A stretch of 64,000 nt of DNA, from NCBI GenBank assembly GCA_013399305.1, contig VXAI01000446.1:186001-250000 (forward strand). The letters run 5' to 3'. This document shows, in pieces, positions 1 through 64,000 of this stretch (positions are counted from its first letter, which is position 1; each line of letters starts with the position of its first letter). This stretch comes from Rostratula benghalensis. Its lineage: Eukaryota > Chordata > Aves > Charadriiformes > Rostratulidae. A program made the translations under genes and the position numbers. Below the pieces are notes generated by a model, which saw only the letters and a list, made by a program, of their open reading frames with translations, made no database searches and was not told where the DNA came from.

Positions 1-1
1 C

Positions 2-168
2 CTGCAACTCAGGCTTTCCTCCCATTTGTAATAAGCAGTTAATTCCCTCAAGAATTTGATCTTTGCGTAGTCTGAGAAACCTTGCCATGTCAGTATCCAT
101 GTCAGTTTTTTGAGATTCCGTAACCAAGACAGTGTGGGCAAGAGCAGCACAGTGTAGTGGTGTTAAAC
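2..168 (-). CDS. NFKBIZ-like gene, ankyrin exon with insert (last in window)
   Basis: The acceptor ctcag precedes position 168. The split Gly codon from the previous exon continues into LTPLHCAALAHTVLV. A longer linker follows, then INCLLQMGGKPELQ, the second half of the repeat. The coding sequence reaches the window edge. If position 1 is the first base of a GT donor, the exon is 167 nt and phase 0, exactly like the matching exon 54833-54999 of the plus-strand locus. That boundary is inferred. Confidence 0.8.
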
Positions 169-3100
169 CTGAGCAAAACAGACCACAGAAGAGTCAAATC
201 TGGTGCTTGAACACCTCACTGGAGTAAACCATCCCATGCTTGGATCATCGTAAGGGGATGCCCCATTAAGACTGATTTGCTTTCCTCCTAGATCTTTTAG
301 TTTTAAACATGAAGGTGAACATTCTTAAATAAAATCTGTAGTCTGAAACTTTTGGACTCTGCGCTAAGTATCTCTGCAGGTAAGCTTTTCCTCTTACCAT
401 AGTGATCAATCAGATTCACTTCCACACATACGCCGTCATTTTTGCAATTTTTCAAAACCTGAAATGAAGACTAATGTAAGTCCTGATTTTTGGCAGTGCC
501 AAAATACCCCTTCCTCCCCAAGTCCATAATGCTTTAACCACATCAAACCAAAGCTAATTTTCAGGTATTGAAAATTCTTGTATATTTTAAGCAAAAGAGC
601 AGGCATTTGTTGTTTTTGCTCTGCCTTTGCACATGTCTTTATACAATGTAAATTACCAGCTTACCTCTAAAACTCTCAAATATCCATTCTCTGCACACAA
701 GTGGAGTGGAGTTTTCCCCAAACTGTCCTGTTCATTGACGTTAGCTCCTAAGGATATCAGATCACTCACCATCAGATGTTGGTTCTTTTCTGCAGCAAGA
801 TGTAATGCAGTCTAAGAAGAGAAGAAAGGGAAACTCATTGTGAAAGGCAGAAATAGTTTTACAACAGCAATGCTTGCTAGAGAATGAGGTGGGGATTTGG
901 GACTCTGGGTTCTGTTCCCAATCGTGGTCATATTTGCTCTGTGCAGATCACTTCCTCCTGTTCCTGTTTTCCCCTCTTTGCAAGGACAGTAGCCACTCCT
1001 TGTCCAAAAGGATGTTTAGTGCTTGACTGGGGTTTGAAAGATGTTTACGTGTGAAAGAAAATTGCCCTATTTTTGGCAAGTTAGCATCCTACCCGGTTTT
1101 TTGCATCCTTCTCATTGATCTTATTTAGGGATGCAAATCTCTGTGCAAGTGCGTAAGTCAGAGCTCTTCTTCCCTGAGCGACAGCCTTGTGCAGCAGCCT
1201 GGAATAGAATACAGTTTTAAGCAATTAGAAGGTAAAACAATGGTTAAAATACTCAAAAGTAACAGTGAGTATTTTAAAGCATGAAGTGGTAAAGTTCACA
1301 AATGATGAAATCTTGGGAGATTTAAGCATTAATTTATTTAGTCTCTACATAAATAATGGAGTTGCTGATCTTGTCTGCCAGGCTTTTTTGGTCCCTTTTG
1401 CTATAACACCTTTCCTCTCCCTTCCCAGAGCTACTCCATGATTCCTTTTTAGTGATAATCTCTATTTCCTCATCCTTTTTCAAAGCATCCTTCATTCCAA
1501 GGAAAAGAACATAAGATACCTAAAAATCAAGATAAGGGAAATCCTCCTTATGCACTTAAAAGAAGTATTTCCAAATTGTAATTCAGTCCTGTGGAGGAGA
1601 GCTCAATTTCTTCTGTGTATTTAGTCTCACTGAGCTAATCAAAATAGTACAAGCGTTTCTCCTGAATTTCATCCTGTTGTTAGCGTTTTTTTGGTAAGTT
1701 TGGTTGGGTTTTTTTGTGGTTAACTAATATTGTTCACCATTCAGTACAGCGCTCAGCGTTAGCTTAGTCCGTGTGTATTCCTACCTTTGTATGTTCTTTC
1801 AAGCATGTAATCTGTTTAAATACTTCATAGAAATTAGTGGGCTGCTGGAAATTTTAGTGTGTGAATTTTGCATAGCATGAGAGTAGAAATGTCTTAGTTT
1901 CTTAAAGACAATACTTTTGTTCATGTCGGAGAATTTTTTCTGTATTTAAAAAGTACGCGGGAAATATGGTAGTGGGTGACTTATTGTAACTCAGTTACAG
2001 TTACATTATTGCTGAAAAGTGACATCTGTAATTTTATTCTTGCACTGAATATGGTTATTCTAAATGGGAAGTGGTACTTCATGGAAGGGAACAATGCTGT
2101 GTTTAGCGTTTCCTGCCTGGGTACTAAATAGTTTAAATTGGGAACAGGATTGCATATATGAACAGGGCAGTTCATAAATTATGTCATGCTTTCTGTCACT
2201 CTGGTTGGATAACAGCTTCCCCAAAGCAGCTGAACTATATGGAACCTAGTAAGATATTTTATTTTTTTTTTTTAAATAAGTGGCTATTTTCTCTATAAGC
2301 ATGCTATCCTAGGGAAAATGGAATCTGTAAAACCTTTGCTTTCATTTCCAACAAAACAGCCACTCCCAATTCTTTGGAAGTCTATGTTCTAGACTAGCAG
2401 CACATGCGTGTTTTGATGTAATCCTCCCACCCTTTTTTATTACCAACTAATACTACATGTAATTATCCTGAGAGTGTCTGCAGTGTAGAAAATATCTCTA
2501 TGGTATATCTCTTCTTTTTCGGTAGCAATTACTTGTTTTGCTTGATTTTTAATTTTCTCGTGAATACCCACATATACAACTCAGTTCTTAATATTGCTCT
2601 GACTTTATCCTGGTATTGGCAGTATTACTGCAAATACGGAATCTTTCTACTTTTGTTATCTTCCTAAAACTATGTGTACTGAGGTAAGTTTGAGCTTCCA
2701 ATTGAGCAAGGAAGCTTTTGCCCAGGCGTGCCCAAAACTAGCAGTTGAGGTTAAAGCAAAGGACAAGTGATGCCCCAGGAAATAGAAATCAATATATTTC
2801 AATAGAAAAATCGGAAACCTGTTGCCGTTTTCATCAGGTGCAAGTAGTTTGTCCACTGGGATATTTTTCAGTAAACTTTCTTCCCTGTGTAGCTGGAACT
2901 GGAAGAAAGAGATGGCAGAGTGATCCTGCTGTGTGAAAGAAGTTGGGATTGACTTCGAATGTCCTTCAATGTCTGGAGGGCCTAAATTAGCTTTCAGAAG
3001 CACCTCTGAGCAGCCTCCTGATACGTTAGAGGATGGAGATGTGTTCTGTGAAGAATGCCTTGCAAAATCTTTCTGGGTACTTGTACGCACATCCGGTACC

Positions 3101-6100
3101 CACCAGCTACTCTCTTTCTCACTTGTCCTTGAGAATATTCCTGTCAACTTGCACTCTTGTATGTTTTCCTCATTATGAAGAAAAGAAGTCTCTGCCTCTC
3201 CCGGCAATACTGAGTTGGAATCTTTAAAACAGCTGTATGAACGCAACTTGGTTAAGTTGTGACATCTTTCCTGCAGGCCGTCAGCACCCTGCTTGTTTCC
3301 TCCAGTTTCCCACCGAGAGGCTTGCAGATCTGAAGAGAAGCCCTGCCAAAAGCCATCTGGCACAGAATGCAGAGACTCCTTTTGCAACTGGCTTTTGTTC
3401 AAATCTTCCTGCAGTACCTCCACCAGGATATCAAGGTCCTCTAAGCCTTTTAGTGTTTGCCCAATGCTCTGCTTGCTCTGAAATAGCAACAAAGATGGGA
3501 AGGGTGGAAGATGGGGGAGGGAAATCAGACATGAAGTGTCCTGTTCTCACTCAGTGATATAACATGAAATATGCCTGAGGAGGCTGGCAGCACAGAGTCG
3601 AAGGCGTTATGCATACCTGTCTAAGCTGTTTCTCTGTATAAGGGTGAACTCTTCTTTTTTCTGTTGGGAAGAAAGGAAGAAATAAGCTGTTCTGAGTTGG
3701 GGAGGTATGGGGGGGGTGACGCATTCAGAAAGTATTCTAGTTAGAAATTTTGCCTCGTATAACACATAGATAGCATAAACATGCTGGTGATGCACAGCTA
3801 GCCTGCTCCTGTAATTTAAGGGGAGCTAGGAGCTGGCGTGGCTCTCTGACCATGGGAGAGAAGTAGTCCAGCTTTTTGGGTACCCAACAGTGACGATCCT
3901 AGTAGAAGTGGAGGTTCTGTTACTAAGAGAGGAGTTTCCTAACCTGTTTTTCCTGAGGATCCTTTAGTTACCGTCTTCATTAATGAGGCTTCCTGAAGAG
4001 ACAAAAAACGCCCAACTCAATTTGAGATGCTTGTATGCAAATGAAGATGAAACATCATTAAATATTGTAAGAAGAACAAAGTAAATTGTGACCTGTGCTG
4101 TGTACTTTGCCCAGCAGAGACTGTGGGTGAATAAATTTCCATGAATGGGTAATTCATGGCAGCCTTACAATTATCTTCACAACAGACCAGATATCTGGGA
4201 GTCTACCAGCTACTTGGGCTGTTTTTGCAGGTTGTTCAGAAATCTGGGTTGGTAGAGGAAAATTTTTACTGGTTCTTGGGCCATCTTTAGCTTGATTGCA
4301 TGATGTATAGTATCCAGGGCACAAATGGGTTCTCTTGTCACTGTCTTGGAAATGTTCCTAGCACAGGCCCCCAGCCTGGTATATTCTCTACCTTCATAAA
4401 AAGCATTAACTACGTGGATGGAAGAGGCAGCAGGTGTAACCTCTCTAGAATGCTGGCAGACTGTGAATGTGATGTGCCTGCACTAGGGATGCTATCTATC
4501 TGGGAAAGCAACCTTTCTGAACTGAGGAAGAGTCCTCACCTTGCTGTAAGCTGGGTCCAGGCCTTTGGAGAGCCGAATTTTTCTCAGTAATTCCCGTACT
4601 GGCATCTTTACTCTCACGCCCATGTAGCGCTTCTGAGGGGGATCAGAGCTAAGTCCAGAGTCTGGAAAAGTTATAACATGATGCTTAAAGTAACATAATT
4701 CTCTGAGCTATTATAGAATAGTGGAAGGTTGAGGTCACCCTGAGGGATGGCCTGTGATTCTGATATTCATCATCAATTGTAGGAAATTTCCACATCACCC
4801 TACATGTTCCTTAGCTCTGGCCTACTTCCTGCTTAACAATTACTTTAATGCGTTGCTTCTCAGGCTACAACAGACTGTGGGGCCTCACAAAGGGAATTCT
4901 CTTCTTCAGAAACAAAACAAAAACAACCCCCAGAGCTGGCTGTGGGATCTTCAGTCTCAAGGCATAAGCAGGGAGCTCAGTTAACCCGCGAATTGCCACA
5001 TGAAGGCTGTTGTCAAACTTCAGTGCACAGGGACCATGTCAGTTCTGAGTGAAGGAAGAGGAGAGACCGTCGCAAGGGTAAATGTGCCACTGGAGCTGGA
5101 AAGAAAACAAATGGGGCAGGGTAGCAATGTATAAGGAAATTTGGGTGGATGGTTGGGGAAAAAAAGGAGGAAAAGAAGTTGAATGTTTCTGCTTTAGAGC
5201 TTTCAGTGGTGCACGAATAAAGGTACTATCTTGAGACTTCCCCTTGGGCAGTTTTTCTTGGTGCCCATCAGCTCAGGGGTGCCATCCAGGCTTAGAGCTT
5301 TTTGGGGAATATGTTAACACTGCTTAGACTACTGCCTGTTGCAGTGAATCTGTGAATCTGTCTTGGCAGTTGCCTGTCCCGTGGTTTGTTACATTAATAT
5401 CAGTAGAACAGTAAGCAACAGAATTGTTTCAGAAATGAGATAGTGGTGATATGTCCAGTGTCTTTCTTTGATAGTTGTTGGTGCATTTGGAAGTCAACAT
5501 GGTGTGATTTAAAGGGATGCAATGATTTTCTGTAGTGAAATGAAGTTATTTGAGAATATATATAGTTGTCCAAACAAGCTTGTGTTCGTCAAAACAAGCT
5601 GCTCTGTAATTGTGTTCTGTCTTCTTGCATCTCTGCTTGAATCCCCAAGCTTGAAAGACTTGCCCAGATTAGGAGCTTAGATGCATTGCTTTTGAAATAC
5701 CTTTTATGTAATGCTGTGTCCCACCCCCGTCCCTCTCTCCCCCCCCCACCTTAAGCATGATCTTTGTCATATAGAATGGCATTCAGCAGCAGCTATTGTC
5801 ATTATAAGATGGTAGCTTTACTGCATTAGTTCAGGGTCTTCCCAACTGGTTAGCATATAAAATACACCATATAGAAGGCCACTGTTCCAAAGAAGCCCAA
5901 GTGTTGGGAGTCAGAGTGTGGGCTACTGAGAGTAAGGAGTCATCCAGGAGCAATGCTTGCTGGAGCAGAGAAGCTTCTCTATCCTAATGCAGCTTATGGT
6001 ACAAGGAATAAAAACAGTACCTATGTGTAAAACACTAAACAACACAGCAACCTCAAATGAAAAAGGCGTATGCAGCTTGGGCAAGCAGTTCCTATTACAG

Positions 6101-7434
6101 GAGAAGTCAGCGTTAAGTAAAACATGAGGTGCCTGGCCCAATATTCCTCCTTGAGCAAAATCTGCGTGTAGCAGCTGCTGGCATCTGGCTGGCTAAGTCC
6201 TATGGAGGAGAACTGCAGGAGCTCAACAGATGGGAATGGCAGACCTCCTCAAACTTAGGCTGTCTCAGGAGAGGCAATATTGGAGTGAAAATCAGCCACA
6301 CGAGGTGTGGTTTCTAGTTGAGTGATACTGTTTCTCTTCCCTGCTCCAGGCAATGAGTGACTGACACCCCTTCAGCAGGAAGGTCTTGAATCCCAATAGC
6401 AATTGGTGCGTTTTGAATATATATTGAGTTGTCATTTTGTGTATTTGGCATTGTGCACTGTGCAATTGTCATTAATGCACTGGTAACATTTCTAGTGTTT
6501 CTGAATGTTTAACCTAACACTGAATAATTAAAACATTGGGACCTTGAAAAATGTAGTTTCTCTCTCAGACTGCTCTAGAAATGGAATTAATTCCTCCTTT
6601 AGACTGGTGTTTTGACAACAAATTATATACTCTTTGTAGAGTATTGTAAAGGCCTCGGTGAGAAAAGCTTTATAAAAAAACCCCAAATTGCCAATATGTT
6701 ACCTTTCAAGCTATTTACAGTAAAAATGCTATAAGATGGATCAGATCACATGCCCCGATGTATCCTTGAAATTGAAGCACTCAGTAAAGGCAGTGATTCA
6801 CCAAACGTACTTTCATATGACTTTGTAATGTTCATAACTCAGAAGGGTATATCTATTACCTTACTGTTAGACTTGGAAACTTGCAATTCACACTGTAAAT
6901 GAGCATCAAACTGCTAGAATTAGACAGAAATTATGGAATATTGAGCATCCTTTACAAAACAATAATTTCTGACTTCAGCAGCAGAGCACAACAATAAAAG
7001 CAAGATATGAATAGGAGAGCGTCCTGTACATCTTCGATATTATTGCCACAGTCGCTTAATATGTGCTACTGTTAGTACAGCTGTCTGCTAGCACAAAAAG
7101 GAGTTGCAAGTCATTGTACTTCATCACTCCAAAAGAAGCATAATAGTGTTGCATAAAGAAGAAAATGTGAATAAAGATTTGATCTTACCAGTGAGAGCAG
7201 ACATTTCTTGAGGTTTGCATGAAGGAGGAGGGTAGATCATGGGACTCACAACATTAAATTCAGTTAATCCAGAGTCTGGCAATGATGGGCTCTGTTGAAA
7301 ATAGTTTTGGGGACTGGCAGTTTCACCAGGCAGTGGAGATCCCTGGCCTGGATTGTAGCCGCAGATATCATTTTCAGTGGTGTTTTGATTCACCAGCAGT
7401 TCAGAACTCGTGCAGGCTGTTTGCAACATTACCA
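2..7434 (-). CDS. NFKBIZ-like OCA plus ankyrin nuclear I-kappa-B protein (partial, 3' end off window)
   Basis: Seven exons on the minus strand join in frame: 7434-7189, 4661-4540, 3477-2819, 1198-1093, 811-665, 458-398 and 168-2. They give about 500 residues before the window edge. In order, the protein has an 81-residue Ser/Pro-rich N-terminal segment, an OCA peptide (RYMGVRVKMPVRELLRKIR), a 220-residue low-complexity exon ending in SFFQFQLHREE and DKLLAPDENGN, then ankyrin repeats beginning LLHKAVAQGRRAL. This order and these motifs match I-kappa-B-zeta, a nuclear coactivator that binds NF-kappa-B p50 through its ankyrins and is reported to bind POU factors through its OCA peptide. The OCA-zone and N-terminal sequence differ enough that I call it a paralogue, not NFKBIZ itself; that is inference. 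The last repeats lie outside the window. A strong pyrimidine tract before 7434 implies an upstream exon that I could not find. Confidence 0.85.
398..458 (-). CDS. NFKBIZ-like gene, short ankyrin exon
   Basis: This 61-nt exon lies between acceptor tttcag and donor GTAAGAG. It encodes VLKNCKNDGVCVEVNLIDHY and the first base of a Gly codon. It bridges two ankyrin repeats and corresponds to the 52-nt exon 54404-54455 in the other locus, with the same start and end phases. Confidence 0.85.
665..811 (-). CDS. NFKBIZ-like gene, ankyrin exon of 147 nt
   Basis: The exon lies between acceptor cttcttag and donor GTAAGC and is phase 0 at both ends. It encodes one and a half ankyrin repeats with TALHLAAEKNQHLMV, SLGANVNEQD and KTPLHLCAENG, all canonical ankyrin motifs. 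Length and phase equal those of exon 52164-52310. Confidence 0.9.
1093..1198 (-). CDS. NFKBIZ-like gene, first ankyrin exon of 106 nt
   Basis: The exon lies between acceptor tattccag and donor GTAGG. It encodes LLHKAVAQGRRALTYALAQR and a NEKDAKNR end, the first repeat typical of I-kappa-B-zeta. The first base completes a codon split with the preceding exon. Length and phase equal those of exon 51443-51548. Confidence 0.9.
2819..3477 (-). CDS. NFKBIZ-like gene, large central exon
   Basis: This 659-nt exon starts in phase 0 after acceptor ctatttcag with SKQSIGQTLKG. It encodes a Ser/Gln-rich, probably disordered region and ends ESLLKNIPVDKLLAPDENGN plus two bases of Arg. The end matches the pre-ankyrin acidic boundary of I-kappa-B-zeta. 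The donor is AG|GTTTCC, a weak match to consensus. Reading on past it leaves the frame open to a stop at 2656, so intron retention would give an OCA-only protein. Confidence 0.85.
4540..4661 (-). CDS. NFKBIZ-like gene, OCA-domain exon
   Basis: This 122-nt exon lies between acceptor ttttccag and donor GTGAGG. It encodes DSGLSSDPPQ, then RYMGVRVKMPVRELLRKIR, then LSKGLDPAYSK. The core G-V-R-V-K-x-P-V-[RK]-E-L-L is the OCA peptide through which OCA-B holds the POU domain on octamer DNA. The equivalent exon of the other locus is 45667-45794. Confidence 0.9.
4662..7188 (-). other. Intron of NFKBIZ-like gene
   Basis: This 2.5-kb intron separates the N-terminal and OCA exons. It holds a palindromic kappa-B-like site (GGAAATTTCC, 4782-4791). 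It also has a C-rich tract (5720-5750) that is G-rich on the transcribed-sense strand and could form a quadruplex. No other coding signal was seen. Confidence 0.6.
7189..7434 (-). CDS. NFKBIZ-like gene, N-terminal exon
   Basis: This 246-nt exon lies between acceptor ctacacacacag and donor GTAAG. It begins with two bases of a split codon (TG), then V-M-L-Q-T, and ends SALT plus one base that joins in phase to the OCA exon. It is Ser/Pro/Asn-rich with no known domain. The start codon could be the split codon itself, the Met at about 7429, or lie further upstream. Which one is used cannot be decided from sequence. Confidence 0.75.
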
Positions 7435-10400
7435 CTGTGTGTGTAGAAAGAGATGAAAAAGAACAGGGGAGGAAAAAAAGCGTATTCAGTTGCGTTTAAA
7501 TAAAAAAATAAAAAATCCAATCCAGTTTCACATTGAGAAGATGTATTTAATGCTCCAATGTAATTAGCTGCTGAGTCCAGCTTCCCTCTTCTCCTTTTAG
7601 CAGCAAGTTCTAGCAGTTGCAGGCTAAAGCCAGCCTTACAATCCCAGCAGTCACTGGAAACAGCTTTTGAGAGTTTCTTGGCTGCAATTCTCCCTTGCTC
7701 TTTGTACTCAGGTATGGCTTGAAGGACGTCCGCTTGGGAAGGCCCCACCCTCTTTCCTAACAATCGGCAGTACCTGATGAAGAAATGACTTTTCCCAAGA
7801 AGAGATTGAGTACAATTTGAAAAATATTTTTCCTTAGGTACAAAACAGAAAAATTAATGGCATGAGTAGGGAAAAGCAGCCGCTGACTTCCCTAGACTGG
7901 TTGACAGGATTGTGCAAACAAGTAACTGATCCTGAACTAAATGTTTTTTGAATTTTTTTCTTCCTCTTTCCTTAAACACAAAATTTCAGCTGAGGAAATT
8001 CACCCCTTACAGTCAGTATAGCTTTGAATCTGTCAAGAGAGAGAAGTGCTATGTGCTACATTATGGATAATATTGTTTGTCTTCATGGGGTGGGGTGGTG
8101 TGGTTTTTTTTTTTCTTTGTTTTAACAGGGAAGGATTCTTAAATGTTGTGCCGGGTGCAACTATTAAAACTCAATAGGATTAAGAATCTATTTGGATGGG
8201 TACTCTTCTTATAGGAAGTCTATTTCCTTGTCACAAGGAGACTTCAGTACCACATCTAAACTATTCTCATGTCCCTGGGAAATATATTTCATTGTACAAT
8301 CTTACCTGTGGGCTATATAATTTCAACTCAATAAACAGAAAGTTCTCTCAAGTTCCTACTTTGAAAAAAAAAGGTTACAATTCTTATCACATGCAGCAGC
8401 TTCCTTGGCTCCATCTTGGGAAGCATTCCAGCTTTACTCACAGGTGGAATCATCATATATATCAGGCTGAGCAGAAAGCAGCCAAACTGTCTGGAGCAAG
8501 TTAAAAAAAACCAACATTGCATTTACATTTTGGTTTCAAGTGGGTAATGCCTTCTCTACAGATCTGCACAATCCTCAATCTCTCAGTTTCTCCATACTGA
8601 GCGCGTGAACTCCAGTTTCAAATATGTTGAAAGAATTTTTTTGGCACTGATCAAAGCCAGGAGATTTGACGCTTGTAAAACAAGCGTAGATTCAGGAACC
8701 AATCTGCATTGCAGGCTATTACCTGACTCCTTACCCCACAGTTCTTACCATCCAGTAACATTTCTGCATTTGGATCTGGAAAACATGAATGCACTAGGGA
8801 AAGGCATGGCTAATGCATCCACATCCTTGCATGGCTGCCTGTGATTTCAGCTAACAAAGGCCAATGTAGCCCTTTTATATTCCCGTGAAATCCACAGGTC
8901 TCCATAGGTCTTGTTTAGGGATTAAGGATGTGTAGTGAACCAATGTTCCAGTTTCTTCCTTAGTGGATTGTAACCAGTTTGCTTAAGTGAAATGATTTGC
9001 TAAAGGGTATATAAGCAGATAAAAGCTTTTTTTCCTTTCTGACATTGAGACAGCCACAAAGAGTGTGAATTTTTAACTAAGGACACATTCTGCTCTGTTT
9101 TGGTAAATATTTTCCTTCTGTTTCCCCCACTTTGCCTTGTTCATTGAACGAGTATAGAACAAGCCAGAGCCAGGGTCCAGTTCCCTAGTAATATGAAGCA
9201 GTATATTATTCTGTAGATGGTACTGTTCAGATAGTCAGATGAGACATCATCTAAGGAGCTACTCAATACTTGTATAGGTGGGAGAATTTGGCCTGCAGAC
9301 AGGAAATTACTGTGGTGATTCATTGTGTTTATTGGGCAGTAAATCTCACTGGAGATTTCACATCTTTCTGTTCTATTCCGTACTCCAACCCATATATTGA
9401 ATAGTTTTCACTGTTTGTTTATAGTATGTGATTTCATTCACAGTGAAAGCAGGAAGTAGCTTGGTTTTATGCTACACAAAGGACCGAAATGCATCCCTGT
9501 AGCCATGAGAAGAAAAGCAGATTTCCAAAACTTAGTGACAAAACCTTGGAATGTGGCCACTACAAGAAATGGTCTCCAAGGCTTTGTATCTATTTAACTG
9601 GGAATCTTGTCGTTCTCCTGCTTCCAACTTCAGTAAGCCTCAGATATTTTAAGCACATACTTTGTTAGGCTATTTTCAAGTTGCTTTTATGAGCTTATTC
9701 TATAAACAAGTACTTCTGAAATCGAGCTGTCTATTTACAGCTTCATCTCTGTCATTTCAATAACAATTTAAAATTTGGACCCACTAATAATGCTACATCC
9801 TGTCCTCCTGTATACATTGTGCCAGGGCAAATTTCAGCATGCACAGCAAGCACAGACAGAGCAAATACAGCTTTCTAATATCTCTAGATACTTCTTCAGT
9901 TGGTACCTCTTGATTCCTATAGCTATGGACAGAGCTATTTAGCTTATTACCCAGTGAAGCCTGGGCTGGAAAAAGTAATTTTTCTTAGGTGTATAAAATG
10001 TTTTCATTATTTTTCACAGTTGTAGTAATTTCTGTTTTTTTAACCTACCCTGTACTGTCCGTTCCAAGAAAGGGAGAAAATATCAAGCTTTGCAGATCTA
10101 AGAAATGAGGATAAAGTATGAACGTTTGGGTTCTTTTTGCTGGGGGATAGTTTTCTTTTTCTTGTTTAAGTGTACTGATGTAATTACTGGTATACCGATT
10201 TAGGTATTCTGATGTAATATTTTCAACAAAAATGGCCATCACCATGTGGAAGTTTCTAGTGGATAACTGTAATTAAAGTGATTCCTTTCCAACTGATTTG
10301 TGATGGGGAAGCTCTGCAAATCTCTCCCTGTGTAAACTTTCCGGTTATGCTGCCAATGGGTAGAGCTCCTTTTATATCTTTGGATGTAGGATGAATGCTC

Positions 10401-10782
10401 TCTAACTTCCTTCATCCCTTGTTGCTACATGTTTCTTTAGTGCACACACCCACTTTAACGGCATTTGCTGGGTTAGGTGTTTGTCTCTCCCTTTTAGATG
10501 TTGCTGTTTTGCCAACTGTTAACTCACCTGACTGTGAAATCCTTTGTTGCAAAGGTTTTCTTTATGAATATTCTCTTTCACATATGTAGGGATTGGGAGA
10601 TGGTGGGCTTAACTTGCACTAATGTAGAAAGCAAGCATAAGGCTCTCCCCTGCCTGTGCTTACGATGTCTGATTAAAATACAAATAAATTATCAACTGTA
10701 TGCATATAGTTGTCTTTAAAGGTGAATGTCGTACTGTGAGGTCTTGAACTAAATGGATGATGAGTAATTTGAAAGGCACTCA

Positions 10783-11270
10783 CTGAGGGGTCTAGAGAAT
10801 GAGTCTTATGAGGAGAGGCTGAGGGAACTGGGCATGTTTATTTTGGAGAAGAGGAGGCTGAGGGGAGACCTCCTTGTCCTCTACAACTATCTGAAAGGAG
10901 GGTGTAGAGAAGTGGGTGTTGGCCTCTTCTCCCAAGGGAATAATGGCAGGACCAAAGGAAATGGTCTGAAGTTGCGGCAGGGGAGGTTTAGACTGGATAT
11001 TAGGAAGAATCACTTTACTGAAAGAGTGGTCAGGCACTGGAACGGCCTACCCAGGGAGGTGGTTGAGTCACCATCCCTGGAGGTATTTAAGAAACGTGGA
11101 GATGTGGCACTTCAGAGCATGCTCTAGTGGCTGAGATTGTCGGGGGGTGTGAGGGGGTGTGGGTGGAGGGGTGGGGGTGGGGGATAAGAGGGTGTGTGTG
11201 TGTGGTGTGTGCACGTATGGTTGGACTTGATGATCTCAGAGGTCTTTTCCAACCATGATGATTCTGTGTG
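10783..11270 (+). mobile_element. CR1 LINE, 5'-truncated 3' end
   Basis: The segment encodes the C-terminal end of CR1 ORF2 in one open frame (10834-11127), with the family signature [32 protein letters not shown] and [18 protein letters not shown]. It finishes with the usual tail, in which TTGGACTTGATGATCTCAGA is followed by TTTTCCAACC and an ATTCTGTG end. It is a dead-on-arrival retrotransposon copy; the reverse transcriptase core is absent. The segment between the frame's stop and the tail (11142-11192) is an unusual G-run expansion. CR1 of this kind supports an avian or closely related host. Confidence 0.93.
11142..11220 (+). repeat. G-rich and GT-rich tract inside CR1
   Basis: Runs of 6, 5, 3, 4, 5 and 5 guanines lie between 11142 and 11183, followed by a GT-rich stretch. 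They sit in the 3' untranslated part of the CR1 copy. The pattern meets the usual G-quadruplex rule several times over. Confidence 0.8.
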
Positions 11271-14200
11271 AATAATGAAGCTGTATAAGATTCAGAACTA
11301 GTGCAGAATATGTGTGGATTTTTCCTTATTCTGCCTCCTGGGAAGCAGTGCTCTGCTGTAGAGGTTCCATTTTGCATGCCTTCAGTGGAAAGCTTAAATT
11401 ATGCTGTAACTCTAGGTATGCATGCTGCTTACAGCTTGCATCCGTGCTGGCAGTGAAATGGAGTTGTGACATCGTGATTGAGTTTGTCTCAAATTTTCAT
11501 AGAAAAGAGGAATACCTACTTAGCTATGATGAGGCAGGCCATTGGGAAATTGCATCTATGATGTCTGTCAGTGCTGAGCAAGTGAACCTGAGTAGCTCTT
11601 AGTCATGTTGATGACTCTGAAATATGAACTCTACTTACCTTTTGCTGCAGTACAAAACCGTGTTGCAAGACACAATTAATTTCTCTTACCAATCACAGCC
11701 ATTCAGATTTCCTTAGAATGCCTGGTAATTGATGTCCTGCTTGCTATGGCTTTGAAATGTCTGGATTTGTTAAGCAAAATACGATGTATTTTCACTTAGT
11801 GATGATTATTTTCTTTCAGTAACCGTTTGTGCTCTGCTTTGCCTTTAGATAACAGAAATAGAGCATAGGAAATGGACACGGTCAGTTTTTCTATGTTATG
11901 CCTCCTAAATACATTCTGCCTTTCCTTAAGGATACTATATGATGTCATCTCATCTATGCTTTCTCTCATGATGACCATCTTTTCTGAGAAGTGAGGGTAT
12001 CAAAAGGGTTCCTGTTTTATTTGCTCTATGCTAACAGAGCTTATGTCTGTCCTTCTGTCCCAAAGAAATCACGCTGCTTGCTATGTACAGATAACTGTGT
12101 TTCTTCACCCACTTTGCACAGCCCTGTATCTGAGGGCTGAAAGCATCAGAGTTGGGAAGTCATCTGAAGTCTGCAGAAAAATCTTCACTGTAGAAGATGA
12201 AAATATGTAGTCACGGCAGGAGAGTAGGAGTGGGTTACAGCTGTAACAAAGGTGTAATTGACAATACCATTGTTGCTTTTTGCATGACTTTTACTGTAAA
12301 TTGCCAAGAATTGTCTGCTACTGATTCATCTGTAATGATGTTCCATCATTACTTCTAAATGTTTTCCTTGGATTCCGAGACCCTTAGTGATGGCAGAGAT
12401 GGTATGTTCAGACTATTTTTACATATCCCGAATTCCTTTTATTCAACCATGATGGAATTTTGCTCGTGTCAGACTGCTGGTTTCACTCAGCCCCTCGCAG
12501 CTATGAACCAAGAAATTCCCCAGACTCTCTGCACTTCTTCAGATCATGACAAATAAAGCTGGTTCTCCTGTGTGGCATCAGTTTCTAATGCTATTGTACG
12601 TAGTGATCAGATGCAGTTAATTGTTGATGGCATTCAGTTTCATTCTAAGCTGTGTGGTCAGGTCTTGAAGAGTTGTAGGCTATCAAGGGTACATTTGCAA
12701 TGTCTTAGGGCACCTGGAGATGTGATTTGCTTTCCTCTTAGTATAGTTCTGGGAAGTATCAGTCTCCACTCAAATGTATGTAATTGCATGCTTGCTTTTT
12801 GGTGTATTTCTGGAAAAGGTAATTAAGAAGATAGACTCTCTGCTACTACAGAGCAAGTGGTTTGCTGGTCTTCCTGAACTGTGCTGTTAACCTAAAAGTG
12901 GCGCATCTGATCCATTCAGTGAAGCAACAGTGACCTCCCATGGGCATGGATGAGCTGTCAGTGGTGTGTGTTTCTATTTGATTGATTGGACAAATCTATT
13001 GTAGAATTGATCACCTAATCTGAAACATATGCAAAATTTCTCAGCTTTCAAAATAGCTAGCCAGGCATGGTTTTCAGATATGCGTTTTCACCAATCTATA
13101 CCTGTCACAAATATCCATCAATGGGTATTCCTTTGGGTGCTTCTCACTTTAACCGTTTTTTCAGTAAGAATGATTTTTATTCAGACAGACCTTGGAAAGG
13201 TGTTGCAAGAAAAAAATTCCAGATGTTTCCTCTGTTGGGGTTTTTTTTCCTCAGCTGTATTCTTTGCCAAAGCAAACCTTTAGGAGCTATAGACAATGGA
13301 TTTGTACTCTAAACCCTGGTTTCCAAGGCAGCTTGTCTGTACTTTCTCAACTGAAAAGTACTGACAGATGCTGCTTTGTTAACAGAATGTAGTTTTCCCA
13401 GAGGATCTACAATGCGGCCTAGAGAGTAAAATGCATCATAATCTTCTGTTACACGTAACTGATGAAGTAAAACATGCTTGTGAGTGACAGCAAGCCCGTT
13501 GCTGAGCTCTGGAAAAGAATGATTCAGGTTATGCATTGTTGGAGCCGGACTGTCATAACTTAGCAAAAATCGATCTGCATTTGCAGGCATGAGCAGATTC
13601 ATAGACTCATGTGTTACAGACTGGTTAGGTTTATTGTATTTTTAATGTATGGGGACTGTCCTTGTGTACTGTGGAACCGGGAGGCAGTTCTAAGTACTTT
13701 TCCCAGTGAGCTCTCTTCAGTGACTTCAGTGTTCTTGGTGAAAGTAGGGAACCAAAATAGTAAGTTGGTCTCAATGTATGCTATTTCTCTTTAATAACTC
13801 GCTGAGATTCTGTTTGTATTTAATTTTTCATCATCCTTTTAATTCGCAAAATTAAAAAACAAAACGAAGCCAAGAAAATGGAGAGTGAGCAGTGTAAAAT
13901 TTTGTTCCTGGTATCCCAAGTTCTGTCACTAGATGGTGCTGTCAACTAGAGCTAGCAAACAAAACCACATCAGATGCAGAAGGAATTCAAGGAGCAGCAT
14001 AAAAGGGAATATTTGAGTGCGTCGAAATCTGATGTTGAAACAAGTCTGATGCACGAGAATCTCTCTGTGTTCGCCATTGTTATTGTAAAATGGACATCAG
14101 TGAGGAATATGGCAGAAATACCATTTGCTCTCCCTGCCAAATTTGCAACTCAAACTTGTCAAATATTTGTGTTAGTTTCTGAACTGGCTGACGGTTTCAA

Positions 14201-17200
14201 TGTGAGCTCTAACTAGGATTCAGGGTGAAAAAAGTCAGAACAGACCAGGGAGAAGCTCAAGTGAAATTATTGATCCTAAAGGATTCATCAAAGAAGGGAG
14301 TATTGTAGAACATAGGGACTACGTGACAGATTCTGTCATGTGAGCTATGGCTTCATTCATGTGCCTAGACATCTCATTATTTTAGATAATCTGGATGTCC
14401 CATGGCTCCTTGAACAGTGCAGGTCTTATGTGAGTGCTTTGTCACACCTGCCAGCTCTCTCCAGGTGTCTTTGGTACCCCAGGGCATCTCAGCAAACAGA
14501 AGATGCATGTAATAAGGCAGCTGGCTCTCAATCTGAATGTCTTTACAGTGTCTCGCTATAAATATCATAGCTGCTCCTCCTTTTTTCTAGCATCTCTGCA
14601 TTTCTGAATCTTGAGATTTAACATTTTTTCTTTCTAGTGGTCATGCCTTTGAAAACATCCTTTTTTTTTGTCTCCCTGCATCTTCTAGGGATTGTTACTG
14701 GGTGTGAATTTAATATAGACCTGTTGGTCCACGCCAAAACAATGCTTCACTAAAACAGAGCTCTTTTGCTGGCCCTGCAGAGGATAGACTCAATTGAAGG
14801 ATGCGTGATCAGGATTAATATTTTGTGTCTGAGAGCTAGAGCCACAAACACATATTCTTTTGGAGACTCGTTACTTGAGCAGTCTTCTCTATTTACAGTC
14901 TTTTTTAAAAAGGATCATTTATTTGTTTAGTTTGCTTAATTATATAAATACAATGACATGGCTGGCAGCCAGTCAAAATACTTGGTTTCACCAACTCTTT
15001 CACAATATTGCCTCTCTCACCTTTTAAGTCCTGCCTTTGATAGACATGTGCACACGGGACTTTCTTTTCTTCTGTCAGGAGACTGGTGCTACTCAAATGG
15101 TTTTGCTTGCTTATGTTGGGAAGCAAGCTATTCCATGTCAACAAAGGTGGGGAAGTTGAGTCCCAAACCCCATGGTGTTTCTTCAGAGAACCTCTCATAA
15201 AAAAAAAAAAAAATCAAATCACATAAACAATGTTCCCCAATATCTGCATGTCAGGGAGTCTAGAGACTTGAGAGAGGCAGCCTACTAGTCATTCAGCAAG
15301 CCAGAACAGCTGAATGAATCAGAAATTAAGATGAACCAAATTGTGAATGCTCTCCTATTAACTGTGCAAGTTAGCTACATAAAAAATTGCTTATTTAGTG
15401 TTAATAATTAAAGTAATATATAAGTGGGGATAAGAAAATAGAGGCCCTAAATCCATTTTTGTCTTCTGAACAAATATATTGAAAGTCACTGACAACAATG
15501 GTTTGTACTCTGGGGTCAAGTTTCAGAGCCCTTTTCTCATACACTGAGACTATATTTCACTCCCAATGGCCTTCATCCAAACTCTTTTCAGCATCTGGGA
15601 AGCAACTCCCACACAAGTAATTTAATGCAGCCCTACCATGGCTACATAAGAAAAGAGAAGTGATTTCCTACAGACCTAAAAGTTCTGCTTGCTCTGTGTA
15701 TGGCTGGGCATGGTTTTGCCTAGACTAAGCAACAAAGGAAGAGCCACTGAGCATGGCAGTTTGCACTGTAGGTGGGTTGGGTGTGGGAAAGAACAGGCCT
15801 GTGTTCCCTAACTTGCCCCTGCAAAAGGGCAAATTGACACCTTGCAGTTACTTGAAATGTGATGTGGGGTCTTCACTGATTAGTTTAGACATGTTAGGCT
15901 CCTTGAGATTTCAACTAGTTTGTGCTGGTTGCATCTGAAAATTTGTCGCGCTTTTCTGAGATAAAAAATCCTACCCTGAGCATGCATATAATACTGGGGT
16001 GTATAGCCAACAGTGGGGAAGAGAAGACATGCTGAAGTTACTGTCATTGTTTGTAGGATTTTCTCACCTTTGCTGAAACAGGAGTAAAAACACTGTTATC
16101 CTGGACCTGAAGCAGTCACTTTGCAAATGGAGAAATAACTTTGATACAAAAAAAATCCAAACAGCCACAAAAACCATTTCCTGTAGAAATGGAGGGTAGG
16201 AGTTTAAAAAGATTCTGGCTGGCCTGAGAGGACATAGCAAAAAAACCCCTCTCATGGTGGATTATCAAGTTCATGATATCCAAAGTTAACACTTAATTAT
16301 GAAGTTTGATCCAGATATTGCTATGCTAATCTCTGGATAATAACACAATGAATAAGAGCGTAACCCTCAGGCAATTCTGTAGAATTTCCCAGATTACTGA
16401 ACTACTTTATTTGTTCAATGCTGTGTGTAATATTGCTTTTTGGTTTTCTTTAATAATTGTGACATCTGCTATTTATCTAAAAATAAGGAAGTTTACCTTA
16501 CTAACCAACAAGGTTAAGAAATTTATTCAGCAGCACTCAGATCCTTTGTAGTAGAATATACTAATCTCTAAGAGTTTTATATATGCACAGCTCAGTTGTG
16601 ACATAGCTTTAATAACCAAGCCTGTATTAAGCTTAGGCTCAAAGTTTAAGGAGAAATATTCCAGTAAGATGGGGTGGCATGTATAAGGGTTCCATCAGGG
16701 GCCAAAGACTAGGAGTTATACAGGATGGTAAAACTGAATGTTAGTCTCAGTTTTTAAGAGGAAAGACTTCAAGAACTCTTGCTGATCGTTCTGAATGTCT
16801 ATTCCTGTTGTTACAGCTGAGCGTGTGCTTAAACGGCTTACTGAACTGAGACTTAAGCAGTAACAGAGTTCTGGGTGTGTTTAAAGTGTATTAGTTATCT
16901 ACAGTGCTACAGGAGAGAAAATGCAGTAAGCATTCACTTATTGCTACCTCTTTACGTTTTAGAACTGCCTTCTGTTTTCACTGGAGTTGGAGGAAAGCCT
17001 AAAGGTGGCCAGAGATTGTGGCAGTAACCATCACCTAAAAAAAAAGTGTGCTGATTGCATGCAAAGTGCATTTGCATGCAGCTTGTAAAGCATTTGGTAG
17101 CTCTGTTTCAAAGGTGGCAGTGTAGCTCAAGCAGTTGTAAAGCTTTGAACTATTGCATCCTTATGACTGTTGAATGGCTGCACATTAATAGCTTGACAAC

Positions 17201-20200
17201 ATCTGGCCTTAGTTGTTAAACAGGCAGAGACCTGGAGTGGTTGGCCAGAGCTTTGGTGTTGTAATGCAGAACAGCCAAATATGGCAACCTGGTGCTCATT
17301 TCTCCACCCACCTGTGCTCAGACTGTCTTCCCAGAAGATTAAAAGCTCTCTGGTGCATGTATGAGCTCCTAGAGAAATTCCCATTTCACACCAGCTTTTG
17401 CCATCTACAATTGCTTGTGTCCAATTAAGCTTTGTCAAGTAATGCGTGCCACACACTGCAGGTGACAAAAATAACATATATCTCATAGCCCTCCAACAGC
17501 AGTCTGTGAGTAAGGCTTCATTCTGTGCAACTGATGTCTCCTGGAAATCTAAGACGACAAATGAGAAAATTGCTGTTCACGAGTAGTTATATTTTATGGA
17601 AATATATTTATTGGCGATGGGCAAGATTTACTTAGGATTGTTCTCACTATAGTTCATATCATTTGCTTGATCCATGAATAAATAAATAATTGTTATTCAG
17701 CTTTTGAGGATCAGACTCTCTGACTGAACCAGTCTAACTCGGCAATTGTTTGGGTTGGTTTCTTGCCATGTGTATTTTTTTTCTTGAGCAGTAAGTTCCC
17801 ATGAAAGTACCAATATATTCTCCCTTGTTGTGAGTTAATATTTCATTAGCATAAATCATTTCATGTCTTGTGGAGTCTGACCCAATTTCTCCACGAGTGT
17901 AAACCTGCATCTGATCCATCTTTGTCATTTATATTGCTGGGTAAATTCCAGTACTACTTCCTTATGCTACAGCAACTGCCCCTACAATTTCTGCTCTTAA
18001 AATATTTCATTCTTTAGTCTCAGAGCTCTTACTTCTGTCAGAAAGAAAGTTTTTTATTCTCATCAAGAATGTTAATGTATCTCGCTCCAGACCACAGTCT
18101 TAGCTCCTTTATATTAAGGAATTTCAACCAATTTCAGCAAGGCTTTGCTAACTGAGCCAATGTGCACCATGTGAGTTCTGTATTCCTACAAGGAACTGCA
18201 TCATGGTCCAAAAAATATACATATCAAGGAACAGAGGTGAAAGATGATGCAACTTTCTAGGATATGCAACTGACTGAGGGTAAGTTTGTGTAGGGAAATG
18301 AGAAACTGCAAAAATACAGGTATTGCTTGGAATATGCCCCTCTTTATCCAGGGTTAAGAGGCTAATGGAAGCACAACATCTGCAATGAGGTCTTGCTTAA
18401 GAAAAAACGAAAACAAAACAAACAAAAAATTAAATATTTACCTAGTAAAAGAAATACCAGTTGACAGATTAAATATGCAGGTTCTTTGTTATCATTCCAA
18501 TAATTCCAGCACAAAAAGTCACAGCTGAAGGAGGAGCAAATACCTGGTACAAGCCTTACACCTGTGCAAAGCAAGAAGAGACTTAACACCTGCAGTTCTC
18601 TGGAGAACAGTGACCCCCTAGAAACACTGAGATTATTTCTCAGTCAATCTGCATCTTTTTCCACCTCAGGTGCATTTTTTTTACCCTCTTGTCACTTGTA
18701 TATTCTAAAGGAATTTATGAGGTGAACCAAGCTATCTAATCTGTCAGGGTAAATCCTGCATTGAAATAAACCAAACCAACATGGCTAAATCGATTTTGAG
18801 GGACTAGATGGATTCATGGCTCTTGTGGTCATTGGTTTAAGTGTTCTGTGAACAAACATTTCTGATGCTTTTGTTGTTAACTTTGGCCTCCTCCAGGAAC
18901 TACACGTTCAGCTTTATGTGGGATATATACCTACGAACCACAAAAGTTCATGTTTTTTCCAGTATCAGATGTATTTGAGCTTTGGTGAGTGGTATATGGT
19001 CTAATCCATTGAACTGCTTTATTCCAAAACTTTCTGCTCTTTAAAATGTCAGATCTCTAGCCTTCAGACGCTATTCTAAGGATGCTGTGAGGCCCAGCTG
19101 TGCTTCAGGAAAATGGAGTGCTGTTCCCTTCGTCACTCTTTTCTCGGGGGGGAAAGCCACTAGACTAGGAATAATGTTTATGTGATGTTTTGCATGCTGC
19201 TGAAAACTCTTTGTGTTTAAGTCCCTAGAACTGACCTTTCCTAATTAATTGGAGATACACTGCTTGATTCCATGTGCTGGCTCTTTAAGGCAAATGTCAA
19301 ATGTTGCAAATTTGAAAACAAACAGTTGGAAGGGGCGGGGAGGGAATATGAAAAATCTTGGCACCTCGACCTGGCAATGAAGTACCACAAGAGGTGTTTT
19401 ACTTGCTCATACTGTTTCACCCGCTTCTCTCGGAGAGTTGCCAATTTGCTTGTGAGAGATTGAGCAAATCTTACTCTTCCTGCAGGACAAGTGGTCGTTT
19501 TCAGCTTGAATCAACAACATTGAGCTGCACTACATTAGGCCATTTATGCCTTGAGCCAAATCCGAGCAGTCAGAAAAATGTAATGGTCTCCATAAAACGT
19601 GTTGTGTCCTGCATTACTGACCTTTTAGTGCAAACTTCCTAGTGGCTGAGTGCCATCTTTATAGATGGAATGGAAAAGGACCAATCAAGAAATTCTGGGC
19701 AGTGGGTTTTCAGCCTCCTGCAGGAGATGGACTCATGCAAATGTGGAAGCAGCATTAGAGAGTGACCTGATTTATCTTTGCCAAGCTTTGAAGACATCCA
19801 CAGTGGGGGACATAGGTGGGATGTTAACCTCAAGTACATCTGAGTGAAGAGAAACAGTGCTACTGTACTATTGTGAGGTGGCCCTTCCTCTGTCTGCACA
19901 GTCTGTTCTCAGCCTCTTTTCCTCTCCCTGTTTTTCTGTTGTCAGTAGCTGGGTTTGCTTTGGCTTTTAATGCCTAGAGATATCCAGAATACTTTGCATG
20001 CTTTGCTGCAAAACTACAAAAGCGGTTTGTGCTTTAGTAGTTCCAGAATTAGAAGTCCCCTAGTGGAGGTCTTTGAGCCAGAGTAGAGACAGGCCCTGGA
20101 AACCATAGAGCACACAGCAAGCCTTGACCACCTGCATTAGTAACCAGCAAAGTTCTCACCTGCTAAGGTTATGAGTGTTATTGCAACAGATTATTTTGTG

Positions 20201-22986
20201 TGGCCTTGGGACCAGTGTTAAGGTTATTGGAGATGTAATTCACTACTCTCCCACAGAATGTACATGAAATGGGAAAAGCCTCATTTTATCTGGTAGCTGA
20301 TGCTAGAGAGAAGTTCTGGGTAGGAGGAAAGTGACAGCAGATGCTAAGGTAGAGCTTTTCTCCAACTCAGGGAGAAGTAAACTAACTTTAGTTAGTAAAC
20401 TAACTTCTTCCTGAATGGACAGATTTCCAGCCATGGTCTCTTTCCAAAGCTTATTTTCCTGAAAAGTTCTTTTTTCAAGTCATCTTCCAAAGTAGTATGG
20501 ACAGAATATAAACCAGAAAGTGATATTGGTTACAGAAGACCAAGAGCAGGACTTAAAACTTATCAGAGTTTCATTGTAGCCTGCTAATGGGATTGTTTAA
20601 TGAGGAGGCTTTTGTTGCAATGTTTGTTGAAATAGTTACGGTTGCATTTGGCTACAATCCCTATGTGACTGCAGTCAAATGATTTAAAACACAACCAGTC
20701 ATCACCAAAACCTTCACTTACCATGGACTTGCATAGACTTTCATCCCAGCTAACATACTGCATGCTTGAAATAAAGCACAGACTTAATGGTAATGCAATA
20801 AACTATTTAATACCTTCATCTTTCCTTCTTTCAGTTCCTATAGTCATTTGCGGAGGAAAGCAGCAGTTGTGACTGTTCAAGTTCATGAAGAATTACAGAA
20901 TGTAATTTGTTGTCAATAGCATGAAAAAGCACAGTATTGCAACAAAGCATTATTCTGGTAACTGAGACCTGTGAGAAGGGATCATAATTGTCACAAAGAT
21001 AGTTTAGACTAGTAAGATAGTTTTTAAAATTTTAGGTAATTTAATTGTCTGATATAGTTATATGAGTAAATAAGGGAACTGATTTTCACAAAAAGCAGAA
21101 TTCTTGCCCTATAGTGACCAGGAGCCTTTCTGAGAGATGTTTTAACTCCATGATAGAAATTTGAAAAAATGCACGTATCTATAAATTTTTAAAAAGCATA
21201 TTTCACTAAAAGTGAGAATAGAATGCAGCCCTTCTGGGCACCCTTCCTACCTGAATCCAGAACTTGGTACCCTGTATCTGTGAATTTGAGTGTTGGCTGG
21301 ATATGTCGTGATTAGGTTTTTTAGGGGCTCAGTTGGCACTTTTTCCCCAATTTCTGAGTATTCAGTAATTTAGTGAAGGGCAGGATTTACTGTTGTGCTT
21401 TGTGTCTTGATGCCTCAGTCAAAGGGCTGCAATGTTCCATTTGTTATGACTGTTAAGAAAATCCCTTTAGTTTTGACTAAATTGAGTGTTGACAAAGCTT
21501 GGAAAGGAAACTGAAAACAATACTTTTCCTTATATGAAAATATTCAGCATCTCAGTTCATTTGTGTATTTGTTCACTTCTTTCAAATGTTTCATTTATAT
21601 GTTACAAAGTTAGGAGAAACAAATCAGAATAATTGAGTCATAATATTTTCAAAATATTGAGATGTTTAGCTGGGAAAGTCCAGGTTTACCTCACTGTAGC
21701 AATTTACAATTGGAACAGTATGATCTGATTTGTTTTGTTTTTCTGTGATGTTATCAGATAGAACAGAAAACTTTATGCAAATTCTGGAGAGCCTTAAGCA
21801 CCACTGGCATAACACAGATATTTGTGCCCTGCACCCTGACCTTGTGTCTTCAAAAGGTTGGTTTCTGCTGCTGACTGCAGAGAAGTTAATTCTTGGTGAG
21901 AATATGTGAAGTTCCTTTATCTGTCTATGAAGCTCCAGTGAATTTTTCCCTTTTCCGTGGCACAGGATTGACAGTGATAAAGGCACAAAATGTGTTGGTT
22001 GGAGACCTAAGTGTCTGTTTTCCTACCTGTTCCTTTGCAAAAAGCGGCTGTGGGATTGTGTGTCTGTGTGCAGGGTGTGAGCAGAAATGCTGCTGTAGTC
22101 AGTCCACTCAGCTCTGCAGGTGAGGGGCAGTGCTGGGGTGATGATTTTCACCAAGAGTGGAGAGGAAGACTAGCATAGAAAATAGGTGAACTGTAGCCAA
22201 GCGTTTCCCATAGTTTGCAGGTCAGCACTGGCAACGTCTTCCTGAAAGCTATGCATTTAGTCACCTGGCCATAGCGTGCCTGCATTTGGCATACTTTCAT
22301 GCAATGCACTTGAACTCCAACAGACCCAGGCACTGTGCCCTCACTACCTGCAATTGTAAAGGAATAAATGTTTTTAACATTGTTTAATGTGTAATCCAAA
22401 CTGTGTGGAGCTCTGTCCAATATGGAAATTCTTCCCTTCTGTAAACATAAAAGCAACTTAAAATTCTTTCTTTGGAAATCACCTGATCTTGTCTAATCTG
22501 GAAAAAAATCCCACAATTGACTCTCTTAATATTTGGATTCAAGTCTCCCACGTGGTTACAGTTGAAGCTACAGCTGCTGCAAAAGTGGACAGATAACACT
22601 ACAATCCAAAGAGGATTGACTAGAGAGAATGCATATGCCATTTGGTGTCTGGTGTTTGAATTGATTGTTGGAACTTTTCAGTAACCTAGCTACATGAAGT
22701 TGCAAGGAAAAAAAGCCTGAATTTTAATGCATACAGAAGTTATTTTTACTTGTGACTAAATGCATTGTCAATGCTCCTTGTGTTCTTGCCATGCTGATAC
22801 CCCTGGTAAGTCTGACACATTACAGAGCGTGGAAAGACAGAAGTAGGGAAATCCAGCAATTAGTGTTTCTCCGCTATAAATGATGCTTTCTAGAGGGGGG
22901 GGGAAAAGAAGTAATTTAAATTAGGTTTGTTACAGTCTTGTTTTATTTTCTCACCTAGTCAGCATTTCACAGACTGATTGTGTGAG

Positions 22987-22996
22987 GGGAAATCCC
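22987..22996. promoter_or_regulatory. Perfect kappa-B motif
   Basis: GGGAAATCCC, flanked by a further G and C to make GGGGAAATCCCC, fits the NF-kappa-B consensus GGGRNWYYCC. The G-rich symmetric form suits p50 or p52 homodimers, the usual partners of nuclear I-kappa-B proteins. It lies between two nuclear I-kappa-B-type genes. Function is not shown. Confidence 0.35.
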
Positions 22997-24427
22997 CAGA
23001 TTCTTCCTGCAGAACTTGTGCAAATTATTCCAATTAGGATTTAAGTTGGCTGGAAGAAAAGCTGTTCCTCTTAGCGCAACTTTAATGCATCTGCATTCAT
23101 GAATCATAAACAATCTTTGCATGGCCCTTTGCCAGGTGAGGTTACACAGCGACTCGTCGCTGAATCACTTAGGCCAAGTAGATGACTAGGAAGTGCACAC
23201 GGTAGCTATCAGAGGATAAATGCAACTCCCAGAATCTTTGTAAGAAGGTTTTTCCAAAGTGACTTTGTCTAATATTTTCAGAACTAGTTGTGCATTTTAC
23301 TGTTGCACAGGGATTGCACTCAGAAATGTACATTTCTGACTGTATTTGTCTCTGTATTTTGAAAAAATACTACTCTCAACCAAAAAAATACAACTAAAAG
23401 TGTAAATGAGTGTGTAAAACCTCATAACACTATCAGGTTTCTATATCTCACACTAAAAATGTAATCACTGAAGTTTATCAGATTTTGTTAGGCTTCAGTT
23501 GGAGCTCATAAAATGTATTGAAAGTTCCTCTGTAGAAGCAGCTGTAAAAGCTAGATGAAATTGTAATAACTGTAGTGTCTTATTAAAGAGATGCTGTGTC
23601 TTACAGTAACCAACTATAGGACTGGAATTAGAGAAGAAAGTATGAGTTGAATGAATTGTGATAGCTGAGCCTCACATTACAGACGAGATTTCCTGAGGCC
23701 CAAGTTTCTTCCCTGGTAAACTTTCAGTATTAGTCCTTCCCTGGCTCAAAGTACCTTAGCAGGTGAAATTGTGTGGAAAATAAATTAAACTGTAGAGTGT
23801 GCAAAACTACTGGCAGGTAAACAAAGGAGAGAGTTAAATGGAAAACTAAGTGCCTGCATAGGTACTTGTGCCAGAATCTTCAGGTACAATAATAGCTGGT
23901 TTCTGTACCTGTATTTAATACAATAAAAGGTTGCCCAGTGAGAGTTCCATGATTGAAAGAGAAGAGCAAGGGAGTTTTCACAACTGAGTCCTACAAAAGG
24001 AAAGCCCCTAAATTTCCAGGGAACTGTCAGTGTTAATCAAATATTTTAGGTGCATCTGGAGTGAAAGAAAATACCCTTATCATTCTGCACCACAATAAAT
24101 GAGGAATTACTCACAAATATGTAGCATAGATGGTTAGACAGCTGTCAATGCTGTATTTTAAATGAGGATGTCTGATTTGAGCATTCTTCTCAGATGTGCT
24201 CTTTGGTGGCTCTGATATATTTTAAATCTTTGGGGTATTTTCTTCAATGGAGTTAAATAAAAGTTTTACAGACAGAGATGGATACCATAAAACTAATTTC
24301 TGCAACCAGCATTTCTGTTTTATAGCAGTGTGCCGTAAATCTGCCTGGAGATACAGTGGTTTAGCTGACTGTCCTTAACGAAAATCAGAGTAGACCATCG
24401 AACATGTTTGCCTGAGAACGATACGAC

Positions 24428-24457
24428 TATTATATCTATATTATTATATATATATTT
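24428..24457. repeat. AT-dinucleotide simple repeat
   Basis: This is an imperfect TA repeat (tattatatctatattattatata type) in intergenic DNA. It shows no gene signal. Confidence 0.7.
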
Positions 24458-27400
24458 GGCTAAGCCTGTTGTTGCGTAGCTTCCTTTTCAAAGTGATGAT
24501 TTCACATTTTTAATGCATGTAAAGGATCAAGGAAAACAAAAGAGGTTGTCTCTGTTATTTTTTGAGCTTGTTCCCTGATTTTACCATTTAAGTCACAGCA
24601 ACAGGCCTTATTGTTTCCTTTGTTTACTGTCCTCTTCATTTCCTGAGGGTTTCTATACCATGAAGAATGATCTGGTGAAGGTTCTTGCCTGAGGGAAGCT
24701 ATGCCTTTTTGCACATAGAGCTGTAAGCATTGCGTTTCTGTATGAGAACTGCTTTGAGCACAGTTCCTTTTTTGCTGTTTCCTTAATCCAAGCTTTTGTG
24801 TTTTAAAGACAGGAGGTATAGAGTGTTACCAGTTGCAGCAGCTGTGTTATTTTCATCATCTTTTCCAGAACAGAAACACACATCCTGGAGCATATGTCAT
24901 TGCTCTTAACTTTGGTTCCTTTGCTTGGTTTCTGGACAACCATTTTCAATTATCTTTAGAATGTTCTTTCTGGTACTGACTTAGTGTCAAAAGACTTGAG
25001 TTGGAGCAGGCTTTTAAGTAAAGTAGTCTCTTTCCTTTGGGCCATTCTATGATTCCTGACTGCAGTGAGCATCAGAGAGCAGATTGTCCAAGGCTGAGCT
25101 TCAAGATTTGGTGTCTGCGCTTTTGCAAATCTTTCCTTTGCCTTGTCAGCCTCGTATAACACAACTGCTGAGCGCCTAAACCCCGTTTAGCTTGACAGCG
25201 AGGTGACCAGCAGGTGGCAGTTTCACACAATACTAACCTCTTGGGACAAAACCACATTTTTAAATAGTAAATAATAACTGCTAAAGTGGATTTATTTTGT
25301 TTTTACCTAAATTATAGCTTTTGCTCGTACTTCATTGCTCCTTTATTAAAGCCTCAGAGCAATACTCTTTACAAAGCAGTGACTTTTTTCAACACAAAAA
25401 TGTAGTTTTGCTTTATGACCTGAAGCCCTTGTCTCACTAACAAAGGCACAGAAATTTGTCACTTACATGTGCTGATGTGGCCTTCTTAATTTAATGCCAA
25501 CAGTTTGCTTTTGGAGTCAAAATACAGCTTTGTACTGTCATGTTAGCACCAAAAATGAAAGGGTATATACATGGAGAATAGTGAGTGTCATATAAAGCAT
25601 TGCAAGGAGAATATGTGAGTGAGAATGAGTGAGTCTTTGGAGCATCATCATCACCACATTCCCCTTTGAGGCTTCTGTTCTGATTTGCCTTGATAGTGGC
25701 ACACATGATAACAACCTGGACCCTGAGATCTATATTTCTGGAGCTAGTCATTAATAACTTTTAGCTCTCTCAGCTGCCAGATAAATATAATAGCTTCTCA
25801 CCCCTAAGAATACTTCCATCTTCAGAATTTATCCACTTCTACATATGATGTGTTTAAACTAATTAATTTATTCTCGTTGCTAGTAGGGAAATACACTATT
25901 AATGAAACAAGAGCAGACTTGAGACAAACTCCCTCCAGGATTCTTCCCTCAGAGTGACTGGAGCAGTCTGTTTCAGAAGAACCAAAAGAAACCTTGCACA
26001 GGCTGCTGTCATGTAGCAGAGGTTTGAGCTATTGACTACAGTGAATTCATGATCAGTTCCCTTAGACAATTCAGCTTAAGGATGCAGAAAGAACTCTGGT
26101 AGCCACTCCTAAAGTTTTACTTGACTTCAGAACAGACCCAGGTGGTTGTTGCTCCCATGGCAGTGACCAGAATTGGGATTTCATCTTGCGTTCCTGCTAA
26201 CTACAGCCTCCATATTTTCCCTTTTCTACTACAGGCAGTAATGCTTCCACTTTACAAAACTTTTAATTCTGCATTTAGTCTAGCTGGGATTTTTTTTCCA
26301 TTCTTTCTAATCAGTTGTCAGATAGGCAAGGACCTTAGTATAAGTTCTCCCTGCAGTCTGCCTGGGGCAACTCTGCAAACTGAAAGTCAGGTTTTCTGAG
26401 CGTAGCCTAGTGAGGAACCAGAACTGGCACAGTAAAAGGGAGGTTTTTAGTTCCTTTTTCTTCATTTGGATGTGAACTCAATTTGAAAATCTTGTGCTCC
26501 TTCTTAAGCATGAGGGCCAAATGAAGATGTAAGTCTTGTTTTCTGAATTGTGGCCAATGCTCTTAGGAGGAGGAATTGACATTTTCTCTACAGCTACATT
26601 AGTAGCTCTGTACATAGGGTCTACAAATGTGTATGTAAAGCCCACAAACCTGTATCCTCTCTGTTGGTGATAAGGGAGGTCCTTGACAGGAAATTTCCCC
26701 AAACTTTTCCCATTACACTCTTCCCTCAATGAAGAGATGAGCTGAGACCTGCGGGAGCTTCTGTGGGCAGTAGGGAGGACTGTCTAACCTCCCATGCTCC
26801 TTGTGTCCTGGGAGAAGCAAATGGCCTGAGTTTTCAGAACCAGCTGCACCTGTGAGAGTGCACCTGGGGGTTTCCCAGATGTTTGAAGGAGACCATGGAA
26901 AAGTAAATGCTGAATGAAGCAATGGGAACTTACGTGTAGATTCACAGCTCTGTACAATGCTATTTTTCTCTGTAGATCTCTGCCCACTCCTCTGCAGCTG
27001 TATATCACAGGTTTCAGGGTAAGACAGGCATGAGGATGCTGCCAAAGCTGCCGAGTCCTGTTTCTATATGAAACTCCGGGGGCAAATGTGCTCAGAGAGC
27101 ACTCTCAACATGAATGTTTTCTACAAAGGAACGGACACTGGTTACTTGACTTTCTTTGGGATACAGTCAGGGCACAAGCTTTTGCCTTGGTAACACTGGC
27201 AAGGTTCGTGTTCTACATGAACTAGCCAGAAGCAGCCTGACAGTATGGCTTCTGGCAGGAGGTCTGAATTTAGTAGAATTTCTAGCACCTGCTTAAAGAC
27301 CTTAGCTGGAAGAAATGCTGGTTGCTTAGGTTTTGGCAAACCCAGGCCAATATCTGCATGTGAACGGAGGTGTTGAAGTCCCTGGTTTACTCTGCTGAGT

Positions 27401-29393
27401 TGGGCACATGGCTTGACTGAATGTGGCTCTTTCAACCAGTAAAACTTTTGTTTCAGATAGGTTACTTCCACTGTATGAATTGAGCACACAGAGTGAGCTC
27501 TAACTAAAATGCCTTTCTGGGACTTGCTTTAGTGTATACCAAATCAAAAGAGATACTCTCATCTGAAGTTCAGCTCAACAGCAACATGGATTTTTGAATG
27601 AAACCCACTTCTACAAATGGTGAATATAGGTCATGAGAAGTATCACTGAATTCATGTTACACAAAGTCTTCCTTGTTCTTTATTTTTGCTTCTGTGAGGC
27701 AAAAGAGAGGATATTAAAAATGTGAGGTAAGAACTCCCTAAAGAAAGGCTTTGCTTTAGCAGATTCAACAGAGGGACTGAAGGCTTTAGTGCAGCGTGTT
27801 ACTGACTTCTATGCAGGACCACTGCAAAAGGAAACCCGTTTGAGACTCCAGTGGGAACATGGAACAGACCTTCATGCTGCATTACTTTCATAACTGATGA
27901 AACCCCAAGCTCTCTTGCTGTCTCACGTTGCCAACTTCCAGAGGTAGTCATGAGATTTATGTGCGTAACATTCAATGGTATTCTTCATCCTGTTTTCTCT
28001 TCATGAATCGTTTGAGATCTGCTTTTGATTTCTGCTGATTTCAGGTTTATTTTGGGGTGGTTCTGTGTGTAATTTCTCAACGGGTAGCTTGGACGGGTGG
28101 TTTTCACTGTGTTGGTGCGCACAGTCTCTGGAAGCTAGCAAGTCAACAGCCTGGTGTGACTGTAGGTGGGGAAGTTACAAAGATGCCCTGCTTCTTTCAC
28201 CCCTTAACGCCATCTGCTTTAGCAGCCTCTGTGTGACACGTGAAAGAGGAGAGGCTGTGCAACTGCTCCCAGTGCTAGCTCACCAAAGCTCACCTGTCAG
28301 CACTGCAGTCAGAGGCAAGTTTGCAAGATGCGCAGGCATACATGAACTAGTTTGAACACCCAGCTGCTGAGAGAAGCTGCAGTGACAAGGACTTCAGTGT
28401 GCCTGTCTGTGCATGCATGACTGTGGTCCCAGGCTGGCTTTGAGAGCAAGCACATTAGCCTAGGCTCATGGGATCATCACTGTTCTTGATCCTCTTGCTG
28501 ACTCAATCCAGGTTAGTTCATGTCTCGCATCCAGCTGCAGTAGGGACACGGACTGTTACGTGCTAATTATTCCTGTTGCCTGACTCAGTACAGGAAACTT
28601 GAACCAAATGTGACTGCTACTCATACACAGACAGACATCTGAGTGTTTGAGGAGAAATGGGTAGGCTGCAAACAGATGGTGCTGAATGTGGCGTGTGTGA
28701 GCAGCAGGAAGGGAGAAGCAAGGACAGGGCAGATCTGAGAGTATGCGTGTGACCATGACAAACACCTTGCCCATTTAGCTTTAAGATTTGGTGGGGTCAT
28801 TTGGGGGAATTGTTGGGTTTTTCTGGAAGGTGGAAAACCAGTTGCATCTTGGAGTTCAAAAACAGACCAGGTGATCTCTTAAAAGAGTATAAAGTACTAA
28901 GACATCCTGGAAGGGTCTGTTATAGAACTTAATGCATGTTAGAAAACACAAGTGCTTGTTCATGGGAAACTCATGTCTGTAAGTACAGACATGGTCTCAG
29001 TGTGAGAAATACGGTTGGCTTGGGTTTTTTTACTTTCTTTTTACTCTAGAACTCAGTGCTTTCTTGAGGACGATGAGAAGTAGCTTCACTTAGGCATCTG
29101 TGTGCAAAAGTTCTGAAGGAATTCGTGCTTTCCTTTGTTTCTATTAGGCTGATCAGTATGAGACATTTCTTTGTGTGGAAGAATGTGCACTAACCCTGGA
29201 ATGGATGTGGAATATCCCAGGTTCAGATCTTCACTGTCTGAGAGGTCATGAGGGCTATGATGATTTACACTGCCCAAGGATTTAGTCTCTGGTGCTGAGC
29301 ATATATGAAGGCTGCATCATTTGTTCCTTATCAAGGCTGAGGTATGAATCAGAACTTGCTTCGGAGGGCGAAGTGGGAGGTGTGAAGCTCACA

Positions 29394-29430
29394 TAAAAAT
29401 AAAAAAAAAAAGAGAAAGAAAAAAAAAAAG
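29394..29430. repeat. A-rich low-complexity tract
   Basis: This is an almost pure A tract with a few G interruptions. No retrocopy body was recognised upstream of it, so I do not call it an mRNA retrocopy tail. Confidence 0.7.
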
Positions 29431-32400
29431 ACTGAGTTTATTGTACTATGCTTGCTTTGATGTTACTTACATTGAATTAAAAAAAAAAAATTAAAAACAA
29501 AGAAGTGGTGCACTACTTGGGAAGCACACGATTAGCGACCAGTCTTGTACACAAGGTTTATCTCTGAAAGTTTGGCTTCTGCTCCCAGCCATACTACAGA
29601 TTCTTTATATGACCTTGAGAAAGCACTTAAGGTTCTAGCAGCTGCCTCAGTCTGTGTTGTGTAATGAGGTGTGTGTACCCCCTCACCCCCACCACCTTGT
29701 TGACTGAAGTAATGCTTTTTCTTCAAATATGCTTTAGATATGTTTGAGGAGTTGTTTTCTGGTCAATGGTCCATAGCTAGAGTATGAAAATTCGCTCCGC
29801 ATTGTGACACACTATGCAGCTCATTGCCATTATCCTCTGCCTCTGTTCATGATAGTTATGTCCCTCATGCTTCAGAAGGAAGTCAGCTATGTGCTTACTG
29901 TGATGATCAGTGGCCCATCTCTGCATCCAGCAGAGACTTTGGGGAAGGCTTTGGCTTTGATGTTTTTTATCCCACTCTTTTGATGCCTAATCAAAGTACT
30001 AGAATTAGGAGACTTATTGTACTACTGCTCTGTAGTCTATTAAAAGAAGTAAGCACCTCCAGAAGGTGGTTTGGACTTGAGTGACTCATACCTCTGGAGA
30101 TACCTATTTTTTTTTGGCTCTGCCAAGAGAGTTTGACAAGGTGTAGTGTGACAGTCCTAAATTAGGTGATGTGATTTACATAAGGCTGCTGGAATAAATC
30201 CTGGCCTCATACTCTGTGGCCTTTGGTTCTGGATTGGTTTTAGCCATGTTTTCACGTATAATGTCATGCTGCAAAATAAAGATGCAGGTTATAGAATTTG
30301 TAATCTGAAATAGCAAATCTTTTTCAGTCATATGTCAGATATTGTTGCCTCAAATGAAGCTCAACTTTTCATTTCCTCTATTCTCCCTCGATTGATCAGG
30401 AAAGAAGTATGAGAACCTTTTCTAAGCATAGTTGCTTTTTAAACACTTAGTCAAACCTATGAGGTAGAGATCCATTTATTAATTTAGTTATTGTATTCTT
30501 AAAGGTAAATGTTTGTGTTTGCAGACCACAGAACTTTCTGAAATATCAGACTACTGCTTATATATTCATACTTCTTATGTTATATGGCAGGATTACAGTG
30601 CTAATATTGACATATATAAAATAAACCCAAAACAACACACATACACACCCTCAACAGCAAAAAGCAGCAGCCAGGACATCTGCCAACAGCATTAATCCAC
30701 TTTTGGAAGAAAATTACTTATGAGTTCAATTCCTGTCCTGGGAATAAGACAACATCAAAGAGATGAGGAAGTGAGATAAAGCTCAGGTTCAGATTGTCAA
30801 ACACAATATATCTCTATGATTTTATATCATCTGTATACTTAAAATTCTTGCAGGGCCATGTTCCTACCAGCGCTGAGGAGTTCTTTGTTTTAGTTCCCTC
30901 TTACCAGGAGCGTCAGGTTTATAGTAGATACCAATTGGTGTTTTCAGCAAGTTAACTGTGAGATTACTGAACAACTGTCTTCTCTCAATCACTTTGTCCT
31001 GCTCACCTGCATTTCTGTAGTGAGGGGAACCAATGACAAGAGGTTTCTTCAGAGGCCATATGGCTGTAACTTCTTTGACTGTTCAGATGGAGGTCTTGCC
31101 TGCTGGTTGGTGGCAGGTGGTTTACTAGCACAGGAGCTGCAGATTTCTGAATGCTGTGACTGACACATTGACTTTCCAGCATTGTTGTCGGATGAACTAC
31201 ACAGTCCACAGACCTTAATGGAAGGTCTGATGCTGGGTATCCGTCTTCCACACTTGGATCGTCTTGGCTGGAAGAGGAGATAAGGCATACACAGTCTGGG
31301 TTATCCTTGTACTCCACTCTTACCATTCTTGCTGACAACAGCTGCAGGAATCCACTGGGGTCTGCTGCAGTCCTTGATTGGTTCTTGTGTTTATAGAGCC
31401 ACTAACCCTGCTTAGGAGAACGCGTCACTGTTGGTCTAAAGAGAAGTGTTTCTGTACTGCACACAGCGCATGTGCTTTGCCTAATTTCAGGTTATCCTTT
31501 GAACAGCTGTGTGTGGTGGTCAAACTACATTACAACACTGCTTGTGAATCCTTTGGTCTCTGGTCATGACTCAAAGTACAACCACCAGGAACATAAGAAA
31601 TTTTACCGTGACTCAGGACAGAGATGTTCCTTGCCAAACCAAGGTTTAATTGCCTCTAACGTGTAGCCTGATACAGAGCTTGCTGCTTTGGTCTTATGGT
31701 GAACAGGTCAAGGCATGACCAGAGGCAGCTGGATTTGCATCTAGTTATCTAGTGGCAAAGGCTGCAGTTAGTTTTCTGAGTGGCTCTTAAAGACACAGCT
31801 GTCCATAAGCAGCCTTCCTGCTGTTGGTGCTGTTTAATCATCTAACAACAACCTAAGCTCTAGCTATATTTATTGACTATAAACCTGATTCATGATCTGC
31901 ATACAGTTGTCAGAGGAAGAGGCAAATATGATGCTTATTAAGTGATGTTTTTAATTTTTCTGTCTGCTTTTGTCTCTTCTTTTGGAACCGAATTGTATTT
32001 TTCTGTAAAATGCATGAAATAAGAAGATGCTTGTATTTGACAGAGCTTTCATCTTGCTTGGTGTGGTGTGGGGTCAGTCACCAAGCCACACACACGTGCT
32101 CCTGTATATCTCAAGGTGTGAAGATACTTTTTGGAGAGTGATTCTTTGTTAATACATCAAAAGGTTATCTGGGAACTCTGTGTAAAACATGGGAATGGAT
32201 GATTATCAGCCACCAAAATAGCGCTGGCTCTTTTATCTGTGGAAAACATGCCTTTTTTCGCAACTTCCTCATTTTAGATGTTTATTACATCAAGACTTTA
32301 TCTGCCTGGTTTCAGATTTTAATGTACTGATATAAAGACCTTTAAAAAGAGTTTAATCCTGAGTGGCTTAATGTTATCCACAGCTTTTCTAAGCACAATT

Positions 32401-34487
32401 AAAGTGTAGATATAGGTAAGATGATATACATACGTAGATTCTGTTAATAAGGGGCTATGCGTTTACTTTTGTTTATTATGCAGTCTGCCTTCACATATGG
32501 ACATATCCACATATAAGACCTGGTGTGTGCAAATCTTACACTATGCTTCTGCTGCTCCGAGGAGCACAAACATAACACAGACAGTGTTCTCATACTTAAA
32601 AATAAGGTCTTATTCCTGGCAGGAACCTGCCTAAAAACTTGATTTACCGTGCTGTTTTCTAGTAGCTCTGTGATTTTAGAATTCAGGTATTTCCAGAAGA
32701 AAACTGCAATGAAATAGAGTGCTAAACACTCTCTGACATTGTCTCATGCACTGTCTCAAGCCATGCTCTAAAAACTTCTGGTATTTCCTGAGATTACCTT
32801 GTGCTGTAAACTGTAAGAAAATTTAAATATATGGTCGGGGTCTGGCTTTCAAAGGACGTATTTGTCAAGAAGATACTTCCTGTTGCATTACAAGCATTTA
32901 TCTTATTTCTACAAATGTAAAAGTTTTCTTAAATGAAGTTTTACATTATTTTAGGGAGGAATATGATAATGCTTTCATATTGGAGATACAAGAGTCCACA
33001 AATTCTTCCTGCTTCGGTGTAACTGAAATGTCACTGAAGCCAGTTTCAATATTCTTCCTCACTTTATCTGGCTATGTTGGGCTATGAGTTCAACTCTAGT
33101 TTACTTGTCTGTCTATGAAGTATTAGCTAACAGGTTGCCTGCTATTACTAAGCACTTCAGCAGCAGAGAGGATACTACACTGTGTGGCTGGTAGTAAGAA
33201 TTGATGCAGATATGCAAAATGTGGCTAAACAATGCCCTCGTGCCTGAGAACTAAGGAGGTGGGTGCTATTTTGGAGAGCAGTGACGTTAGAGGTACACAT
33301 TCCTTACTTCTTTCCACTCTGCTTGCTTTGGGGCCTGCTTCTTTGTGGGGGTTTTTTTTGACAACTCTTTGAACTAGAGGGAATACAATTAAATATTCGT
33401 CTTCATGGGATTAATGGGTTTTTCCCATTAAATGCAACACTATGGTATGTTGCAAAACAGTTCACAAAATGGACCTACTCCCCAGAGGTGTTTGGCATCC
33501 CTTAAAGGAAGAAATTCTTTTAATAGTCTCCTGGCCAAAAAAACTGACCAGATCCTGCCTTGTTCTTTTTATGGGAAGAAAAATTTGTTGTATGGAAATT
33601 TAGTGATTAAAAACTGAACAGGAAGATAGGAATGCCGGAACTCACAGTGCAGCCTCCTCCAAATATGTCTCTGGAAATGAAGCTCCTAAGTCAGTGTTAC
33701 TTGTGAAAATTCATCATGCTGGTCTGATTTTTAGATGAGAAAATGTTAAGAGGTTTAAGAGGTTATGTTTTTGCAATGGTGTGAATAGGTAAGATATAAT
33801 GGTGCTGTTACTAATGCTAAGAACTTGCATGAACACCTACGGCAAGTATCTCTCAGCCTTCCTTTGGCTTTGCAAGCTATTTTTGAAGGGCTGACTCTTC
33901 TTTAGTATTTGTTGTATTTTGATAAAAACAAAACAGAAAAAGGCTTTCTTTTTTTAAATGAAGGACGTCCTCATTTAATGAGGCTTGAAGTGTTTACAGG
34001 TGTTTCCTCACAAGTTCAAATTTAGTGGCCCTAGGGAGTTGAGATTCTCATAAGGCAGGAGCAAACACTCAAGTTTTGTATTTTAAGTGTTGTGCATTTA
34101 AAGGGCCAGGCAGAGGCAGACACGGTGAGTGGACTGGTTCAATCCAGTGAAGTGTTCAGAGCCAATAGTTATGCCATCTGAAGCAGCAAAATGCTGTCTA
34201 ATGTGAAACAAGACCATTGTTAGTGCCACAGAAGGTAAAAATCTTACTAAAAGACCCTGTGTTTTTTTTCTGCGGTATGACCTTCCAACCTAATTTTGTA
34301 AATCTGTGGTAAAAGCCCCTGAGTGAAGGTTCCAGGTTTGATTGTTCAAATATGTTTTGGTGATAATGAGTGACTTTCTGTGCATAATACCTTCCAGAGT
34401 TCAGTGCTTTTGGAGGAACTGTTAGCATCACGAAGAACAACACAGAGCAAGGGAAAATATAGAAGTGGTTGTGGTTGGAGGATGTGA

Positions 34488-34530
34488 TGACATCACAGGG
34501 TTCAGCGGGAACATGGGGCTTTTAAAAAGC
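34488..34530 (+). promoter_or_regulatory. POU2AF1: POU2AF1 core promoter: CRE-like site and TATA-like box
   Basis: TGACATCA (34488-34495), within the near-palindrome GTGATGACATCAC, is a one-base variant of the CREB/ATF site. A TATA-like TTTTAAAA lies at about 34520-34527, which would place the start of transcription near 34550. That is about 100 bases before the ATG at 34649. CREB/ATF and XBP1-type control of mammalian POU2AF1 has been reported; control here is inferred. Confidence 0.55.
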
Positions 34531-34648
34531 TGAAAGAGACATCCTGACAGTCAGTTATCGCATCCCCGTAAAGGAGTCAAACACACATTAGTTATTAACA
34601 AGCCAAGCAATCTTCAAGAGAAAAAAAGCCTCCGTCCTGACACAGAAT

Positions 34649-34664
34649 ATGCACTGGCAAAAAT
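34649..34664 (+). CDS. POU2AF1: POU2AF1 exon 1, coding part
   Basis: ATG CAC TGG CAA AAA T precedes donor GTAAGTGAG. It encodes MHWQK, matching the MLWQK start of mammalian OCA-B. An in-frame TAG at 34589-34591 and A at position -3 support this start. The exon probably begins near 34550. The single leftover T completes a Ser codon with exon 2. Confidence 0.85.
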
Positions 34665-37600
34665 GTAAGTGAGCTCTGATTTGTTTTTCATAACTGTGAT
34701 AAAAGCTGAAGGTTGTAATGAATTAGCATAGCATGGGAGACAATACTCATGAAGAGAAGCATGGCTCAAGAGAGGCAAATGATAAGGCATGATGCTAATT
34801 TTCCAACAGGGATATTAATACAGGGCGGTATTGCTGCTTTGTTGGCATTCATCACTATGAATCAAGTGGAAGACTATGATTCATAAAAACAATAACAGGA
34901 TGCAGATATTATATCAAAGGTTACAGTGGTTACATACCAGAAAATTTTCCTTTTTAAAAGTGAAACCTGTGAGAAATCTTATTTCTGTGCCTTTTTTGAT
35001 ACGTACTTTCTTCAACTAATAAAAAAGATAAGGAGCAAAGCACTTGAGGGCAATACAGTTATGACTCTACAGGAAATCAGTTTTCTTGTTTTCAAGATAA
35101 TTTCACTCCTTTTGGCTTACCTTTGCTCAAATACAAATCATAACACAGGTAGGTGTTTGCTTCTTGAAAGTTTTTCATTCACACTCTATGGATCTGTAGA
35201 TGATGCTAATTTTTGCAACTGTGCTGCCATCCTTCACATTTCACCATGATGTTCCATTAACGTGGAATAATCCAATATACCTGAATGGAAGAAGCTAAAT
35301 GCCTAAATGTTTGCCAGTGACTTACCTCATGGAATTGTCATTAACCTTTCTTACATAATAGCTTGCAGGTTGCTCAGTGGCTAGTTCACTATGCATATGC
35401 CTTTCTGACCTTATTAGCAGCTAAGTCTGTTCTCTCTGTGATACATTTCTTGAGCTTTTTTTTCGGTTGAACGATTTGGAAGCTCAAATGTATATTTGTG
35501 AAATAATACTGTAATGTGCTGTATCAAGAAGTTCTGACTGCTTATTCAACCATGTTTCAATTTGTCTGACAAGTATTAAGCAGCAAGTGGGAGTGCTATG
35601 GCAACACACCTTCGTTCCCTCTCGTGTTTTTTTCAGAATCAGTTAGGTATATGAAGTGGAGCATACTGCAAGATGATTAGATTCAAATCTTGAATCTAAT
35701 CTCCCATCTCAGAAGTCCATTAAGGTTTTTCTTGTTGGTGGTGGTTTTTTTTTTTTTTTGTTTTGTTTTGTTTTGTTTTGTTTGTTTTCCCCTGCAATGA
35801 CAAACCAATACTAACAACCTGATATTTTAAGTTTAACAAAGTTTGTAACTGAACTGGTATTTTTCCTTTGCTTTTTTCCTTTGATATGTGCAGTGCTTTC
35901 AAAGGCAAGCAGGAATTACAACCTTGTGTGAGAAGAGATCAAAACCTGTACCTTGATGTCAGCTGTTCCCTGTTGATAGTTTCTAGATATGAAAAACTTT
36001 TGGCCAATACCTGCCCGTCCCTCCATCATCCCCAAGCTTCGCAAGACTTGAAGTGCCATGAGACATAGTAACTCTTTGATTTGACTTCTGTTGCTGAGGA
36101 AGTCCTTTTCACACCAGTCAGATGGAGCAGCCAGCGGGGTGCCCAGACTTCTCTCCAACTCCTGGGCTGATTGCTAGAGCATCCTGACATTATGCTTCCT
36201 AAGACGCAGAAGGAATTGAGGGGAAATTTCTGTAGGTGGCCCTTGGCTGAGTCTGTGCTCAGTATTGGTATTTGCTTTCTTTGTCTGCTGTGTCATTGCA
36301 TGGTTAGGGTTCCTTATTCCAACATGGAACTGTTACCTCATTAATCCTTTTCTATACTGTTGCAGTAATGAATGATGTGCTTTGGCTTTGAAGATAGGCA
36401 GGAAGAGTATTCTGATGACTTGGATGCAGGCAGCTTGGGTGCAATTGCCTGCTCTACTAGAGACCCCTGTGTGACTGTAGGAAGGTTGCTCAGGCCAGTG
36501 TAGATATTCAGGTGCCAAGTCCCAAGGGCTTCAGTGGAAGTTAGACTTTTTAATATGTCTGCGACTCTCAATTTGGTGTCTCTGGTGCACCTATATTTCC
36601 TGTTAGTGTGACCAGCTGTGCCTCAAGTTTCCTGCACTATCTGGTTCAAATCACCTGTGACCACCTGGATGTCCCAATGCCCACATGCAAGTCATTGGCT
36701 TTCTCCAAATTATAAATTCATGCAGAGGCAGTGTAGGTGACCAGGGAACCTGGTGTGTGCTGGCATGAGGCCTGGGCCCTAGCCTAATGTGAGAACGTAA
36801 AGGCCCTGCTCTGCTTCCTACATATGAAATAGGAGGAGCTGTCCTCTGCCATGCAGAGAGTTTCAGTACAGTTAAAACCAAAATTAGTTACTTGGGTATT
36901 CTAGCAAAAGAGCATCCTGGATAGATGGGCAATAAGTCTGTGGGGAGCTTCTGAGAGGTTGGTGAGACTTATCCCCAAGTATGGGACAAAGTAACCCATA
37001 TTAGGTGTAGAAACAGTTGGCTCTAAACCTGACAAGAACAACTGTTTTGTTTTGTGCACCTGTGGTACTGTGCTGCTAGACTGCCAGGTAGATGATACCT
37101 AGGCTGATACTTAGCCATGCATTCCCAGGAACAGATGTCAGGCTTTGACATTTCTTACCCTGCAAGCAAATTACTTCCCTGTGGTCTAAGCTGCTGTGCT
37201 ATGTGGCAACTAGACTGGTGAGGAGAACAGCCATGTACTGGGGCACGTGTGAAAGAGATCTTTATCTCACTTAGGGTCTGTCAGAGACAGCAGGGATTCT
37301 GCAGCACCTGTGGTACAAGACAGACAAAGAGAGGCAGAAACTGATGTGTCAGTGCAAGTCAACTGGAGTCCAGCATTTAATTTCCTAAGGCTTCTTTGCA
37401 AATTTCATATTATGGGCCTGGTTTCTGGAGGAGAATGGAATAAAAAATAAGACAGATATGAAGTCCAACTTCACATGCTTAAACAGCAGAATGACTTGGG
37501 AATACAGGGATACAGGTAGATTATGTACCATTATGTTGTCAGAGGAAGCAGAGGGCACTCTGGATGCTAAAGCATTCTTACCTTACTGGTACAGAGTTGG

Positions 37601-40600
37601 TTGCCCAGCCAGAGCTGCATTTGCAATTCTGGTCAAGCGCAGTGCCAAATTGAAAGCAAAGTCAGAGGGCGAAATTTTTGTTCTGTCTGCACCTTTGTGA
37701 AAGGAGACTACATAGAAGTCCTGACAGCCTCTTCCATCAGGATGTCTTGAATTGGGTTAAGATTGTTTTTTACCAAAATAGGACGTTTCAGAAGGAATGG
37801 TGTCATTTCCATGAATTTCCCACAGCTATAAAAGTAAAACCCAACAAGAACACCAAAGAACAAAAAACTCACCCAAACTGAAATCCCAAGAGTGACACAA
37901 GAACTCATTTAAATAGGTGTGGTCTCACCAAAGGGCATTTGTCATGGGCACCTTCTGAAGGGTATTTTCCCGCTTCTTCAGAGGACCCTTCTGTAGAAAG
38001 CCCTGCAGAAACAGAAGGAAAACTAACAGACCTTGCCCTCAGCTGCTATGGTCAGAAGCTCTTGTCCTCCAGGGAGTCTCGCATGGCTGGCCCTGCGCAC
38101 TGGAAATCGTTCCCTCCGGGTCACGGCACAGTGCACTTCTTTGCAGGAGTGGGGCCCAGGGCTTCCGCTCAGCAAAACCCCAGAGGGTGTCTCAGCCTGA
38201 AAGCATCCCCTCCCACGGCAGAAGAGAAGTGACTGGTTGGGGCTTCCCAGCTTTTGGCAGGATTCTGCTGAATGGAAGCAGGCCCTCTGTACAGACCTGC
38301 TTCAGGGATGGGAAATTTCTAATGCGTAGCACCAGCTGCTTTCCTCTTACGTGTCTTTGTCCAGATAGTTACCTTATGTTGTATTTTGAAAACAAAATGA
38401 ACATACCTTTCATGCAAATGGTTTCTGTTATGAGAGGGTATGCTAGCAGGTTGAAATTCTGCAAGACTTTCACATTTAGGTGATGCTTTTGGCTAGGTCA
38501 AAACGCTTTGGACGTTCAACTCCTGTTGCAGTCCAATGCGACTTCTGCATATTCAGCAGGAATTCAGCTATTTAGCTGTTCCACTGACTCCTTGGATTCC
38601 TGCGACACTGAGACATGTGAGTTTGCACCTTTGAAAACCTCTTTCCCAAATGCTTTTTAAGTGCCTAAGACCTTTTCTGCCCACAACAGATGTGGGGCTC
38701 TATACACAGCCCTTCTGAAAGTATCAGCTAATGAGACTGAGAGGTGAAACTACAATATGCTGCACCTTGTGAGTTTTAATTTTGGTAAAACCCCACTGGG
38801 AAAGATGGATAGTATGAAAGTTGAGCCCATCCATGCTTTACAAAGCAGGTGCAAGGCTCTACGAATGACCACATAAGCAATTCAATGGAAAGCTTGCATT
38901 ACTAAAATGGAAAGAGTATTATGGGCTGGGAGGAATTAAGAGGTGCGGGTGAGACTTATGGTTAAGGCACTTTCTGTCTATCTCAGCTTCCCCTTTGTAA
39001 TAGGGGTTCTCTTGTTCTGAAACAGATAATGTAGCCTCATGGCTACATGGCCAACGCATCCCATTTTTTTTGGTACTTGACAGCTTTGCTTTTTTTTCTT
39101 TTTGCCTTTTTTGTTTGTTTGTTTGTGTGTTTGTTAGAATAATCAAGGCAGCAGAGATTGCTACCTGGCCTTTCATGTTTCCCAAGTGCTTTCAGGTCTC
39201 CCGTTGATTTTGTTTCTATCCAGATGGAAAAATATAAAGTTAACATTTTGTTTGCTGATCTGCAACGCCTTCCAGTGCTGGAACAGAATGTAGGTTCTGC
39301 ACAGTGCTTTCCTAAATTCCACTCATTTAGACCATGCAGAGGTGCGAAGACTATCTTTTTTAAAAGGACAGCAGCCAGAAGCATATTGTGTCCCCAAAAA
39401 TGGTGCTGACAGGGCACAAAGTCACATGGATCTGCTAATGATCTGCTAATGGATTTGGCTAATTTGATCCTTGGCAATGTTCTAATGCACATGAACACCT
39501 CAGAAGAAATATACTGACCGTAATTCTGAAATATTCTGTTGTCAAGCTGCCGTGTTTCACTGACTTTGGTAGTTAGAATGCTATGTAAGAGAGTTGAAAG
39601 AGACCTAGTCAAATACTGCACTGAGTTGTTGGTAAGCAAGCCAAGTATTTAGTCTGTTGATTTAATTATGCTCAGAATCTTCCTGAGTTAATTTCCTTAT
39701 GCTGAGCAATGAACCATCACTAGGCTCTTTTGCTCATGCTGAGTTCTTCTGTTTGTTGTAGAGCACATTCTCTGCCCAGATGTTTACTTAGTGCTTTGCA
39801 TTTAACTAAATGTTTATTGAAATACCACCCATAGTGGGACAAACAGTACAGAATATAATCCACTCCAGTTTTTCATATCAGGATTGTCTACAAAAAAATA
39901 ATGTTAATGCTTCGAAGGAGATGTGGGTTGTGTCAAATGCATAAAAAGAGCTGCATGTTCATTCAAATGGGCTTGATGTGTAAACCTGGGCCTTGTGACT
40001 TATTGTTTCTGATGGAAGGTAATGAAGCAAGCAATAGCCAAGTGGAATACATTTTTTTAATTGCTTCATGATTTATTTGGCAGTGCTGTACACATGATTT
40101 TGTATCTGACAACAGCATGGCAGGTTATTCTTGCTGCCAGGCAGGTCTGTATTAGTCAATTTAGGCCAGGTACTAGGGACCTGGTGCTTACTAGACACCC
40201 AAGCCAGTTACCACCAACTCAACTCACAAAGATGGATTTGGTAGAAATAACTGATTTTTGTTGCCAAGGGCATAAGCTGCAGATGGATCACTTCAGAGTG
40301 TTCCACTTCTGACTGGATGGTTGGATCAGTTGAAAAAGGGATGTAGCCTGGAGGGTGCCGAGGACTAGGGAGGAGGGTGAAATGAAGACCCTTTCTCCTG
40401 AGTGATTCCCTGTCATGTTACTGTCTGTGATCCTAGACAGTTAAATGAATTTCAGTATTTTGTTTCCCTGCCCTCGACTTATCAGAAGACAAAGAAAGAT
40501 TGCTCCATATTGAGGGAAACTATGTCATTGGCCAGCAAATAAGGACAGGGCTTATCATCTCTGGTCATGACCGGGGAACCCTCATTCTGCAATGCACTTT

Positions 40601-43526
40601 AAGCCTCCCAGCTGGATGGCTATGCTTGAGGGAACACAGAGACCTGAACAAATATTACACTATTTACTGCCTAGCACAAATGAGTACTGTTGTTGTGATT
40701 AGAGTCAAGGCATCCAAGCTCTGACTGTTGCCATGAGAATGGCTGCAGTCGGATTATCTTTCCAGCACCACCTAAATACCTCTGTGGAGACTGGCAGGTT
40801 GTTGTTGTAAAACCAGTATGAACACAAGAAAGTCAAAAGGGATAAGAACTGTTTTTATTCCTGGTCTTATAGATTGCCTAAGGAATGCCGATCTTAATTT
40901 GCAGGGATTTCTGTAACCACTGAAAAGCGTTTTTGACAGTTCTATTAAAGCCCTTACCCTTGGGCAGCTGAATAAGATTTGGAGATCTACCAGTTCCCTC
41001 AGCTTTGTACAGGGATCCTGGCAGAGCTAAGAACTGGACTTAGATTTCCTCGTCTTTTGTTGCTGATCCACCACTATGAATGGTTCAGTAGACTGGATAG
41101 AAGTATGAGGGAGGCTGTTTAAATAATTCTCATATGAAGGATTGCCTGCCTAGCTGTTAAGAATGACATCTTATCAATGTGCTTTTCAGTGATCCCTGAT
41201 ATACTGTGGAACATTATCAATATCACAGAAGCAAGCTGGTTTAGTTCTGATGGCAGTTCTGATCACACAATTAATTTCCAAAGTAGTAGCTTTAAAACTT
41301 TAAAAAAACCCACATTTGAAGGGTTCTGTATCTGAAATTAATGTAAAATGCAGAAAACCATGATGAAATATTTAATCATCTGATAAACAGCCATTGCTCT
41401 CTTACTGTGAAAAGGTTTTGATTAGACTCTAAACATCCAACTCATGTATACAAAGTTAAGCCACTTTTTTATTAGCCAAAGTTCGCTATGTGTGATAAAA
41501 TTGTCAGCAGCTGCTTAAAGTAATTTGGTCTTCAATATCTAAGACAGATTAACAAATGCACTAGTTTGTTAATTGAAATCTAAATTTTTCTTGTTATTCA
41601 AGAGGTATTGTTTGCTTTCTGGTGTTACTGCAAATAAGAAAAAGTTTTCTATTGTATTTCTTGTCAATTTTTTTTTATACTGGAGGTGAAAGAAGAAAAG
41701 GGAAAAATATTTACACTGTTAATGCTGATCAGTTGATAAGCTTATCACATGTCAGCATGTGAGCAAAAAAAACCCAGTAAATCTTCTGAATAGCAATAAG
41801 TGTGTCATTTGCTGTTGCAGGCAGGTAGTCGTGCAAACTTAGAGATTAGCAGGGTATTTCAAACCGAAAATTGGCCTGATGGGAAACCATTCTGACTTTT
41901 TTGAAGGGATGAAGGTTTAAACTGATCTGCAGTTCATGTTTGTGAAGGCCAGTGGTGCTAATATGAAGTTTAGTGATCTGAAACTTGACACGCTTCAATG
42001 CCTGCAGTCTTCCAACAGCTGTTTTGCCATTATCTTCCCTCTAGTATCTGCAGTGGTTAAATAAAAATGTAGAGGAAGATGCATTTTGAAGTTGCTTGGT
42101 TTAATTGTTTGGTAATGTCTTGGCATGCTTTCCCTGTCTGATCTTTTACTCAGACCTGTGTTTCATGCTTTTTTAAAAAGACTCTATCTGCATATAGGTA
42201 CTGTCCTGACAAATAGCTGTGGATAACTAATAAGATGCAAAATGATATGAGAGATAGAACTTGTTAAGTTCTCCAAAGCACAAATAACTGAAGGCCAGGG
42301 TGTATAGGATTACTATCCAACACATTAGTCTGCTTAGTGTTTTGCTCACCTTGGGCAAAGGGTCTTGTGAAGCATGTTCCTAAAGCTCTTGTCAGCCCGT
42401 GAGCTTGAGTTGGAGCTCAAAAGATCAAAAGCCAACAGCAAGATCCACATTGGCTATGCCTGCTATCTTCAGCACAAGTTGGACTCAGCAGGAAAAATTA
42501 CATTTTTTTCCTAGATGCAAAACCAATTGGCAGAGGGATAACCAATGTAGGGATTGGTGTGTTGAACCTTAACAGCAGCACTAAAGGAGTTGTCAAATAT
42601 TCATCCGGAGTCCACTGAAATTGGCAACCTTCAACCTTCTCTGTGCAGTTTTGATGCTTTCAGGCCACGTCGCAGAGCAGTCTGGAATCAAACATCATTA
42701 TGGACTTTCTTCTGTCGTCACTTGACACTTAGTGAGACTGCTGCATTTGGTACCTTTTTATTAGCTGTTGTGTTGTCCAGCCATTTTGAAAGATTATTCA
42801 AAAATCTTCAGGGTTTGTGCTAGGCTTTTGTTGACATATAACAAATACAGTAACTGATAACATTGATGAAAGGAACCTGAATGTATACACACACCATGGA
42901 TTTGTAACGCTGCCTGAAAAATGTATTGCAATGAGCAAAAATAGATTTACACATAAGAAATACTGCAAAGAACCCTACTGAATGGATTCCATTCCTTCTT
43001 TTCTTTCTTGGTTCCTCATGTTCCTTTCTGCTCCAACATCAGAGAGCACTTGTAAATCAAGATCCAGTGCCCATTAAAGAATGGCGTATGGCTATTCTGT
43101 CATCTTTGAATTGTATGAGACAAGCTGGAAACCACGCACTGCTGTACCTTTTATTTGTTTGAATGGAATTTGGGCATGCGGACCTTGGTGCATTTGCAGC
43201 TCATGACTTAAAAATATTGGTGCAAGGCAGGCTTCATCGTTGATTAAGACAACACTGGTATAATGAGTTGGAGGCTCCTATATTCAGTTACTTCTTTTGA
43301 AAGGGTATTTTCATTGTCATTATTTTTCAAAATGCTTTTATTTTTTAATGATCATATATCTTTATGAGGAATTGTACTCTGAAGCCAAAAGTCATTGTGT
43401 TGTGGTTTGTCTGTAATGCTCCAACCTGGTACACACATGAACAGTGGAAAAGCAGCTGTGTTAGCATTATTTTTATTTCTGGAGGTCAGCTTGGGGGAAC
43501 TGAAATATGTTCTGCAGACTTTGGGG

Positions 43527-43557
<31 letters not shown>

Positions 43558-46500
43558 GGTTATTCTGCTTATACCGGAAACTCTGAATAGGTATATTTGT
43601 CAGCTTTTACAGTAAATTTCTTCTTTCCCATCCCCCAAGCCTGGAGCCAGAAACTACCATCCTTCCCCACCCTAACTCTGCAAGGAGGCCCTTTGAAATC
43701 AGTGTGATGACTTGGGGGTAAGATACTACCCAAGAGGTACAGTTCTGCCTCTCATGCAATCTGTAGCAGAGCTCATATTTGGTTCGCTGAAGTTGATGTT
43801 TTCATGCAGCAAAGGACAGTGAAAATGGCTATGAACAGCTTTTCTGTAAAGTACAAATAAATAAGTTCCAAATGTAAATAAATGTAAGACCAAGATAGCA
43901 CCTTTTTGGTGGCCTTTATTTCAGACCTCCTCTATTCAGCTCCTTTTCTGAGTTCTCAGTATGGCTCAAACCACAGCACATTTTAGTACTGTCTATTGTT
44001 TGCACTCAGATAAATTAATACCAATTGCATTGAAAAAGCAAAATGTGAATTATAGTACAAGCCCTTGTGGACATTTACATCATATGCAGAATTAAAATGG
44101 CCTTAGTTCTCTTTGTAAACTGCATTTCCAAAGCCACAGGATTCATGAGAACGCGAGTAACCCAATTTAAGGTCTCACAAAGGATGTCCACAAAGGAAAC
44201 TTATCAATTAGCATATTTACAGATCAAAGTGCAGTAAAAAGGGGCAGGTACCCACTACTGCAATCAGTGGCTTTACAAATATCGGGCCTCTTCGAGCTTT
44301 GATATCCTATGGTTTTCTTCTGCTATCAATTGCCTCCAAATACTTCAGGTAAAATACGGGTGGATAATACTGGCTTCTGAAAAACTGTGCTTCCTCTACA
44401 TTTGCTTGTCACAAGGCTTTGTGACTGGCCTTTTTAGCTGGTTTAAGCTTTACTTTTCAAAACAGAGCAGAGTTTATGGTTGTAAGCTTTGAGCTGTGTT
44501 GTCAATACAACTGTCTGCAAAACTGTGTGGTGTCCCAGCTCCCCAAGTGAGCCTCTGATCCAGAACAGCACTTAAGTACACCTGCCTGTTCTCAAAAGCT
44601 ATGAGGTATACGTGGAATGAGTTAAATGGCTTTCCAAGTGAAGATGCTTTTCTAATTCAGGTTGCATTTGTAGTTTGTGTCCAAGTGCAGAATATAATGT
44701 ATTTCTCTGGAATATCTAATATCTACTTTTTTTGTGTGTGTGTACCTGGCCAGCAATTGTGTTATGTCATAAGCTAGATATCTGCTAAGCAGTCTGTATT
44801 GTGCACCTGTTGGATATACTTGGTGGGTGTAAAGTGCTGAACGGCAGATCAGTGACACTGAAGGAACATAAAGCGGATACGCACAAGTTGGAGTCAGGAG
44901 GAATACAATAAACATGCTATTTTTGTGACAAGCCTAAAGAAAACAAATTCAGGTTCAGGGATTAAGGAGAAAAAAAAAAAGTAGAACTTCACATGTATAA
45001 AATACATCCCCATAGGGAGGTGTAGGTCTGTTGATAGCTGTTGCTTTTAGGAATGGAGTTTCTGTGTAACAGCAGAAACGCCTTTTCCTTATACTACATC
45101 CTCCCTGGCTTTCCTAAGTGTCTAGAGCAATATGCCTGTTTATCTAGCAGAACATACTCATTACACCCCGTGCCTGATAGGACATGGCTTCTGTCGTTCA
45201 CGTCTGCCTGCACAGCAGGGGAACTGCCAGCTCTGGCTTCCAAACCATCCTGAGTGCGAGGCCTGTACAAACTGTTGTGTTGTGAATTATCTATGAGTGC
45301 TCTTTTGCTAATAAACAAATAAAATGGAAAAAAAAAATAAAGGGGGGTGTGTGCTGAGTTTCTTGGTATTACTGCAGTATCTAACAGCTGGAGGGAAACA
45401 CAAGCATACTTACTTCTGGTTACAGTGTCCTCATGATCGGTCTGTGTGATTGCAAAGCAGTAAAGGTAGAGAGAAAGCCTGTGCCATCTGACGTCATGTA
45501 TGGACCAAAAGATATCATTAGTTTAGGAACAAAATGTTTATGAGTCCAGGCTCCAGCCACATTGACTAGTAGAGCCTGCAGACAAGCAGACTGACACAGG
45601 GATTTTGACTCAGGGCAAATGGCAGGAAAGGAAAATAAATGTCACCTGCATTTTTTGTGTTCTCAGCTTCTGCTCCAGAACAGCCGCCGCAACCTCGCCC
45701 CTATCAAGGTGTCCGTGTGAAAGAGCCAGTGAAGGAGCTATTGAAAAGGAAACGGGGAAATGTTCATAATGCTGGTGCAACGGCAGCTACAACGGTAGGA
45801 GAAAAAACAAACACAGGCAGAAAATTCTTCCTTGGTAGCTAAATGATTGACCAGCCCTGGCAGCAGCTGGTGATACTTTGGCAATAAAAGAAATCTTTGC
45901 ATCTCTAAAGCATTATGAAGGCAACACAGCCTCATGTTATTTGGAAATACCATTAAACATATCTTTACTTTAGGTGGAGTGCTTTTTGGGTGCTGAACAC
46001 ATTCAGTCACCGCTGATTTAACAGAAGGGTGAAAGTGCTTGGCACTTGGCAGGATCTAACTCCTAGGAACAGAAAGTACCTTGGAAGTGAAGCGGCAAAA
46101 CGAGATCAGAGCCATCCTTGGATACCTGCTTGTTGGTTTCAACCTACCTCTATCCCCCCAGAGGGAGGCAGATTGACTGGCTCCTCTCTGAAGAGGAATT
46201 CCATCTGCAACACGAAGTTTAAGTACTGTTTAAGGTCCGCCTTAGCTGAAGGGACACATGGACTGTGGTTAGGCCTCTGAATAGGGCTGGGGTTATGTGT
46301 AATGGCTGGCCAGGCTTAGTTCTCCAGCCCCCTCTGTAGAGGCAAGTAGGAACGTTCAGGCACTGAAGTTGATGTAGCATCAGAGAATAGCTAATATGTT
46401 CCACCCCACAGTGCTTCTCAGGTTGAATTTAATGCTTATGGTCTTCATTCCTGGATATTTTTCTTCTCTCTTCTAGGTGGTTCTGCCCCATCAACCACTT

Positions 46501-48655
46501 CCTTCCTATTCACCAATGGGTAATGTTTCCCTGGCTTTCTAAGTGTTAGGCAGCCCTGCTGCAGGGAAGGATATGCTAAACTGGAGTTTAATCCTCTCCT
46601 GTTTTTTAGGCCAGCCTTGCATTGATATGGATGTTCCTGCCTCTGCCTTGCCTGTCACAGATGAAGGAGCACTCTGTTCTGGCTGGATCTCCCAGCCTTC
46701 TCCCACATCCTTACAGCCTTTAACTCAGTGGACCACTTACCCTGACTATGTGTCCCACGAAGCAGTCAGCTGTCCTTACACAGCAGATATGTATGTTCAG
46801 CCTGTGTGTCCCAGTTACACACTGGTTGGACCTTCATCTGTTCTGACTTACACTTCTCAACCGCTGATCACCAATTTTGCAGTAAGTCAAAAATACCTAG
46901 GTATAAATGACAGCAATTTCCCCACTTTAGAGCAAGAGCCACAGGGTGTACTGGATGTAATTAGCATCACTTACTGAATTACTATAATGCTGTGTGGTTT
47001 TGTATCCATGCCAGGTAGTTGTTCTAGCACTGAACCTGTCTGCACCGTGCTGGACATTAGTATGGTTTGAGCAGGACAGAACTCTGTGATTGCACTGCCA
47101 TCAGGCATACTTCGCTGCCATTTCCCCAGCTTTCTGCACTCCTCCAGACTTTCCATGTTATTAACTCAAACACTGTGATTTGCTTTTGTCCTGGGAAATG
47201 AGTCATCTCTCATGAAGTCAGCGGCAGAGCTGCCACTGCCCTGAGTTTGTTCAGGTCTATGAACAGTTATTTACTGTAGGAGAATACTGTTTGCAGCCCA
47301 GGGATAATGCAGTATGTTACACTTACTGTTTTCATCACTTCCAACTTGAGGGGCTGTTCTTCAGCTTGGATTTGGAATACCTGAGGAAGCAGAATTAAAG
47401 TAGTTCACTGAGTAGATGTGCATTATGGTCAAGAAATGCCGTTATCTGGGCAAGCACTTAAGGGACAGTGAGCAGAGATCTGAGCAGTACCTAGTGGGTT
47501 CTTAACTTTTCAATTCCAAACTTAAAAGGAAAAGAAAAAAAAAAAAAAAAAGTAAATTGGATTCCAGGAAATATATCCGCCAGGTGGAGCAGGAGGGATG
47601 ACTTGGCAATACATTTCTCAAGAATTGCTATTTACAGATAGAAGAGCAAGGCAAAAATAACACGTAAACATAGCAGAACATTTGGTTTCGGGCTGTACAA
47701 AAGCTATTTGTCTGATCCAAGATGATTCTTGGAGATGCCTTAGAGGAGAAGTGCAGAGAATTCTGTTGCAATTGAAGTCAAGCAGCTTATTTTCCTTTTG
47801 ATGTTTCAGTTCAGCTGCTGAAACTGACTCACCAAACCAGCAACGGCCCATGCCTGCGTCCTGTGGCCCCGCTGGTGAGGAAGGGCTAGCGTTTCAAATG
47901 TGTCTTGGCAGCCTTGGCTACCAGGGGCTGGCCAGTACAGACAGTTGCAGAGGCCAGGAGAAGCTGCCTTCAACCTTGAGGCAGCAAAGTTGTCTCCATG
48001 CATTCAATTTTTGCAAGACAGACTGTCAAAGAGGACAGTTTTCAGCACAGGGTGTAGCTGTCTCATGAGCGTAAAGTGAGGGTAGGAGTGGGAACAGAAA
48101 TTCAGAGGGAACTTGGTGTGACTGTGAGCTACTGGTAGCAAGCACCTGGGACAGCCACAGCCACTGCTCTCATGGGAGCCAGCGTGGGAAAAGGGTCACA
48201 CTAGTATAACGCTTTACCCAGAGAGACAGGAAAAAGGATGTTAAAAGTAAGACTGAGCATCCTTAGTCTGTTGTTTTGTGTCCTCCGCCTTCCCCACCTG
48301 GCCAATTGTTTTATTTTGTCTTATTTATCTTCTATTTTAACAGCCCCGAAGCACCACCCCGGCTGTAGTGCCTCAGCTCGAGGTGACGGATCAGCAGCCA
48401 CCACTCACATACTTCCCATGGGCACAGCCCCTCTCTGCACTGCCAGCTTCCACTTTGCAGTACCAGCCGGCCTCTTCCACGCTTTCTGGGCCACAGTTTG
48501 TGCCCTTGCCGATCTCCATTCCTGAACCAGCCCCCCAGGAGCTGGAGGATGCCAGACGAGTCATTGGCACACTGCCCATTGAGAAGCTGCTTCTAGAAGA
48601 TGAAGACAATGATACGTATGTTTTAAACCATGCTCTGTCTGTTGAAGGGCTTTAG
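34649..48655 (+). CDS. POU2AF1: POU2AF1 (OCA-B/BOB.1/OBF-1), classical 256-residue form
   Basis: Join 34649-34664, 45667-45794, 46477-46519, 46610-46881 and 48344-48655. All junctions keep frame, giving 256 residues, the length I recall for human OCA-B. The N-terminus MHWQKSSAPEQ leads into the OCA peptide RPYQGVRVKEPVKELLKRKR (residues 16-35), which clamps the POU domain of Oct1/Oct2 on octamer DNA. The rest is a Pro/Ser/Thr-rich activation region with family blocks such as VVLPHQPL, EGALCSGWISQPSPTSLQPL, YTADMYVQPVCPSYTLVGPS and PLTYFPWAQPLS. It ends TYVLNHALSVEGL and a TAG stop. The product is a B-cell nuclear coactivator needed for germinal centres in mammals. In this form the final exon runs through a strong splice donor at 48616 and uses it as coding sequence. 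Confidence 0.95.
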
Positions 48656-51600
48656 GTTGCACATCTGGGGCCTGATCCTCAATATTCCGCCTGGCACCAC
48701 AGTGAGTTTTGAGTACAGAGGAAAAGCACGCTGGAGGGTGGGGTGGAAACTTTACTTGTGATTTCAGTGTCCACCTCTAGTGCACCGTGACTTGTGTATT
48801 GTGTTAAGCTTGCTTTGTCCTGAGGCCCAGCACAAGATTTCTCTGCTCTTACAGTGCCTGGTGCCGCTCCCAGGCAGGCTTTTGATACTGCATAGTTCTT
48901 GTGCTCAGTGTCAGCGCGAGGTGACTTTGATCCTCAGACACAGGGTGTGATCTCAAATTGACATATCAGTGTAGCTGTGGCCAACTGTAGCATTTGGTGA
49001 GGGCACACTTCTCCCTAAATATTGGCAAGACCTAGTGTGGTAGGACTCCTTTCCAGAGCTCAGTGTAAATGCCTTCTGTGTGTCTTTGTCCTGTCTGTGG
49101 AGAAACTTCTACCTGATGATCTAAGCCACCATTTGGGGGGCCTAAATTGACATTTTTTTATCCTAAGTTGAATTGCTCCTTTGGAAAATAGGAAAATGTA
49201 AATTGTAGTTTGGTTCTACTGATGCATTGAGAAGACAGGGTCTCCAAAATCTGGACTTCAGCAGGCTAAGAAGGAATTCATGGCATTACTATTAGCCAGC
49301 AATACTTTCGCTCGTTCCCTAGCATTGGAGTGTGAAGTCAGTGATGTTGTGCTGAGCCACAGAACCTTAGTGACCGCTCTTGTGCCTTACTGCTATGGAA
49401 GGTTTCTCTGTGCTGTTATCTTCCAGGCCCACAGGTGCACACATTTTCTTTGTAGCTTTCCAATTTTCTTTCCTGGAGAATGAGTAGCTTTACTATATGG
49501 TCAGATACAACTGTACATCTTATTGTTGATGTTCAGGAGTGCCATGCCACAGGCAAATACATTTGCAGGAGATACATCCCCTCCTAACTCTTTTTTTTTA
49601 TTTTCATAATATACAAGGGGCTCTTAGCTGGTGAACACAATTTCTCTGGGTTTTTCTGCTTTCTAAAGCCCAGGATCTTTAGTGATTTTATTATTTGCAA
49701 GACTAACTGTGAAATAATTTATTGCACTGTTTGTTACCTGGTGTCCAGCACTCCAGTTGCCACCCAGGCAGTATTTTAAGTGACCTTACAGTTTATGCCT
49801 GAGTGAGGTTTGAAGCTCAGGTTGAAAGTCTTGAGGACTTCCAAAGCGTATTTTGTTACTTAATATCAACAAATCTGGAAGACATAAAAAATAGATCTTG
49901 TAAGTGATCATAAAGTTGTTTTGAAAATAGCAGTAGTTCAGGTGCATTGAAATTAGCGGCTTACATTTGCAGAAAAACCCAGCAAAGAAATCAATTAGAA
50001 CGTGCTTAGTTCACCACTGCTTACTCCAGTTTTATAAGTACAAAGAACTCAGGAGGTAAAACTGGGATAATGCAGGTGTGAATCAAGCCTGTGGTTGCCA
50101 AGATTGCTTTTAAATTTCTTTCACTCCAATGTATGTAAATTCTGTGTGTGAATATAAAACAATGATGATCTGTTACAGAATTTCTTTCTGGGTTGTTCTG
50201 ATTAGAAAAAGACAAAATCTTTTTCAATAAAGATCTACAGTAACTTTCACATGGCTAGAGTGTTTTATTTCCTATCCTGAAGGGTAACCCAGCAATGGTT
50301 TAGCAATCTATTATTTCAATAACATATGTACAGGCTGGAACCACAGATTAGCTGTTAGACTTTCTGCTAATTTTGCACATTAAGGCAGACTAGAGGAACT
50401 TCACGATCCAGATACAGCCTGGAGGCGCTGTGTACTCCAGCATTCCTTACTCACAGAAGCACTGCTGCAGTTCAGATATTTGTTTGATCACTATTACCCT
50501 CTGTTGGCATCCCTGGGGCTGTGTGAATGTGCAGCCACAGCTAATGCTGAGCTTGACTGAAAATCAGCCTAGCTGTGAAGTTGCGTTTCTGCTTCCTGAA
50601 ATAGCAAGGTATGGCTCTGGGCTACAGAACTACCTGGGGGAAGAACTGATTGACTACCACCTTCTGACTAAAAAGTATCACATGCTGCTGTCTGGAGCTG
50701 AATGAACCCAGGGGCCTGTAGGGTGGTCTCCTCATGTGCAAGGGGGAATTTCAGAGCTACCTGTGCCCAGCACCCTTGTAAATAGCACCTGGTGACTCGA
50801 ATGGAAGTGGCGAGTTGCTCTGTTTCATTCTCTTCAGCTCCTGCCAGAGCCAAAAGTGAAGCGGTGGAGTGTTTTCCCTGTCCTTAAGGTCCATCTCACC
50901 AGCAAGCCCATAGATTGTGACAGCTCTTTGTCTTATGGACAAGATAAGGACGCAGTCCCCCTCTCACTAGTAGCTTTTATAAAGAAGTAGCGCTGAACAG
51001 GCTATAACTAAACTATCTGGAAGAGGCTGTTTGTTACCCTGGCTAGTGGGATATCACTGATGCATACAAGGTTGTGTCACCCCAACAAGTGATACATACA
51101 CACAGTATGGTACACTGGGCCTCAACATTAGGCTTTGTAGAGGACTTCGAGACCTCCTAGCACAAGGGCGAATCTCACCTGAAAGAAAGTGCTGAAGTGG
51201 AAAGGAGGCAGCGTGCCAGAGCTCAGGAGTGCTGAGGGCTCTTGAAAGCTGCAGTTGTTTTGAGGTGGGAAGCCCTTTCCATGGGAGTGGGTGCATGCAA
51301 GGTCAAGCTCTATGGGGCTATGGCATGGTTTTGTGGAACACTGGGTAGAAAACCCCCGAAGTGGCTATGCTACCCTGCAAAACTTTGCTCCAAGGGTGGT
51401 TCATGGCCAAGCAGTGATTGGTATCTTTATTTACTGTCTTAGAATTCTACATATTTATGCAGCTAAAGGTATGAGGGCGTATACGTTGGCAGCTGCAGAG
51501 CGCATGAAATTACTGCGAAGACTTGATGCCAAGGAACACAGAGGAAAGGTAATATGGACCACTTTATCCTGCAAACAGCAGTGTTTGGGATGGTCTTGGG

Positions 51601-54600
51601 CTTTGTATGACTGTATGACTGACAGCAATTGATGCCCTTAAAACCCAGCTCTGCCTCTCTGTTACTGCTAAAGTAGCCTTGGGCATTGACATGCCTTGCT
51701 TAGGTGCCTCTGGCACCTAAAGTTAGGTGGGATGAGAATGACCTCTTTCTCTTTTCAGCCCATGGTTCATAGAATGATCTAAGACAACATCGGTTCAGGA
51801 ATATATGTATATGTTGGCAGTAGTGCCTGAGAGCAAAGGTTTTATGAACAACAGATTTATGCTAAGAGTGTTGCATCTGGCATAAGCATTGTTTAAAAAA
51901 TGCTGGGCCTTTGTTGTCATCCAAATTAGGGCCAAAGAATACTGGAGAGAGTTTAGTAGAAGCTGGGCAATGCCCCCTATCTCATGACACCATGGGTACT
52001 AAGTGGGATTGAAAACCTGCCTGTGAGATGGTTTTGGCTTATGCACCACAATCCTTGGGATTCTAGATACCAGTCAGCCCAGACTGCCTTTCCCTGTGCC
52101 TTTTTTTATGATAGTGTCTGTTTCTAGACCCTCACATTTTATCTGCTCTGCTGCTTTTTTCAGACTCCTCTGCTGGTGGCCGTTACTGCCAGGCAGCCAG
52201 CTATTGTCTATGATTTGATCCAGACAGGAGCAGATGTGAATGCTGTAGACAACAAAGGGCAGTCAGCTTTACATCTTGCTGCAACATATGGGTATGACCA
52301 AGTTCTTCAGGTAGGAAAAGCTTTTATGGTTAAATTGGCAAGCAATATAACCCTACAATAAAGTCTCAGTATCGGTGTCTTTAAAAAAAACTGTCTCAGA
52401 AGGCAAGAGGTCAGTAAGCAATGAAGGCTGACCAAAGTTTCTTTTTCTATTATGTCATGAATTGTCTTCCCAGGTTACTCTTGTTTCAGGACCATACTTG
52501 CAGCTAACAGCCTCTTGGTACAGAGGAAATGGCTTTAGTGTATCTGTGGGGAAAATAAATTCTTTCTGCAGATCATAGCTCTAAATCTGCTCATAGCAGG
52601 CCAGGCAGAGCAGGCTTGCTCTGGCTTGAACCCCCAGTGTTGTACTGATGCCTCCTCAGAGGCTGCAGGCAGGTCTGGGCTGTGAGGAGAGGGAGCAATA
52701 ATAGCAGTGTGAGACTGAAGATTTTCCAGGGCATGAGAGAAACTAAACACTGCTGTATGGCCGGAATTCACCAGAACTTATATGACCGGATCTTCATTTC
52801 CCTATTGATTCACACATTTTTCTGTAGACAGGGTCTACATCTAAGTCGTCTGCCAGCCAGACTGTAACAGCCCTGAAGAGCAAATTAGCACATTAGAAAA
52901 GCCACTGTGGGAATTTTTGGAAGTGAGTATATAATATGGGAGAGAAGCATACTGGAACATCTCTTAAATGCTTAGCTGTTGGCTATAAAATGGAATTTAT
53001 AAAACGTGCCTGCCTTCATTCATGACATGAGACTGTGTAGGCAGCTTTAATGCAGAGTTTTGTTGCAGCAGCATGGCTGCTGATGAGTTTACCTGAAGGC
53101 AGGGCACAGAGTCCTCTGAGAATGAGGGATGTGTCAGTGGAAGTGCCAGGGAGTACCTGGCATGCTGGCAGTCCATCTCCACCGTTTGTTACTCTGCCTT
53201 GCGCATGCCCTGGGCTGAGTCATGAGCAGGCTGTTAATGTGTAACATTGTGAGTTCTTTGGAAAACAGGTGTTTCATTCATTGGGGAAAAGTTTTACATC
53301 CAGATGATTTCAACAAAGCCTCCCAGAGTGCCTTCGGGTGGTTTGTGTTTTGTTTGGATTTTTCTGTGTTGTTTTTTCTCCTTTGACGTAAAAAGGGAAT
53401 ATGCACTTGGGCTTGCTTCTCACTCTGGCCAAGGCCATGAAATGCTTTACAGATGGCTTATTTGTTTGTTTGTTTAATTGGTTTTTTCTAATGTATTAAC
53501 AGTCTAATCTCTAATCATCAGGGGGTTCAGAGCTGCTTGTCAATATTTGAAAAGACAATGAAAAGAGGTCTGGATAATCTTTCAGCAGAAGGATTCTATC
53601 CTGCTCATTGTCTGACTTGATAAGGTTCTGGAACAGTCACTGCACTGCAAAAATTCTTGGTCAAGATATGAACAACTCACTTTATTCAATAAAGAGTAAA
53701 AAATGCACTATCTGTAATAATAAAGACAAGGAGCTACTTGGCTGCATCCCATAGAATCTATAATTTTCCTAATGTGAAGAGTTTTTTTGCTCTGATAAAT
53801 CCAAGCAATGCTCATCTGCAGATCACTATTTCATGCCATTTATATGCTCTGCATCCTCATTGCTGCAGGCATTGCAACAAGCTGTTGTTTTAACCTGTGA
53901 CAATGCTGCACATCTGCTACACGTTAAAAAGAGAAAGTAAATAAATTCAGTCTAGAATTTCCAGTGTCAGCAAACCTTTAGGGAATAAAGTTTGGACATA
54001 CATGTCAAGGAGGGATTTTCATTCAGCCTTATCAAGAATAACTCAGAATAAATAAGAATTGGTGTTATTGATGCCTTCGCTTAATCCAGGGTGAAAGCAA
54101 GGAGGCTAGCACTCTTCAACTGGGGGCAGTGATTTAATTTTACTGTTCTGAATGGAGAACCTAATAATACTATACTGAGGAGGGGTTTAGGACAATAGAG
54201 AACATGATCATCTTGTGTAACCCTGAGTGTCCCTGCTAGGAAACAGATTCACAGCACTGAAATGTAGTGTCAAATAAGGGCTTAGTTTGTAGTTAAATGA
54301 TAATTATTGATTGTTTGTTTTAAAAGTTTGTTAATGTTGACTGGGTTTTGGCTTGGAGAGTATCCTACTGATCTGAACTTTTCCATTTCTTGGTTGCTTC
54401 TAGGTTATACTGTCACTAGGTTTTCCTCTTGATTTAGAAATGAAAGATTTTGAAGGTAAACCCCTTTATACAAGTATTTTATAGTGGTATAAAAAAATTA
54501 AAAACCATACAGCCTATGCCATTGAGTGATGTTCAGTGGTGTTTGGTGCTGTGCTAAGAGGCCAGAATGGCCTCAGAAACTGCCTGGGGGTGAGTTGTCA

Positions 54601-57600
54601 TAGCGTGCTCAAATGCCACAAAATTCAATGGGGCTGATGATTCAATGGCACAACTGGAACTGTGTACATGCTGAAGTCCCCTAGAAAGTGTCTATACAAC
54701 CTATATGGGATCTCTGAAACCAGAGAAGGGCTTGTGCCTTAGCAGCACATGTGCAGAGATGCATACGCTCTCCTGCCGGCCCTCACTTCCTCTCTGTACA
54801 TCACTATCTTCCTCCCGTACTTGGTTTTCCAGGCCATACCCCACTCCACTGTGCTGTCCTGGCCCACAACGCCCTATTCCGGGAGCAGAGTTGCCAGAAG
54901 TTGACAGAGGAGCAGCAGAAAGATCTTCAGCACCAGAGTGAAGAGCTGGAGTCCTGTATCCACCTCCTGGTGCACACAGGAGCCTCCATCTACAGCCGGG
55001 TAAGGGATGGGCTCAGTTAGCTCTGTGCTGTTTGTCTGGGAACTCTCCCCTGCCCTGCCTTATGCTTGTGCTATGCTCAGGCTATAGAATTGGAGAAAGG
55101 ATGAACTGCTGACAGAAGGACCAAGCCTGTTTCCCTTTGAAGTGAATGCTTGCAGAGTTAGTTGCTGCCATTTGGAGTTACTTTCTTGCAGCCTGAGGCA
55201 AATACTGGACAGTAAGAGGACCACTGAAAGGAAGGAGGTGCTCCACACTAGCTGCAGAGCTGGCCTGGACTTTTCTTCAATGGATTTATGTAATGTCTTC
55301 AAGTTGTTTTGCAGAACATTTCTTATTTTGTTTCATTTTCCTGTTTTTAAAAAGGATGTGAAAAGCAACAAGACAGTTCTTCATTACACAGTCCAGGATG
55401 GGAACGTCTCCTTGCTCAGATACTTCTTGGAGCTGAATGCTTTCAAGTCCAAGGACTTTGTCAACAACAAGGTGAGTCAGGCCACACATGGACAGGGTTT
55501 ATGTGCACATCCACAGGCAGTGGAGATGCTGAGGGCAGCGCGAGAGCTGTGCTGCGGTGGGAGGCTGTATGCAGACCAGATGGAGATGTTAGAAAATCTG
55601 TGGGGTCCCACAGAAACCAGTTATTTCCTTCCAGAAAAAAAGGCCTGTGGGAAGAGAAGAGCAACAGTTTGTGAATCTGAAATTCGTTTTTTAGTTAGTT
55701 TGTTTGTTTGTTTGTTTTTGTTTTTTACATGAAACTGCATTTTACAGTAAATAGATACTTCACCTGGAAAACAGTGACTGGGTTCAACTCTGAGCTGTGT
55801 CGTGAAATGCAGGCGTCTGTCCAGCAGGCTGACAGAATGAAAGTGCGAGATAACCAGAGAAGAGAAAGGACATGGGAAGTGGTTACTAGAGGAGGAATAT
55901 GAACTTTATTACGTGAGTCTGAAGACAGAAAAGGGATCTGCAATGATGCAATGGTTTGCTGTTGGCAGCAACGTAATAATGACAGACAGCATCTTAGAGT
56001 AGCCATGTATTGAGTAATCTCTCCTGTCAAAGATGCCATCCATAGGAAGGACAAAGCTATTTCAGTTAAGGGAGGTGGTGACTCTTTCTGCCTTAAACAT
56101 TATTTGCAAGTTTTCTGGCTCTGCTTGTGCACTGGCACAAACTGGTTATTGTGATGGCTGCCTGTGAGTTTGAGCCTGGAGTATCAAAATATTCACAGGG
56201 CTGACCAAACCCTAACAGCTGCCAGGAGCAGTAACAGAAGATGGACACGTGCCACAGGCAGTGAACCGATGGCTCACATTGGCAGGCAGGTGAATCATGG
56301 GCAAACTAGCTCTTTGAAGCCAGGCAACATCCTTGCTGAGCATGTGGGAGCCTAGGCACTGTGGCAAGTAGATGACCTGTGACTCTGGGAGCTTGAGACC
56401 CCACTTTTGGCACTCTGTACAACCCTGTCTACTGAGATGAAGTTTTGCTAGCATTGGTTCCTCAGTGCAGGGTTTCTGGAGGCACAGCCATTCTTAGGAT
56501 GTATAAAGCAAGCTAAAAACCTCAGTGCTGCTCTTGTGTTGCCCGTGCTGCCCCATACTTCACCTCTGAGCAGATACCAAGCAGTGACACTATCTTGCAA
56601 ATGTATCTGTTTCACCCACCCTTCTAAGCAAAAATCCTGACATTCCTGTGCCTTAGCTGAGACATTGCTCTGCACCATTGGCCAGAGCTTTGGCTCTTGA
56701 CTAGCTGCCCCCTCTCAGCATGACTAAGCAGGTGATTCTGCATGCTTCTGCAGAAGGGTGCCCTTGATCAGTAAAGAACAGAAGGGGGAGGACCAGGCTA
56801 GGGATCTCTATTTTGAGAAGATCTGTGTATTACTTTTTCATTTCATCAGTTTCAGTCTCTTAGCCTTGGTTGTACTCCCTAGAGCATCCACGTGCTTGTG
56901 TCCATCAGAAAGGAATTAAATGTTTTCTATCAACTCAGTTACTGAGGGGAAGCAGCCACTGGGTATCTTCACTTTCCCCCTTTCCTCCCCCCCCAGTTTT
57001 CTGTTGGACTGGAGGAAACATGTTTTGCTTTGTGTATGTGGGTAATAACATTGAGCTTCTGTCTTTCTGTACAGTGAAGGGCTCTATGCTGGCTTTTCAC
57101 TACATTCTTTCTGTATCTTTTTAGAGCCATTAGGCAGGTGCTAGCTTGTCCATGGGAGTCTGCTGTTGTCTCTTGATCACAATCCTATGAGAGCTTCCTG
57201 CTATGATAGGATCACTCAAAGTCCTCAGTCATGTTGGTGAGCTGTCTGGGACAGTGAGAAATATGATGGCAAGGCTGTTTGATACCCATCCTGGCTTTTT
57301 TGCTCTTCCAAGTGTGAAGGAGATAAGAAAACAGGCATGCTGGAGTCCATGTTTTAGCTTCCGTGGCTCACCCACTGCTTGCTGTGGTTGTCCCGTTCCA
57401 AATTCATTTCCCAGTGGACTTCACAATGCAAAAAGTATTGAGGCCTTTGAAGTATTTTTTTTACCTGGAGGATTCCTAGAGCCCACATATTACTGCTCTG
57501 CACCATTGTCTCACATATGCCCTATTAAAGTCAATGGGAGGCTTCCAGATCAGGCATCGTCAGATTGCCTTGTTTTCTTAGCCCCATTTCTGGATTTGGA

Positions 57601-59772
57601 AGCTACTAAGTGCTCTTGCCACAAAGATGCATCAAACAAATGCAGATGTTTCCATTTTAACGAGAAATCCTATAAAGAGCTTGTAACGATCCCTTGACTC
57701 CATGGGATGATAAAATTGACAAGAATCTGCTTGTTCAGGGCTTGTAAAAAATACCTTGTTTGAGAACAGCTGTTAAGATTATTTTTTTTATATAATGCTT
57801 CATTGTCCCTTATATCTCAGTGTTAAACAGGACCTGATTCCTTTTAACAGCTGGAATACGTGTTGAAATTTGTGTCTAACCATTCCAAGTTCGTGAAAGT
57901 GTATGATAATTTCTGAGAGAAAAAATACACAGCTGCTTAAATGAGACTTCTTGCAGACTAAAAATACCTTGCCTTATGCATTTGCTTATTAGGTTTTTCT
58001 CATTTAAAACCGTTACTAGTCATACCTGACTAGACAGGGGCACAGATTTCTACACGGTCTGGTAATACCAGAGCTTTTTCTCGAACAATGCGGCATTGCT
58101 TTGTCCTGCGCCCCCCGGTGGCTTCACAACAAATTTTATCTATCGGTTCTATGCAAATCCCGGTACTGGAATAGCTGGAGTCAATACATTCTTAAGTAGC
58201 CCTTGGCCTCAGGACCTTTCTTAATGACAGTGCCGTGAAAATAAAGCCAAGCGTTACCTTCAGCACTGTGGAAATTAACTAGGAGAAGGTTTGAAGCCCA
58301 GCGTGATTTATTTTGTCTGCTGCAGAACCAAGCCACCTGCAAGCCTGTTTGTGGTCCCACAGTACACAAAGTCACTGAGGGACAGGGGCTGCTGGACCTC
58401 TGTCTCAGCTGGACGACCAGGACAGCTTTCAAAGTACTTCTTAATTTGTTTGTTGATCTGAGAGGACTCGCACAGTAAAAGATGCCTAATATCCAGGAGA
58501 TGAATCTGAACCTTACATATAACCTACACACTATTGAGTCTGCCTTTCACTTCTGTCAAGGTTTCTTTGCAACTTTCTGACATTGCAAGTGACTGTAAAA
58601 AGGGGGTAGTGAAGATGTGTGGAGCAAAAATGAATCTACTATTGTCGATCGTCATGAAGCCCATATGTGATGGGTAGCACTGCATAATGTGTTTTGTGTC
58701 CCTTTGACTTAAATGTTTCCCAGTGAAATAGTTCCTATTGTTTCTCCTGGATAAATATGCATGTTTCAGGGCCTCTGCCCTTCTCTTTTTCAAATAACTC
58801 ATCAGGTCTCTGCTTATGTGAGGGGTTGCACCGAAGATTTAGCAGGGGGTTGCAGAGTGATTAGGAATCTTGCTGATACAGGACTATTTGTTAGTGGTAC
58901 CCAAAGTCTCAAAGCTCCCCAGTTTATAGTGCTCTATCAGGGAGAAGAATCTAAAACTACAAATCTCTCGCATGAGCAGCCGTACCTGGGAGAAACAGCA
59001 GGAATACTCTCTCACCTCCCCATAAAGTAATTGTGTGAATCTTTTCTAGCTCTCATTTCACAGGTCTCTAATTCTGAGTAGGTGGCACAGCTTATCAGGA
59101 GGTTTCTATTTTTTTTTTTCTTCTTTTTCTTCTACTGCATTAGGCACATGGCAACACTGCTTTGCACATGGCAGCTGCATTGCCTCATGACAAGAACCAG
59201 AAAGAAATCATCCAGTTGCTCCTTGACCACGGGGCAGACCCAAGCATCCGAAACTTAGACAACGATCAGCCAATCCACATGGCTCCTTCTGGAAAAGCTG
59301 GGGATCAGGTACATGCTCCACCTTTCTGCTGCTTCCTAACACATCTGTGCACACCGCAGCTGCCTGTCATTACCAGGAGAACAGTGAGGACAAGTTGTGT
59401 GACGTGGGTCTAACCTTGCAGTGGTGTAGGTTTGGGGGTTCCCAACTTGACCAAACACATCTGAGGCTGAGGAGAGGTGTCAATGTGTAGTTCTTCCACA
59501 TAATGGCAGCAAATCTCAAGGGACTTCACGTTTCATGCCTTTCCAGAAAAGGCTTCTGGAACTCTTTGTAGTCTCTGGTATGTATATATGTGTATTTAGT
59601 TACACATATGCATGTATATAAGCGTGTGTATGTAGGTATTGGGATGTCTGCGTGCACAGTTTCAGATGGTGCATTATGAACTTCTACACTTTTTTTGCAG
59701 GTTAGGCATTTGCTGAAGAAAGGGAAAGTTGCCTATGCGTTCATTTCCTGTCTCCGAAATGCCAGATCCTAA
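34649..59772 (+). CDS. POU2AF1: Predicted long OCA-ankyrin form of POU2AF1 (518 residues)
   Basis: The first four coding exons are as in classical POU2AF1, but the fifth stops at the GTATGT donor at 48616. Seven more exons follow: 51443-51548, 52164-52310, 54404-54455, 54833-54999, 55355-55471, 59144-59308 and 59701-59772. The junction after LPIEKLLLEDEDND makes an intact Thr codon and continues ILHIYAAKGMRAYTL, the same layout as nuclear I-kappa-B proteins. The total is 1557 nt, in frame. Residues 1-243 are OCA-B-like. Residues about 244-518 form about seven ankyrin repeats most like NFKBID. The expected role is a nuclear coactivator bridging POU factors and NF-kappa-B p50. Exon structure is directly readable. 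That one transcript joins both halves is inference, supported by phase, by motif continuity, and by my finding no other suitable upstream exon between 48.7 and 51.4 kb. Confidence 0.8.
35745..35788. repeat. Poly-T followed by (TTTTG)n microsatellite
   Basis: About fifteen T are followed by about five TTTTG units, in POU2AF1 intron 1. Confidence 0.9.
39111..39135. repeat. (TTTG)n microsatellite
   Basis: Several TTTG units with one TGTG interruption lie in POU2AF1 intron 1. Confidence 0.85.
43537..43557. repeat. Poly-T run
   Basis: An uninterrupted T run of about 21 bases lies in POU2AF1 intron 1. Confidence 0.9.
45667..45794 (+). CDS. POU2AF1: POU2AF1 exon 2, OCA-domain exon
   Basis: This 128-nt exon lies between acceptor tgttctcag and donor GTAGGA. 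It encodes SAPEQPPQPRPYQGVRVK and the rest of the OCA peptide, then a basic KRKRG and an Ala/Thr-rich end. Tyr18, Val21 and Val23 of the Y-Q-G-V-R-V core are all present. Confidence 0.95.
46477..46519 (+). CDS. POU2AF1: POU2AF1 exon 3 (43 nt)
   Basis: The exon lies between acceptor ctcttctag and donor GTAATG. It encodes VVLPHQPLPSYSPM and the first base of Gly. VVLPHQPL is a near-invariant OCA-B block. Confidence 0.93.
46610..46881 (+). CDS. POU2AF1: POU2AF1 exon 4
   Basis: This 272-nt exon lies between acceptor gttttttag and donor GTAAGT. It encodes the central activation region with DEGALCSGW, DYVSHEAVSCPYTADMYVQP and SSVLTYTSQPLITNFA. The frame stays open 32 codons beyond the donor, to 46977, so a retained intron would give a truncated protein. 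Confidence 0.95.
48344..48655 (+). CDS. POU2AF1: POU2AF1 exon 5, with internal donor before the last 13 codons
   Basis: The acceptor is ttttaacag. The exon encodes PRSTTPAVVP, PLTYFPWAQPLS, FVPLPISIPEP and LPIEKLLLEDEDND. From there two outcomes are possible. Reading on gives TYVLNHALSVEGL and a stop at 48653-48655. Using the donor GTATGT at 48616-48621 leaves a phase-2 end that fits exon 51443. The tail closely resembles the mammalian OCA-B C-terminus, so both readings look functional. Confidence 0.93.
   Translation, partial: PRSTTPAVVPQLEVTDQQPPLTYFPWAQPLSALPASTLQYQPASSTLSGPQFVPLPISIPEPAPQELEDARRVIGTLPIEKLLLEDEDNDTYVLNHALSVEGL
48656..50250 (+). other. POU2AF1: Probable 3' UTR of short POU2AF1
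   Basis: The stop is followed by about 1.6 kb without a further exon. The first AATAAA after the stop is at 50226-50231, with a GT-rich stretch just after it. A long 3' UTR fits what is known of mammalian POU2AF1. Early polyadenylation here would stop transcription before the ankyrin exons. Confidence 0.6.
50226..50231 (+). promoter_or_regulatory. POU2AF1: Poly(A) signal for the short POU2AF1 form
   Basis: AATAAA is followed about 30 bases later by GTGTTTTATTT. It lies between the OCA-B stop codon and the first ankyrin exon. Confidence 0.55.
51443..51548 (+). CDS. Ankyrin exon 1 of POU2AF1 long form (106 nt)
   Basis: The acceptor is tttactgtcttag and the donor is GTAATA. The exon starts with one base that completes Thr from the 48615 donor, then ILHIYAAKGMRAYTL and RRLDAKEHRGK. 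The KEHRGK end matches the first repeat of NFKBID. Equal in length and phase to exon 1093-1198 of the minus-strand gene. Confidence 0.88.
52164..52310 (+). CDS. Ankyrin exon 2 of POU2AF1 long form (147 nt)
   Basis: The acceptor is cttttttcag, the donor is GTAGGA, and both ends are phase 0. The exon encodes TPLLVAVTARQPAIV, LIQTGADVNAVDNKGQ and SALHLAATYGYDQVLQ. These are textbook ankyrin helices and beta-hairpins. TPLLVA is characteristic of NFKBID. Confidence 0.93.
54404..54455 (+). CDS. Ankyrin exon 3 of POU2AF1 long form (52 nt)
   Basis: The acceptor is gttgcttctag and the donor is GTAAAC. The exon encodes VILSLGFPLDLEMKDFE plus one base. The DLE-x-x-DFEG phrase is close to NFKBID. Confidence 0.9.
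54833..54999 (+). CDS. Ankyrin exon 4 of POU2AF1 long form (167 nt)
   Basis: The acceptor is ggttttccag and the donor is GTAAGG. The exon encodes GHTPLHCAVLAHNALF, then a Gln/Glu-rich loop of about 28 residues, then CIHLLVHTGASIYSR. The inserted loop within this repeat is a nuclear I-kappa-B feature. Confidence 0.93.
55355..55471 (+). CDS. Ankyrin exon 5 of POU2AF1 long form (117 nt)
   Basis: The acceptor is tttttaaaaag, purine-rich at its 3' end but preceded by a long T tract. The donor is GTGAGT. The exon encodes DVKSNKTVLHYTVQDGN, LLRYFLEL and FVNNK. SNKTVLH and FVNxKAHGN are NFKBID-like. Confidence 0.92.
55472..59143 (+). other. Intron of POU2AF1 long form, 3.7 kb
   Basis: The intron begins with the donor GTGAGT and ends in a long T/C tract. 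It has a (GTTT)n tract near 55695-55720. The 164-codon open frame at 57203-57697 shows no recognised domain or splice support. No gene is supported inside it. Confidence 0.7.
55695..55720. repeat. (GTTT)n microsatellite
   Basis: About five GTTT units within the long-form intron. Confidence 0.85.
59144..59308 (+). CDS. Ankyrin exon 6 of POU2AF1 long form (165 nt)
   Basis: The acceptor is ctactgcattag and the donor is GTACAT. The exon encodes AHGNTALHMAAALPHDKN, IIQLLLDHGADPSIRNLDND and QPIHMAPSGKAGDQ. This is the last complete repeat of the I-kappa-B fold, with the family phrase ADPSIRNL-x-N-D/E-QPIH. Confidence 0.93.
59701..59772 (+). CDS. Ankyrin exon 7 and stop codon of POU2AF1 long form
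   Basis: After acceptor ttttttgcag, 23 codons read VRHLLKKGKVAYAFISCLRN and end in TAA at 59770-59772. The R-x-LLK-[KR]-x-x-V ending is like that of NFKBID. Confidence 0.92.
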   Translation, partial: VRHLLKKGKVAYAFISCLRNARS

Positions 59773-60009
59773 GTTGGCCTGCAGGCCTGCAGTTTCTGGA
59801 ATGGTTTCAACTTCAGCTTGCTAATTGCACAAAGCATCTTAGAAAACCTGTGAGGACGGTTAACCAACATTTCCCTGCTCCTAGAGTCTTTAAACCAGGG
59901 TGGGATGACGGTGTTTCTCAACCTGTGGACCACGAGTAGCATGTAAGATATCAGAAGATGAGTCTTCAAAGAGTTGAAAAATCTTATTTTTTTTAAATCA
60001 AAGAATACT

Positions 60010-60015
60010 AATAAA
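60010..60015 (+). promoter_or_regulatory. Candidate poly(A) signal for the long form
   Basis: AATAAA lies 238 bases after the TAA stop. Another AATAAA at 61472-61477 would give a longer 3' UTR that includes the octamer triplet. Confidence 0.5.
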
Positions 60016-61321
60016 CCCCAAGTATTGCTTGCAGGCAAGGAGGCAAGCAAATCAAATGGCTGATACAGAAATAAGCAAAAGTTCAACATACAGCCAACCT
60101 TTGACTTGGCCACAACAGAAACCCATGAAGGTGACAGAACACAAGATGGTAGTTTGGCTATAAAAGGTTGAGAAATACTGCTCTTAAGACATGCTTCTTG
60201 TCAGGTCCTGTGCAGAGGTACTAATTGAAATGCTGAAGCCTTTGTGATGCGCAATTACCTCCATTGTTCCTGCTAGCCTTGGAATGCAGGAATCTGAGGG
60301 GAGGTGAAAGACTGGATGGAAGAGGTCAAGCCAGCCTGAGGCATCACCTCAGGAATGGATATCTGAACTGAAGAGTTCCAAGTGAGGGTTCCTGCAAGCT
60401 GCTACTACCCCATTTCTTAGCACTTCGTGGAAGAAAGCTGAAGCCGCTCTCTGTTGCCAGTCTCTCACCTGACCCAAATAAGAGAAAACAGATGCTTGTA
60501 AGAGCAAGAACATGGGGCAGGTTCTCAGCAGCATGGGTTTGTGTGTCTCCTGTGTGCTTCCCAGTGAGGGGATTCCTCTCTGAGCCTTCCGAGCCAACCC
60601 AAGTCTCTAGCTCTGATGGCAAAGAATAGCTCTGGAAGCACCTCAGAGTGGGGAAATGAACCCTCGCCTGAGGTAATGCTTGTGTAGGAGACAGAGGCTT
60701 CTTTGGGGATTCAGCAGCTTGTAGACATGGATAGGGTAGGAAACGGTTGAGCTGTGTAGGCCTGTACACAGCCGGGTCAGAGTGCAATGTGGTAAGTGCT
60801 CTCCCTATTCCCATTCTTATCTAAGGGGGGCATTTTAATAGATTCTTCTTATTCTTTCTGTGAAATGATTTGTGAATTGCTGTGCAATCAACCAGCAACA
60901 GTATCTCTGCTGGGCCAATAGGATTGAAGGGAGTGGGAGCCACGTTTAACAACCCTTTCACAAAAAGCGTCTCATCTTCAGTACATGTTCTGAATTATAG
61001 TTTGCTATTTTCTCAGTGTTGCACAAGTTGGTTTTTTCTAACAGGACTGAATAATAAGGTGAAGGGCAGATGTCTTAAATCACTGCAGTAACTTCCTTGA
61101 TCACTCACTGACTAACTCAATGGGATGAGGTTTTCTAAGGCACTTGTCGGTCTCGCAGACCTGCACTGTTTAAACAACTGTTTAGCAGACTTGAACAAAA
61201 GCTCTTAAGTGCCACGATCTTCTTGACTTTCTCAGCCTTCTTTTCTGGTGTTTTGTTGTTGCTTCTCACTACATCATATCTACAAACCTGCCAACATCCG
61301 CCGACAAAAAACCATATGTGT

Positions 61322-61349
61322 ATTTGCATATGTTTGCATAAATTTGCAT
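61322..61349 (+). promoter_or_regulatory. Three octamer sites spaced exactly 10 bp
   Basis: ATTTGCAT at 61322 and 61342 flank GTTTGCAT at 61332. The repeat unit is 10 bp, so all three lie on one face of the helix. ATTTGCAT is the Oct1/Oct2 site that OCA-B co-occupies. The location, 1.55 kb past the long-form stop, suggests feedback, but this is inference. Confidence 0.45.
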
Positions 61350-62622
61350 GTATCTGGGTACAGGCCAACAAAAGCATGTGCTTTCTTACTTTGAAGGGAT
61401 GTTATAACAAGCCTTGAATTGAGTGATAACTGCATTGGTGGGTTAGTACTGTGTGTGGAGACAATATGGTCAATAAAATACCCATTTCTTGAACTTGCTA
61501 GCAACAGAACTGTAAAACTGCAACCAGCATGTGGCGTGTGATGCACTAGGGAAAATGTAAAAAGGATTTTGCTGTCTAGAACTGTCTATGAGATGACAGA
61601 AGTCCTTTTGCAGCAAGTGAAAAAAGTACATGAGCTGCTTTCTAGAGTGGCTTTATCTCTTTATTGTTTTATCTGCCTTCTCTTGGATGTTTAATACAGA
61701 GCAACGCCATCAGTGATTTGCAGTCTTTAAAATCACTGTCTGCAGAATATCTGGGAAAACATCGGTCTGGGGAGGGATGGATGTGGCTTCATTCAAAGCA
61801 TCACTTGGGCAGCCTGTGCTACTTGGAGTTGATAGACGAGATTTGCAGAGAGAAGATCCCATGATCGACCCAGGAATGATTCATTCTCTCTACAGGCACA
61901 TCTGTGTTCAGCTTCCCAAAGCTTGTACATTAGAAGCCTGCTCTGAAGCCAGCCACAATCAACAAGCTGTTCATGTTGTCTTTGGACTGGATCCACGAGA
62001 CAGTTGGAGGCTGCTGCATGTCGAGCACCTTTCCCTGTCAAGCCAGGCAGTTCCTGGGCTGTGTATCGAGAAAATTCCTTTTAAGGCTCAAAGGTGGCCT
62101 GAGTCTTCTGTGCTGGGGTGAATTTCATTGATTTGAGCAGTATCTGAACTATCACAGTTAACTCCTCCATTTTTTATGACTATTTCAGGGGAAATGTACC
62201 TTTTATAACCTTAGCGGTACTGGCTGTGTGTGATACCCCTTTATTTGCACAGTTTATCTCTTCCTACCTGTGGCTTTGGGTAAGTTGTTAATAACAAAGG
62301 TTTGTTATCACCAAACAAATGTTCTGAAGTGGCACCATAGAAATCACCAGTCGGTTGGCAAGGAAAACCTTTTGATCAAATAGTCTGTGCAACTGGCAAA
62401 GAACTTGAAAATAAGAACCTTTTATTTTCTCTATAACTGCGGGTTACTTCTGGAGCTATTCATGGCTTTTGTGAGAATGGGATGATGCTCACTTTTGTGT
62501 AAACAGTCGTTTATAGAGGCTGGCGGGACTTCACCTGGCAGGGACTGATAAAATGCCAGTCTTTAGTGCTGTGCCAGCTCCATTTAAGATAAGCTACTTT
62601 CCTTTACCTCCCCACCTTTTTT

Positions 62623-62645
62623 GGGGGGAGGGAGGGAAATGGGGG
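62623..62645 (+). repeat. G-run tract with quadruplex pattern
   Basis: Runs of 6, 3, 3 and 5 guanines are separated by A, A and AAAT. Confidence 0.75.
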
Positions 62646-64000
62646 AAACAAGAGGGGAAAGAATATGTTCCTCATAGCCAAACCTTTGAATAGGCCTCTG
62701 TTGTTTTTTTTAACCTTTCTTGTGTCCACAAGACATCATTGTGTCAACAGTCAGCAAGCTTTTACTTGCACTGTATGTGTCACCTGGAGCTATTGACATG
62801 GGGTTGGAACAGTGTCTAAAACATGTTTGGAGTCCCTGGCATGGGGGATTGCAAAACAACTGGAGAAAGAATAGCAGAGAAATAGGAAGAGGCTGCAAGG
62901 AAAGGAGGACAGTGCTGCTTACTTAATGGAAGCTGTTAAGAGTCCAGACCCCATTGTATAGAAATGTTTTGCTGGAAATATCCTTGTCCCAGCAGAGCAG
63001 TTGGTAATTTCAGAGCAGCTGGTCCCATGCTTCATGAGGCCAATAGCTTTTACATATCTGCTGTCTTTGAGAACATACTGCACGCTTCCATCTCAGGGGC
63101 TTGGTCACCTGCAAGCCCTGGAAGTGTGGAAGCTCAGTGAGACCAGACCAGCCCTTCAAGAGGCAGCTTCCCCCACTGCAGGGGTGCTTTTTTTGGCTGC
63201 GTCTGGCAAGATCTAAGGAGTAGGAATAAGAATGGAATGTAGGGTAGTTTGTAAGTGCTTATGTTCACACTGCCATTCCTAAGTGGTGGTGCCTAAACAG
63301 CAGCCACAGGTTCAGTGGTGGGCACAACTGCTCTGCAGTGCCCCACAGTCTCCACAGAGCAGTCCTCTTTGCAGATGGAGTGTAACCACTGGTAGCTGTA
63401 CAGAGCTATGCCACAATATACTGATAAGTGTGCAATCTGCTTATAATGTATTAGATTTATGTATCCGCCCGATATGGAGGTGAGAGTTATGCTGTTAGAC
63501 TGTAATACTTCACTGAACTTCCTTGCTAGCATTGTTGTGTAGACTGGGAAGTACTAAGTACTATTAACCTTGCTGTAAAATGTATCAATGTGAGCGCTCC
63601 CTTGTTGAATGCTTACTTAGGGTTTTCACATGCCCCTTCCTGTGCTGTTTGAGAACCTCTCTTCTCAGCTCTGTTAAGCTCAAGCCAACGTTGCCAACCC
63701 ACGGGTAGGATGTGGTCACCCAATTTCCACTAGAAGCCTCAAATATCTTGCCTCAACCTTATCATCTTGTGGCTCTATCAAGTAAGTAATAAAGGGCTGT
63801 GACACGTGGCTGAAGGTGTGCCCGCTCCTCAAGCAGCAGGCAGGAGTAGCTGGCACTAAGCAAGCTGTGGAGCAGGCTAGGAGAGTAATTTCAGCTTTGG
63901 GGAGAGGAGAACTTTTTACTTAACTGTAGAGATGTCTGGAGAAGAAGGTGTGGGTACTGCTAGCTAAATTATATATTTGTCTTCACAGGCATAGTTTCTG

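What the first reader, a model, noticed from the sequence alone, without database searches (positions are those of the whole stretch)
48344..51548. POU2AF1 spliced to an I-kappa-B ankyrin domain in one reading frame
Seen: a GTATGT donor at 48616 ends exon 5 in phase 2 after LPIEKLLLEDEDND. The acceptor at 51441-51442 starts an exon that needs exactly that phase and gives T-ILHIYAAKGMRAYTL. The minus-strand paralogue has the same junction: DKLLAPDENGN, a split codon, then LLHKAVAQGRRAL. Known: nuclear I-kappa-B proteins place an acidic D-x-D-G-D-T motif directly before x-L-H. I found no other suitable phase-2 donor exon between 48.7 and 51.4 kb. Inference: the locus makes a 518-residue OCA-ankyrin coactivator in addition to OCA-B. 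I know of no description of such a POU2AF1 product.
Basis: partly seen in the sequence, partly recalled or inferred. Interest (0 to 1): 0.95.

Follow-up and report, generated by a model that had tools for sequence, protein, structure and literature searches.

The report
OCA-B gene with hidden ankyrin half
In this bird, the gene for the B-cell coactivator OCA-B continues into in-frame exons for an NF-kappa-B-inhibitor-type ankyrin domain, so it likely makes a second, longer protein, seemingly lost in mammals, that would bridge two families of immune gene switches.

The parts
34649..34664 (+). POU2AF1 exon 1 coding part (MHWQK)
   Evidence: ATG to GTAAGT donor, phase 1
45667..45794 (+). exon 2: OCA motif (PYQGVRVKEPVKELLKRKRG)
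   Evidence: Pfam PF09310 matches from residue 7
46477..46519 (+). exon 3
46610..46881 (+). exon 4
48344..48615 (+). exon 5, spliced form, ending ...IEKLLLEDEDND + AC (phase 2)
48616..48621 (+). internal splice donor GTATGT; read through, it encodes the end of Thr, Tyr and the start of Val
48344..48655 (+). exon 5, read-through form, ending ...DNDTYVLNHALSVEGL stop = OCA-B (256 aa)
   Evidence: Pfam PF09310 1-249/249
50226..50231 (+). AATAAA, the only AATAAA or ATTAAA in 48656-51443; predicted polyadenylation signal of the OCA-B form
   Evidence: motif only
51443..51548 (+). ankyrin exon A1 (ILHIYAAKGMRAYTL...)
52164..52310 (+). ankyrin exon A2
54404..54455 (+). ankyrin exon A3 (VILSLGFPLDLEMKDFE)
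54833..54999 (+). ankyrin exon A4
55355..55471 (+). ankyrin exon A5
59144..59308 (+). ankyrin exon A6
59701..59772 (+). ankyrin exon A7 with stop
60010..60015 (+). AATAAA, predicted polyadenylation signal of the long form
   Evidence: motif only
1..7434 (-). NFKBIZ-like paralogue, cut by the window edge: exons 7434-7189, 4661-4540 (OCA motif), 3992-3944, 3660-3617, 3477-2819 (pre-ankyrin), 1198-1093, 811-665, 458-398, 168-1 (ankyrin); same junction phase

Best explanation
The POU2AF1 locus carries seven in-frame ankyrin exons behind its OCA-B exons and is predicted to make, besides OCA-B, a 518-residue OCA-IkappaB coactivator that would hold OCT factors and NF-kappaB p50 together as IkappaB-zeta does. 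Shown by sequence: one continuous reading frame through 12 exons with GT-AG introns, and the same composite protein in databases from cartilaginous fishes to birds. Inferred: the choice is made at the donor inside exon 5. If 48616 is skipped, the transcript ends at the polyA signal near 50.2 kb and yields OCA-B; if it is spliced to 51443, it yields the long form, a composite-terminal-exon switch like that between secreted and membrane IgM (analogy recalled). In the long form the OCA strand and helix would clamp a POU domain on octamer DNA, and the ankyrin domain, capped by helices encoded in OCA-B's own exon 5 and headed by the invariant D-x-D-x-D-T stretch, would bind p50, so promoters with both octamer and kappaB sites would respond. 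Also inferred: OCA-B and IkappaBNS descend from one OCA-IkappaB gene by duplication before the jawed-vertebrate radiation; mammals and squamates seem to have kept only the OCA half here, and NFKBID the ankyrin half.
Against: No RNA read or cDNA joining 48615 to 51443 was seen: made to catch transcript fragments, the POU2AF1-type rows that carry both halves (P0241, P0046) are genome annotations. The four bird-like 'lgn' rows with exon 5 (P0245, P0246, P0255, P0273) begin in the intron, so that search held no spliced bird OCA-B transcript either and decides nothing. The donor ties for the weakest of the 11 in my crude matrix (3.5). Some species are annotated as two genes (OCA-B plus 'NFKBID-like'). 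The fusion clade's support (85/78) is below the tree program's starred threshold. The long form was not seen in mammals or squamates, but only two squamate rows were seen (P0096, P0290), and only 120 of 2786 hits were listed. Platypus, marsupial and tuatara OCA-B keep the T-Y-V donor signature although no long form from them was listed. Binding of OCT and p50 by this protein is not tested.
Confidence: 0.78

Rival explanations
1. Two separate neighbouring genes: OCA-B ends at 48655, and an NFKBID-like gene with its own promoter starts in the 48.7-51.4 kb stretch and makes an ankyrin-only protein.
For: Several bird, turtle and skate records are annotated that way, e.g. P0066 (322 aa) beside P0315 on a contig of the same length in Rhinoraja, and P0278, P0283, P0293. 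Seven ATG-started phase-2 candidates exist in the stretch, one with a stronger donor (50609) than 48616.
Against: No common 5' exon: of 43 rows without GVRVK that reach ILHIYAAKG without the D[TN] junction, 29 simply read on through the intron's 3' end (..CLR|ILH and the like; 14 of these are unnamed ORFs from 'lgn' or 'ena'), 6 start at the splice site and 8 have assorted N-termini. No acidic D-x-D motif in the stretch. There is no CpG island there either, but POU2AF1's own first-exon region also lacks one, so that says little. An ankyrin-only product would lack the acidic motif and the exon-5 helices that fall inside the IkappaB-zeta match.
Confidence: 0.14
2. Annotation artefact: gene predictors merge two adjacent genes, and the reader repeated the merge.
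For: Judging by their names, the full-length records look like automatic models; I could not see their supporting reads.
Against: An artefact would not be expected to give one conserved in-phase junction in cartilaginous fishes, ray-finned fishes and sauropsids, a confident fold across it, and a paralogue with the same layout whose exons appear joined on a short assembled contig (P0128, 594 aa on 2073 bases).
Confidence: 0.04
3. The long form exists (as in the best explanation), but it acts mainly as an inhibitor or modulator of NF-kappaB, as IkappaBNS can, rather than as an OCT-NF-kappaB bridge. This rival shares the splicing and differs in function only, so its odds overlap with those above.
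For: Its ankyrin domain is sister to NFKBID, not to IkappaB-zeta, in the tree.
Against: Long forms keep the POU-contacting GVRVK strand from sharks to birds, while none of 56 NFKBID-type rows has it, so selection seems to have kept it only here.
Confidence: 0.2

Closest known systems
IkappaB-zeta (NFKBIZ), 'dual-use coactivator of NF-kappaB and POU transcription factors' (Alpsoy 2024; paper not held; known here through passages of PMC11393961 and PMC12074568)
   Different: Different gene; ankyrin sister to NFKBID; the rest of the N-terminus is OCA-B; the short isoform is the classical OCA-B, whereas I know of no OCA-only IkappaB-zeta (recalled)
OCA-B / Bob1 / OBF1 (POU2AF1)
   Same: Identical protein up to DNDT; 256-aa form made by reading through 48616
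   Different: The 2026 OCA-B review describes a single mRNA and two protein products, p34 and p35, and has no occurrence of 'ankyrin' (PMC13043367, passages)
IkappaBNS (NFKBID)
   Same: Sister ankyrin domain; 35 of 37 long rows keep a TVKKLLExKR-like helix and 6 of 56 an MHWQK-like start, matching OCA-B exons 1-2
   Different: Lacks the GVRVK strand in 56 of 56 rows typed NFKBID (these include partial rows and one unrelated ankyrin row, P0339)
BCL3
   Different: Shorter match, from model residue 46 only; not placed in my tree

Membership tests
POU2AF / OCA coactivators | OCA motif (strand GVRVK plus helix) | tested here: met
   window 45667-45794; PF09310 451.8 bits against cut-off 25.7
POU2AF / OCA coactivators | binds a POU domain on octamer DNA and activates | not testable with these tools
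   none; inferred from the intact motif
Nuclear IkappaB (IkappaB-zeta, IkappaBNS, BCL3) | full ankyrin domain of the IkappaB type | tested here: met
Nuclear IkappaB (IkappaB-zeta, IkappaBNS, BCL3) | aspartate ahead of repeat 1 that is crucial for p50 binding (Asp-451 of mouse IkappaB-zeta, legend in PMC11393961) | tested here: inconclusive
   the acidic stretch aligns and D49, D51, D53 are invariant in 26 of 26 rows, but I could not resolve which of them is Asp-451
Nuclear IkappaB (IkappaB-zeta, IkappaBNS, BCL3) | binds p50 or p52 in the nucleus | not testable with these tools
   none
NFKBID (IkappaBNS) orthologue | ankyrin domain inside the NFKBID clade | tested here: not met
   window row lies in the POU2AF1-fusion clade (85/78); gar, coelacanth and the caecilian Geotrypetes have both paralogues
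NFKBIZ orthologue | ankyrin domain grouping with IkappaB-zeta | tested here: not met
   the minus-strand gene lies on that side of the tree instead

The most novel reading that the evidence does not exclude
OCA-B and IkappaBNS are the two halves of one ancestral OCA-IkappaB gene. Outside mammals and squamates many jawed vertebrates still run that gene as a switch: a splice donor forced to be weak because it must also be read as Tyr-Val decides between OCA-B and a bridging OCT/NF-kappaB coactivator. Mammals lost the bridge, and the C-terminus of human OCA-B is the orphaned cap of a vanished ankyrin domain.
Probability: 0.65. Interest if true: 0.88.

Novelty: new variant of a known kind. Interest (0 to 1): 0.8.

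Why it matters
[quoted passage not shown] If it is one isoform of an OCA-IkappaB gene, its origin is explained, the link between octamer and kappaB control is as old as jawed vertebrates, and knock-outs of POU2AF1 in chicken or non-teleost fish would remove two proteins, not one. It also predicts that the C-terminal helices of mammalian OCA-B are a relic with a new or lost partner, and that the unverified long form of IkappaBNS (470 aa, mentioned in PMC12074568) may carry a vestigial OCA helix.

Tried and rejected
Separate NFKBID-like gene: weighed and kept as the main rival. On re-checking, the lack of a CpG island in 48.7-51.4 kb is no argument, because POU2AF1's own 5' region lacks one too; I therefore moved that rival from 0.12 to 0.14 and the best explanation from 0.82 to 0.78. 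Orthology of the ankyrin half to NFKBID or NFKBIZ: rejected by the tree; BCL3 was left out because I had no sequence of it, and NFKBIZ proper is represented by one row. Transcript fragments across the junction: one search was designed for this and gave no such bird row; bird-like rows from 'lgn' (which I take, from recall, to be assembled read archives) that I looked at were exon-plus-intron ORFs, so genomic. P0325, which looked as if it spanned the junction (38% identity, 82% coverage), is intron read-through plus exon A1. T-Y-V at the donor as a marker of the long form: 30 of 56 read-through tails matched by my pattern (at least one more, P0310 with TYS, was missed); the 26 others are placental, squamate or unnamed mammal-like rows, but platypus, marsupial and tuatara have T-Y-V without a listed long form, so it is a correlation only. 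Profile match of the NFKBID and POU2AF1 N-termini (6 and 10 rows): column shuffles destroy local composition, so the controls are lenient; the two ends matched separately too (95.4% and 96.1%). Splice scores use base frequencies recalled for human sites. In one search a first pattern counted 24 full-length rows; it missed four, and one search gives 28. My first model of the minus-strand gene, used as the query, lacked two small exons seen in its relatives; one search adds them. Literature: ten searches found no account of an OCA-B-ankyrin product; the library holds open papers only.

Full report
What is there. The plus strand carries POU2AF1: exon 1 (MHWQK) at 34649-34664, then 45667-45794 with the OCA motif, 46477-46519, 46610-46881 and 48344 onward. 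If exon 5 is read to its stop the product is a 256-residue OCA-B ending DNDTYVLNHALSVEGL; if the GTATGT at 48616 is used as a donor, the last codon is split 2|1 and continues at 51443. Six more ankyrin exons follow, ending with a stop at 59772. One of them, 54404-54455, was found by scanning for an in-phase exon resembling the missing repeat; it scored 44 against 21 for the next distinct candidate and had the best summed splice scores. The window is from a bird, judging by the identities.

It is not chance. A search of 5.8 billion proteins (7990 candidates scored) returned the same composite at full length: Anser (91%, 518 aa), Lagopus ('POU2AF1 isoform X1', 518 aa), Gopherus (519 aa), Alligator ('isoform A', 519 aa), and, at 51-58%, sharks, rays, chimaera, bowfin, gar, sturgeon, reedfish and eels. 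Of the 120 hits listed (of 2786 with E up to 0.001), 28 have both the GVRVK strand and the junction (two of them, P0033 and P0059, are short in the ankyrin part). Others are 5'-partial but join exon-5 to ankyrin sequence: 13 by the pattern, 7 by the stricter one. The named placental and squamate POU2AF1 rows seen are OCA-B only (the squamates are two rows); since a full-length mammalian composite should score above the list's last entry (314 bits), its absence is meaningful but not proof. A two-model comparison of the ankyrin domains in 219 rows assigns 99 to the POU2AF1 type and 56 to the NFKBID type, with 7 undecided and the rest without a match.

Both forms seem to be used. Birds have separate short models (P0242 with 134 members; P0249 'isoform X2'), and the tail beyond the donor ends in LSVEGF/L, LSIEGF or close variants from coelacanth and caecilians to birds and mammals, which argues that OCA-B itself is selected; the one cartilaginous-fish tail seen (P0315, TYVTLQ) lacks it. 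The donor is squeezed between two duties: with A at its fourth base (GTAAGT) or in the GTGAGT form it would create TAA or TGA in the OCA-B frame, so a read-through-compatible donor has to be weaker. This follows from the code and the sequence. In my crude matrix it ties for the weakest of 11 donors. The T-Y-V signature stands in 30 of 56 read-through tails; the other 26 are placental, squamate or unnamed mammal-like rows. Platypus, marsupial and tuatara have it with no long form listed, so it is not a strict marker. An AATAAA at 50226 is the only AATAAA or ATTAAA in the intron, and one at 60010 follows the long form's stop; their use is a guess.

Ancestry. In a tree of 29 ankyrin domains the composites form one group (13 rows, 85/78, not starred) and NFKBID another (11 rows, 95/90), each containing cartilaginous and bony fishes; IkappaB-zeta and the bird and turtle NFKBIZ-like genes lie outside (midpoint rooting, one long row, Anguilla). 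So the duplication probably predates living jawed vertebrates. The pre-ankyrin part of NFKBID (6 rows) is homologous to that of the composites (10 rows): hhalign probability 98.4% over 211 columns, against at most 0.9% in 1 reversed and 20 shuffled controls, and both ends match alone. NFKBID of gar, sawfish and pike begins MHWQK or MHWQR and soon has PTVKKLLE or PTVRELLE; 35 of 37 NFKBID-type rows over 430 aa keep the helix, none of the 56 the GVRVK strand. I conclude, as inference, that IkappaBNS and OCA-B are complementary remnants of one OCA-IkappaB gene.

The rival. Some genomes are annotated with a separate NFKBID-like gene. Of 43 ankyrin-only rows, 29 obtain their N-terminus by reading through the intron's 3' end (14 of these are unnamed ORFs), 6 start at the splice site and 8 differ, which is what predictors do when the true upstream exon is assigned elsewhere. 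I found no acidic motif between 48.66 and 51.44 kb; the lack of a CpG island there is uninformative, since POU2AF1's own 5' region lacks one. Seven possible ATG-started phase-2 exons exist there, one with a strong donor, and apart from one 5-mer in an owl model their peptides do not occur in the proteins fetched, so a minor alternative promoter is not excluded.

What is known. PROSITE reported an OCA motif in IkappaB-zeta (PMC12807641, passages), and reviews cite experimental work that IkappaB-zeta binds POU factors and NF-kappaB (PMC11393961, PMC12074568, passages). The kind is therefore known. A 2026 OCA-B review states that the gene gives a single mRNA encoding two protein isoforms, and has no occurrence of 'ankyrin' or 'NFKBID' (PMC13043367, passages). 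A study of the salmonid IkappaB family has no occurrence of words beginning 'POU' or 'OCA' (PMC10299181, passages). Ten searches of the open library found no description of the OCA-B-ankyrin product (calls listed under Tried and rejected).

The neighbour. The minus-strand gene at 7434-1 is the bird and turtle 'NFKBIZ-like' gene (LOC428250 in chicken), with an OCA motif, the same junction phase and an ankyrin domain. A 2073-base assembled contig encodes 594 residues that match it throughout (P0128), while in the window the exons span over 7 kb, so that contig is probably a spliced transcript.

Noticed in passing
1-7434, minus strand: An NFKBIZ-like gene (OCA motif plus ankyrin) lies head-to-head with POU2AF1. 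Its full-length relatives (e.g. P0121, P0157) appear to stop after about half the usual repeats, so the ankyrin domain may be truncated.
   Followed up: partly
P0068, P0072, P0090, P0099 (N-termini of database proteins): Fish NFKBID (IkappaBNS) begins with an MHWQK-like exon and an OCA-like helix without the GVRVK strand: a vestigial OCA motif.
   Followed up: yes
P0096, P0290 (squamate OCA-B tails): The two squamate OCA-B tails seen have lost both the donor signature and the regular acidic DxDxD stretch (DGSNGTYDL, DENTSSAYDL), as if released from the ankyrin constraint.
   Followed up: no
50544-50608: An ATG ORF ending in a phase-2 donor stronger than 48616; a similar stretch is built into the N-terminus of one owl model (P0060).
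   Followed up: partly
10768-11127: ORF resembling the end of a CR1 retrotransposon reverse transcriptase (motif recalled, not searched).
   Followed up: no
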